Positions 1-64,000 of a DNA stretch of 64,000 nucleotides are shown piece by piece (position 1 is the first letter of the stretch; every line of letters starts with the position of its first letter). The stretch is from Hexactinellida sp. DTS-2022 (taxonomy: Eukaryota > Porifera > Hexactinellida). The notes under the pieces are model-generated. The model was given only the letters and a program-made list of their open reading frames with translations. It had not been told where the DNA came from and searched no databases. Position numbers and translations under genes: made by a program. The stretch is from assembly GCA_028753945.1 (NCBI GenBank), contig JAPNXP010000001.1, forward strand, positions 1 to 64,000. Reading direction: 5' to 3'.

Positions 1-3000
1 GAATGTATGGCTCCTAGTAAACCTCTCGCATAGTTAAATGACTAATGGGGTTAACTGGTGTCAAGAATAGCCTTGTCTAAATCTGGACTATATTTTTTAG
101 TCATTAAATCGTCTTGTAACTGGTCCATTTACTTAAATTCAAAATCTATTTTTTTAATGTAATATAATGCGAGTTTTCGGGGTAAACCAGTGCTATTTGA
201 ATTGTGTTGGAAGGGTTGCCTTGTGAAAACTATCGGTTTTTAATGTCAGTTATATTGTGTCCCGTGAAAAGGAACTTGTTTCGGGTCGTCATGCATTTTT
301 TAGAGTAACCAAATCGTCTTATGAAGGGTTCATTGGATGTAGTATAAATCATCACTATTACTAACTTTCTCGTATGTATCGGGCTTAAAACCAGTGCAAT
401 TAAAGTGTGAATGTATGGCTCCTAGTAAACCTCTCGCATAGTTAAATGACTAATGGGGTTAACTGGTGTCAAGAATAGCCTTGTCTAAATCTGGACTATA
501 TTTTTTAGTCATTAAATCGTCTTGTAACTGGTCCATTTACTTAAATTCAAAATCTATTTTTTTAATGTAATATAATGCGAGTTTTCGGGGTAAACCAGTG
601 CTATTTGAATTGTGTTGGAAGGGTTGCCTTGTGAAAACTATCGGTTTTTAATGTCAGTTATATTGTGTCCCGTGAAAAGGAACTTGTTTCGGGTCGTCAT
701 GCATTTTTTAGAGTAACCAAATCGTCTTATGAAGGGTTCATTGGATGTAGTATAAATCATCACTATTACTAACTTTCTCGTATGTATCGGGCTTAAAACC
801 AGTGCAATTAAAGTGTGAATGTATGGCTCCTAGTAAACCTCTCGCATAGTTAAATGACTAATGGGGTTAACTGGTGTCAAGAATAGCCTTGTCTAAATCT
901 GGACTATATTTTTTAGTCATTAAATCGTCTTGTAACTGGTCCATTTACTTAAATTCAAAATCTATTTTTTTAATATAATATAATGCGAGTTTTCGGGGTA
1001 AACCAGTGCTATTTGAATTGTGTTGGAAGGGTTGCCTTGTGAAAACTATCGGTTTTTAATGTCAGTTATATTGTGTCCCGTGAAAAGGAACTTGTTTCGG
1101 GTCGTCATGCATTTTTTAGAGTAACCAAATCGTCTTATGAAGGGTTCATTGGATGTAGTATAAATCATCACTATTACTAACTTTCTCGTATGTATCGGGC
1201 TTAAAACCAGTGCAATTAAAGTGTGAATGTATGGCTCCTAGTAAACCTCTCGCATAGTTAAATGACTAATGAGGTTAACTGGTGTCAAGAATAGCCTTGT
1301 CTAAATCTGGACTATATTTTTTAGTCATTAAATCGTCTTGTAACTGGTCCATTTACTTAAATTCAAAATCTATTTTTTAAATATAATATAATGCGAGTTT
1401 TCGGGGTAAACCAGTGCTATTTGAATTGTGTTGGAAGGGTTGCCTTGTGAAAACTATCGGTTTTTAATGTCAGTTATATTGTGTCCCGTGAAAAGGAACT
1501 TGTTTCGGGTCGTCATGCATTTTTTAGAGTAACCAAATCGTCTTATGAAGGGTTCATTGGATGTAGTATAAATCATCACTATTACTAACTTTCTCGTATG
1601 TATCGGGCTTAAAACCAGTGCAATTAAAGTGTGAATGTATGGCTCCTAGTAAACCTCTCGCATAGTTAAATGACTAATGGGGTTAACTGGTGTCAAGAAT
1701 AGCCTTGTCTAAATCTGGACTATATTTTTTAGTCATTAAATCGTCTTGTAACTGGTCCATTTACTTAAATTCAAAATCTATTTTTTTAATATAATATAAT
1801 GCGAGTTTTCGGGGTAAACCAGTGCTATTTGAATTGTGTTGGAAGGGTTGCCTTGTGAAAACTATCGGTTTTTAATGTCAGTTATATTGTGTCCCGTGAA
1901 AAGGAACTTGTTTCGGGTCGTCATGCATTTTTTAGAGTAACCAAATCGTCTTATGAAGGGTTCATTGGATGTAGTATAAATCATCACTATTACTAACTTT
2001 CTCGTATGTATCGGGCTTAAAACCAGTGCAATTAAAGTGTGAATGTATGGCTCCTAGTAAACCTCTCGCATAGTTAAATGACTAATGGGGTTAACTGGTG
2101 TCAAGAATAGCCTTGTCTAAATCTGGACTATATTTTTTAGTCATTAAATCGTCTTGTAACTGGTCCATTTACTTAAATTCAAAATCTATTTTTTAAATAT
2201 AATATAATGCGAGTTTTCGGGGTAAACCAGTGCTATTTGAATTGTGTTGGAAGGGTTGCCTTGTGAAAACTATCGGTTTTTAATGTCAGTTATATTGTGT
2301 CCCGTGAAAAGGAACTTGTTTCGGGTCGTCATGCATTTTTTAGAGTAACCAAATCGTCTTATGAAGGGTTCATTGGATGTAGTATAAATCATCACTATTA
2401 CTAACTTTCTCGTATGTATCGGGCTTAAAACCAGTGCAATTAAAGTGTGAATGTATGGCTCCTAGTAAACCTCTCGCATAGTTAAATGACTAATGGGGTT
2501 AACTGGTGTCAAGAATAGCCTTGTCTAAATCTGGACTATATTTTTTAGTCATTAAATCGTCTTGTAACTGGTCCATTTACTTAAATTCAAAATCTATTTT
2601 TTTAATATAATATAATGCGAGTTTTCGGGGTAAACCAGTGCTATTTGAATTGTGTTGGAAGGGTTGCCTTGTGAAAACTATCGGTTTTTAATGTCAGTTA
2701 TATTGTGTCCCGTGAAAAGGAACTTGTTTCGGGTCGTCATGCATTTTTTAGAGTAACCAAATCGTCTTATGAAGGGTTCATTGGATGTAGTATAAATCAT
2801 CACTATTACTAACTTTCTCGTATGTATCGGGCTTAAAACCAGTGCAATTAAAGTGTGAATGTATGGCTCCTAGTAAACCTCTCGCATAGTTAAATGACTA
2901 ATGGGGTTAACTGGTGTCAAGAATAGCCTTGTCTAAATCTGGACTATATTTTTTAGTCATTAAATCGTCTTGTAACTGGTCCATTTACTTAAATTCAAAA

Positions 3001-6000
3001 TCTATTTTTTTAATATAATATAATGCGAGTTTTCGGGGTAAACCAGTGCTATTTGAATTGTGTTGGAAGGGTTGCCTTGTGAAAACTATCGGTTTTTAAT
3101 GTCAGTTATATTGTGTCCCGTGAAAAGGAACTTGTTTCGGGTCGTCATGCATTTTTTAGAGTAACCAAATCGTCTTATGAAGGGTTCATTGGATGTAGTA
3201 TAAATCATCACTATTACTAACTTTCTCGTATGTATCGGGCTTAAAACCAGTGCAATTAAAGTGTGAATGTATGGCTCCTAGTAAACCTCTCGCATAGTTA
3301 AATGACTAATGGGGTTAACTGGTGTCAAGAATAGCCTTGTCTAAATCTGGACTATATTTTTTAGTCATTAAATCGTCTTGTAACTGGTCCATTTACTTAA
3401 ATTCAAAATCTATTTTTTTAATATAATATAATGCGAGTTTTCGGGGTAAACCAGTGCTATTTGAATTGTGTTGGAAGGGTTGCCTTGTGAAAACTATCGG
3501 TTTTTAATGTCAGTTATATTGTGTCCCGTGAAAAGGAACTTGTTTCGGGTCGTCATGCATTTTTTAGAGTAACCAAATCGTCTTATGAAGGGTTCATTGG
3601 ATGTAGTATAAATCATCACTATTACTAACTTTCTCGTATGTATCGGGCTTAAAACCAGTGCAATTAAAGTGTGAATGTATGGCTCCTAGTAAACCTCTCG
3701 CATAGTTAAATGACTAATGGGGTTAACTGGTGTCAAGAATAGCCTTGTCTAAATCTGGACTATATTTTTTAGTCATTAAATCGTCTTGTAACTGGTCCAT
3801 TTACTTAAATTCAAAATCTATTTTTTAAATATAATATAATGCGAGTTTTCGGGGTAAACCAGTGCTATTTGAATTGTGTTGGAAGGGTTGCCTTGTGAAA
3901 ACTATCGGTTTTTAATGTCAGTTATATTGTGTCCCGTGAAAAGGAACTTGTTTCGGGTCGTCATGCATTTTTTAGAGTAACCAAATCGTCTTATGAAGGG
4001 TTCATTGGATGTAGTATAAATCATCACTATTACTAACTTTCTCGTATGTATCGGGCTTAAAACCAGTGCAATTAAAGTGTGAATGTATGGCTCCTAGTAA
4101 ACCTCTCGCATAGTTAAATGACTAATGGGGTTAACTGGTGTCAAGAATAGCCTTGTCTAAATCTGGACTATATTTTTTAGTCATTAAATCGTCTTGTAAC
4201 TGGTCCATTTACTTAAATTCAAAATCTATTTTTTTAATATAATATAATGCGAGTTTTCGGGGTAAACCAGTGCTATTTGAATTGTGTTGGAAGGGTTGCC
4301 TTGTGAAAACTATCGGTTTTTAATGTCAGTTATATTGTGTCCCGTGAAAAGGAACTTGTTTCGGGTCGTCATGCATTTTTTAGAGTAACCAAATCGTCTT
4401 ATGAAGGGTTCATTGGATGTAGTATAAATCATCACTATTACTAACTTTCTCGTATGTATCGGGCTTAAAACCAGTGCAATTAAAGTGTGAATGTATGGCT
4501 CCTAGTAAACCTCTCGCATAGTTAAATGACTAATGGGGTTAACTGGTGTCAAGAATAGCCTTGTCTAAATCTGGACTATATTTTTTAGTCATTAAATCGT
4601 CTTGTAACTGGTCCATTTACTTAAATTCAAAATCTATTTTTTAAATATAATATAATGCGAGTTTTCGGGGTAAACCAGTGCTATTTGAATTGTGTTGGAA
4701 GGGTTGCCTTGTGAAAACTATCGGTTTTTAATGTCAGTTATATTGTGTCCCGTGAAAAGGAACTTGTTTCGGGTCGTCATGCATTTTTTAGAGTAACCAA
4801 ATCGTCTTATGAAGGGTTCATTGGATGTAGTATAAATCATCACTATTACTAACTTTCTCGTATGTATCGGGCTTAAAACCAGTGCAATTAAAGTGTGAAT
4901 GTATGGCTCCTAGTAAACCTCTCGCATAGTTAAATGACTAATGGGGTTAACTGGTGTCAAGAATAGCCTTGTCTAAATCTGGACTATATTTTTTAGTCAT
5001 TAAATCGTCTTGTAACTGGTCCATTTACTTAAATTCAAAATCTATTTTTTAAATATAATATAATGCGAGTTTTCGGGGTAAACCAGTGCTATTTGAATTG
5101 TGTTGGAAGGGTTGCCTTGTGAAAACTATCGGTTTTTAATGTCAGTTATATTGTGTCCCGTGAAAAGGAACTTGTTTCGGGTCGTCATGCATTTTTTAGA
5201 GTAACCAAATCGTCTTATGAAGGGTTCATTGGATGTAGTATAAATCATCACTATTACTAACTTTCTCGTATGTATCGGGCTTAAAACCAGTGCAATTAAA
5301 GTGTGAATGTATGGCTCCTAGTAAACCTCTCGCATAGTTAAATGACTAATGGGGTTAACTGGTGTCAAGAATAGCCTTGTCTAAATCTGGACTATATTTT
5401 TTAGTCATTAAATCGTCTTGTAACTGGTCCATTTACTTAAATTCAAAATCTATTTTTTTAATATAATATAATGCGAGTTTTCGGGGTAAACCAGTGCTAT
5501 TTGAATTGTGTTGGAAGGGTTGCCTTGTGAAAACTATCGGTTTTTAATGTCAGTTATATTGTGTCCCGTGAAAAGGAACTTGTTTCGGGTCGTCATGCAT
5601 TTTTTAGAGTAACCAAATCGTCTTATGAAGGGTTCATTGGATGTAGTATAAATCATCACTATTACTAACTTTCTCGTATGTATCGGGCTTAAAACCAGTG
5701 CAATTAAAGTGTGAATGTATGGCTCCTAGTAAACCTCTCGCATAGTTAAATGACTAATGGGGTTAACTGGTGTCAAGAATAGCCTTGTCTAAATCTGGAC
5801 TATATTTTTTAGTCATTAAATCGTCTTGTAACTGGTCCATTTACTTAAATTCAAAATCTATTTTTTTAATGTAATATAATGCGAGTTTTCGGGGTAAACC
5901 AGTGCTATTTGAATTGTGTTGGAAGGGTTGCCTTGTGAAAACTATCGGTTTTTAATGTCAGTTATATTGTGTCCCGTGAAAAGGAACTTGTTTCGGGTCG

Positions 6001-9000
6001 TCATGCATTTTTTAGAGTAACCAAATCGTCTTATGAAGGGTTCATTGGATGTAGTATAAATCATCACTATTACTAACTTTCTCGTATGTATCGGGCTTAA
6101 AACCAGTGCAATTAAAGTGTGAATGTATGGCTCCTAGTAAACCTCTCGCATAGTTAAATGACTAATGGGGTTAACTGGTGTCAAGAATAGCCTTGTCTAA
6201 ATCTGGACTATATTTTTTAGTCATTAAATCGTCTTGTAACTGGTCCATTTACTTAAATTCAAAATCTATTTTTTTAATATAATATAATGCGAGTTTTCGG
6301 GGTAAACCAGTGCTATTTGAATTGTGTTGGAAGGGTTGCCTTGTGAAAACTATCGGTTTTTAATGTCAGTTATATTGTGTCCCGTGAAAAGGAACTTGTT
6401 TCGGGTCGTCATGCATTTTTTAGAGTAACCAAATCGTCTTATGAAGGGTTCATTGGATGTAGTATAAATCATCACTATTACTAACTTTCTCGTATGTATC
6501 GGGCTTAAAACCAGTGCAATTAAAGTGTGAATGTATGGCTCCTAGTAAACCTCTCGCATAGTTAAATGACTAATGGGGTTAACTGGTGTCAAGAATAGCC
6601 TTGTCTAAATCTGGACTATATTTTTTAGTCATTAAATCGTCTTGTAACTGGTCCATTTACTTAAATTCAAAATCTATTTTTTTAATATAATATAATGCGA
6701 GTTTTCGGGGTAAACCAGTGCTATTTGAATTGTGTTGGAAGGGTTGCCTTGTGAAAACTATCGGTTTTTAATGTCAGTTATATTGTGTCCCGTGAAAAGG
6801 AACTTGTTTCGGGTCGTCATGCATTTTTTAGAGTAACCAAATCGTCTTATGAAGGGTTCATTGGATGTAGTATAAATCATCACTATTACTAACTTTCTCG
6901 TATGTATCGGGCTTAAAACCAGTGCAATTAAAGTGTGAATGTATGGCTCCTAGTAAACCTCTCGCATAGTTAAATGACTAATGGGGTTAACTGGTGTCAA
7001 GAATAGCCTTGTCTAAATCTGGACTATATTTTTTAGTCATTAAATCGTCTTGTAACTGGTCCATTTACTTAAATTCAAAATCTATTTTTTTAATGTAATA
7101 TAATGCGAGTTTTCGGGGTAAACCAGTGCTATTTGAATTGTGTTGGAAGGGTTGCCTTGTGAAAACTATCGGTTTTTAATGTCAGTTATATTGTGTCCCG
7201 TGAAAAGGAACTTGTTTCGGGTCGTCATGCATTTTTTAGAGTAACCAAATCGTCTTATGAAGGGTTCATTGGATGTAGTATAAATCATCACTATTACTAA
7301 CTTTCTCGTATGTATCGGGCTTAAAACCAGTGCAATTAAAGTGTGAATGTATGGCTCCTAGTAAACCTCTCGCATAGTTAAATGACTAATGGGGTTAACT
7401 GGTGTCAAGAATAGCCTTGTCTAAATCTGGACTATATTTTTTAGTCATTAAATCGTCTTGTAACTGGTCCATTTACTTAAATTCAAAATCTATTTTTTAA
7501 ATATAATATAATGCGAGTTTTCGGGGTAAACCAGTGCTATTTGAATTGTGTTGGAAGGGTTGCCTTGTGAAAACTATCGGTTTTTAATGTCAGTTATATT
7601 GTGTCCCGTGAAAAGGAACTTGTTTCGGGTCGTCATGCATTTTTTAGAGTAACCAAATCGTCTTATGAAGGGTTCATTGGATGTAGTATAAATCATCACT
7701 ATTACTAACTTTCTCGTATGTATCGGGCTTAAAACCAGTGCAATTAAAGTGTGAATGTATGGCTCCTAGTAAACCTCTCGCATAGTTAAATGACTAATGG
7801 GGTTAACTGGTGTCAAGAATAGCCTTGTCTAAATCTGGACTATATTTTTTAGTCATTAAATCGTCTTGTAACTGGTCCATTTACTTAAATTCAAAATCTA
7901 TTTTTTTAATATAATATAATGCGAGTTTTCGGGGTAAACCAGTGCTATTTGAATTGTGTTGGAAGGGTTGCCTTGTGAAAACTATCGGTTTTTAATGTCA
8001 GTTATATTGTGTCCCGTGAAAAGGAACTTGTTTCGGGTCGTCATGCATTTTTTAGAGTAACCAAATCGTCTTATGAAGGGTTCATTGGATGTAGTATAAA
8101 TCATCACTATTACTAACTTTCTCGTATGTATCGGGCTTAAAACCAGTGCAATTAAAGTGTGAATGTATGGCTCCTAGTAAACCTCTCGCATAGTTAAATG
8201 ACTAATGGGGTTAACTGGTGTCAAGAATAGCCTTGTCTAAATCTGGACTATATTTTTTAGTCATTAAATCGTCTTGTAACTGGTCCATTTACTTAAATTC
8301 AAAATCTATTTTTTTAATGTAATATAATGCGAGTTTTCGGGGTAAACCAGTGCTATTTGAATTGTGTTGGAAGGGTTGCCTTGTGAAAACTATCGGTTTT
8401 TAATGTCAGTTATATTGTGTCCCGTGAAAAGGAACTTGTTTCGGGTCGTCATGCATTTTTTAGAGTAACCAAATCGTCTTATGAAGGGTTCATTGGATGT
8501 AGTATAAATCATCACTATTACTAACTTTCTCGTATGTATCGGGCTTAAAACCAGTGCAATTAAAGTGTGAATGTATGGCTCCTAGTAAACCTCTCGCATA
8601 GTTAAATGACTAATGGGGTTAACTGGTGTCAAGAATAGCCTTGTCTAAATCTGGACTATATTTTTTAGTCATTAAATCGTCTTGTAACTGGTCCATTTAC
8701 TTAAATTCAAAATCTATTTTTTTAATATAATATAATGCGAGTTTTCGGGGTAAACCAGTGCTATTTGAATTGTGTTGGAAGGGTTGCCTTGTGAAAACTA
8801 TCGGTTTTTAATGTCAGTTATATTGTGTCCCGTGAAAAGGAACTTGTTTCGGGTCGTCATGCATTTTTTAGAGTAACCAAATCGTCTTATGAAGGGTTCA
8901 TTGGATGTAGTATAAATCATCACTATTACTAACTTTCTCGTATGTATCGGGCTTAAAACCAGTGCAATTAAAGTGTGAATGTATGGCTCCTAGTAAACCT

Positions 9001-12000
9001 CTCGCATAGTTAAATGACTAATGGGGTTAACTGGTGTCAAGAATAGCCTTGTCTAAATCTGGACTATATTTTTTAGTCATTAAATCGTCTTGTAACTGGT
9101 CCATTTACTTAAATTCAAAATCTATTTTTTTAATATAATATAATGCGAGTTTTCGGGGTAAACCAGTGCTATTTGAATTGTGTTGGAAGGGTTGCCTTGT
9201 GAAAACTATCGGTTTTTAATGTCAGTTATATTGTGTCCCGTGAAAAGGAACTTGTTTCGGGTCGTCATGCATTTTTTAGAGTAACCAAATCGTCTTATGA
9301 AGGGTTCATTGGATGTAGTATAAATCATCACTATTACTAACTTTCTCGTATGTATCGGGCTTAAAACCAGTGCAATTAAAGTGTGAATGTATGGCTCCTA
9401 GTAAACCTCTCGCATAGTTAAATGACTAATGGGGTTAACTGGTGTCAAGAATAGCCTTGTCTAAATCTGGACTATATTTTTTAGTCATTAAATCGTCTTG
9501 TAACTGGTCCATTTACTTAAATTCAAAATCTATTTTTTAAATATAATATAATGCGAGTTTTCGGGGTAAACCAGTGCTATTTGAATTGTGTTGGAAGGGT
9601 TGCCTTGTGAAAACTATCGGTTTTTAATGTCAGTTATATTGTGTCCCGTGAAAAGGAACTTGTTTCGGGTCGTCATGCATTTTTTAGAGTAACCAAATCG
9701 TCTTATGAAGGGTTCATTGGATGTAGTATAAATCATCACTATTACTAACTTTCTCGTATGTATCGGGCTTAAAACCAGTGCAATTAAAGTGTGAATGTAT
9801 GGCTCCTAGTAAACCTCTCGCATAGTTAAATGACTAATGGGGTTAACTGGTGTCAAGAATAGCCTTGTCTAAATCTGGACTATATTTTTTAGTCATTAAA
9901 TCGTCTTGTAACTGGTCCATTTACTTAAATTCAAAATCTATTTTTTTAATATAATATAATGCGAGTTTTCGGGGTAAACCAGTGCTATTTGAATTGTGTT
10001 GGAAGGGTTGCCTTGTGAAAACTATCGGTTTTTAATGTCAGTTATATTGTGTCCCGTGAAAAGGAACTTGTTTCGGGTCGTCATGCATTTTTTAGAGTAA
10101 CCAAATCGTCTTATGAAGGGTTCATTGGATGTAGTATAAATCATCACTATTACTAACTTTCTCGTATGTATCGGGCTTAAAACCAGTGCAATTAAAGTGT
10201 GAATGTATGGCTCCTAGTAAACCTCTCGCATAGTTAAATGACTAATGGGGTTAACTGGTGTCAAGAATAGCCTTGTCTAAATCTGGACTATATTTTTTAG
10301 TCATTAAATCGTCTTGTAACTGGTCCATTTACTTAAATTCAAAATCTATTTTTTTAATATAATATAATGCGAGTTTTCGGGGTAAACCAGTGCTATTTGA
10401 ATTGTGTTGGAAGGGTTGCCTTGTGAAAACTATCGGTTTTTAATGTCAGTTATATTGTGTCCCGTGAAAAGGAACTTGTTTCGGGTCGTCATGCATTTTT
10501 TAGAGTAACCAAATCGTCTTATGAAGGGTTCATTGGATGTAGTATAAATCATCACTATTACTAACTTTCTCGTATGTATCGGGCTTAAAACCAGTGCAAT
10601 TAAAGTGTGAATGTATGGCTCCTAGTAAACCTCTCGCATAGTTAAATGACTAATGGGGTTAACTGGTGTCAAGAATAGCCTTGTCTAAATCTGGACTATA
10701 TTTTTTAGTCATTAAATCGTCTTGTAACTGGTCCATTTACTTAAATTCAAAATCTATTTTTTTAATGTAATATAATGCGAGTTTTCGGGGTAAACCAGTG
10801 CTATTTGAATTGTGTTGGAAGGGTTGCCTTGTGAAAACTATCGGTTTTTAATGTCAGTTATATTGTGTCCCGTGAAAAGGAACTTGTTTCGGGTCGTCAT
10901 GCATTTTTTAGAGTAACCAAATCGTCTTATGAAGGGTTCATTGGATGTAGTATAAATCATCACTATTACTAACTTTCTCGTATGTATCGGGCTTAAAACC
11001 AGTGCAATTAAAGTGTGAATGTATGGCTCCTAGTAAACCTCTCGCATAGTTAAATGACTAATGGGGTTAACTGGTGTCAAGAATAGCCTTGTCTAAATCT
11101 GGACTATATTTTTTAGTCATTAAATCGTCTTGTAACTGGTCCATTTACTTAAATTCAAAATCTATTTTTTTAATATAATATAATGCGAGTTTTCGGGGTA
11201 AACCAGTGCTATTTGAATTGTGTTGGAAGGGTTGCCTTGTGAAAACTATCGGTTTTTAATGTCAGTTATATTGTGTCCCGTGAAAAGGAACTTGTTTCGG
11301 GTCGTCATGCATTTTTTAGAGTAACCAAATCGTCTTATGAAGGGTTCATTGGATGTAGTATAAATCATCACTATTACTAACTTTCTCGTATGTATCGGGC
11401 TTAAAACCAGTGCAATTAAAGTGTGAATGTATGGCTCCTAGTAAACCTCTCGCATAGTTAAATGACTAATGGGGTTAACTGGTGTCAAGAATAGCCTTGT
11501 CTAAATCTGGACTATATTTTTTAGTCATTAAATCGTCTTGTAACTGGTCCATTTACTTAAATTCAAAATCTATTTTTTTAATGTAATATAATGCGAGTTT
11601 TCGGGGTAAACCAGTGCTATTTGAATTGTGTTGGAAGGGTTGCCTTGTGAAAACTATCGGTTTTTAATGTCAGTTATATTGTGTCCCGTGAAAAGGAACT
11701 TGTTTCGGGTCGTCATGCATTTTTTAGAGTAACCAAATCGTCTTATGAAGGGTTCATTGGATGTAGTATAAATCATCACTATTACTAACTTTCTCGTATG
11801 TATCGGGCTTAAAACCAGTGCAATTAAAGTGTGAATGTATGGCTCCTAGTAAACCTCTCGCATAGTTAAATGACTAATGGGGTTAACTGGTGTCAAGAAT
11901 AGCCTTGTCTAAATCTGGACTATATTTTTTAGTCATTAAATCGTCTTGTAACTGGTCCATTTACTTAAATTCAAAATCTATTTTTTTAATGTAATATAAT

Positions 12001-14703
12001 GCGAGTTTTCGGGGTAAACCAGTGCTATTTGAATTGTGTTGGAAGGGTTGCCTTGTGAAAACTATCGGTTTTTAATGTCAGTTATATTGTGTCCCGTGAA
12101 AAGGAACTTGTTTCGGGTCGTCATGCATTTTTTAGAGTAACCAAATCGTCTTATGAAGGGTTCATTGGATGTAGTATAAATCATCACTATTACTAACTTT
12201 CTCGTATGTATCGGGCTTAAAACCAGTGCAATTAAAGTGTGAATGTATGGCTCCTAGTAAACCTCTCGCATAGTTAAATGACTAATGGGGTTAACTGGTG
12301 TCAAGAATAGCCTTGTCTAAATCTGGACTATATTTTTTAGTCATTAAATCGTCTTGTAACTGGTCCATTTACTTAAATTCAAAATCTATTTTTTTAATAT
12401 AATATAATGCGAGTTTTCGGGGTAAACCAGTGCTATTTGAATTGTGTTGGAAGGGTTGCCTTGTGAAAACTATCGGTTTTTAATGTCAGTTATATTGTGT
12501 CCCGTGAAAAGGAACTTGTTTCGGGTCGTCATGCATTTTTTAGAGTAACCAAATCGTCTTATGAAGGGTTCATTGGATGTAGTATAAATCATCACTATTA
12601 CTAACTTTCTCGTATGTATCGGGCTTAAAACCAGTGCAATTAAAGTGTGAATGTATGGCTCCTAGTAAACCTCTCGCATAGTTAAATGACTAATGGGGTT
12701 AACTGGTGTCAAGAATAGCCTTGTCTAAATCTGGACTATATTTTTTAGTCATTAAATCGTCTTGTAACTGGTCCATTTACTTAAATTCAAAATCTATTTT
12801 TTTAATGTAATATAATGCGAGTTTTCGGGGTAAACCAGTGCTATTTGAATTGTGTTGGAAGGGTTGCCTTGTGAAAACTATCGGTTTTTAATGTCAGTTA
12901 TATTGTGTCCCGTGAAAAGGAACTTGTTTCGGGTCGTCATGCATTTTTTAGAGTAACCAAATCGTCTTATGAAGGGTTCATTGGATGTAGTATAAATCAT
13001 CACTATTACTAACTTTCTCGTATGTATCGGGCTTAAAACCAGTGCAATTAAAGTGTGAATGTATGGCTCCTAGTAAACCTCTCGCATAGTTAAATGACTA
13101 ATGGGGTTAACTGGTGTCAAGAATAGCCTTGTCTAAATCTGGACTATATTTTTTAGTCATTAAATCGTCTTGTAACTGGTCCATTTACTTAAATTCAAAA
13201 TCTATTTTTTTAATATAATATAATGCGAGTTTTCGGGGTAAACCAGTGCTATTTGAATTGTGTTGGAAGGGTTGCCTTGTGAAAACTATCGGTTTTTAAT
13301 GTCAGTTATATTGTGTCCCGTGAAAAGGAACTTGTTTCGGGTCGTCATGCATTTTTTAGAGTAACCAAATCGTCTTATGAAGGGTTCATTGGATGTAGTA
13401 TAAATCATCACTATTACTAACTTTCTCGTATGTATCGGGCTTAAAACCAGTGCAATTAAAGTGTGAATGTATGGCTCCTAGTAAACCTCTCGCATAGTTA
13501 AATGACTAATGGGGTTAACTGGTGTCAAGAATAGCCTTGTCTAAATCTGGACTATATTTTTTAGTCATTAAATCGTCTTGTAACTGGTCCATTTACTTAA
13601 ATTCAAAATCTATTTTTTTAATATAATATAATGCGAGTTTTCGGGGTAAACCAGTGCTATTTGAATTGTGTTGGAAGGGTTGCCTTGTGAAAACTATCGG
13701 TTTTTAATGTCAGTTATATTGTGTCCCGTGAAAAGGAACTTGTTTCGGGTCGTCATGCATTTTTTAGAGTAACCAAATCGTCTTATGAAGGGTTCATTGG
13801 ATGTAGTATAAATCATCACTATTACTAACTTTCTCGTATGTATCGGGCTTAAAACCAGTGCAATTAAAGTGTGAATGTATGGCTCCTAGTAAACCTCTCG
13901 CATAGTTAAATGACTAATGAGGTTAACTGGTGTCAAGAATAGCCTTGTCTAAATCTGGACTATATTTTTTAGTCATTAAATCGTCTTGTAACTGGTCCAT
14001 TTACTTAAATTCAAAATCTATTTTTTAAATATAATATAATGCGAGTTTTCGGGGTAAACCAGTGCTATTTGAATTGTGTTGGAAGGGTTGCCTTGTGAAA
14101 ACTATCGGTTTTTAATGTCAGTTATATTGTGTCCCGTGAAAAGGAACTTGTTTCGGGTCGTCATGCATTTTTTAGAGTAACCAAATCGTCTTATGAAGGG
14201 TTCATTGGATGTAGTATAAATCATCACTATTACTAACTTTCTCGTATGTATCGGGCTTAAAACCAGTGCAATTAAAGTGTGAATGTATGGCTCCTAGTAA
14301 ACCTCTCGCATAGTTAAATGACTAATGGGGTTAACTGGTGTCAAGAATAGCCTTGTCTAAATCTGGACTATATTTTTTAGTCATTAAATCGTCTTGTAAC
14401 TGGTCCATTTACTTAAATTCAAAATCTATTTTTTTAATATAATATAATGCGAGTTTTCGGGGTAAACCAGTGCTATTTGAATTGTGTTGGAAGGGTTGCC
14501 TTGTGAAAACTATCGGTTTTTAATGTCAGTTATATTGTGTCCCGTGAAAAGGAACTTGTTTCGGGTCGTCATGCATTTTTTAGAGTAACCAAATCGTCTT
14601 ATGAAGGGTTCATTGGATGTAGTATAAATCATCACTATTACTAACTTTCTCGTATGTATCGGGCTTAAAACCAGTGCAATTAAAGTGTGAATGTATGGCT
14701 CCT
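1..14703. repeat. 408-bp satellite array, 36 full copies
   Basis: Full units begin at 1, 409, 817, 1225 and so on every 408 bp to 14281, followed by 15 bp of another unit. The array is cut by the left window edge. Copies are almost identical. Differences concentrate in a T/A-rich tract at unit positions about 149-162, which has three forms (TTTTTTTAATGT, TTTTTTTAATAT, TTTTTTAAATAT), and at unit position 48, where copies 4 and 35 carry A instead of G. No long reading frame lies inside. Each unit is an old dimer: the half starting GAATGTATGGCTCC and the half starting near GTTGGAAGGGTTGCC align, sharing AAATCGTCTT and AACCAGTG blocks about 204 bp apart. Unit size, homogeneity and dimeric build fit centromeric or pericentromeric heterochromatin; that role is inferred. 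Confidence 0.97.
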
Positions 14704-15240
14704 GTTCAAACCTCTCGCCATTCAAAGTGAGTTCTGGGTAATCTGGTGTCAAGATTATCCTATTTTCAATGTGGACTATTTTTTTTAGTAACCAAAACGA
14801 CCTTTAAATGGCCCATTTCATGAATGCTAAAATATATATTTTTAAGGGATATATAATGCGAATTTCCTGTTTAATGCAATGCTATTTGAATAGAATTTGA
14901 ATGGTGCTAATGGAAAAATTGTGGCTATTCAATATCAGTTGTATGGTGTCTAGTGGAAATGACCTATTTGTGGTCATCATGTCTTTTTTTAGAGTAACAA
15001 AATTGCCTTGCAAATGGTCTAACGGATTAGCTATAAATGTGGACTTTTGGTAATTTTCTAGTATGGATCTGGGGTAAAACCAGTTGCTGTAAATTGAGTT
15101 TGAACGGTTGCCTTGTGGAACGGTTTGCTATTCTAAGTGACGATTGTTTGTTATTTATTGTTCAAATGACTCTTTTGAATGTCATTTATAACTACCCTTG
15201 TTGGGTAATGGTGTCTGTCAGTACATTTGATTGAAAGAAC
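14704..15240. repeat. Diverged edge of the satellite array
   Basis: Homology to the satellite continues but is strongly diverged. Recognisable blocks include TGGTGTCAAGA, TTTTTTAGTAACC, TATAATGCGA, GCTATTTGAAT, TTTTTAGAGTAAC and GGTAAAACCAG in satellite order, covering about two and a half half-units with many substitutions and small indels. Such decay at the border of a homogenised array is expected where unequal exchange is less frequent. Confidence 0.85.
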
Positions 15241-16464
15241 TATGCATGACAATCATAGTTTGTAAAGATGCAAGTGAAAAAACTCCACTTTCTTAAAGTA
15301 TGTTATGGAACATGGAGAAACCACTTGGAATGGAAAAAGGTGAAAAGAATCCATTTCTTATTGCCTACTAGGAAACTGGTGAAAAGAATTTCCTTTTCTA
15401 ATTGACTTGTATTCATTATAGTGAAAAGAATCGCCTTACAAAGTGTCTTATAAGTACATAGTATAAATATAATATAAGTATAATGTGCTATATATTGATA
15501 AGAATAATGCGTACACATATTATTGGTGGAACTAATGAATTGCGAATACTAACGAGGTTCTGCATTTGTAGATCTACTATATATAGATAGGGTAAATGCT
15601 TTCAATAGGATATAATGAATTCCGATCCTACGAAGGTCTACTGTAGTATAATGTGCAATGTATTGTACGCAAAATGCGTAAAATATTATATGGCTGGTTA
15701 TAATGAATTGCGAATTCTAACGCGGTTCTTCTTTATATTAGCGTCTCAATCTCCCAGAGCGCAACAAAATTCCACTGTCTAATTTGTAGTAGCATATCCA
15801 AGGTTTTTATTAGTATATCATACAGCGCCTCAATATACGATAGAGCCTCAAAATACGATACAACAGGCCTATCTGAATGGCTGCTAAGGATACTGACTCC
15901 ACATTCCATTCTACCAGAGCGTTGCTATACGCGACAATAACTGAGTTAATTGACTGTTGGATTGCTAAAGTGAGTAGGTGGCCCCTTTATAGACCTCGTA
16001 GAGACGGTCTACAGCGAGAAACAGCTTGAGCTAGCGTCTGACGTAGAACGCTGGATGTTCTCAAGTAGCAAACAGAGGCGATTGCTAAGAACAGTCTCAG
16101 CGAATTGCTACAGAAACTTATCAGGGATATAACCTCAAAATGAACAACCTCAAGCTGGAGGCTTCTATTTTATAATAGAAACTAAAGATTTTACATTCCA
16201 TAACAACAATACATTCTGCAAGAATACTCTTGCACTATTGATATACTGACGTAATCTTTTTTTTATTATTCAGTATGTATTTATCATATAGAAATGCTTC
16301 CAATTTGTTTATAGAGGTTATTGAGTGTGCAGAATTGAAATTTTGTAGCCAAATCATTTAAAATTACTATTTATAACATATAATTACACTTAATTAATGT
16401 AAGTTGATGTTGAAATTGGTGTTAAATTATTAACACCTTCATAGTACGATGACGTGAAGAAAAA
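15241..16464. other. Non-coding, short direct repeats
   Basis: No gene seen. GTGAAAAGAAT occurs at about 15340, 15379 and 15421. A second set is anchored on TAATGAATTGCGAA or close variants at 15533, 15613 and 15701, followed by CTAACGNGGTTC, with spacings of 80 and 88 bp. The rest is AT-rich unique DNA. Confidence 0.5.
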
Positions 16465-16856
16465 ATCTAAAATTACACCTGTGTCGACCCCATGTTCTTT
16501 TGGAGGTACTATCAATCCACCAGTGCACTCCAAAATGAAATTTTGATGGTGGCTAATTAAGCCACCACCTCACTTTTTTTTGTGGCTAAAGAATAAACAA
16601 CGGCCTGTTTAACAAACCACTTATGGCTTAACAAACTTATGATGCTGTAAAACAACACTAATATGAATAACAAATAATGCAACTAGACATATAATCTACA
16701 CAAAGTCAAATAATCCAAAATTCATTGTAGATTATTAAGCTACCAAAGATAAAAATTTAATGGCTTAAGAAAGATCTTTGGTGGCTAACTCCACCACACC
16801 AGCAAAAGATAGTGCATCCAAGCAACATGTTGTCGGCACAGGTGTAAATTTAGATT
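16465..16856. mobile_element. MITE with ~45-bp terminal inverted repeats
   Basis: The left end (AATCTAAAATTACACCTGTG from 16465) matches the reverse complement of the right end (up to about 16856) over about 45 bp, through the ACACCTGTG, CGAC, ACATGTT and ACTAT blocks, with a few mismatches. The interior holds a small palindrome, GGTGGCTAATTAAGCCACC, near 16546-16564 and has no coding capacity. No clean target-site duplication could be assigned, so the superfamily is open. Confidence 0.6.
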
Positions 16857-17257
16857 TAGATTTTAACATTTGCATTTTATGGAGTAGTGAACATTACGGA
16901 TAGTCCATATTGTATCCATGGACTTACTATGCATTAATTTTGAGACTATAGAGTATAGACTTAAGTTGGTTTAATGTAGCGACAATCCACATATGAAATC
17001 GAAGTCGTTTTGTATTTCTAAGTTTTCAATTCGTACCAAATTTGATATGCATGCTATTTAGACATCTAGGAAGCAAATCACGATGCTTCTTTGCGTTTTG
17101 GGGTTGACAATTTTTTTAACAAATACGTGCCCCAAACCACTGTGCATGGATAGTGCTTCCAAAGGAAATTCTGTAGGTATAGTTGCAATTTGGGATTTTT
17201 TGCTATAAAAGCACGATAATGAATTCAATTGTTCAATTTCTTTCTCTCAATTATTCT

Positions 17258-20200
17258 ATGAAGGTTCTTATTGCAAATCGAGGTGAAATCGCATGTCGTA
17301 TTATCCGAACTTGCAGGAGGTTGGGCTACCCCACAGTAGCCATTCACGCCCCGGACGAACCGGATGGTTTACACATTCAATTGGCCGATCAATTCTTTGA
17401 GGTACCAAACTACTTGGATCAGGATAGTATACTAACCAAAGCAATTGAATTTTCCGTCAAGGCAATACATCCAGGTTATGGTTTCCTAAGCGAAAACGCT
17501 ACTTTTGCCGAAAAATGTTGGCAGATCGGAATTAAATTTTTGGGACCCCGTTCAGAACACATTAGTCTGTTTGCTACAAAACATGTCACGAGGAAGTTGG
17601 CGGAAAAAGTGGGTTTAAATGTATTGGTGGCATCCCGGGACACATGCGATATTGAATCTGCGGCCGAATTTTACAAAATAATTGGCTTTCCTGTAATGAT
17701 AAAATCATCAGTTGGGGGTGGCGGAATGGGAATGTGTCGTTGTAATAACGAAACAGAGTTGAGGAAGAACTTTCCCAGAGTTAAGACTCAAGCTGAGGCA
17801 CAGTCCCTAAACGGTGCGGTGTATGTGGAACAGTTTGTTGACCGCACGCCACATCGAGGTGCAAGTGTTCGGAGACGGACAGGGCCGGGTGGTCGCCTTG
17901 GGAGTCCGTGAGTGCTCGATACAGCGGAGTCATCAGAAGGTGGTCGAGGAGACTCCGCCCCCAGGAGCCTCCGAAGGGTTTGTTAATTCTGTTTCTGAGC
18001 AGGCCTTAAAGTTATGCAGAAGTGTTCGATATCTGTCGGCAGGTACTGTGGAGTTTTTAGCAGATCAATGTTTGAACACATTCTATTTCCTAGAGGTAAA
18101 TCCCAGGATTCAGGTTGAGCACGGAATTACAGAGATGACCACTGGAATAGACATAGTAGAGTGGATGTTAAATGAACAAATTGACCATTTCGAAATCGGA
18201 CATGGGACAGCAATTGAGGTGCGTGTGTGTTCTGAGGATCCATACAATAATTTCACTCCTTCGTGCGGCCACAATGCAACTGGTCTTAGCGCAATACAAA
18301 ACACGCGGAGAGCTTCGAACCAATATACCACTTTTGCGAAAAATTATTAACCATCCAAAGTTTGCTGAGGGAGGTTTAAATACCAGTTTTATATCTGACA
18401 TCACGCGTAAATTAATAATCTTGGATGGTGGCTTTTTAACGACAGTGCAGGATTTGGGTCGACTCGGGTATTGGTGGGTCGGCGTGCCGCCTTCTGGTCC
18501 GATGGATGACTGCTCTTTCGCGGCAGCAAACGAGTTGGTACAAAATGATTCCAATGCTGCATGTTTGGAGATTACGGTTTCTGGGCCAAAGCTACAGTTT
18601 GAGTTCAATGGATTTGGGGCAATTGCAGGTTCAGATTTCAGTGTTGAGTTAATTTCGGAGAAACAAACTAGGAACATTATCATGTATTCTTCTTTCCAGT
18701 TTAATGCAGGTGATATTCTTAATATGGGGCACAGCTCGCGAAAAGGTTGTCGCTGTTATTTGGCCATTGATGGCGGTTTCGATGTACCAGTGGTTATGGG
18801 TAGTCGCAGTACCTTTGCGAACGCACAGATTGGAGGCCACTTCGGTCGCAGCTTAAGATCTGGAGACGAAGTCCATGTGCTAGACTCTCACCACAAATGT
18901 CCCATCGCCAAACTACCGATGCCGCTAATTAGCAACCATTGGGAGATTGGTGTTATTCCTGGGCCTCATGGAAAGGAGTTTTTCAACGAAAGCTTCATTA
19001 AGGAATTTTATAATTACCATTGGAGTGTTAGTTTTAATTCCAATCGCATTGGTTATCGACTCAATGGGCCGGCGGCGAAATTTTGCCGAAATAATGGCTT
19101 TGAAGGTGGTTCGCATCCATCAAACGTTTTGGACTATACCTACGGTTTTGGTGCTATTAACGTTACTGGAGAAATGTCCATAATCTTGATGAAGGACGGA
19201 CCTAGTTTGGGTGGGTTTGTTTGCATTGCGACTATTTCGGAAAAGGAGCTGTGGAAGGTTGGGCAAGCCAATGGAGGCGATACGATCCACTTTGTGAAAG
19301 TACACGACAAGGATCCTATTATCCAGCGCTGTGCGTATGAAAATCGGACGGTCACATATCGGAGATCGGGCGAGAGCCACGTCTTGGTCTGTTATGGAGC
19401 GGAGGAATTTGACTTGAGACTTCGTTGCAGGATTTACTTGCTTTCGGAGCAAATTAAGAATCTAGCCGGGATACTAGAGCTGTCTCCTGGAATGCAGTCT
19501 GTCTTAGTCCGATATAATAAAAACATTGTTTGCGAGACGTTGTTGGTAAATCAGATGAATGAGATTGAAATTAGTTTAGATCACAGCGCAGTCACTATAC
19601 CCTCTAGGCTAATCAAGATGCCGATTAGCTTTAACCACAGTTCTATTGTGGCCGCAATAGAGCGCTACACAGTCGGGGTGCGCCAGCAGGCCCCGTATCT
19701 GCCTAGCAATCTGGAGTTCATAAAGGAAGCAAACTCGCTAACCCAGGTTAGCCAAGTTACGGATATTATCGCCGAGGCAGAGTACTTGGTTCTCGGATTA
19801 GGCGATGTGTATCTCAGCGCACCGTGTGCGATCCCAGTGAATCCGCTGCACCGTCTGAAGGTCCCCAAGTACAACCCAGCCAGGACCTACACACCCGAGG
19901 GGAGCGTAGGAATAGGGGGCTGCACCATGTGCATATACGGCATGGATTCCCCAGGGGGATACCAACTCGTTGGGAAAACCGTTCCTATTTGGAGCCAGAA
20001 TAAAGAATATCCATGGTTTCTGAAAGCATTTGACCGAATAAGTTTCTATCCTGTTTCTGAAAAGGAGATGCAACAGTTACGTACGGATTTTCGAAAAGGG
20101 AAATTTCAACTTGAAATTTGCGATGGAGAATTTTCTATTCTTACATATTCTGAGGAAATGTCCAAATGTTATCAAGAAACTTGTGAATTTAAGAATAAAC

Positions 20201-20493
20201 AAAAGGATATTGATATAAGTTGGTCGGTTTGCCCAATTCAACAAGATGATCTTATCTCAGAGTATCAAGAGTTTGATCCCCAAAATGCCCTTAATTCGCC
20301 ATATTCGGGCATAGTGACCAAAATACTGATTAAGACAGGAGATTTAATTAGCATGGGGGACACTATTCTTCAGCTAGAAGCGATGAAGCTTATTATCGAC
20401 ATTCTAGCTGAGAGGGGCGGAGTTATTGATAAGATCCTGGTTTCCGAGGGGAAACCGGTCCTGCAGGGTGGCTCCATGCTGACACTTATTTAG
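17258..20493 (+). pseudogene. Urea carboxylase-like gene, intronless, frame-broken
   Basis: Urea carboxylase uses ATP, bicarbonate and biotin to turn urea into allophanate. Three frames together give the family order. Biotin carboxylase: the ATG at 17258 starts MKVLIANRGEIACR, followed by the glycine-rich GGGGMGM loop, RHIEVQVFGDG and EVNPRIQVEHG. Then come the two carboxyltransferase halves, KipA-like (TVQDLGRLGYWW, SGPMDD) and KipI-like (YNPARTYTPEG, GIGG, SPGGYQLVG), and a C-terminal biotinyl domain with EAMKL. Two lesions break it. One extra C near 17842-17843 shifts frame. Near 18262-18270 about 55-60 codons of the carboxylase C-lobe appear missing, with a second shift. After that the frame stays open for over 730 codons. 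No allophanate hydrolase partner is visible. The absence of introns, unlike most neighbours, and the domain order suggest transfer from a microbe. Either recent decay or assembly errors could explain the breaks. Confidence 0.85.
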
Positions 20494-20923
20494 GCGTACA
20501 ACCTTGTTTCCGTAATCACTTCATTTTATAAATATTTGGTTGTTTCAGGTGCTCATTATAATCTATCTATATTTATTCTTGCTTATTGTTCTTCATGAAT
20601 TATTATAATCAGATATTTTATTAGAGAAAGTATTTAGATAATGATATTATTTTAATTATTTGCTTAGTAAAGCATAATACTCTGTCCGTTCATACCCCAA
20701 ACCCAAATGGCATAGCTACATTCTAATTTTGATATAAATAACTGTTGTTTATGAATACTTTATATATAGGCATGATTAACTAGTAAAAAGGTAAGCGGAT
20801 GTAGTTGCAAATCGGCCTGTCGACCGACATATTTATTTAACAAATTAATATTGATTGCCATGTTAGTGATTCATTAATTGCTTAGATACTCTTTCTGCTT
20901 GCATGTTGGCTTTCTTATGTATC
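20494..20923. other. Non-coding, AT-rich
   Basis: AT-rich spacer between the convergent urea carboxylase relic and the basic-zipper gene. Nothing recognisable was seen. Confidence 0.4.
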
Positions 20924-21304
20924 TTAGTTGTACTGCGGACTGTTGTAACTGAGTTGATATGTTTTGATTTCTTGAATCAGGGCTTTTCTTTCATTTTCGA
21001 GTTGATCTCTCTCTTCCTCTAACTTCTCGATTTCGGTCGCCTCGCTCCTACATTTCTTGCTCCTCACCTTTCTTTTCGCGAGTCTCGTACGAACTCTTTT
21101 GCGGCATTCTCCCAGCGCTGCCACCTCGGCGCCCGAGAGGCCAGCTCGCCTGTAGATCGACCTGACCTCGAGAAGTTCTTTCGTTGCGAGTTTTATTTCG
21201 TCAACAATTTCCATCAGTGTCATTCCTCTCACACTTGCTTGTGTAAGCCCATCTTTGGCAATTGGCATAATTGCACTAATATTAACATTATTCGGCTTTG
21301 ACAT
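20924..21304 (-). CDS. Small basic leucine-zipper-like protein (126 aa)
   Basis: A single exon starting MSKPNNVN. Residues 56-84 follow the Maf-type pattern L-S-x2-E-V-x2-L-x3-R-K, then a basic stretch R68 to K84 very rich in Arg and Lys. The residue matching the usual DNA-contacting Asn would be T73, with R81 eight residues later. A charged coiled coil follows with a heptad run L95, L102, L109, Y116 and the ending LIQEIKTY. The leucine register is about four residues later than in a standard bZIP, so DNA binding as a bZIP dimer is plausible but unproven. There is no activation domain, as in small Maf proteins. The similar gene at 45907-46293 and the microprotein at 35968-36114 share the L-x2-E-I-x2-Y ending. 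Confidence 0.55.
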   Translation of the reverse strand: MSKPNNVNISAIMPIAKDGLTQASVRGMTLMEIVDEIKLATKELLEVRSIYRRAGLSGAEVAALGECRKRVRTRLAKRKVRSKKCRSEATEIEKLEEERDQLENERKALIQEIKTYQLSYNSPQYN

Positions 21305-23031
21305 TATTATTCTGATTGCATTTCTAATATTAATCGTATATTTTATACCAGTTTTGGTGACTTGTTAATTTAGCCCTCTCCCTTTCTTATTTATATATTC
21401 TCTTGTTTGTGTTAGTTTCATTTTCGAAAGTATAATAGTTGCAAACTGGGTTAACATACCATAGGGGAATCTCCTCTTATAAGCTTTAATCATGAAATGG
21501 CGGACACTGAACTGGTGAGGTTAATTCCAAGCAAAGAATAGTTACACCATCACCCCAAGCACCACAAGTACGCACATGATATTAACAGTACATTCCTCCC
21601 TTAGCTATTTACTTTATTCCTCATTCTATATCGAGTGACTGATTTAGTATCCCAACATTACACATGCTCTAATAGAATACACGTATGCCTTCATTTGTGG
21701 TTGACCTTATTAATCTCTGATTTTTACAGAGATGCTGGTTTGGGAAAGTTCGAATTTGATATGCTCACAAGACATACTTTTTAACTATTTGACTCTATAT
21801 ACATAATTCGTCTATTTGATATACTACATTATACTCCATTTAATCGAGCCACCGATTAATTGGATTTTCACATGATTGGGTCAAACTATCTTCGAACCAA
21901 AATAGCCCGATTAAGCGGAGTAAAGTGTATTATTTCGAAATCCTTGTGAGATACTTATTAATTAGCTAATAGTTGAATAATACTTTACACTGAATTTCAA
22001 GCGTCTGGAGCTTCAATATCTCTTTTTATTGGAAACAATTTGTTGGAATTGTCTCAAATTCTTTCCATTCTCGTTAAAATATAAAATCTCCAAAAGAGGA
22101 TTCTACTTTTGTTACATACTACAATTTATTCGATATTGGTACTAATTAATTGAGTCACTATTTACTTTGTTGAAGTTTATTTCCTATTGAAACTATAGTT
22201 CATAATTCTTATGCAAGTTCTGAGAATTGTGCTTATTCAATGTCTGTCTAACTTACTTGGGGTTAATGAATTAGATTTAGGTAATAATTAACTCCCTCCT
22301 TATAAATCTCTTGTGATTTGGACCAACACTGTTTTTAGTGAGTTTCTAATCATTTGGTTATTTTATCTTTCGTTGTGTCATGTACTCTGCTTAATTTAGC
22401 ATGCCACAATAGACCCTGTGGTATTAAAAATTTTAGTTTGATATATTTAGTCTTCCTAGTATCAATAGATTACTAATCAATTGCTATAATTGGTTTTCCA
22501 ATTCTTTTGAAGGTTATAATCTTATTACGTACTGTGCTTATGTTATAACTTGTCATAATGGTATCATATTAGTCTCCTTTTTACCAGACATTAATTAAAT
22601 TCTTTTCTAGACTCCTTTGTTTCTATAATTGTCAAGCATCCACTTACAGATTGAAACAATGGTATGTTGACATTTGTCGCTAACTTGAACAATGCTTATT
22701 ATTATGTAGTTTAATTTAGCTTTGTTTGTTTACTGCCCATTTGGTATAAAAACTCAATTGTTCAAATGATTAGATTAAATCTTGTTAAAATATCTACAAT
22801 TACTTAGGTAAGTATCTCGTTAAAATCGGTAAACGGCATTTATAACTCTTCCCTCAAAGAACTTATTTTTTCAGTTCGGACATTTGCTCATTTCGCCACA
22901 GGCGGTTTGAGAGACTCTCATGCTACCACAAAGTTATAAGATGTAATGCGGTGGCGAATTAATTTAGTTTATCATAGCCTGCACTGAATCAGTGATACAC
23001 ACTTTAACTAATATTTCTTCCTTCAGTTGCA
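21305..23031. other. Intergenic region
   Basis: AT-rich DNA with one small inverted-repeat element (21832-21922). A polypyrimidine tract and AG at about 23020-23026 (CTTCCTTCAG), just before the tetraspanin ATG, suggest a spliced 5' untranslated exon upstream. Its location was not determined. Confidence 0.4.
21832..21922. mobile_element. ~91-bp inverted-repeat element, copy 1
   Basis: Begins TACTCCATTTAATCGAGCC and ends GCCCGATTAAGCGGAGTA, which are inverted repeats of about 18 bp. A diverged relative with the same interior (GGGTCAAACTA) lies at 25888-25974. Ends of the CTCCGCTTAAT type resemble pogo/Tigger-like non-autonomous elements. The class is inferred. Confidence 0.55.
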
Positions 23032-23929
23032 ATGGGCGAGAAAGGCATTCAAGTCAGAGACTTTATTCGCGTGTTCCTGGGCGTGTGTCTCCTGCTGATC
23101 AACGTGCTAGCGGGATTAGTTGGCTTGGCGGTTGTGGGCATAACGACGTGGCTGTACATAATCGAAGACAGCTTTCCTTTCTACTTCCATCAACAGTCGG
23201 ACTTGGTAATGATAACTTCCCTAATTTGCGGAGCTGTGTTATTCGTGCTTGCGCTTTTCGGGATCTTGGCTGGAATTCTCAGCCTCTTCATTCACCCCAG
23301 ATGCCAGCTCCTGGCCAGGGTTGTCATCATTCTCTATTCGCTCGCGCTTCTGCTGCTCTATGCAGCGGGCATAGCTTCCATCTCGCTGCAGTGGGACCGC
23401 TTCTATACGACCAGGGTGAGCAGTCTGTTCTTACGTTTGTATGTATTAGCTATTAACAGATTCCTCTTTCTGTTTAGTCTGATTTAGAAGATCGCTTTCT
23501 TGGTTTTCTAACGCAGAGATATGGACAGGCTGGCTCATCCATGGTGTCCAGCTCCATAAACTCGATTCAGCGCAGCGGCTCCTGCTGTGGGTACAGAAAC
23601 GGGGACGACTATATAGGTCAGTGATTATATGCTATGTTTATAATGTATTTCTATTTATACCTTAAGCTTAACTTGCTCGCGTAGGCAGCAGCTGGCTTTC
23701 AGTCCAGCTGGACCTCGACCTGCGGCCTTTCTCCTGCTGCGCCTCTCAGACGGCCAGCTGCAGCGCCGACAGCGACGACTATTTCGGACAAAAGGGATGT
23801 GCGTCTCTCGTGGAGCGAACATTCTCGCTATTCTACTGGGCGCTGCTGGCCGCCGTGGTCTCGGCTAGCTTCCTCGTGTTCCTGCTCCTCTTCATATCCA
23901 CAGTCCTGCTCTCCTGTCTCATCAACTAA
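23032..23929 (+). CDS. Tetraspanin (242 aa, 3 exons)
   Basis: Exons 23032-23415, 23517-23616 and 23685-23929 join in frame (phases 0 and 1), all with GT-AG borders. The protein has four hydrophobic segments: three in exon 1 and the last near the C-terminus, ending STVLLSCLIN. Between the third and fourth is a large extracellular loop with the tetraspanin CCG signature (GSCCGYRNGDD), a second Cys pair (FSCCAS) and further cysteines (ASCSAD, KGCASL). Tetraspanins organise other membrane proteins into microdomains at the cell surface; no partner can be named. A splice acceptor five bases before the ATG implies an upstream 5' UTR exon. Confidence 0.9.
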
Positions 23930-24227
23930 CCAATATTCGGACGCTAGATTCTTATTCTAGATCTGTATTCTTCTATACTGTACTGCAAGATCGCTTATTA
24001 AACTCATTGCTTATCTGTTTCGTAGCATTTAGATACACACTGGTAAACACAATTGTTTTGTTTTTAAAAAGCACCTAATGATAAATTTTTGTAGGCAATA
24101 AGTTTATATTATAGCTATATTGCTACAGTACATAATATATAGATATAGTGATACTGGATATAGTGATAATTTTGCAGCTTTATGTGCGTCCCCGAGCAAA
24201 TCCCATACAAATTTTATTGGTTATAGT

Positions 24228-24412
24228 CAGTGTTTTTTTTAAGGATTTGCTTAGAGGGCCCTACCAACAATTAGAGGCCCTCACTCCAACAATTAGAGGC
24301 CCTCACTCTACATTTCATGATATTGAGTACTTAGCACGCTAAAAATTAGAGGCCCATTGAGAAAAATTAGAAGCCCATTTTGAGCCTCTAATTTGCCTTA
24401 AAAAAAACACTG
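24228..24412. mobile_element. hAT-type MITE with 8-bp target duplication
   Basis: The 185-bp element starts CAGTGTTTTTTTTAAGG and ends CCTTAAAAAAAACACTG. It is flanked by identical 8-bp copies of GTTATAGT at 24220-24227 and 24413-24420. CAGTG termini with 8-bp duplications are diagnostic of the hAT superfamily. The interior has three near-identical AATTAGAGGCCC motifs and no coding capacity. Confidence 0.85.
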
Positions 24413-24769
24413 GTTATAGTGATATAATTATTGGATATAGTGATAATTTGTGTACAGATTACACAACAATATTGGATTTTTGACCTTCCTTGGACCCCAT
24501 AATTTCATATTTATAGTATAAATATTGTTACCACTTGAATTTGATAAGGAATTTGATTATTCTTTTCAGAATATAAGTATTGACAATGTATACAGTCATA
24601 TATTAGATGCGGTGATACAGTGGATATAGTGACATATTGGATATATCCAATATGTACTGTATAATTTATTCTTATAGCCAGTCTCCACAGTTTTAATTTA
24701 TTAACTGATCATAGACATTGGTTGATTACTAAATTCATAAAATAGCTCTTGCTTAAATTAATTAATTAT

Positions 24770-25083
24770 AAATGCATAATACAGCTAATTAATTCTTTCG
24801 GTATCGAGTGTATTAGTGAATGCTATTTCTCTGTGTCGATAATACAGTCGATTCGTATTAGTGCATATCACTCCAGGTGCCAGACCTGATAGAATAAATG
24901 CTTAAGGACTTCCTCAATTTGGCGAAAAGGTAATCATTTCAATTGTGGTGCATTACGAATTAGTCGACACAGAAAACAGCATTCACTAATACATACATTC
25001 GATACCGAAATAATGAATGAGCTGTATTATGCATTTATTTCTGCTCAAGGTCTAGAGTGATATGCACTCATACGAATCAACTG
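24770..25083. repeat. Interleaved inverted repeats A-B-A'-B'
   Basis: Segment A (about 24770-24845, containing TTCGGTATCGAGTGTATT) recurs inverted at about 24953-25036. Segment B (about 24846-24887, containing TTAGTGCATATCACTC) recurs inverted at about 25049-25083. Each pair is inverted, but the order A-B is kept, so the two hairpins interlock rather than nest. Probably two overlapping foldback insertions or a rearranged MITE. Confidence 0.55.
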
Positions 25084-25302
25084 TTCGTGTGTTTGCAATT
25101 CGTATAAAATGGAAAAGAATTCTGGAAATAATTATATTATTAAATTACTGTATTTGCAGCTAAGCTATTCATGTTTAACTTACTAGTCTTGAGGCCCAAA
25201 CGTGACTGCTTGGTATAGAACTGAACCAACAATATTTGAATATATATTATCGCACTGATTATCTTTGCATGCTATTTAGCGGTTAGTATAGTTAGGTGCG
25301 AT

Positions 25303-28300
25303 ATGGGAGTTAGCGGGAGTAAGAATGGCATCGGATGCAAACTGGAGAAACACAGAGCAAAGCAAATGTCCAAGAGGAGACCGGTTCTGTGGAAAGTGAG
25401 TGCAATCTACATTTACATTGTTTTTAGTTTCTATTTAATGCTAAACTTTAATTTCAGGTAATTGGCAACTCGCACTCGGATGCGGACACTGTTGCGGAGA
25501 AACAGAGCCAGAGCCAGGGCCAGGGCCAGGCTATGGTAGGATCGCAGGGGGCCTGCGAGGGTCCGTCTCAGGCCGCGACGCTGGCAGAGAGCTTGGGCAC
25601 CTCGAAGGGGTCCCTCGACGAAGAAGGCACAGCCACAAGTAATGCAGACCTCATTGTTCTGTAGTTATATCCGTTTCAGTAAATTATATACACTTCACTA
25701 CACACACCTGTTTGTTGTTGCATCCTTTGTTTATTTACGTGAGATTATTGACATTAAATCTAACTGGTTAATACGCGTGCACGTATTATAGGTAATCTGT
25801 AAGCTGCTTTACGTATTGCAAAAAGTGTTATTTATGGCAGAAGGCAAAACGAATATATATTGTTTATGTGGAAAATCTTATACAGTATACTCCGCTTAAT
25901 AGAGCCACCGGTTAATAGATTTCTCCGCTTAATCGGGTCAAACTACCCTCGGGCAAAGTGGCCCTATTAAGCGGTCGACGAAGGCAAGTTGGTGTGCGTG
26001 CAGCACACCAGACTTGCTCTAACTGCAACATATATTTGTTCGTGTGTTCCGAGTTGATTTGAGAAACGGTTTCCAAATCTGATTTTTGTCATACAGGGAT
26101 AACTTTGGCCCCCAACAATGATTTGATGTTTCCACTCTAAATTTCTCACTCCTTCCCAAGTTATGACGTCATTCTCACATTTGAGAAGCGAGAACATGTA
26201 CATTAATGATGCGGACATGTTGAACGCACCATTTTATCAATATTCACTACCGCATAATGACTGATTACGTCATTATGCGGTAATACTCATTACCGCATAA
26301 TGACGTAATCATTATAAATTTTGAAATTTACTATTTTAGGCCTATAAACCACACACCAACCGCAAAGCGGTTGGTGTGTGGTTGTGTTCTTCCCCGAAGC
26401 GACCTAGCAAGCGAAGCGCTAGTAATATAGACTAATCGATTTATTGTTACAGGTATAAACATATTTACAGTTATGAAACTATTTTTGCCCATTCATAATT
26501 AGAATACAGTCAGGTCTGCTTATTATGAACAAGATTTCGTCTGCGTAATATGAAGATTTTTTATTATGAACAAATCCTACGGTCCCAATTTAACAACTTA
26601 CATAGGGTTTGTATTAAGTGGAGTTCGCTTATTATAAAGTCTCTCTATTATGAACATAATTTTTGGTCCCTTGAATGTTCATAATAAAAGAACCTGACTG
26701 TATTTCACTCTCTAAAAAGCTTAATTTTTCAGTTGTCTCATGTTTAATACTTACGTTGTACCTGAAGGAGAATTTAAGTAATCTAACTTTGCCTTTAAAT
26801 AGTTAATTATTGTAAGTCCATTCGTTGATTACTTGAAATCCTCTAACTGAGGACAAAATGTGTCAGAATCTCATTAGCATAAGACAACACATTAACGTGT
26901 TAGACAGTATAATAACGTAATATCTTATTCCCCCAGGGTCTCGCGGCTCGTCTGAGTGTCTGGCTGCCAGAAGCGAGGAGGACACTATTTCGCGGGAACT
27001 GCTGCTGACCTCTTCGCCGCACTACAAGCATCAGGAATTCCTATCAGGACCAGGTTATTCTATGTATAATTAGGAAGCTTCTTCTGTCAAACCCAAGCAT
27101 TAATCGTAGCATATTAGTTCGTAAAGTTTACATTGGTAATATGACATCACGCGATAGATAACCTATTCTTTGAAACTTATCACTTCTCAAAATACATATT
27201 TTCAGCCTGTTATTAGCTATAATGCAGAATCAATCTTGACATATGTGGGTAATCTGATTTGCTTAGTTAACTATTTAGTTAATACGTCTCCTGTTTTGGC
27301 TTTATATGCCAGCTTTTAATTGTTTGAAGAAATTATTGATTTTTGAGAAGTTACGTGACCGAGCCCGAGAGGCTCGTCTTCTCAATTTCCCAAATTTATT
27401 TGAACTCTTATTCTTATATTAATTGGCAGTTAGAGGAAACACACGATTTCCAGAGCCAGCCAAACAGTCACCGAATATACCATGGATTAATGACCTGAAG
27501 AGGTTATTCCACGAATTTGATATATTGCTGTTAATTTAGATTAGATATAATTTAATTATCCCTGAAATTGTGAATGGTTACTAATGTAATGTAGCTACTT
27601 TATGTAACAATTTAAATGGTTTTGATTAACAAATTTAAAGCTTAACTTTCTGTTGAATTTAGTATTCATTGTAGTTACTTGTCATTAGTAGAACTTTGGC
27701 ACATTGATACTAGTTAGGGTCGTATCTTTCCACGGTTTAATTGAATAGACTGAGATCGCGTAGTGGTTGAGTGAAGTGTCGCGAAGCGACCGATACTGGA
27801 TGGAGTCATACACAGTACTATTGTAAGATCTTTATTGATTCAATTTATGAAAATATGTATTTGGAGCTGTAGAACTTCATTAATGGATTGAATAAACAGG
27901 GTTGGAACTTGTAAGTGTAAATATTTTTGATCGGAACGGGTGTGCATCAGTGTCAGCAATTTACTTTTTCAGCTTATGGTTCTTTGTTAAATGGGTATTG
28001 CTTATCAAACTGTATAAATGCCACTGTATCTAGTCTTGTTGCAATCATTTCCAAAATTACATGTCTACGCCCTGAAGCCAGCTCTACATCACTCTGGTTT
28101 CAATAATTAGAAGTCTTTCATCTGTCTGTGATAATTGCAACACTGGAATATCTCTTTATGTACATCGCTGGTTCTTCTGGCAGAGTTAGGTAGAGTTACA
28201 AGTATATATTACAAAACTGCTGCCTAATGTGTAAACCTGTACTGTAAGCTCTCTTTTTATTCAACCAATACGAACCACCAGACTTATCCACACTATATTC

Positions 28301-31159
28301 CCGAGACCAGCTATGACGTCAGGAACTACGCACTTGCACATCGATTTGTCTCGCATCCCACAACTCTGCATGAGTTCAAAGTTCAACTGTTGCAAGAGTA
28401 GCAATAGTTCTAACAGACCCGCACCCTATCCCTCCAATAGTTTATTTGTGAAATGTAAAACTAAATCTGTTTGTCAGATGCAGAGTCGATCGGATTCTTT
28501 CTATAACGACATTCCCGCTCCTGTCCGTTCGAGCACAGCCTGTCTGCAGTCCGTGCACCCCAGCGCCAACCCCACGCACCCGTATCTACGGGACGGCTGG
28601 TCGGCCCGCAGGAAACCAAATAAGATGATTCCCAACTCTTGCAAGCAACCATCCTCGCAAATTCATGAAACTTCCGCAGACGCGTATCTTCCCCAACTAA
28701 AGGTGACATTTTCGCGAGAGGAAGAGAACCCAGGGCTCACAATTAAGCAGCGGAAGCAGCTGCTGATGACTAGCATTCCTCACTCCCGCCGGTCCCTCAC
28801 ACCAAACGAAGACTCGATCGAAAGATCCGATCCTCAAGGAACGCATGTACCCGCTTCCTACGAAGTCCCCGTATCCGCAGAGTCGGACTCTGATGAAGAA
28901 AACAGGAACTTATTGATGCCCGTTGTCTACATTTCTCCAATTGAAAATGGGACGGCACACACATCTGTTGGAGATGCTGACTCCAAGAAACGAACAGAAT
29001 CTCCCCTTGCAGAAGAGCTGCCGATAAGACCAAAGCTGTCTCTGAGTAGACGGTGCTCGGAGGCTACTCTCCCGCTCACTTTCGCTTTCGAAATGGCAAA
29101 GAAAAACCTCAAAAGTAAGTTGACAAAATCAATTTATATGTTGTTAACAGAGACTGACTGATAGCTGGGTTTGACATAAGGTCTCAGTTCAACTGCTGAG
29201 TAATAATTATATTATTTACAGCACTTCGAATGGCTTTTTTTCTTCGAAATAAAACAAAGCAGTAAAATTCTAGATTACTTATTGCATGAGGCTCTTTAGT
29301 ACAATAATTAATATTCAGAAATTAGGTGCATAGAAACTCAAGACTTTCTTAGATACATTAATCCTATACATTAATCCTATACATTATTATTGTAGCAGTT
29401 AGGAAACCTCGGAGCAAAACGTATGATGTCATTCCTGAAACGGAAGAAATTTCTTCTGGAAACACATTAAATTGTAAAAGTACAACAGATTCTGATTTAA
29501 TTAACAAAAGTGAAGTATTATTTATTCCATCGCAAGATCTATTTATGAGCTCAAGATATCTGAAGCCCAGACACTCCGTGTACAGTTATCACTCTCCTAT
29601 GAAATTCGATAACACGCCTGAACAAACTGACTCAAATCCCAAATTGAGTTTCAATAAACTCTCAGCTAATAAACCAATCTTTGGAAATCACTTAGAACCT
29701 TCGCAGCAGCATTATAGCAACAACAGTGTCGATAGGAATTTAGGTCCTGAGTTGGTTCCCGTATTGGCTCTCCAGAATACAGGTTCATTCCTATGTGATA
29801 CCAGTGGTTCTCTGACGGGTAAGTATGCTAATTTGTTTTGAAACTTTCGGGCGATCCTTCTGCTCTGATTCGTGTAACTAGGAAGCTTATAGCTTATAAA
29901 GCAAAGTCAGTGTTGTTGCATTTTAGGGAATATTCATTCATTAGGATAATTCTCCATTATAATCAGCTGTTATCTAATTTAACAATACTTTGGATACAAT
30001 AGTACCAGGCATATGTGCATCTGCCTTTCAAATAGACTATTCTAGTTCCAAGCACCTATTATACGATTTCTGCACCTTGTGATTATTCTGCTAATTGAAA
30101 CGGAAATTGATTGAAATATTAATTTATGATTCCACAATTGAAATCACATCTGGAGTTCATTAGCTTCTACCAGAACCCTGCACTTATCTCTGGTTTGTTA
30201 TGCGGTAGCAATTAGCTGTTTAACAATAATTATGAATTTGTGTAATATATTCCCCACGTACTGCGCCGCGATTTAATTCCAATTAAAGATACTTTAATAT
30301 TTAATTACATTTGTTGCACGCGTTGGGTTGCTTTTGTTATAATTTATTGCAACTTATGAATAATATTATTGCTAATTAGAGTCCCTGCACGCAGATCTCA
30401 AGACTCGAGCTGTTTTCTTACTTACCATACATTTATTATATTTATTATATTAATTATATTAATACCGACCGTCTCTTCTCTGATTAGCGCGACTGGATGG
30501 CTCGTGTACCCTGCAGCAATTAATGAATATATTATAGATTTGTGCTTATTTGTATCTCTAGAGGAGTCTTCCCCTGGAGATGCCAAATCGAACAACCATT
30601 CAGAGAACTATAGCAACACACTTGACTCCCAGGAATGTGTCAACGTGTCTAGCAGCACTGAGGATATAATTGGGACGAATCTTAGCGACTCGGGCTACCA
30701 CTTCGACCAACAAGCAAAGCACTTTTCAGCCCAGTAAGTCCCGTACTATCTATAACACTGTAATATGCAAGCGAGAGAGCTCAATAAGTTATAACCTCTC
30801 TAGACCGGTGAAGAAGGTTATCCTGGACCTGTCCCAGCAGAAGTACGTGGGCCTCAGTCTGGTCGGGGGCGCGGACAGCCCCTTCGGAAACCTGCCGGTC
30901 CTCGTTAAGGAGATTATGCCGGGCGGAGCGGCAGAGCGGTGCGACATTTCGCGAGGAGATGAAATACTTGGTATCAATAGCTTCTCATTGGAAGATGTGA
31001 GTTTGCGCATTTGTTAATACTTTGCACTTATTGGAATCTTAATTTTAAATTCAACATTTGTAGAAGCCCTTACAATTCGCTGTTGAGCGATTACGTCACT
31101 GCTCGAGTCGAGACGAAGAGATCGTACTATGGATAATACCCCAGTTGGATTCGAGCTAG
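25303..31159 (+). CDS. PDZ-domain protein with myristoylation motif (726 aa, 9 exons)
   Basis: Exons 25303-25395, 25458-25638, 26937-27053, 27430-27502, 28282-29114, 29396-29818, 30562-30733, 30804-30996 and 31064-31159 join without a frame break. Exon 6 has a TAGCAG tandem acceptor, so it may start at 29396 or 29399. The N-terminus MGVSGSKN fits an N-myristoylation signal and suggests membrane anchoring. Residues from about 35 to 630 are low-complexity, Ser- and Lys-rich, and probably disordered, with a QSQSQGQGQ run. A single PDZ domain occupies about 634-722: KKVILDLSQQ, the carboxylate-binding loop YVGLSLVGG, then PVLVKEIMPGGAAER and GDEILGINSFSLED. PDZ domains bind protein C-termini, so this is probably a membrane-tethered scaffold. 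Introns 2 and 6 hold much repeat DNA. The family was not identified beyond the PDZ. Confidence 0.8.
25888..25974. mobile_element. ~87-bp inverted-repeat element, copy 2
   Basis: Begins TACTCCGCTTAATAGAGCC and ends GGCCCTATTAAGCGG. It shares the GAGCCACCG and GGGTCAAACTA blocks with the element at 21832-21922. It sits in intron 2 of the PDZ gene, so both copies are old insertions of one non-autonomous family. Confidence 0.55.
26248..26383. repeat. Two perfect hairpins in intron 2
   Basis: TACCGCATAATGAC at 26248-26261 pairs perfectly with 26269-26282 (7-base loop), and a third direct copy lies at 26291-26304. AACCACACACCAACCGC at 26347-26363 pairs perfectly with 26367-26383 around an AAA loop. 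Together with the GTGTGCGTGCAGCACACC palindrome near 25993 they probably belong to a larger foldback element; its borders are not clear. Confidence 0.6.
26507..26700. mobile_element. Tigger/pogo-like MITE with TA duplication
   Basis: The 194-bp element starts CAGTCAGGTCTGCTTATTAT and ends ATAATAAAAGAACCTGACTG, giving inverted repeats of about 25 bp. It is bordered by TA on both sides (26505-26506 and 26701-26702). CAGTCAGGT ends with a TA target fit the pogo/Tigger branch of Tc1-mariner elements. No transposase remains. It lies in intron 2 of the PDZ gene. Confidence 0.75.
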
Positions 31160-31857
31160 CGTCCGAGTCTGAGCTCCCTACAATACTGAATACCCGCGCT
31201 CCGCCGCTTTATTAGCAGCTATTAATTTTAAATATTTCATTATTATACGTGTTGTTATTTTTTGTGCATATTCTTTATACAATTACAAAGTTATGTAATA
31301 TATGGTTCTGAATTGTAATTAAGACCAGCAATTTTGCCCTGCTATATTTCGCTCATTTTATTGTCCGTATTTCCCCGAACAGCGGAGGGTCGAATAAAAT
31401 TGACTTTTCTAACGAATATGCAACTACTGCAGCTTCTAATTAGTGATATATTTTAACCATGGATAGGATGACCAATGTAACTGGAGTTGCATTAAAATTA
31501 GTACAGTGATAGTGGCTTAACCTGGACAACAAGTTGATACGGATTTCAGTATACTCTCAGTATAGTGTGCTAACCGGCTACAGGTACTTGAAATACTGAC
31601 TATTGGCATTAGAGTCCTGAATTTATTTTGTCTATTAGAAATGCTTTAACTTAATTTTACTGATCCATTTATTTGTATTTCTCTAGGCTAATGTATTAAT
31701 GTCTTAGAGGTCAAATATATACATCGTTATTCAACTGAAGATTCAAGGTACTTATTGTTATGACTTTAGTTGAAATGTTTGCTTTCAGTAATCAGTTTTT
31801 TAATTAAACCACCTCCTTTGTAGTGTTTATTATACGTATGCTCACTGGATAAATTAG

Positions 31858-32040
31858 GAGATATCTTATATGTAGACCGTCTAGAAATAGACCAGGTTTT
31901 ATTCCCTATACATTAGTATTACCCATAAAAAGCAGGGCAAGTGGTCTACAGAATTTATAGACGGTCTACAAATTTTTGGCTTATTTGTATGGGCTTTTAT
32001 AGACCGTCTATTTCTAGACGGTCTACATATAAGGATGCTC
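31858..32040. mobile_element. MULE-like MITE with 9-bp target duplication
   Basis: The 183-bp element has inverted ends: GAGATATCTTATATGTAGAC at the left, and GAGCATCCTTATATGTAGAC as the complement of the right. It is flanked by ATAAATTAG at 31849-31857 and 32041-32049. Nine-base duplications point to the Mutator (MULE) superfamily. A single end of the same family is found at 36851-36890. Confidence 0.75.
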
Positions 32041-32086
32041 ATAAATTAGTTCCTAATTAAAAGTAATACAAATATGAATAATCGTG

Positions 32087-32131
32087 CTGTCACTAAATAT
32101 TCGGTCCGGCCGACCGAATATTTAGTGACAG
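32087..32131. repeat. Perfect 20-bp-arm hairpin
   Basis: CTGTCACTAAATATTCGGTC (32087-32106) pairs base for base with 32112-32131 across a five-base CGGCC loop. It lies 46 bp beyond the MITE and is not part of its termini. Could be a cruciform-forming site, a tiny foldback element or a small hairpin RNA source. Confidence 0.7.
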
Positions 32132-32643
32132 TGCTCAAAATTACAATTAGATAATTCGATTTGTAAACAATTCACACAATCGATTATAGGCAAGTGGTAA
32201 TTACTGGCCAAACTTTTATTTTAATTAAACAGACTCAAAAATATTCTAAATTCCGCCTCTATAATTATATCAGCGAACCCATATTATGTATTTCCTAATT
32301 AAGTTTCGTTCCTATGATGTGCAATTAAATACTTCGTGCTTTGCTGCAAACATTTTTCATGTCCCTTAAGTTTTCAATACATTCGCATAATCTACGGCTC
32401 CCTTCATACTTTCGATGGATGACTTGTTCCTTGGATTTATTCTTCAATTTTGTTTGCTCTTCGTGAATACAAAAACTCGCTTAATTTTCCTCTCAATATT
32501 CTTGATACTATTATCAAAGATTTCTTCAAACAATATATCAGACATCACTAATTAATTAATCTAAACTGCTACTTATCATTGCATTATTGAGTTCAGCAGA
32601 GCTCCATCAGAACGTGCGTAGGCAGTGCAGTCACTGCTACAAC

Positions 32644-32651
32644 TATAAAAG
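32644..32651 (+). promoter_or_regulatory. TATA box of the patatin-like gene
   Basis: TATAAAAG lies 78 bp before the ATG at 32729 and is followed by CTCAGACAG. The position fits a core promoter with a leader of about 50 bp. A polypyrimidine tract and CAG just before the leader's end (CTCTTTACAG) could instead mark a 5' UTR splice acceptor. Confidence 0.5.
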
Positions 32652-32728
32652 CTCAGACAGCGGGGCATCAATAGATATTATTATTATTATTATTATTACT
32701 CGCGTTCTCTTTACAGAATCTACCGATA

Positions 32729-35202
32729 ATGTCTGAGTCTCGATCGGACTACGAGCTCCTGGAGTGGGACGGGACGGTCAGTCGGCTGTCCTTCAGTGGT
32801 TGCGGCTTCCGGGCCTCCTACCACCTGGGGGTGATCCAGTGTCTGCGGGACAGGGGCAGTCAGCTGCTGGCACAGATAGACGTCTTCTCCGGGGCTTCGG
32901 CCGGCGGGCTGTGCGCGGCGGTGGCGCTCATGGACTGCCCGACCGGCAAGGCGCTCAACTTCATGCGACAAATGGTGAGTGCGAAAGCTAACATTATATA
33001 GGTTCCTCTATTTAGTGCTGTCTCACTTTAGGTGCGCGAAATGAAATCTAGCTTTCTCGGGCCTTTTAATCCTAAATTGATGCTGACAGAGCATCTTAGA
33101 GACGGAATTGATTATTTGTTCCCAAAGGACGCGCATATTTTGGCTTCGAACAGGCTGCACCTCTCGGTGACCGCCAGAGACGTAACAAACAAAATTATAT
33201 CTCAATACGACACCCGGGAGGAATTCATAGACGTGAGTTTGTTTGTATTTTGTTTGTATTATTAGAAATGCGAACCACTGGAGTTAGATTCTCCACACAA
33301 CTAATAGATTCTACCACAAACATTATAACTCCACCATACCAGCACAGCACGCTTGACTTGTAACATTTCGCGAGGGGCATGTTAAAGCCACCATTACACT
33401 GTACGTAACTTTAGGAAAAGTTGCATACAGTATAAATTGAAATTTATGGTGCAGAAATTTCAAAATAGAGTTTCTGGTGTGCGAAATCGAGAGATACTCC
33501 CATTAGACTTGATACAAATTATTAATTTGTCGCGTGAGCGAGCGAGCTTAAACTAAATATAGACGCACATAAATTTTTCAAGTCTTTTCATGAATAACCG
33601 ACTCATGTTACTCGAGTCACCGAGCGAGTCATTTGACTCGTGACAAAATTCGATGACTCGAGTCACCGAGTCTGACCCGATGACTCGTGGTGACTCGCGA
33701 GTCATCGAGTCAATCAAGTGACTCGTGAAAATCGCTGAAATTTTTGCCTGTGAAAGCCTGGATTAACGTACTACATATACGTACGCGTATTATTACATCT
33801 ACAAACAAATTTGCACACATTGGGAAAATAAGATTATATCTCTACATAAGTATTCTTGGTACAATAGATTGAACATAACACGTGCTAACAGCTGAAGAAT
33901 ATAGTAGCTATGTTGACCACCTGCGACACTTATGAACTCTCTTGACTTAATATTCCCAATTCTACAAATATAAGCCTTACGCATTATTATTATGTTCTAA
34001 CAAGAAAGTGATTCGTATTCTGCCTGCGTAAGCCAATGTTGTGATGTGGCTAATAATTATACAAACATATCTACGTAGGTATTAAGCAGAATTACGTAGT
34101 TAGAACATTGCTAGTGAATGACAATTAAATCCAAATTATTAGCAGAAAGCTGATACTTTATTCAGGAATACAGAGTTCTAATTCCACCGTTTGTGTAGGC
34201 GATTGTGGCATCCAGTTACATTCCTGGTTACATGGGACTAGACTTTCCCACCTACAGAGGGAAGGTGAGTTTACCTGCCACTGCCTGTTCAGGTGCTTAC
34301 TGTATCTCAGAGATTTATAGACGGCGGCCTCACCAACAACCTGCCCTACGCGGGCGACATGAACACTATAACAATTTGCGCTCTCACCGGGGACTTCGAT
34401 ATCTGCCCAGTCGACCCGAACAGATACAGCGTGGGCTGCTACCCTCTAGTTGGACACAAGTAAGGACTAGCTCCGTTTGTACCACGTACTTATAATGCGC
34501 TGTGTAGGCTGGACTTCTCTCTCTACAACCTGCAGAGCGCGTACAGGATCCTCCTGCCCTCCTCCACAGAGGCCATCGACCAGCTGTACCTCGAGGGGTA
34601 CAGAGACGCACTGCGGTTCCTGCGCAACCAGTGTGAGTCCAGTAATAACCTAATTCACGCTACGCACTCCTGCTGAGTTTATCATTTCAGTTCGGAGCCA
34701 GTCAGTCTATCGTTGTTATTTATTGATTAGCTGTGCAGGCACCTGTTCTTATCAGGACTCGCTCATACTAATTGCAATACTGCTGCATCGCAGTGAGCTA
34801 GTCGCTATGTTGTGGCTACATTATGTTGATACGTACACGGCACTTAATTGTATTGGAAAACGTTATTATATTAATATTTAAATTTAATAGATATCTGACA
34901 CTACTAGAGTACACTAGTTAACTGCTGGTTTTCTCACAGGTTATATTCAGGACTTTTCGGCTAAAATCCCCATCCCCATCCCCGCCTCGTGCCCCGTGCT
35001 CTCGTACACCTCGGAGGGAAGCGTGTGCGTAGACATGGACTGTCTGGACACCGAAGACACGGACTGCCCACCGTCCGATGACGAGGTGTTCCTGAACGCT
35101 GTGGATGTAGAAACATTCTTCGAGACGGAACCTCAGAAACAAAACATAATCAAACCACCAGAATTACTCGAGGGAGTTCATGATTACAAAAGAGAGCCGT
35201 AA
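32729..35202 (+). CDS. Patatin-like phospholipase (349 aa, 6 exons)
   Basis: Exons 32729-32974, 33032-33232, 34199-34264, 34311-34459, 34508-34632 and 34940-35202 join in frame. The catalytic dyad of the patatin/PNPLA fold is present: the oxyanion strand SFSGCGFRASYHLG (about 21-34), the nucleophile elbow GASAGG with S57, and the acid in IDGGLTNN (D175). YIPGYMGLDFPTYRG before it and GYRDALRFL near 225 are also PNPLA-like. Such enzymes hydrolyse acyl esters of phospholipids or triacylglycerol, often at lipid droplets or membranes. Length and layout resemble the animal PNPLA1-5 branch more than bacterial patatins. The C-terminal ~80 residues are acidic and unrecognised. Confidence 0.88.
33599..33730. 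repeat. GACTCG-rich degenerate repeat in intron 2
   Basis: GACTCG and its complement CGAGTC occur over ten times in about 130 bp (for example GACTCGAGTCACCGAGTC), many as small palindromes. The block lies in the long second intron of the patatin-like gene. It looks like a relic minisatellite or a transposon terminus. Confidence 0.55.
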
Positions 35203-35967
35203 ACTTATTCTATCAACACTATACGGGATAAATCAATAATATTTTATTCACATATTTACCATCGTACTTTAATACAACAGCATTACCAATCGTCTGCTTA
35301 ATACATCTCTAAACAGTTCTCAGTTTTATTTATACTCATTTGATTATTCATGGAATTTGTTCAGCAATTAAACTATTTATACTCTGCCATTAACCTTTTC
35401 GCGTTATGCTTGTCCTTAATGCAATCGTAAGAATGCGCTTAAGGGGCGGCTGCCCCACGGCCCGGCAGTCGATTTAAACTCAGAGACAACTCTGCTTAAT
35501 TAAAGTTAATTAAAAGCTATAACATTAGATAGAATATGAGAATGTCAGATTCAAAACAACAAGTGCTTTGGTTTGTATTGTATATTTTGTAATAGCCAAA
35601 ACAAGCTAATAACTAACTGAGAATTCAGCTTGTTTGCTATGATTTGGAAACGAGCATAACATAAATTAACAGAATTTCATTACAAGCTGGATTCTATTGA
35701 GTATTTCTAGTATAGTTGGCTAAATTCCTACAACACATTGTTATGCTACACTCACTGCGTTGAGCCACTATAGACTCCAATTATCATTAGGCATTCTGAA
35801 AACTCGGTGTAGACTAAATTAAGACTACCAATTTGGCAATAATAGTATTAAATATCCATTCACTCTGCCTCCATTAATTGCTCGGACTCAACCATTTATA
35901 TAGAACTACAACAACATATACAGTAATTTACTAATTAAATTAACTCGACTGAGGACAGCACTGCAGG
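35203..35967. other. Non-coding, AT-rich
   Basis: AT-rich spacer with no recognisable exon. Short GC-rich patch near 35440-35465. Nothing else supportable. Confidence 0.4.
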
Positions 35968-36114
35968 ATGTATGACAAATCAGAAGTTGCAGAGCTGGCA
36001 CTGTTGGTCGAGGAGTTGAGGCGCTACAAGCGGCGTCTCGAGGACGCGAAGCGGGTCTTGATCAACGAGATTAACGCTTACAAGGAAGAAGCTGGCAACC
36101 GAGAACTAGCCTGA
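35968..36114 (+). CDS. 48-aa leucine-zipper microprotein or terminal exon
   Basis: The frame MYDKSEVAEL... to a TGA at 36112-36114 has a perfect heptad series L10, L17, L24, L31, Y38 in a charged helix, ending LINEINAY. That ending matches the zipper ends of the small basic-zipper proteins at 20924-21304 (LIQEIKTY) and 45907-46293 (LQREIQFY). No basic region is present. CTGCAG directly before the ATG could be a splice acceptor, so this may be the last exon of a larger gene, but no upstream exon was found in about 760 bp. If free-standing, it could act as a dominant-negative dimer partner; that is speculation. Confidence 0.5.
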   Translation: MYDKSEVAELALLVEELRRYKRRLEDAKRVLINEINAYKEEAGNRELA

Positions 36115-36523
36115 CCTGCTCCGGAAGCTGTCCTCAAGTCTGCTGAGCCGAGTGCGGATGCTTTTTGTGTTTACTTTGCTTAGTTGCTTACTTTACTATT
36201 GTTAGATTACTGTTCGCCTTGCCTTGCCTATAGTTACGCATTTATTATATTATACTATTCCCGCTTATGCTCCCACTTGCCCTTATAACTCAGGAGAGTT
36301 TTAATATATTTATATTACAAGAGTAGCCAGATTGTTTGGGCTTTACGGAATTGTATCGGGCCCAATGGCATTTGCGCCTATCGATTGCTGCATGATTGCA
36401 GGCCGCTGATCTAATTAAGCGCTCTGTGTTCCTCCTTAATTATTCAAAGGTTATGCTATAGGGACACATGGTGTCAGTTTATTATTAATATCCACCATCG
36501 GCATTTGAATATAGCAATGTCAA

Positions 36524-36769
36524 CAGCAAGGGCGGATCCTAAAAAATCTGTTGGGGGAGGGATCTAGAGCGAGCGTAGCGAGCGATCACTAAGGGGCTAT
36601 GGCCCTGGAATTTCTAGAGTTCGATATAAACCTTCAATAAGGTCTAGGTACCGAGCAAGTTCCTGCAGGGAATAATATCTGCTTTGCATTGAGTTTATTG
36701 GTTAGTTTTACCTAAAGTATATATCTGAAAATCTGGTGGGGGGATGCACCCCCCCTGGATCCGCTACTG
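36524..36769. mobile_element. hAT-like non-autonomous relic
   Basis: The left end is CAGCAAGGGCGGATCC. The complement of the right end is CAGTAGCGGATCCAGGGGGG. CAG...GCGGATCC termini followed by a G-run are typical of hAT-derived short elements. The interior has GAGCGTAGCGAGCGATCAC. No 8-bp duplication survives, so the insertion is old or the borders are off by a few bases. Confidence 0.5.
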
Positions 36770-36850
36770 TCTACTTGGCAAGGTGGGAAATTGGTTGAAT
36801 TTTTGGTCATATTTTAGCTAAATTAGCGCTTGTAATGCTATTAATTTTAT

Positions 36851-36890
36851 AGCATCCTTATATGTAGACGGTCTATAAAAGCCCATACAA
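36851..36890. mobile_element. Solo end of the 31858-32040 MITE family
   Basis: AGCATCCTTATATGTAGACG followed by GTCTATAAAAGCCCATACAA matches the right terminus of the element at 31858-32040 in reverse complement, including its AAAGCCCATACAAA subterminal block. Only one end is present. Confidence 0.65.
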
Positions 36891-37047
36891 AACTATAGTT
36901 TAATTCTTTCTTAATTTAATTCTGATATCTCAAACAAACATCTTTATTTACAGAACAAATAAGGCATATTAGAGACTGCCTAGCTACTAGAGCTGAGTAG
37001 ATAAAATATCAAGTATGCATAAAAAGGCCTAGAGTACGGCTAATTGG

Positions 37048-40000
37048 TCAGCTGGTCTGTTCGGCCGACGACCCGTCCGAGTGGTTCGTGTAGCCGCGAG
37101 TTTCGCGCGTGGGTGACTGCTCGGGAGAGCTGATCAGTCTCAGCTCGCTGTCGTCCGGCACCGAGGTCAGCGGCGACCGCAGCTTCCCCCTGCGGCCCCC
37201 GGAGCCCTGGCTCCCGAACCGCGGCGGCACGCGATGTCCGTCGGGCGCCGGCGCGAGCTTGTCGTATACGCCCGAGGCGCCGTACTCAGGCAGCTCCGAG
37301 GACTGCTTGCTCTTCTCAGAGGCCGTAAACTCGCTGACGATCGATAGAGTGGGACTCACGTCCAACTCAGTTAGAGTCAGTATTTGTTGGGTAACTTGAT
37401 CTTTCACTTTAGTCTTGTCTTTGAACTCTTTCTTACTCAGTTTAATTGCCCCTATGATTGCATTAAATTAGTACTATTTGGTACTAGTATTTGACATACA
37501 ATAAATATATATATCAGACTTCCATATCTCACTTGACAGTCGAATTAAATAGTATTAACTCTGGCGAATTTAATTTATCTAAAGCAACGTACCGTTCTTT
37601 TCAGGGTCTCTGTGTATGATGTGCACATGAACCTTTGGTCTCCTTCTCCGCTTGCAGCTCTTCTTCAGTTTGCAAGAGAGACAGGCGATAAAGGGAATGG
37701 ACCCGATGCCCCCCAGGCCCAGCAAGGCAGGGATCACAATCGGGATTATGTTTATGCTGTCACTGTTGTCGTCCCCTCTCTCCACGCACGCCCCCGCGCC
37801 TGTCCTGCGGCCGCCGCACTCGTCGCACTCCGGTCCCGACCAGAGCCCTTCGCAGCTACAAACAAACAAACATTAAACCAGTGCCTAGCTAGCTAATGCG
37901 CTCAAGTGGAGGAGAGCTTACTCGCATTCCTTGCAGTCCGCGCGCGGATTATCGCACAAGGAGCACTCGTCGCAGAGGGGTCCCTCCCACCGCGACTCGC
38001 ACTCGCAGGGAGTCGCGGCGGAGTCAGCTGACCGCCCCTCCAGCAGCGCCCGCAGCTGGGCCTGGTCAGCTGATCGGAGCCGCGAGCTGTTGCAGACTCC
38101 GTTCTCGCACGAGAGGTGTCTGCACATCCGGTCTGGGTCCACGCGCTCGCATTGGCGTCCTAACAACAGAGTTAATACAGCAGAGTAGCGTGGGACTAGC
38201 AACAGTACCTGTGAAAGGGTCTCTGCACTGACAGGAAAAGTTTCCCTCCAGCTGTGTGCAGTTCCCTCCGTTGAGACAGACCCCCTCAGAACACTCCTCG
38301 ATCAGCTGAGAGCAGTCGGCGCCGGTGTGTCCCACCTCACAAACACAGCTGGTGCCGCCTGCTGTCGCTACGCACTCGCCCCTCACGCAAGCAGCTGTCG
38401 CACAGTAGTCTATCTCCTAACAGCAGATATATTAATAGGATCCCAGCTACACCTCTCTGCTTACTCACCTCGCAGCGGGGGCCCGTGTACCCCGGCGCAC
38501 AGCTGCAGTTGCGACCGGCGGCGGACGCGTGGCAGGTCCCGTTGTTCTGGCAGGGGCTGGGCTCGCAGGAGGGGACCGCCGCGGAGCAGTTGGCTCCGGA
38601 GAAGCCAGCCGGACAGCTGCAGTTGTATCCGAACCTGCAACCGATGGTAGAATCAGAGCGTATCAAGTGTTAAATAGTCAGCTGTCTCACCTGTCAGAGG
38701 TGCACAGGCCCCCGTTCCCGCAGGGACCCTCGGCGCAGTGGTCCACTTCCTCTTGGCAGTTCCGCCCGGCGAACCCGACCTCGCAGTTGCAGAGGAACCC
38801 ATTCAGCTCGTTGGAGCAGCTGCCGTTGTTGTGACATGTTACATTCTCGCATTGGTCGACCTCCTCTTGGCAGAGGCGCCCGGTGGAGGAGCTCTGACAG
38901 ACGCAAGCAAACCCCTCTCGAGCGGCCGCGTCCACGGTGCATATTCCGAAGTTGAGACAGGGGTTCGGGGCGCAGAGGGTCACGTTGTACTGGCACAGCT
39001 GTCCGTGGAATCCCTCCGTACAGTTGCATTCATACCGGTCTGGGTAGTTCACGCAGACAGCCGAGTTGGCACACGCTCTCCCGTAGCAGTGGTCTATAAC
39101 CCCACAGGCCGCCCCTAGATACCCGGCGGCGCACTGGCATTCGAACCTGTCTGGGAAGTTGGAGCAGAGGCCGGTGTTCTCGCAGGGATTGGAGGCGCAG
39201 TGGTCCCTCTCCTCGCAGAGGGGTCCCGAGGTGCCCTCCTGGCACTGGCAGCGGAACCCGGTCCGCAGGCTGAGGCAGACCGCCATATTGCGGCAGGGAA
39301 ACGGGTAGCAGAAGTCTATCTCAGCTGAGCAGCGCGCGTCCGTGTATCCGGGCGCGCAGCTGCAGTTGTACCCGAGGCGGTCCTGGAGGCAGGTCCCGTT
39401 GTTCAGACAGGGGGGCGGAGAGCAGAAGTCTATCTCCGCCTCGCAGGAGGCCCCCGAGTAGCCGGACGCGCATGCGCAGCCCGAGCAGTTATCCAGCCGC
39501 GCGCCGCCATTGAGACAGAGGAGGGGACAGGTCTGACACCCGTCCCCGGTCCGGTGGCCCGCGCAGACGCAGAGAGAGGCGTCCGAGGCGGAGACCGCGT
39601 GCCGAGGGGGACACGAGTCGACACAGAAGTCCCCGAGCAGGAGACTGCAGCAGCTGTCGCTCCCTGGTCCGTAGCAGGCCGGATATCCGGAAATAGAGTC
39701 GTTGCACTCAGCTGAGCACTCGGTGCAGTGGTACTCATCCGCAGTCCCTGCAAAGAAACGATATTAATATTATTGTAATTAATAGTGTATAATTATAGTA
39801 ATCCGTAACATCCGAGCTGTACTACATTACTGGACCATTACAAGCTAGATAGCAGTGCGATGCAATATACGTATAATTAATTGGAAACGCTTGAACAAGA
39901 GCTGTTGCTCTACTCACAGATTAGCTTAGCTATAGCTTATAGCCAGATTAGCTTATTAGCTAGCTATAGCTTATAGTCAGATTGCTTAGGTTACCTGTGT

Positions 40001-40412
40001 CAGCACAGAGAGCGCAGCCCTGCTTGTAGAAGCTGTCGCTGCGGCTCGGAGAGGGGGTCACGGCGGGGTCGAAGTACTCCGTGGCGAGGCCGCTGGCTAC
40101 CCACTCGTTGTTCACGCAAGCAAAGTCCTCCTGCGTGTACAGGAGCTGTCCCTCCAGCTGGAAGTCCAGGGTGGCGGAGAGAGAGGAGTAGCTGCCCGGC
40201 TGTCGCGAGTTCCCGTAGCAGTTGTAGTACACATTGGAGGGCGTGAACTGGGTGTTGGGATTGCTCTCGGGCTTAGTTGTCGCTGAGCTTATGACCTGTC
40301 GGATGAGCGCGTAGCTGAGAATCCCGGGACAGGAATCTGCGTGTTCCCCCGAGACGGGGGCACAGAGAGCAAACACAGATATCAAAACAGAAGGGAACAA
40401 CTTTAATCTCAT
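37048..40412 (-). CDS. Single-pass EGF-repeat receptor (917 aa, 7 exons)
   Basis: Exons (minus strand) 40412-39995, 39747-38691, 38634-38469, 38416-38209, 38159-37922, 37855-37593 and 37451-37048. A signal peptide (MRLKLFPSVLISVFALC) leads into an unrecognised Cys-poor region with CYGNSRQPGSYSSLS and CVNNEW. Cys-rich segments and about ten EGF-like repeats follow (for example EIDFCSPPPCLNNGTC, HCASNPCENTGLC, SCEPSPCQNNGTC), many starting E-[IV]-D. One membrane span lies at about 730-757, then CKLKKSCKRRRRPK and a 160-residue tail. It has no DSL domain, Notch repeats or Crumbs-type ERLI ending, so it is not Delta, Notch or Crumbs. The tail has YDKL and YTNH, the latter a potential Grb2 SH2-type YxN site. 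Likely a cell-surface adhesion or signalling receptor. Confidence 0.85.
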
Positions 40413-41895
40413 CTTAATTATTTTTAATCGGTTAATTTACTAAATATACATTTGACAGCTTTTATACAGTTATACTCGTGAGGGAAGAGACTTGTGGAGA
40501 TTCAGATTCAATACAATAGCAGTTCGTAGGTCCTGCGGGCTAATTCAAAGGAACTTGTAGGAGATAGTCGAATAGCTGGAATCCCTTCAGGGCTCGCACC
40601 AAATTAATGACATTGTTATAGCAAGTAGTGTAGGCTTGCAGTTATTGCAGAGGCAGATTAGTATAGGTGATATGTTGTGGGACTGAAAGAGGAGCAAAGA
40701 AATTATTTGGACAATAACAAATCGGCAAAAGGATACTAAACGAAACCAACAGTTCAGAATTAGTTGCAAACAGTCCTTCCAATTACCCATCTTGTTAAAC
40801 CTGTTATAGCGGCAGCTTAAGTGTCTATAACGGCCACATCTTTGTAGAACTGTGTTTACTGTTTACTACAGCATATTAACAACGATGATCTAAGTAATTA
40901 TTACCAGTAACAGACTAGTAATGCACAATGTTAAGTTCCACGCACAAATGCTGCAACATTGTTATAGACTGTATCATCACATCTCAACTCTGGAATTATG
41001 TCAACTATCTGTCTACACGCCATATTTGTCCAGACCGTTAGGCGGCCATAGCGTAAATCTCCGGACCCTCTCAATAGACAGTTTTGTGGCCTGTAGATAT
41101 CAATCGCGGGACGATTGGCGTTAGTTAAATAGTATTTCCATAAGGATTCTTAAATGGATGACATGCTAATGAGAAACAGCGGTGACTAACGTAACAAGTA
41201 TGTAAGTTAATGGGTTCGGAATCCCGATAAAGGACTGGAGTAAAGCTTCACATAAGTTTAGAGATTCGTAAATGGAGCGTTTACGTCAAATTATCTTTGC
41301 CAAATAGGAATATTTAAATGAGAATAAACTCCTAGTAAGGAACAGCAGAGACAGCGGTATATCGTATCTCCTTTGACGAGCAAATCTCTGAGAAATATAT
41401 ACCTCATTAACAGCAGTGATTACTGTACTAGAAGTTACAGGAATGAAGTTATAGTTGCCGTATCGCAACAATAAACATGACTACTTTACGGGAATATAAC
41501 ATTCTTATTTAACTAATGACAAGAAATTAATCCACCACACCACAGAATCTCTTACTATCTGCACATAATTATAATCTAACTAGCTAGTCTAGAAATGTAT
41601 TAGGTTGACACTAAAATATTTACATATAAATTGCAAATGTGATCGACCCAACAAATAAATTGATTAATTAACTGTGGATAATAAACCAATTGAATAGGAT
41701 TCGAAAAGAATACCTACAATAAACAACATCGTAATAACAAATGGAACAAACTACATGTAACTAAATAGCAACACAGCTCAATCTATGAGTGAATAGAATA
41801 CAGAGGTACACGCTAACTAACAAGGTACTTCTCAAAATAGGATCTTCTGCAGCTAACACAATAAAGAAATTAGATAAAACAGCGGTTGGGGTCAA
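40413..41895. other. Intergenic region
   Basis: AT-rich DNA between two minus-strand genes. No exon, hairpin or transposon end recognised. Confidence 0.4.
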
Positions 41896-43081
41896 CTAAT
41901 CGTCCTCCTTTAGGTCCATGAAGATTATACACAGCGCGAACAGTATCACTGCAATCTAGAGAATGAACGCACATAAATACTAATTACAAACCTGCTTATT
42001 ATCGTTACTAACCTCAAACACCAGGAACGCTATTCCTATTCCTCCGAGAAAGTACTGGTACGTGCGGTCGTTCAGAACAGCTATAATCGCAGTTACGCAG
42101 TTCTACACACAAACATACGAATATATAAATTAATATAATCCTATACTTGTACTGGTTGTATGGCACTCACATCTGCATAAGCCAATGTGACACTGTTCTG
42201 CAGATTGGAGGGTACGTTCATCACGCTGACGCAGTTAACACCGGTCACACAGGTGCAGCTCATAGGGATGGATATATTCAGGTCGGTGTAGTCTCTGTAT
42301 GTGTCGTTAAAGCCACAGCATTCCAACTAGGATACAGGCTGTAACAGGGGTATCGACAGACAGGCTAACTTGTCACTCACCTGAACTTGTATAAGGTCAA
42401 CGGCAGCCGGAACTCCAGTGGCGTTGTTGCCATACTGCACTATGATCTGATTCCCAAAGTCCCCGCTGATTGCCGCGATCAGCTGATACGATACAGGATA
42501 AAGGGTGCCAGTGCCAATAAGCCACGAGACTCACCTGTGCTTGGTACAGGAACGCCAGTATGACTCCGACTACTTGCAGCACTATGATGACAGCCAGAGC
42601 CACCATGTACTAGAGACGGGACGGGATCAATTAATTACCAATAGTGATTAGTGAATACTGTGCACACAACTCACCGCCATCAATATGTATGCAAATATTT
42701 TGTGCTTGATAGTCCCGATAATCCCAACGACTCCGATTAATACCAGAACCGCCCCGACTATTATCAGAATAATAGCAGAGTTAAGAAACGCCCTAGGAGA
42801 GAGGCCATTCAGCATAGACTGCAATTATAATTCTACAACTAATGACAGATCTTACGTGTAGTTGAATCCGTTTCCAGAGACGACATTGTTGAACTCTTGC
42901 AGCAGCGCCGCGGAGCTGGTTATGAGGACAGAGCCCACAATTATAAGAATAACTCCCCCAACCTACAAACACACAGAGTAAGTCTGCTGAGACACAGGCA
43001 GTTATAATGTTGCTAACTCACCATTACTACCACGTTGAGGATTACGAAAGAAAGCCGGAAAATAATCTCTGATAAATTCAT
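41896..43081 (-). CDS. Tetraspanin (255 aa, 8 exons)
   Basis: Exons 43081-43022, 42962-42856, 42792-42675, 42609-42535, 42482-42381, 42326-42171, 42102-42013 and 41955-41896, nearly all joined in phase 0. There are four membrane spans. The large loop between spans three and four has the CCG signature (LECCGFNDTYRD), SCTC and NC cysteines, and NNATG and DLNIS glycosylation sequons. The C-terminus is short (FMDLKEDD). It is unlike the tetraspanin at 23032 in exon structure (eight exons versus three), so the two are not a recent duplicate pair. Confidence 0.9.
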
Positions 43082-44115
43082 CTTTGTCAGCTAAATAAGT
43101 TAGGTACCTGTGAAATAGGAAATATAGATTAGTTCACCTAGTTATAGAAGTATTTATATTATTACACTGTGACTACTCCAGATATATTCAATGGGTTAGA
43201 AGTTAGTAATTCTATTACGTTGCTCCGCCAGACAATAACGTATCTTGGATAGTGCTTGCAATTGCATACCGCTTTGTGACTACTCCACACTGATATTATT
43301 CAATGGATTTTAGAGAAATAATAAACAAGTTTACAAATCGTGTATTTTTGAAAGAAGAGTCGAGACAAAATACTTCAATCGATTATGCAAACTTCAGTAA
43401 TTTGTATTGTAGCAAGAAAAGTGAACCCTTGTAAGCTATACGTATTAGTATGATCCGCGAGACATAATTCTGACAAGGCCTTACAAAGTAGTTTTTTTAA
43501 AAAGAGAAGTTATTGTCGATATAACTCGAAACTTATAACTTTCCACTATTTAAACAATTAAATATTATCCCAGTGGGCCTAATGATAAATTTAGAAACAC
43601 AAGACTTTCTTTGAATAGAAATACCTCACTAGTTTTAAGGTTTTCTTAGATAATGGCAAAACACGAAAAGTATTTAAGAACTTGTTCTACTATAATTAAG
43701 TCCGAAAGTAGAATCAATTACCAAAGCAATCCCTATTCTTTCTGCGCTATGAATTAATCAAATATAAAGTTTATAAACCCATCTGTGCTGCAATATACTT
43801 GCTATTAGACACACACAGACAGCAGATTAAATCAATTGATTGTAATTTGCAAACCATTTTATAAGACCCATCTCGATGTCTAATTGAAACTCCAAGCACT
43901 AAAATATTTAATTAATAATTCAAACTGTAACGCGATCTGCGTGGTTCAATAGTTCAACTTATAATGTTAGTGGTACGCAAAGCATCTGCATGCTAGGTAG
44001 TTTGAAATGTGATCCATCTCTGGAGAGGTATATGCAGAGGCTGGCAGAATAAATATCCATTTGGTAGACACTTGGAATCATCAAGGAATTGTTCGCACTA
44101 CCTTTGCATCAAACA
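43082..44115. other. Divergent intergenic region
   Basis: Shared upstream region of the minus-strand tetraspanin and the plus-strand dispanin. AT-rich. TGTGACTACTCCA occurs near 43168 and again near 43277 as a short direct repeat. No gene seen. Confidence 0.4.
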
Positions 44116-45392
44116 ATGGATACGGAGAATCTCTTACCACAAAAAGAAGCCCCTCCCCCCTACCAGCCAACAGCCCCGCCTCAACAGGTCCAGCCCTCTG
44201 CCCCTCAAAACTACAGCCAAGGTTAGGTCTCGAATAAATCCCAAACCATTATTTATACTAATTAATTCTTATTCCAATGGGTTAATGATATAGCAGAGGC
44301 GCTCCAAGGGGGGGGGTCCAGGTTTCCCGGGGCCCACTTTTTTCTGGACTAATGAAATTATGCCTGTACAAAAATTAGATTTCAGAAATTATTTCTGGAG
44401 TTTTGTAAAATTAGACCCCCCCCTTTATCAAATCCTGTGACCGCCCCTGTTAGGCTATTTTTAGTGTGCTTCTTCTAGAAAAGCGTTAGTAGGGTCCTAC
44501 TAGTTCTAAAATAATTATGATGGGTTCCGGCCGAACTCACTCGCCTGACTAGACTATTGGTGATATATATTTCAAATTTGGACAGGAGATACAGATCACC
44601 TCGAAGCCCGATTTCTCAATTTCATCTTTTTTCGTCAGTTATATCGAAATTTGTGTTCTGGTCCAGTGACTCTTATAATTAAAATTACCAATTGAAAATA
44701 TAGAGGTTGTATTCTCCTAAGGATGTTCTTTATTAAGGTTATTTTACTTAAATCAGTCATCTTCTCCATATTGCAATTACTCTATAGTATACTTGTTGCA
44801 GTGCAACACTTACTTTAATTAATTAATATGAAATTTAATTTGAATATTAAAATTATATTCAAACATTATCCCTGTAACCTACAATACAATACTATTGAAG
44901 GTTGATGAGACAAAAATTGGGTGCGGCCTGTGCCAACCAGAAGAAGCACACTCCCATCCCGTCTGTGAGGGTTGTTTTAATGTATAATTTTAGTCAGTCG
45001 ATCTATTGGCAGCTTCAGTGAGCTATACTAAGTACGATACGGGTTCCATAATATAACGAGTTGTATGTTCAGGTCACGCCCCGCAGCAGCCGTACTACCA
45101 GTACCAGGAATACCAGAACCAGCCCCCCTACCAAGCGCCCCAGCAGACAATCGTTACTGGCTTGGTTTGGTGCTTAGCCTTCACCTCTTTCTTCTGCTGC
45201 ACCCTATTCGGGATCCTAGCGCTCATATTCGCATTCGCTGCCTACGACAACGAGAAGAGACTCGAGTACGAGAAGGCCAGACAGAGCGCCAAGCTGGCCA
45301 AGCTGTTCGCAATAGTGGCCATCTTAATTGGGTCCTTAGTGACTGCGCTTATGGGAATTATGTTCACAGTTACTTTTATTGTTGGAGCCTAG
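44116..45392 (+). CDS. Dispanin / CD225 (IFITM-superfamily) protein, 141 aa
   Basis: Exons 44116-44221 and 45073-45392 (phase 1). The N-terminal half is Pro-, Gln- and Tyr-rich (PPPYQPTAPPQQ, PQQPYYQYQEYQNQPPYQ), cytosolic and a possible WW-domain ligand (PPPY). The second half is a CD225 domain: a membrane segment with FFCCTLFGILALIFAF, a double Cys that is often palmitoylated in the family, the conserved loop EYEKARQSAKLAKLFA, and a second membrane span ending FTVTFIVGA. Proteins of this superfamily modulate membrane fusion and trafficking. Dispanins are found in many animals and this one need not have an antiviral role. Confidence 0.88.
44294..44449. mobile_element. hAT-like relic in the dispanin intron
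   Basis: Starts CAGAGGCGCTCCAAGGGGGG and ends CTGTGACCGCCCCTG, whose complement CAGGGGCGGTCACAG matches the left end. G-runs lie inside both termini, as in the relic at 36524-36769. No target duplication is preserved. Confidence 0.45.
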
Positions 45393-45906
45393 CTAAACTT
45401 GAATATTATAGCAGTCGAGTTTTATACTATTATTAATAAATTACTATTTTGACTTACATAGTAATTATTTGTACAATTACTTTTCTCATTTTTTTAACCA
45501 AGTAGAGATCAACGGAAACGATACTCAATTCTGCTTAATCCTCAACCGAGTTATAGAATAGAGTTTGCATATTTAGACTGCCACTGCACTCCAGATTAAG
45601 TGTGCTAAGTGCAGCATTAGTCGTATAAGCTATTAGAACATTGTGCCTGTAACATAACTATCAACATTCGTATACAGCCAATAAATAATTGCATAAATTA
45701 CAAAAACAAGAGAGCTATTTAAATACGGGCTATTACCTAGTAGTCTGAGCGAACAACAACAACAACAACAACAACAACACAATTGCTACACTTCTACTGA
45801 TAATTCAATAGATGCGGCTTATACGTTGATTTAATTAGCTAGCTGCCAGCTTGCGTGTTTAGGGTGTATATATCTACAGTTACGATTAACTAGACTTCTC
45901 GCTACT
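45393..45906. other. Non-coding spacer with AAC run
   Basis: Intergenic DNA between convergent genes. A perfect AAC trinucleotide run of nine units spans about 45752-45779. Nothing else recognised. Confidence 0.5.
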
Positions 45907-46293
45907 TCAAAGGGCATTATCAGGCAAGTTCTTCTCAATTGCCTGACGCTGATAGAATTGGATCTCTCTCTGTAGCTCGTCGACTTGGTTTAGTAGCGAG
46001 ACCTTGGTTTGTACATAAATCTGTACAGAGTGATTAGTGCAAAAATCGTCGAATTCGGTCAGCTCTGTCTCAACCTGGGAACGCCTTGCTTTCTTGGCCT
46101 GCTTCCTGGAGTCGGACATGTTCTCAAACAAGGCCGTCCTGTCGAGCATGGGGTCCTGTTTGCATTTTGATTTCAGCAATTTTCTGAGCGTAGTAACTGG
46201 TAACTCCACCAAGTCCCACTCAGTTAATCCCAAAAGCAGTTTAATATCAATTCTCTTATTACTGTCGTTACCCGATTGGTCTGATGAAGCCAT
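45907..46293 (-). CDS. Small basic leucine-zipper-like protein (128 aa)
   Basis: A single exon starting MASSDQSGN. LTEWDLVELPVTTLRKLL at about 23-40 resembles the extended homology region before Maf bZIP domains (L-V-x-[LM]-[PS]-V-x2-L). The following basic stretch, S62 to R71 (SRKQAKKARR), aligns with the Maf NRGYAxSCR pattern, with Ser in place of Asn and R70 eight residues later. A coiled coil follows with L100, L107, Y114 and the ending LQREIQFY. Spacing from basic region to zipper differs from canonical bZIPs and from the 20924-21304 gene, so the assignment is tentative. It lacks any activation domain. Confidence 0.5.
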   Translation of the reverse strand: MASSDQSGNDSNKRIDIKLLLGLTEWDLVELPVTTLRKLLKSKCKQDPMLDRTALFENMSDSRKQAKKARRSQVETELTEFDDFCTNHSVQIYVQTKVSLLNQVDELQREIQFYQRQAIEKNLPDNAL

Positions 46294-47208
46294 TAGAATA
46301 TTTTTTTGTTACCATGTAGAAATTAATTACAATCAGATAGTTGGTCCCAATTTATAAAATATATTCTGCATCAGGACAAAACTTTGCGAGTGGGAACACT
46401 TTCAGTTTGGTATACACAAAGGCCATACCAATTCCTGAAGTATTATATTGGTCGAGAAGTGTCTACTAACCCACTTAGTAAGCAGCCTGACAGCTACTCC
46501 AAATGCATTGCTAGTTTATGCTGCGTATCCACTATGCGAGATAACATGAGTAAGTATATGCTGACTATTTGTACTCGGTCAGTGGGTATGTTCGAATACT
46601 ATTTGACCGAACTGTAAATAAATTCGACATTATATTGTCCAGTAAATTTATGAGAACCGCTGAGAAGTCCAATTAAATACCAATAACAGTTTAACATCAT
46701 TGTTTCTACCGCTGTGTGAAGCTAAATACCAAGTCACTTATTGTAGAAACCATTTAGAAACCAGAACCACTTGGAAGAAAAGCGACGCCTACACAATAAT
46801 ATTAAATTGTGGGAATACTTATCCACCGATCATCGCCGTTTGTATTAAAAAACCTCGCTACTTTCTACCGATTGTTTTTTTATGTTTATAAAAAACATCA
46901 TCGGTAGAAAGTAGCGAGGTTTTTAATACAAACGGCGATGGTCGGTGGATAAGTATTCTCTTAAATTGTAGGGACAACAGCTACAGCATGGAGAACCCTG
47001 CATTAGAACTAATTTAATGCAGAGGCTATACTAATTAGAAAACGGATAATAATTATATTATTATTATTACTGCATGCTGTTATTATGCGTTAAGCATCCT
47101 TACGGTACCTTCGTTAGTCACGCGTTGATACAGAGTCTCAGATTAATAAACAAGTAACAGACTAAAGTAAAGTGGGGTATCGATCCCGCATTATTCATGC
47201 TAACTAAA
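46294..47208. other. Intergenic region
   Basis: Mostly AT-rich DNA around the 150-bp foldback element at 46811-46960. An ATTATT run lies near 47050. No credible gene. Confidence 0.45.
46811..46960. mobile_element. 150-bp foldback MITE with 9-bp target duplication
   Basis: Nearly the whole element is one hairpin: about 46813-46882 pairs with 46890-46958 at roughly 95 per cent, with a short AT loop. The termini are GGGAATACTTATCC and, complemented, GAGAATACTTATCC. TTAAATTGT flanks it at 46802-46810 and 46961-46969. The 9-bp duplication fits the Mutator superfamily. A transcript would form a long duplex, a plausible small-RNA precursor. Confidence 0.8.
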
Positions 47209-47499
47209 TCAGTGCGGAGGGTTCCTCTCTTTGAGCCCCGGAAACACGCCATTTTCCAGCTGATCTTGCCACTTTTCCACCCAGAAGTTGGGACACAGAG
47301 ACTCGTAAGTGCGCTTGAAGTATTTGCAAGCCGGGTAGTCCTCCCCCTTTAACTTCACACACTTCTGGAAGTCTACGAAGTTCTGCCAGCAGTTCTTGCT
47401 CTGGTTGGTGTTCGGGAACCTGGCGTCAAACCCTGGCGTTTGTATCACCAACGGCTGCTCCAGCTGTTCCGCCAGTCTCTCCAGCCTATCGTCTGCCAT
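47209..47499 (-). CDS. COX6B: Cytochrome c oxidase subunit 6B (96 aa)
   Basis: A single exon starting MADDRLERL. It carries the COX6B core: FDARFPNTNQSKNCWQNFVDF, the twin cysteine motifs C-x9-C (CWQNFVDFQKC) and C-x10-C (CKYFKRTYESLC), and the ending CPNFWVEKWQ...GVFPG. These cysteines form two disulfides in the intermembrane space, where the subunit caps complex IV and helps dimerise it. Length is normal for the family. A seven-copy minisatellite begins within a few bases of the start codon on the upstream side. Confidence 0.95.
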   Translation of the reverse strand: MADDRLERLAEQLEQPLVIQTPGFDARFPNTNQSKNCWQNFVDFQKCVKLKGEDYPACKYFKRTYESLCPNFWVEKWQDQLENGVFPGLKERNPPH

Positions 47500-47774
47500 C
47501 GATTCAGATATGCTATTCGCTACAACTAGCTAGAATCAGTTCAGAAATGCTATTCGCTACAACTAGCTAGGATAATCAATTCAGATATGCTATTCGCTAC
47601 AACTAGCTAGGATAATCAGATATGCTATTCGTTACAACTAGCTAGGATAATCAGTTCAGATATGCTATTCGCTACAACTAGCTAGGATAATCAATTCAGA
47701 TATGCTATTCGTTACAACTAGCTAGGTAATCAGTTCAGATATGCTATTCGTTACAACTAGCTAGGATAATCAGT
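47500..47774. repeat. ~40-bp minisatellite upstream of COX6B
   Basis: TGCTATTCGCTACAACTAGC begins repeats at 47511, 47548, 47588, 47623, 47663, 47703 and 47742, with spacings of 35-40 bp. Each carries CAACTAGCTAGGATAATCAG with few changes (C/T in CGCTAC versus CGTTAC, small deletions). It occupies the presumed promoter and 5' leader of the minus-strand COX6B gene. Confidence 0.9.
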
Positions 47775-47878
47775 CCGTTATTGAGATGACTAATTGGTTG
47801 GTAATTTACTGCTAATTCAATTGCTAACAGAACTAGTATATACAGACATGCACACATAATCAAAACTAACAAACGGCT

Positions 47879-50800
47879 CTATTTTATATTCAGGTCACAC
47901 ACGATTGGGAGGTGATCCGAGGGGAACCAGGAGTTCGGAAGCGCGGTTTCGCGGCTGACTTCCCACCGGGCGGGCATCGGGGCCACCTGGTGCGTCGAGA
48001 GGGTGTGGGAGTCGCAGAAAATGTAGTCTAAGGTCGCCACGAAATGAGCGGCGAAGTGCGTGAAGTCAGCTGGGCCGCAAGCGTTGAGCAGCCGGAGAGA
48101 GTGGCTGAGAGAGAGCCCGGGGAATACGAACTGAGTGGGCATCTCTAGGGCCCAGGGCTGCCAGTCCAGATTGTTAGACTCAACGACTCCTAACAAAGTT
48201 AATTCAAATGTAGAGTCCCTAATAGTGCAATTAATCGCACCAACCTGTTTGTAGGAACTCAACGAGTCCCGAGTTGGGGCTGGCGTTGAAGTCTCCACAC
48301 AGAATAACAGAGACGCTTTTCTCTCCACTCTCCTTGTAGCGCTGCACCAGCCCCTCCAGGTGTCTGACCAGGAGCGCCATCTGGAAGAGACGAATGTAGG
48401 GGACCTTGGGCCGGGAGTGCAGATGCGTGTTGGCCACTAGGTACACCCGGCCGGGACTGGACCTGTCTCGGAGCACACAGATCTGGAAAATAGTGCCGAG
48501 AGATGAGAAGCGGAAGGCGACATCTTCCCCCCACAAAAGCAGTGAGTTGTACAGGACCAAGTTCTCCGGGATCTTCATGTACTCCCCTAGAGAACGGGCT
48601 TAGATATTCAAGCAATTTATTATCTCATTTCGCCACTAACATCTGGCCGCTAGCACTTAACGGGAACTGAATCAGTCAGATGGCAGGATTGCACACTAAT
48701 TAATGAGCGAGTGTACCATACAATACATGTATTAATTACACCACTAGTAGAGGATCATATTATAATAAGTAATTAAATATGCCTTCCTATTCAATATAAA
48801 TTGATTTTGGCTATTCCGATAAGTCAATATTATCTATTAACTAATCTCTATTAATATGTGTTGTTATTTACACATTAGATGGCAGAAATTGCGCAAGACG
48901 AATTTGAGTCACAACTCTCAAAACTCAAAACAGCGATAGACTCGCAAAAAGTAATCATAGAAATTAAATTCGCAGAAGTGATAGCCGCGTGCAGCGAGAA
49001 GAAGCGCGAGTTGCTGGAGCGACTGGACAGGCTCCTGGCGGAGTGCGAGCAGCAGCTGAGGGCGAGTCAGGGCGAGTACAGGCGACTGATGGAGAGCAGG
49101 AGGATACTGGCAGAGAGTCTGCGGGAAGACGCGAACGAAGAATCGCTCAGTCAGTGCTTCTCACGAATGGACACCGAAATAGCAAAGAAGAGACCGAAAG
49201 GGATTCCACAAATCGACCTGGCCTGGAACACGCAGACTGTATTAGCGTCCATAGAAAACATGTGCGTCATCAGAAGTGGTGAGTTAGCACAGGGCAGAGC
49301 AGATAGGATTATTAATTTATTAATTAATTGATGCTAGTCGCCTTTAGAAGTCAGACTCTCCAGAAAAACAGTGTCTCTAACGAACGTACACACCTACCTC
49401 CCGGACCCGGACACGGACACGGACACGGACACGGACCCCAGAGAGGTCACGAGGAGCTCCAGCTGGAGAGCCCCCGAGAGCATATCAACTGACCTAATGG
49501 TTGCTAGGAGCAGCATTCCAGGTGAGCATAGCCGTAGCTAGACAGAGCTGAGTAGCAGTGTAACGGGTTTCCTGCAGAGGAGAAGATCCCGTGCCTCCTG
49601 CGGTGGCAGAAGGAGCGGCCGACCCTCGAGAGAGAAGTGGTCTACGCGGACAGCACGGACGGCACCTTCCGTCTGGAGTGGAACGGAGACTGCTTCGAGA
49701 AGTCAAACATTGAGCTGTGCGTGGGGGAGCACAGAGGGCTGTTGGTGCTGAGCGACAGCAGCGCCTCTGCGACCACTGACAGCTTTCAGGTCGCAAGCGG
49801 TACGCGAGGTCTACAGGTGATCACACTGCACTTACAGGGACACACGGCTTCTGATGCTGCAGGTAGCTAATAACCGCGGTGTTGTTGTTGTTGTTGTTGA
49901 CAAGGTGTTGCTAGCTAAACCAAAGGAGAGCCCGGGAGAGGAGACACAGGTGGTGCGCCTGGCCTGGAAGAAGCAGCACCCCACGCTCAATACGAGCATA
50001 GAGTACATCGACAACAGAAACGGTAGCATGACTCTGCAGTGGAACGGAGAGCTCTTCCAGTCGCAGCCGCTGCCGATCGGAGTAGGGACGCACCATGGCA
50101 TGCTATCGCTAGGAGACAGCGACACGCTGCCACTCGTGGAGCAGTTCTCCGTGTGGACAGCCCCCGGCGTGCAGGAGGTGCTCCTGGACACGCCCCACAA
50201 GCAATAAGTACTTATGCTGTTTCCTTGTAAATCGAGTTGCAATTGAATAATGATATATTGTATGGCATTGATTAGTCTCACCTGAGTGCAGAGAATAGGT
50301 GTCGATGGCCTCGAACCGGTCTCGGCGGTACAGTATAACTTCTCCCTCGGGCATCTCTCCTGCCTTGGACGCGAAATCACCTGAAAACCCGGCACATTCC
50401 ATCGCGGGCATCAGGTAGTCAGTGTATCTGCGCTTGGTGACCTCCTGCAGACAGAGGATGTCCGGATGGAAGCCGATGAGCTCCCGGTTCGTGAGGGCCT
50501 GTCGGTAGTCCACGTCCAGCGTGAGGGCCGCGCAGTGGGGATAGATGGCGGTCTGGCAGTCCTTGCTCTTGGTCCACATGTCCGCCAGGATCTACAGACA
50601 CGCGTAGCACTGACTCCGAGGCGCTAAGAGAACGTACGTTGTAGGACAGCACCCGCAGGTGCTGCTTGTCCGTCGGCTGCCGAGTCGCCACGAACCTGTC
50701 CACCTGTCCCTCGCCCCCGGGGCAGGCCCGCGCCCCCGAGGCGGTGACGCCGTAGCAGCTGACGCCGACCCCCTCGCGACTGGCCGGGTCCAGAGGCTGG

Positions 50801-51483
50801 CAGTGGACCAGGAGTCTGTGTCCCAAGTCCTTCGCGCCTGGTATGTAAACAAACTCGTCGGAGACAGGGACCAGCTGGAAAGTGCTCATCAGCTGTTCGC
50901 TCAGCTGGGCGGTCCCGCCGCAGAGCGCCTGTGTGAGGGTGTCCGCACAGAAGGCGGGGTCCTCCACGCGACACCAGATCCAGCGGCAGTCGCGAAATTC
51001 GCAGCGACTCAGCTCGGCGCGCGGGACCGCCGGACAGCCCTCGAGGGTGTGTCTGGGGAGCGAGAGGCCCAGGACGCGCGGGAGGTTCACTCGGACCAGG
51101 AACTCGTCGGTCCCCACTCTCAGGACGCTCCGGTCCCTCCAGGCATCCGAGTTCGGGAGCTCCGGGTCCACGGGCTGGGACCGGAAGAGCAGCTGCACGT
51201 CCGGAGGGGGCGGGGCCTCGGAGGCGGGCTTCTTGCCCCCTTTCTTCGCATTCTTGTCGCTGGCGCTCAGCTGGATCCGCTGGAGACAGCGCTTCAGCTG
51301 CTCGGAGCCGCTGCGATCCATGGTCCTAACTCTCCCTCCGAGCGCGAGGTGGATGGTGACCCTGTCGGTCGCTGGGTACAGCTCCACCAGCGCCTGGCGC
51401 GGGAGGGGCGGGAGCTTTGCGGCCATTCGAGTCCCGAGGTTTCTGATGCGACGCAGGAGTTCTGATATAAAACCTGCTAGCAT
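47879..51483 (-). CDS. PDE12: 2',5'-phosphodiesterase 12-like enzyme (602 aa, 4 exons)
   Basis: Exons 51483-50638, 50591-50282, 48586-48245 and 48189-47879 join in frame. The C-terminal half is an endonuclease/exonuclease/phosphatase domain with all signature motifs: LRVLSYN (about 276-282), catalytic LQEV (E332), NTHLHS, GDFNASPNSG, ATLDYIF and SDHLPIV. The N-terminal half matches the PDE12 accessory region. The Arg-rich start MLAGFISELLRRIRNLGTR is a plausible mitochondrial targeting peptide. PDE12 degrades 2',5'-oligoadenylates and trims poly(A) from mitochondrial transcripts. Length is close to the vertebrate protein. Intron 2 (50281-48587) is unusually long for this block because it contains a complete plus-strand gene. 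Confidence 0.9.
48879..50207 (+). CDS. Coiled-coil protein with two unnamed beta modules, nested in PDE12
   Basis: Exons 48879-49278, 49348-49521, 49578-49862 and 49915-50207 join in phase 1 throughout and give 383 aa. Residues 1-133 form a TRIM-like coiled coil (ELLERLDRLLAECEQQL). Residues 134-191 are a linker with a DPDTDTDTDTDTDP run. Residues 192-286 and 287-383 are two copies of the module described for 56919-61180: W-x-K-x3-PTL, Y-x-D or YID, L-x-W-N-G-[DE], VGEHRGLLVLSD or VGTHHGMLSLGD, then F-x-V. The last acceptor is CTAG at 49911-49914; the nearer AAG at 49904 would give an early stop. The gene lies wholly inside PDE12 intron 2 on the opposite strand and ends 75 bp from a PDE12 exon. 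Function unknown; an adaptor role is inferred. Confidence 0.75.
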
Positions 51484-51795
51484 CAACGCACTTATGTGTT
51501 ATTAGCAACCAATTAGCACGCACACCAATATCCCAATGCTAACTCTAATGTTATTAGCGCATCGGCAATGCAGGTTGTATTAATAATAATAATAAAATGA
51601 ATTGCTAAGTATAGTAACGAGATAGTTATTATCAGCATGCAATTGCAGTGTATTGTTTGTGATGAGTGAGTGGCTGCTACAAACATTAAAAGAATAGCAA
51701 AGCTGGCTTAGTTCGAATCAGGCGGTCTCATGATAAGAATGAATATAAGGCAGCAATCAAAGGTGTCAAGCGCAGGTAAGCGCGCGGAATCGCGG

Positions 51796-54700
51796 CTAGA
51801 GCTCCGCGGACTCTGGGGCGCCGGGAGGGTCGGAGGGGGGCCGGCTGGGGGCGGGCCGCCTCAGACCGACCCTCGCCATCCACTGGACGAAGTGCGTCCG
51901 ATTCTGTCGGAGCACCTCCAGCCTGAGGTCCGTTCGGCGGGCGGGCGCGGCCGGCAGGAAGAAGGAGCGCAGCGTGCTGGGAGGGGGCGCCGAGGGGGCA
52001 GGGGACACAGGGGACTCTGAGTCGAACAGAAAGGGCCCGATGTTATGGGGTCCTAGGTCCAAGTCGGTTATGCTGTTGTTGTTGTTGTTGTTGTTATTGT
52101 TGCGACTGTCGTATTCTAAGGGCAGTTCCCGCGCGGACACGGGGGCGGTCCCACTGTCCTGCTGCTGGAGGAGGGGCTCCTCCGACCGGGGCTCCTTCCC
52201 TCCTACGGACAGAATAACGCAGGGGTTGCAGCAACATATTAATACTAACCTGCCAGACGGAGAGCGTAGTCGGCGAGGGAGTCCTTGTAGTTGGGCACGT
52301 TGGAGGGCGGGTCGATGGGCGGGTCGGCCGGCAGCGCGTAGCCGGCGGGGGGCGGGAGCACGTCCGTCTCGTAGGGGGGCTGTCTCCGGAGGGGGCGCGA
52401 CAGGGGGGAGGGGGGGCGACCGTAGAAGAGAGACAGGTCCTCGGGAGAGGTGGGGGCTCCCGGGAAGGGGGGCAGTCTGTGCAGAAAGTCCTGCGAGTTC
52501 ATGTAGTTTCTGTAGTCCATTGGCGGGGCCTTCCTCTTGGAGCTGTGCATGCCTATGTCAGTAGAGTAGGTATAATGTCATAAGCAGACAGGCTAAAATG
52601 AATGTACCCTGGGCGAGGGATTGCTGCTGCTTCCAAGCCATCACGTCCGCTAGGTACGGGTCGTAGGGCGGGTGGGCGTACCCGTGCGGGCCGTAGGGGG
52701 AGGGGGGGTAGAAGGGGTACGGCACGGGGGCGTAGGGGCTTCTGTGGGGGTACATGTAGGGGGCGGCGGGGGGCGACTTGTAGGGGGGCCTCGGGGGGTG
52801 GGAGGACTTGAGTTGAGGAGTGCAGGCTTGGTCTACAAGGGAACAAGTAACGGCATGACAGAACACAAACAGATATCTCACTCTCGGTGGCTAACGGGTC
52901 TACTTCCTCTGTGGTGGAGTGAGGCTGCTCCTCCGATCCCACCGTCGCCTCCGCGCCAGCAGCTGGGGAGACGCGCCTGTCAGATTCCGCGAGCGAGCAA
53001 GGTTCGTCCTGAGTAGGCACATCCGGTCCCATGGCGTCACCAGTTGTTCCTCTAAAATAATTAAACTCATCGTAAGCATAATGAAAATTCGCGAATTTGT
53101 TATAACTGGAAGGGAATCCTTATATAGAGCTGAGCTTTGTAGAGTTCAGATTTTTTCCCATACTAAAAGCCCAGGCTTACTTTCTAAAGGTCAATTTCAA
53201 ACTCTGGAAAAAAACTGACCTTTCTCAGTGCGTGAATACACATAGTGAAAAACTGAACTCTACAAAGCTCAGCTCTATATAAGTAATTTCTAACTGGAAT
53301 ACTTTTCAGAGAGTTCCGGCTGTATTTCTGTTTCAATGTTCTCAGTGTTCTGTTGTTGTTGTTGTTGTTGTGCTTCCGGTTGCCCCTCAGAGAGAGGCGC
53401 TCCCTGCCCATCTCTCTCTAAACAAGCGGCTAACACAATGGCAGAACAACTAAGCAATAGCGTACCAGCTGATCTGTGTTTCCCGGTGTGTCTGTGTCTG
53501 CGGTGGTGTCTGCCGGGCGGCGCGAAGAAGGGCGGGCCCGCGTAGTACGGCTCCAGCATGTAGTCCATGTACGGGGCCGCGTAGTACGGGTCTATGACAC
53601 AAGCATAGCTAAGAGACAGACTGGTAGTCAGGAGGGATGTACTTACGGGGGTACGGGTGTCCGTAGTGCGGAGAGGCGGGGTAGGGGGTCTGTCGGGGCC
53701 TGCTGGGGGGCGGGGCCGTCCCCGCGGCAGAGGAGCAGCTGCTCGTCCGAGAGTCCACAGAGCCCTTGCTCCCGCTGTCCTCTCTCGGCCTGGCCGGGTC
53801 CGGGGGGGCAGGGGGGACAGACTCAGGACTGGACAGACTCGACAGTTCAGCTGACTTCTGCTCTGCCGTGGTAGAGGAGACCTTCTCGCTCTTCTGCTTT
53901 CCCTCCGAACCCTTGCACAGCAGACCTAGGGCCACACAGCACACATTAACGCGTATAGCAGTGTAAGGGAGACATACCTTGGGAGCGGATTACTGTCTGG
54001 AGTCTGGCCTCCTCCTCGCGCCGCTCCTTGGTGGACCCGGCGGTGGCGCCCTCGGGTGCGCGGCCCTTGTGGGACGGGTCCCCCCAGTAGAGGGGGTAGG
54101 GGGGGAAGGGGGCGTGCGCGGAGGGCAGGAAGGGCGGGAAGTATGGGTATGGGGAGTACTCGTGGGGGTACATCGCACCTGAGTCCTTGTCGGCCGGATA
54201 GGGGGGGTAGGAGGGGTAGAAGGGGGGTGGGTACCGGGCGAACCTCATCTCGTCATTTCTCGGCCGCTTCGTGCTGCTGGGCTTCTGGACCATGGACTCT
54301 GTGAGCTCCGTCCTCCGCTTTCTGCGTCTCTTCACACCTGAGAATTCGCGATAACACAGATATCATCTCAGATATTACGAATAATAACCTGGAGACTTGA
54401 AGGGCGTGTGGCCTCCCTCAGACTCGGAGCTGGACCCGATGTCGGGGATGGGGGACCGGGCTCTGCTGGGTCCTAAGGCGGTACAAAGTTAAACAGAGAC
54501 AGATAGGTACCTCGATGTTGTGTACCTGGGTGCGAGAAGTGTTTGACGAACAGCTTGTTGAAGTGCTCCCGGACGGTGTGCGCCATCTCCGTGTACTCGC
54601 TGTCCGCGCCGTTGTAGCGCCGGCAGTTCTTGAAGATTCTCCGGAAATCCTTCACGAATTGCTCCTAGCAAACTCGGTAGATTAACTAACGACAGAAGTC

Positions 54701-56710
54701 CGAAGAAGTACCTTGCTTGAGTACTCCTCGTTCTTCAGCTTCCTCTCGACGGAAACTACGTCCATGGGTCGCTTGATGACGTCATGGTACCCCGGCGCGA
54801 TCGCCTCTGTCACAGGGTCCACGAATGGCCAGCAGTCCTCGTGTTTCTTCAAGTCATCTATAACCTAACTTACAATTTGCTTAAAGAATACAGTATTGGT
54901 GAGACCATGGATTAACCTTAAGTATGGCTATTCGCAGGTCCTCCCCTGTGACTTCCTCTTCCTGGTCCAGCGCCAGAGCTGAGTTGGGCAGGCTGGATTT
55001 CTTTCTGGGGCCCTGTATGTTGCCTATAAGAGAGAGAGCTATAACCTACATAGCACAGTGGCTACGGAGAGTTTGCCTGAGAACGCCTCTTCCCACTCCA
55101 TGGTCCGCCTCCGTCTGTTCTCCTCGCGCTCGCGCTTGCGCTCCTCCTCCCGCTCGCTGTCGCTGTCGCTCCCGGACCCCGCCCCCTCGGCCCGGGGGGA
55201 CCCGCTCTCGAGAGGGGCGCTCTGCTCGGCCGGGTAGCTAGCCTTCAGTTTGTTGTTCAACCTCACTGACGCCCTCTTAGAACCGACTCTCTCTAGCCAA
55301 GAATAATTAACACTATAAACCATGGATAAGTGAGTGCTACCTGAGAGCGCGAGGAACCTCTCGGTCCTGCTCCTCTCGGTGTGTATCTCCGTTAGCGACT
55401 GCATCAGCTCCTCCCGCACGCAGCGGACCAGCTCCTGCTCGCAGGCGTGCCCGGACCCCTCCCAGGACCCCAGGAGCCCCTCCCAATCCTTCATATCCGC
55501 ACACACGACCGACCATCCTACACAAGAGCTGAGCTACACGCGGCTGACAGGAATAGCAGCACTGACCTGTCCTAAGGGAGAACTGGTTGTCTCCCGCGGC
55601 CGGGAGCGGGTCCGGCCCGGCCCCTTCTCCGGAGACAGCTGCCGGTTCTCTCGCGGGACTGCTGGCCTCGGCGCAGCTAGCAGTTTCTAGACACAACAGC
55701 TAACTACAGAGCGGGCTAGTAGCCTAGCGCCTGTACCGTGTGTGTCCGGTGTGTCCGGTGTGTCCGGTGTGTCCGGAATGGGCTGCCTGCTCCTGGCGGA
55801 CCTCGTGACTCTCCTGGTCTCCTGCCGGCCGCTGTCCTCCTCGCAGCTCTCGCCTCTCTCCAAGTCGGACCCTTCAACTGACACGCGTCACACTCGCTAC
55901 AAAGATAGTTGCAACTCACTCTTTAGCAGGGCCTTCCTCTGCGCCCCGCCCCTGGGCTTGCCGCCGGGGGGCGGGGCGGTCTCCTTGTGGGGCCCCCTCT
56001 CCGCGGGCCGGGACCTGAGACTGCAGGAGCTCTTGTAGCTACAGACACGTCATAACCGGATGCGAATAGGAGAAGCGAGCTCACCGCTTGTTGTGCTGCT
56101 GTGCCTCCTTGCTCTCGCGGTAGAGTCTCATTCCGTAGAAGTACCACAGCTTGTGTCCCTCCCCATCAGTGCCCAGCTCCGCCACGCGGATGCGGGCCGG
56201 CTCCAGGCTCCGCAGACACTCAGTGACGTCATCCAGCTCCAAGCGCAGGTGGCAGAGTCTGTGCAGAATCTCAACCTTGCTGCGAGTGTCCAGCTGTGCG
56301 TAGCTGGCCCCCTCCATCGGACTGTACTTCTCGTTGAGGAACTCGCTTCTCCACACGAAGTGCAGTCGCAGCAGCAGCTCCCAGTTGTCCGGGCCTAGGG
56401 ACAGTGTCAGAAGAGCTGACCAGTTTACGACGGACCTACCGATCTCCTTCTTCTCCAGGATCCCTCTCAGGAAGGCGATGTGGATCCCGACCAGGAGGGG
56501 GTGTGTGTCCGGGGGGCCGGGGCCGGGGTCTGGGAGCAGTGCGAGCTCCAGCTCTTCGATGTCGAAAGTCGGCAGCTCGAGGGCCTCCGAGAAGGTGTGG
56601 CAGAAGTGCGCCACGCAGGGCACTTCCCACCAGGCCCGGATCTCGGAGAGGCAGGTGCCGTCTCCGGACCGGCCCTTGGGGGGGCGGCTCTCTCCAGGGG
56701 ACTCCGTCAT
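51796..56710 (-). CDS. CECR2: CECR2-like bromodomain chromatin remodelling subunit (1273 aa, 19 exons)
   Basis: Nineteen exons join in frame: 56710-56440, 56394-56085, 56038-55920, 55877-55737, 55686-55567, 55517-55341, 55292-55077, 55023-54917, 54864-54712, 54664-54526, 54472-54389, 54337-53978, 53925-53647, 53591-53466, 53417-53303, 53051-52882, 52832-52608, 52552-52250, 52202-51796. The N-terminus (IRAWWEVPCVAHFCHTFSEAL, FDIEELELAL, LHFVWRSEFLNEKYSP) matches CECR2. A bromodomain lies at about 490-585 (WPFVDPV...APGYHDVIKRPMDV...KNCRRYNGADSEYTEMA), including the acetyl-lysine-binding Asn in RYNG. CECR2 pairs with an ISWI ATPase in the CERF remodeller. The rest is low-complexity: acidic/Arg runs, a DTPDTPDTP repeat, then Pro/Tyr-rich YPPYP, YSPYPYFPP and poly-Q and poly-N tracts. 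Intron 7 is GC-AG. Confidence 0.88.
53119..53284. mobile_element. Palindromic MITE in a CECR2 intron
   Basis: TATATAGAGCTGAGCTTTGT at about 53120 and its complement up to about 53283 (ACAAAGCTCAGCTCTATATA) form inverted arms of about 38 bp, continuing through AGAGTTCAG. A TA dinucleotide borders each end. It sits in the intron between CECR2 exons 15 and 16 and makes that intron longer than its neighbours. Confidence 0.65.
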
Positions 56711-56801
56711 ACTAACTAGCTCTACTTCAAGCTTAGGTACAAGTATATACTATTTGCTCGAATGGTTAACAATTAAATTATTCAACCATTTAGAAGCCTG
56801 C

Positions 56802-56809
56802 TTTTATAC
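56802..56809 (-). promoter_or_regulatory. TATA box upstream of CECR2
   Basis: On the minus strand TATAAAAG occurs about 92 bp before the CECR2 ATG at 56710, inside the 208-bp gap after the adaptor gene at 56919. It suggests CECR2 has its own promoter in spite of the tight packing. Position only; no other core element recognised. Confidence 0.45.
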
Positions 56810-56918
56810 TAAATCTGATCGCAGCTCGAGTTAGTGAGGCATCGCTTAACAGTTTTATACAAATATTCACTTGGGAAGCTAAAAAGGAGAAATATAAACA
56901 GAACACAAAGCTTGTCAC

Positions 56919-58519
56919 TCAGCACCTATTGGGTCTGGGGTCTGCGCCCCTGGAGAGGGGGGCGGGGGATCGGGGGGGAATGGGAGGGGCAGCAGAAAAG
57001 CCTCTGATTATCCCTTTGAGTTTTGTAATTTGCTCGTTTGCCTCCGCCAGCGCTCTCATTGCGTGATTTCGCTCTTCCACAAGAGCAATCTTCTCGCCGT
57101 GCAGATAGTCCAAAAGCTTTCTCGAATAAGATTCAGATTCCAGCTTCGCTTTGGAAAGATTTTCTTTCGATTTCTCCAGCTCCTTAAACTCCATATAGTA
57201 CTCACTGCGTTGGTTGGCAGTTCCCATATTAACGTAGTCTTTGTCCCGAACTGGAGTCTCTTTTTGTGGCAAAGTTTTAGCAGTATCGATTTGGTTCCAA
57301 ATATGTTGCATCAAATCTTCATTAAGGCCTGTAGATGAATAACACACTTTTACAGACCACTGTTATAAAAATTCTAAACAATTACGTATTGGTATGTAAT
57401 ACGAATGTTTACTGTGCATCATGATTAAAATAGTTACAGCTATGGAGAAAGTGAGCATAAACTGTACCTGTTGCGATTTGAGGTTGGTACTCAGTCTTCT
57501 TCTGTTCTGACTCAAGCACGAGAGCTCTTAGCTTCTCCCCATTCCTGTGTCCGGCTAGCTGGTCGATAGCTGCATTCTTTTCGCTCTTCTCCCTCTCGAG
57601 CCGCCCCCTCAGCTCCGCGACTTCTCTCTTGCACTCGCTGAGCTGTTGCTCCGAGGCTGCCTGCTTCTTGTCTCTCTCCAGTATCGAACTGAGAGCCCGA
57701 ATCTCTGCTTCAAACTTCTCCTTGCTCTTCTGGTGTTTGTCTTCTTCCACACTCCTAAGTTCTTTGAATATTCGCAGCTGTTCTTCTTCCTTCTTTCTCA
57801 ATTCCCTGATTCGTTGCAGCTCTTCCTCTTCCCTCTTGGCCCCCTTATTATCTTTATTTTTACTTCCTCTATTTCCTAATACACTGCAGTTAATACACTG
57901 GCATATAACCTCCTGTTAACTCACCTCTTGCCAAACTGGGTTTCTCCGGTTTCACCATTGAAATGGTGATGCACTGGATGCCAGTGGCTAGCGGCTGCAC
58001 GTGGAAGGCCAGAATGTCTGCGCTGAGGTCGCAGTCGCTGAGCGCGAGACACCCGCTGTGCTCGCCGCTCGTAAGATCGGCGCTGCCTTCGAACTGGGAA
58101 CTAACCGCGTCCCAGAGCAATCTGTGGTCGCCGTCCAAACTATCGAAGTAGGTCGCTTGGGTGTCCAGAGTATCCTTCTGCTTCTTCCAGATCAGTGTCA
58201 CTCGCTGTTTGCCCTTGGCTAAGATAGAGAGATACTAACCTAGCTAACTAGCTACAGACTATCGTGACGTAATGATACCTGGCGCAGGCCTGTCCAGTCT
58301 CTGCAGCGAGCTGGGGTGCTTCCCTTCTGCGTCTGCGGGTCTGTTGGAAACGAGAGGGCCATTCTTAGAAAGGGGAATTAGCGCTTGTTGCCTGGCGAGT
58401 TCTGAAATTAAAGCATCTCCGCTGCCCCGGGCCAGGAGGGCTGCGTTCTCCCTGTCGCTAGCGGCCCCCTTGGGAGGGGCGCAGAGGGGCTTGTGTGGCT
58501 TGTGGGACCCATCGGCCAT
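56919..58519 (-). CDS. Coiled-coil adaptor-like protein, beta module, YVNM motif (450 aa)
   Basis: Exons 58519-58279, 58218-57925, 57875-57468 and 57328-56919, all phase 1. Residues 1-80 are disordered. Residues 81-178, exactly exon 2 (294 nt), are the module: LIWKKQKDTLDTQ, YFDSLDGDHRLLW, SGEHSGCLALSD, AFHVQPL, IQCITI. A long charged coiled coil follows (about 185-300). Exon 4 has DKDYVNMG with Y346, a site of the form YxN and YxxM that would suit Grb2 or PI3-kinase SH2 domains, then another coiled coil with SRKLLDYLHGEK. The C-terminus is proline-rich (PPIPPRSPAPL), a possible SH3 ligand. It resembles the next gene upstream in module, DYLHG motif and tail. No enzyme domain. A cytosolic scaffold or adaptor is inferred; the family is not recognised. 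Confidence 0.7.
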
Positions 58520-58657
58520 TAGTATAGATTAACTGTATAATCTACTGCGGCAGTGGAATAAGAATTCACAAACAGTAAAGCTGCCTACTGTATAAATAGA
58601 TGCATCAATTGGACAACATATACAACAGCAGAACTGAACATACACATCTAAATGTCC

Positions 58658-59988
58658 TCATTTCTCGGATTCCTCGCCTGCCCCTCCGGCCCCCTGGGCC
58701 GGGGCCTTGGGGACAGGCTTGGACCGCGTGGGCAGGGGAGGGGGCAAGCTGCCTGTCTCTGCGGACAGCTCCTGGACTCGGGCTGCTAGCTTCGCGTTCT
58801 CCGCCAGAGACTCCTCGAGGCCTCCCCTCAGCTTCAGCAGCTGCGCTTCCAGCAACTTCTTCTGTCCGTGCAGATAGTCCGAGTAGTCGTTAGCCGCCTG
58901 TTTGTCGGCCCTCGCGCGCTCCGCCTCGCGCTCCATTTCCGCCAGCCTGCGCTCCCACGCGCCCAGCTGCAGCCGCAGCTCCTCCAGCTCAACCGGAAAC
59001 TCGGTTCGCGGCTCCGTGGCCCGCAGTCGCGAGTTCTCCCTTGCCAGCTGCTCCGTCCGCTGGGCGAGCTCTCCGTTCTCGCGCCGGCACTCCTCGAGAG
59101 ACGCTTTGTGCCTGGAGCGCTCCTCCGCCAGCTCGCGGGTCGCGCTGTCCAGATCGGCCGTCAGCCTGCCGAGCTCTCTCTCCAGAGCTCTGGCCCTATC
59201 GCCGGCTGGCCTCTCCGTCTCTCTCGTCGCCACTGCTGGCGCCACTACACACCCAGTAACGACAGAACCTCAAAGCACCGAGCAACTCACCCGCTGGCTG
59301 CACTCGACTGGCTACCCGGCTGTGTCCGGTGGAAATAACGATCTTCTGCGGGGCGGGCCCGCCCTGCTCCACGAAGAAGGACTTTATCGGGAGGATGGTG
59401 TCCGTCCTGTCCAGCATCAGACAGCCGGAGTGCTCACCCAGCGAGAGCGCCGCCTCGCACTGGTACCACTCGTCCTGCGGACTCCACTTCAGCAGCAGCC
59501 CGCCCTCCGTCTCGTCTATGTAGCTCACCTCCAGGTCCAGGGTCGGCCGCTCCTTCACCCAGTGCAGCACCACTCTCCGCTTGCCTGCAACAACAGCTGA
59601 CTAGCAGACCACTGGCGCGCGGCTTACCTGCGGGGGCCTGGGGGAGGGCCGGGGGGCCCGGGTGCGGCCGGGTGGCGCCAGGCATCCTCTGGAGGTGCGG
59701 CATCTGGGCTGGCGGGTGGGACAGCTTGGGAAGAGGCTCCGAATTCTCCGGGCGGGGGGCGTAGCCAGGGCCGCTAGAGACGGCCGTGGAAAACTGTGGC
59801 TGCTGAGCGTTGTTGCCCGGACACTCCTGTTGGTGCCTCTCCCTCTGAGCCAGGGTCCCGAAGGCGCCCTTGCAGAGGTCGCAGGTCCACTGGTAGGCGT
59901 AGGGGGGCGGGAGCTGGCTCCACTGGGGCTGCTTGTGCGGGTCCAGCGGCGCGTCCTGCTGCAAGGACATTCTGCTAAGCGGTAACAT
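58658..59988 (-). CDS. Zinc-finger, beta-module, coiled-coil adaptor-like protein (413 aa)
   Basis: Exons 59988-59628, 59584-59291 and 59244-58658, phase 1 at both joins. Exon 1 has one Cys2-His-Cys finger, C36-x2-C39-x12-H52-x3-C56 (TCDLCKGAFGTLAQRERHQQ), close to ubiquitin-binding UBZ-type spacing, followed by a Pro-rich linker. Exon 2 is again 294 nt and encodes the module (LHWVKERPTLDLEVSYID, LLLKWSP, LGEHSGCLMLDR). Exon 3 is a long coiled coil containing NDYSDYLHGQKK at about 335-345 and ends with PPPLPTRSKPVPK. The gap to the downstream gene is 138 bp and to the upstream gene 83 bp. The start MLPLSRMSLQQ has two candidate Met codons. An adaptor reading ubiquitin is one possibility, inferred from layout only. 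Confidence 0.7.
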
Positions 59989-60071
59989 TATAGTTGCTTA
60001 ATATCAGGGACAAGTAAGCGAGGTAATAATATTTACACCATGCAGCTAAAAATATGTTCTCATCTCTGGTG

Positions 60072-61180
60072 TCACTTGTTGGTGTCTCTGGAAGGGGAGT
60101 GGCTGGAGGGGCGCGGGCCTGGAGAAGGGGGCAGGAGCGGGGGCTTGCGCGGCGAGGCGGTGAGTTGTGCGGGCTTATGATTGTTCTCAAAGTTTCCTAA
60201 TTTCCGTAATTCAGCAACTTCTGACTCCAACTTTTTATTTTTTATTTTAAAATCGTCTATAATTTTGCTGTTTTTCTCGATGTCCTCCTTCAGAGCCGAG
60301 TTGTCCCCCTCCAGCTGACGGCAGCGGTCCTGCGATTGCCGCAGCTCGTGCCTCAGCCGCATGTTCTCGATCTGCGGACCCACGTTCGCGTATATCTCCC
60401 CGTCGTCATATGTCCTCGCCTGCTCGGGCTCAGCTCCTAGCTTATCGATCTGTCCGAACACAACCCCGGGCGTCAGAGGCTGCAACGGCTTGCTGCCTTC
60501 TTCGTAATTAAGAGACGTTGGCCTAGCTAAACATCAGCAGGTTACATCCACACACAACTTAACCTAGCGAGGGTCGACTCACGTTTGATAGCCGGCTTTG
60601 GTCTAGAGGGATTGCTCGCTCCGCTGTCTTGGCAATAGATCTCTACGCTTGGAATGGAATCCGGAGTCGCGCTGACTTCAAACGGCTTCACGTCCGTGGC
60701 TGTGTTAGTGCTGCGAATGAGCAGAGTGCCCGCGTGCTGCCCGGGGGCGAGCTCGGCCTCCGCGCGGAAGCAGGAACCCGGGGAGTGCCACAGGAGACTG
60801 GTGCGCCCCCCCGCCGCGCTCACGTACGTCACCTGCTCGCTCTGAGACAGCTGCAGGCGGACCGAGAGCAGGACCCGCTGCTTCCCAACTGGCGCCGGGA
60901 CGGGGGCCCTCTGCGTCGCGTGGGTGGGTATCTGCGGACAGCTGGCGTGTCGGAGGTTGAGGAGCGTCCCGGGGAGAAGGGCGGGTCGGGTCGGCTGTCG
61001 GAGGTTGTAGTTGCTTACAGGCCCGCATGACGTCATGTGTAAATCCTTATTCGCCTCTTCAGAGAATTTAGCTCCGCACATAAGACACTCCCAGTGTATC
61101 CGAGGAGCGGGTGCTCTCACGTTCCCAGGCTGGGGGTCAAGGGGCGGTCGCCGAATTATTGGTTGGTTATTGGCATACAT
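60072..61180 (-). CDS. Zinc-finger, beta-module, coiled-coil adaptor-like protein, YANV motif (350 aa)
   Basis: Exons 61180-60583 and 60526-60072 (phase 1). The Cys2-His-Cys finger is C32-x2-C35-x12-H48-x3-C52 (ECLMCGAKFSEEANKDLHMT), same spacing as in the gene at 58658. A diverged module follows at about 98-190 on the same exon: QVTYVSAAGGRTSLLW, AELAPGQHAGTLLI, VKPFEVS, PSVEIYCQ. Here the intron that precedes the module in the other genes is absent. Exon 2 has GEIYANVGPQIENMR with Y245, a Grb2-type YxN site, then a coiled coil (about 250-310) and a Pro-rich end (KPPLLPPSPGPRPSS). The DYLHG motif is missing. It is the most diverged of the three tandem relatives. Confidence 0.68.
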
Positions 61181-61823
61181 GCTCCCTCTGCTGCTCTAAT
61201 GCGAGCTAATACTCGCTAACAAACACTCAGCGGTTCTATGGGACAACTCCCGCCTGCGTCGGGTTTTATCTAGGTGCCTGACCGGCACTTTTAGGTGCCA
61301 GCCAGACATCGGTTGAGATGCAAATGTGCTTGCAGTGTGATCCCATTAAGGTGCCGGGTTGGCACTTAATTTGGTGCCAGGTTTCTGACAAGATTTTTTG
61401 GCATAGAAATTCCTGGATAAATCCCTGTTTAGGTACTGTACAAACTTTACCTCCTTCAAATAATGCCTCATCATTGAATTATACCGATTATGTATTATGG
61501 CTAACACGTTTAGGGTGCCGTAAAGATTTAAACTTCCATAAAAAAAGTGCCGGCCAAGAATATCCTAGATAAACCCCTGGTCTGATACACTGTATTACGC
61601 AAGTATCATAAAATATACGCACATTCTAAAGTGTGAAATGCAAATAAACAATCAAAGTATTAAGAAACAAGAAAGTACAAAATAGGGCATAATTAGGTTA
61701 TTCCAAAGGCGGAAAAGCGGAGGCAGGGGTGTTCTGTTAATATAGAGAATATTTCTAACTAGACTCAGTTAACTTTGTATTCAATAACTAACATACAATA
61801 TTACAGGAGCTGAAGTAATAGAC
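61181..61823. other. Intergenic region with repeat element
   Basis: Between the CAP-Gly gene and the zinc-finger adaptor, mostly occupied by the inverted-repeat element at 61261-61577. No exon recognised. Confidence 0.45.
61261..61577. mobile_element. Inverted-repeat element with GGTGCC motifs
   Basis: The left end GGGTTTTATCTAGG...CCGGCACTTTT matches the complement of the right end, GGGGTTTATCTAGG...CCGGCACTTTTTT. Inside, GGTGCC or its complement GGCAC recurs (61273, 61292, 61351, 61362, 61374, 61513), plus a TAAATCCCTGTTTAGGTACTG block near 61418. No target duplication found. It sits only about 80 bp upstream of the 61180 start codon, so it may overlap that gene's promoter. Confidence 0.5.
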
Positions 61824-64000
61824 TTAGATGTCTGACTTTATTGGATCATGATGGGAAATGTAAACCTCATTAACTGGTAGGAATATAGCATGTCGGTACT
61901 TGGCATGGAAAAATCTGTGATTATTATACTCACCGTTGCTGTCCCCCAGTGGATCCAAGAACTCAATTCCTGCAATGGTCTTATCATGTTTGTGTTTCCC
62001 TCGTATTATAACTCTAATAGTTCCAACGATATAATTAATACTTCCTTTGGGTCTGCACACTGCAAGCTCATCCACTAAGTTCTCAGGTTTCTCTACTTGG
62101 TTCAATGTGTAGAATTTTGAGTTTTTTCCACCATAATAAATATCTGTTGACGTATATTTATGTTGAATAGGACCAACAGCTTTTGGAGGTTCAGATCGTT
62201 TTTCCTTGACACTGATATCTAATGAGAAACATAGAATAATTTCATTGGATTGTCAACTGACTGATATAACTTTGTGTCCCAAAGTTAAGAGGAGGGACAC
62301 CCTCTCAAACCTCAATGAATTATTGAGTTATAAACTGTTGTATTAAATTTATACGTACTACAATGATTCAAAGTAGGAATTCATGGAAGTAGAAGTCTCA
62401 TCCAGTATTACTAAGACCAGCTAACCTTGAGTAGGTGGTTTGGAAGCATAACAGTCAGCTGATTGATGCTTACTGTCTGCTTTGCACTGAGCAGAAAGTT
62501 TGTAAAACTCCAACTTAAATATCTCGAGCTCTTTCATTGAATTATCTAGATTCTCTTTAAGGATGTTATTCTCTGTAATCTTTTCTTCAATGTATGTTCT
62601 TAGAGTTTTATTATCCTTGTTTTTATCAGAGAGCTGTTGTTCAAGCTGTCTCACCCGATCAACATCTAAAACACTCCATAATAACTAGAATGCCTATAGT
62701 TAGCTAACATTACACTCTACCTGTCGTATCACTATGCTGTCTCCTCATAGCTTGGCCTGTTGGTCTCTTTAACTCGTGTCCCAGACTCTGACTGACGGAC
62801 AGTTCGCACACATCCCTCTCGCTCTCCGTCGCTTCAAACTGACTCGCCACGTCTAGCTTGCTAGCTAGCAATTCCTGCGCTCCTCTTAGCTCAGCTTTCA
62901 CAGAAGCAACCGCCTTCCTAAGATCGTCACATTCACTCGTTTTGAGAGATAAATTCATTTCCAATTCTTCGATTTTTTCTAAAGATTTCTTGCTACCACT
63001 GATTGCTGCCCCAGAGTAAGTCATTCTACTTTGATTTCCTGAATTACTGTCTAGATTCCTTCCTATTTTGGACACTTGCACCCTCAGATGTATCAATTCC
63101 TTTTCTAACTGGGAGCTATTCCGTCTCATAGTCTCATATTCTGAATCAGCTGGTCGCTTAGACAGTTGTTCAATCAACTGCTGTTTCGTACTCAGTTCCA
63201 CCTGCAGCCCAGCAATGCGTGCGTTCAATGAACTAACGCGTTCTTCTGCACCGACAGATTGCGAGTCAGAACTCCTCTGTTTCCTCTCAAAATCATTTCT
63301 CGTCGAATAACTGTTGTCAGCTAAAGACTCCATCCGGGATTTCAACACGACTATCTCACTTTCCAGCTGCTGCTGCTGGTTAACTAGAGCGGCATTCTCC
63401 TCCCGCAAGGCCTGCTCTCCTCTCCGGAGGTTGACAACCGAAGCTCTCTGAAGGTCCAGCTCCTTTCTGAGCTCGGCAACCAGAGCCTCAGACTCGTCGA
63501 ACTTGGATTTATCTTCGCTGTACTTGTCGAACACTTGGTGTGATTTCTCACTGAATCGTCCTACCAATAAGGAAGACTCAAATCTCCATTCATATCTAAC
63601 CAATAATAAATACACAGAACTTGCATACCCATCTCCTCCTCCAAGCTCTTTAGCTCTTCTACTTTGTAAGATACTGTTTTCTCCTTATCTGCTAGTCTAG
63701 CTTTCAACTCGGATATTGTTTGTTTGTGTTTCTCCTCTCTCTTCAGGAGCTCTGCAGTCTCGGTTGCATGTCGCTGCTTCAGGAGCTCAATCTCAGTCCT
63801 GCACTTTTCCTATCAGTTGAATGACTCATGAAACCAGTGCTTAGACATGCGCCGCAAGAACTAACCAATTCCTTCAATGTCTGCTTGCTTATTCCAGGCT
63901 GAGAATACGAGTCAGCAACAACTTGTCCTTTCGCTAAAAGGAAGTATAATTAATATCTCTGGGCTGGTCTCCGTGAGAGCAAACTAACCGCGGTCAGGTA
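61824..64000 (-). CDS. Coiled-coil protein with C-terminal CAP-Gly domain, 5' end outside window
   Basis: Visible exons, in order of transcription: up to 63989 (partial), 63933-63866, 63809-63629, 63560-62721, about 62665-62426 and 62218-61824. They join in frame. Nearly 500 residues of coiled coil (for example LVAELRKELDLQ, LEEEMGRFSEKSHQ, LEKIEELEMNLSLKTSE) lead to a C-terminal CAP-Gly domain: GTIRVI, IAGIEFLDPLGDSNGEYN, RFFHAKYRHAIFLPVNEVY. CAP-Gly domains bind EEY/F tails of microtubules and plus-end proteins. The usual GKNDG signature is replaced by GDSNG. A C-terminal CAP-Gly after long coils recalls CEP350-type or KIF13B-type layouts rather than CLIP170. The head is not in the window, so the family stays open. 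Confidence 0.75.

What the first reader, a model, noticed from the sequence alone, without database searches (positions are those of the whole stretch)
48879..61180. Undescribed ~95-residue module shared by four neighbouring coiled-coil genes
Five copies (48879-50207 twice; 56919-58519; 58658-59988; 60072-61180) share [WL]-x-K-x3-PTL, Y-x-D, L-x-W, G-E-H-x-G-x-L-x-L and F-x-V. Periodic hydrophobics suggest a beta sandwich. I do not recognise it as SKICH, C2, MATH, FN3 or Ig. The family clusters in 12 kb and combines the module with coiled coils and variously C2HC fingers, YxN sites and proline tails, so it may be a lineage-specific adaptor system.
Basis: partly seen in the sequence, partly recalled or inferred. 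Interest (0 to 1): 0.85.

Follow-up and report, generated by a model that had tools for sequence, protein, structure and literature searches.

The report
Starch-binding fold reused in adaptor genes
A cluster of animal (probably sponge) genes shares an unnamed protein domain that is predicted to fold like the starch- and glycogen-binding domains of AMP kinase and amylases but lacks their usual sugar-gripping residues, and is joined to zinc fingers, coiled coils and in some genes a microtubule-type CAP-Gly domain, so it was probably reused as a protein-binding part of adaptor proteins.

Summary
Five copies of a ~90-residue module lie in four genes at 48879-61180; leave-one-out profiles recover all five (E 7e-13 to 8.5e-24). 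The first motif is W-x-K-x2-[PD]-T-L (not x3) and fails in copy 4. No Pfam model reaches its cut-off. The family is larger than reported: 14 places found in the own genome, nine in 31 kb, one a remnant. A fifth neighbouring gene appears to run off the window (finger, module, coiled coil, CAP-Gly); unnamed relatives in other genomes keep all or part of that layout.

Best reading: a lineage-specific adaptor family using a CBM20/48-like domain without the usual sugar site for protein contacts. Fold well supported; function inferred.

The parts
48879..50207 (+). gene 1: N-terminal helical, coiled-coil-like part and two tandem modules; exons 48879-49278, 49348-49521, 49578-49862, 49915-50207
   Evidence: GT-AG joins, 383-aa product without internal stop; no transcripts
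49589..49843 (+). module copy 1a
   Evidence: HMM; leave-one-out E 2.1e-21
49941..50201 (+). module copy 1b
   Evidence: HMM; leave-one-out E 4.6e-17
56919..58519 (-). gene 2: module, coiled coil, DYVN motif, proline tail; exons 58519-58279, 58218-57925, 57875-57468 (or 57438, tied), 57328-56919
57947..58213 (-). module copy 2
   Evidence: leave-one-out E 8.5e-24
57228..57236 (-). YVN (possible phosphotyrosine YxN site) of gene 2
   Evidence: translation; function inferred
56919..56993 (-). proline-rich tail with PPIPPR of gene 2
   Evidence: translation; SH3-ligand role inferred
58658..59988 (-). gene 3: C2HC finger, proline-rich linker, module, coiled coil, proline tail; exons 59988-59628, 59596 (or 59584, tied)-59291, 59235-58658 (other acceptors for the last exon score nearly as well)
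59821..59889 (-). C2HC finger of gene 3 (W-x-C-x2-C-x12-H-x3-C)
59319..59585 (-). module copy 3, the copy folded first
   Evidence: leave-one-out E 9.7e-24; AF2 pLDDT 91.5
58658..58750 (-). proline-rich tail with PPPLPTR of gene 3
   Evidence: translation; SH3-ligand role inferred
60072..61180 (-). gene 4: C2HC finger, module, YAN motif, coiled coil, proline tail; exons 61180-60583, 60526-60072
61025..61093 (-). C2HC finger of gene 4
60623..60886 (-). module copy 4, most diverged of the five, folded second
   Evidence: leave-one-out E 7e-13; AF2 pLDDT 93.1
60384..60392 (-). YAN (possible phosphotyrosine YxN site) of gene 4
   Evidence: translation; function inferred
60072..60149 (-). proline-rich tail of gene 4
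   Evidence: translation; SH3-ligand role inferred
61827..64000 (-). gene 5, part inside the window: coiled-coil frames and C-terminal CAP-Gly; a C2HC finger frame and a module (C1:64017-64298) lie just outside the window; that all belong to one gene is inferred, no splice model was made
   Evidence: three-frame translation; module
61863..62024 (-). CAP-Gly domain of gene 5, GDSNG where the usual motif is GKNDG (motif recalled)
   Evidence: Pfam PF01302, 35.4 bits and 34.1 bits, cut-off 26.5
62710..63615 (-). coiled-coil-like exon region of gene 5
   Evidence: ORF; same gene inferred

Best explanation
The module is a diverged alpha-glucan-binding-type (CBM20/CBM48, E-set) beta sandwich that has lost the usual sugar-contact residues and probably serves as a protein-recognition domain in a lineage-specific family of cytoplasmic coiled-coil adaptors. 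The fuller, probably older layout is C2HC finger, proline-rich linker, module, long coiled coil, CAP-Gly. The coiled coil would oligomerise the protein, the module and the finger (in one gene just over the Pfam cut-off for the autophagy-receptor finger) would hold cargo or signalling partners, and the C-terminal end would either dock on a CAP-Gly target or, in the short members in the window, offer YxN and proline (SH2/SH3) sites instead. Shown here: the family, the layouts, and a confident predicted fold matching CBM20/48. Supported but not proven: homology to CBM20/48 and loss of the canonical sugar site. Inferred: cytoplasmic place, protein binding, all partners, adaptor function.
Confidence: 0.55

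Rival explanations
1. The module still binds glycogen or another alpha-glucan through a different surface or aromatic set, and the proteins tether glycogen granules to scaffolds or microtubules, like animal STBD1 or the plant coiled-coil plus CBM48 PTST proteins.
For: Fold closest to starch/glycogen-binding modules; coiled coil plus CBM48 proteins exist in plants (PTST1: passages of PMC6322578) and glucan binding there depends on the CBM48 (passage of PMC4339375). No Pfam CBM_20 match was found in the genome, searched exon by exon, so an STBD1-like role could be vacant. F/Y residues occur near the third contact region in 15 of 24 rows.
Against: None of 24 rows keeps the AMPK/PTST-type Trp-Trp-Lys contacts; the conserved residues look mostly like core and a family-specific WxKxxPTL loop (inference).
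Confidence: 0.15
2. The resemblance to CBM20/48 is only convergence on a common E-set/Ig-like sandwich; the module is an independent beta-sandwich family.
For: Weak sequence support; DUF3823, VHL, filamin and pilus domains also appear among weaker matches; no Foldseek E at 1e-3 or less.
Against: Starch-binding modules fill 49 of 50 rows for copy 3 and rows 1-48 for copy 4, the best standing about 2 Z units above the first other chain; both copies agree; a G-[EQT]-H turn and F/Y-x5-L line up with AMPK beta in the global alignment.
Confidence: 0.25
3. The genes are decaying lineage-specific duplicates with little function.
For: One remnant copy at C1:144736-144864; strongly diverged copies; cluster near a contig end that begins with a satellite.
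Against: Open, splice-consistent models for four of four genes; conserved core; close relatives of the gene 3 and gene 5 modules and of the C3 member in other genomes (66-84% identity for gene 3 and C3 queries).
Confidence: 0.05

Closest known systems
CBM48 of AMPK beta (Pfam AMPK1_CBM PF16561)
   Different: Not among Pfam matches at E<=10; longer first loop with WxKxxPTL; Trp100, Lys126, Trp133 equivalents missing
CBM20 (B. cereus beta-amylase SBD, STBD1, GPCPD1, laforin)
   Different: Not among Pfam matches at E<=10; sugar-site Trp not seen; different partners in the protein
PTST proteins of plants (coiled coil + CBM48)
   Same: General layout of a non-catalytic CBM-fold domain plus coiled coils (passages of PMC6322578, PMC4339375)
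   Different: Plastid proteins with a functional glucan site; finger and CAP-Gly not described in the passages seen
Autophagy receptors TAX1BP1/NDP52 (SKICH, coiled coil, UBZ finger; layout recalled)
   Same: Beta sandwich + coiled coil + C2HC/UBZ-like finger; finger of gene 5 just passes PF18112
   Different: Sandwich gave no SKICH match in Pfam; order of parts reversed; no CAP-Gly there (recalled)
CLIP/CYLD-type CAP-Gly proteins (recalled)
   Same: CAP-Gly, in CLIPs with coiled coil
   Different: GxSxG in place of GKNDG (recalled motif); a CBM-like domain with CAP-Gly was in no paper found

Membership tests
CBM20/CBM48-like fold (structural superfamily) | E-set beta sandwich superposing over most of the domain | tested here: met
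AMPK1_CBM (PF16561) / CBM_20 (PF00686) sequence family | match to the curated profile | tested here: not met
   neither listed for any of 17 rows at E<=10 (one row had a typing error at its first residues); module places are not among the 3 own-genome AMPK1_CBM hits; 0 CBM_20 hits
functional CBM48 | Trp/Trp/Lys glucan contacts (Trp100, Trp133, Lys126; passages of PMC9788615) | tested here: not met
   0 of 24 rows at each inferred position and in a band around each; register inferred; F/Y present near the third in 15 of 24
functional CBM48 | binding of glycogen or starch | not testable with these tools
   needs protein
SKICH, C2, MATH, FN3, Ig | match to Pfam profile | tested here: not met
   none listed for the module rows (E<=10); one V-set match at E 0.027, 15.1 bits, under the cut-off of 26, for the gene 5 module frame
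SKICH, C2, MATH, FN3, Ig | fold | tested here: inconclusive
   only the 50 best rows of each structure search were seen; absence does not exclude
CAP-Gly protein (gene 5, C3 member) | Pfam CAP_GLY over cut-off | tested here: met
   35.4/34.1 bits and 40.4 bits, cut-off 26.5; C5 member 31.0 but 25.5
CAP-Gly protein | GKNDG peptide-binding motif (recalled) | tested here: not met
   GDSNG in gene 5, GNSDG in the C3 and C5 members
UBZ / autophagy-receptor finger PF18112 | Pfam cut-off 23.2 bits | tested here: inconclusive
   gene 5 finger 23.9 bits over 17 of 27 positions; genes 3, 4 and C3 member not listed; one of seven fingers listed at E<=1

The most novel reading that the evidence does not exclude
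A lineage-specific cargo-receptor system in which a re-purposed starch-binding fold recognises a protein or modified-protein ligand with a new WxKxxPTL/GxHxG site, a UBZ-like finger reads ubiquitin and a variant CAP-Gly end links the oligomer to microtubules, with shorter paralogues that exchange the microtubule end for SH2/SH3 docking sites.
Probability: 0.12. Interest if true: 0.75.

Novelty: new variant of a known kind. Interest (0 to 1): 0.5.

Why it matters
It adds a domain family that is not in the Pfam copy searched to the starch-binding fold, and would be a case of a carbohydrate-binding sandwich turned into an adaptor part within an animal lineage (probably sponges), joined to CAP-Gly and finger domains in a combination I know from no other group. 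It gives a clean test of how a sugar-binding scaffold can lose its sugar and gain new partners. It is not a new fold.

Tried and rejected
Named domains by sequence: Pfam for the five window copies and for 17 rows gave only chance-level matches under every cut-off; PDB by profile gave nothing at E<=10 with A1 and two chance-level chains (E 0.73 and 1.1) with A4. Prokaryotic or viral origin: no relative of the copy-3 protein by tblastn in genome contigs or viral contigs (close relatives only); BFVD structures gave no match at 1e-3 or less for copy 4. SKICH, C2, MATH and FN3 do not appear in the rows shown by the structure searches, which excludes nothing. Papers: 0 papers with sponge + chromosome-level genome + CAP-Gly and 0 with CAP-Gly + carbohydrate-binding module; of the ten listed (1,290 papers hold two of sponge, CAP-Gly, demosponge) none holds CAP-Gly, so a paper with sponge and CAP-Gly alone could lie further down. 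One search (CBM48, CBM20, coiled-coil, AMPK) gave three plant papers. Tree of 24 modules: only orthologue groups are resolved, one of 21 inner branches is starred and long branches meet, so no history of duplication is claimed. Species: not named by any tool; 'probably a demosponge' is an inference from 18 contigs and 112 Mb (abstract starts give 18 chromosomes for Crambe crambe, Diacarnus erythraeanus and also Petrosia ficiformis, all with larger genomes).
Full report
What was checked. The window is C1:1-64000 of a 112.4-Mb, 18-contig genome, a eukaryote by its spliced genes. No tool names it; I take it for a demosponge, an inference. The four genes of the finding were modelled from reading frames and GT-AG sites and give products of 383, 450, 414 (or 410) and 350 residues with no internal stop. 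Some junctions in genes 2 and 3 have tied or nearly tied options. All splice sites are predicted, without transcripts.

The module is real. A five-copy HMM found the five window frames and seven further frames at E 4.4e-9 or better among the window and the six loci fetched first (one row carried a short typing error). With each of 12 copies left out in turn, together with its orthologues where there were any, the profile found that copy at E 2.6e-11 or better in 12 of 12 tests, and the best frame not counted as family had E 0.35 (4391 open frames of the window and 14 fetched loci; the frames of the split copy and of the remnant were counted as family and left out of that figure).

The family is larger. 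Translated searches of the own genome (11, 12 and 10 matches) and an HMM over the window and 14 fetched stretches give 14 places: nine in C1:49589-80925, two more on C1 (one split, probably by an intron, at 249530-249830, one internally deleted remnant at 144736-144864), and one each on C2, C3 and C5. These are lower bounds. The gene next to the finding (gene 5, C1 about 64536 to 61827, no splice model made) shows a C2HC finger, a module at 64017-64298 just outside the window, coiled coil and a CAP-Gly end at 61863-62024. The C3 member is one open frame of 1207 codons with finger, proline-rich part, module, coiled coil and CAP-Gly. The C5 frame also ends in a CAP-Gly-like stretch (31 bits, 25.5 bits, cut-off 26.5). 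Coiled coils are read by eye and from weak matches to many coiled-coil Pfam models; no predictor was run.

Relatives elsewhere. In 5.8 billion proteins the copy-3 query found two proteins among 15 candidates, the 13-row profile four among 240, and the C3 module six among 12, all from unnamed ENA records. Five of the six long ones carry Pfam CAP_GLY; P0007 and P0012 show finger, module, coiled coil and CAP-Gly together, P0009 lacks the CAP_GLY match, and P0008, P0010 and P0011 begin after the finger or within it. Prokaryotic and viral contig scans with the copy-3 protein were empty. These data cannot show absence from other animals, because few animal proteomes may be in the searched sets.

The sugar site. 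AMPK beta1 holds beta-cyclodextrin with Trp100, Trp133, Lys126 and Asn150 (passages of PMC9788615), and mutating the matching Trp pair abolishes starch binding in PTST (passage of PMC4339375). From residue 21 to 63 of copy 3 a register to AMPK 91-133 can be drawn without gaps, anchored by G-E-H and F/Y-x5-L and agreeing with the global HHalign alignment; the local one is shifted by three residues at the first Trp. At the three positions there is no Trp, no Lys and no Trp in 24 of 24 rows, and in bands around them (22-33, 54-58, 59-68) likewise none in 24 of 24. Against this, Phe or Tyr occurs at 26-32 in seven and at 59-68 in 15 of 24 rows, so another aromatic contact is possible. The genome's own three AMPK1_CBM domains keep the first Trp and the Lys in three of three and the second aromatic in three of three, as Trp in two. 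Asn150 was not tested.

How it may work. The parts are those of adaptors: coiled coils to oligomerise, a finger of W-x-C-x2-C-x12-H-x3/4-C type before the module in genes 3, 4, 5 and the C3 member, of which that of gene 5 passes the Pfam cut-off for the autophagy-receptor finger (23.9 against 23.2 bits, over 17 of 27 positions and ending before the His) while three others scanned with it do not, YxN and proline motifs in the short members, CAP-Gly in the long ones. The CAP-Gly motif reads GDSNG or GNSDG instead of GKNDG (recalled), so its ligand may differ from EEY/F tails. I therefore favour protein recognition by the module over glycogen binding, and rate the glycogen tether at 0.15.

Novelty. 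The module is not in the Pfam copy searched, and its domain combination turned up in none of the papers found, but the fold is known, so I file it as a new variant of a known kind. I hold the CBM20/48 kinship of the fold at about 0.75; the functional claim clearly lower.

Noticed in passing
window 1-14891: Satellite of 408-bp units, 36.5 copies at 99% match, at the start of contig C1.
   Followed up: no
window 48234-51486 (-): PDE12-like gene (PF21171 and Exo_endo_phos matches below their cut-offs); gene 1 seems to sit on the opposite strand between its exons (inferred).
   Followed up: partly
window 56084-56710 (-): DDT domain exon (30.6 bits, cut-off 22) of a chromatin-type gene lying between gene 1 and gene 2.
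   Followed up: partly
L049:4472-7909 (C5): The C5 member has a long array of about 13-residue repeats (IPQPLNEEIIQKE type) between module and CAP-Gly-like end.
   Followed up: no
L047:3619-4788 and 5199-6392 (C10): Two divergent genes with CAP-Gly ends but no module found; their N-terminal helical part resembles that of gene 1 by eye.
   Followed up: no
L045:1007-2764, 3986-4402 and L009:8807-8932 (C3): Further CAP-Gly frames next to the C3 member without a module found; truncated paralogues perhaps.
   Followed up: partly
P0010: Long relative with several CAP-Gly-like repeats in tandem in one frame, by eye.
   Followed up: no
G000 C4:773807-774016 and C6:297812-298033: Two further AMPK1_CBM domains besides AMPK beta, over the cut-off, with the usual Trp/Lys contacts; the proteins they belong to were not identified.
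   Followed up: no
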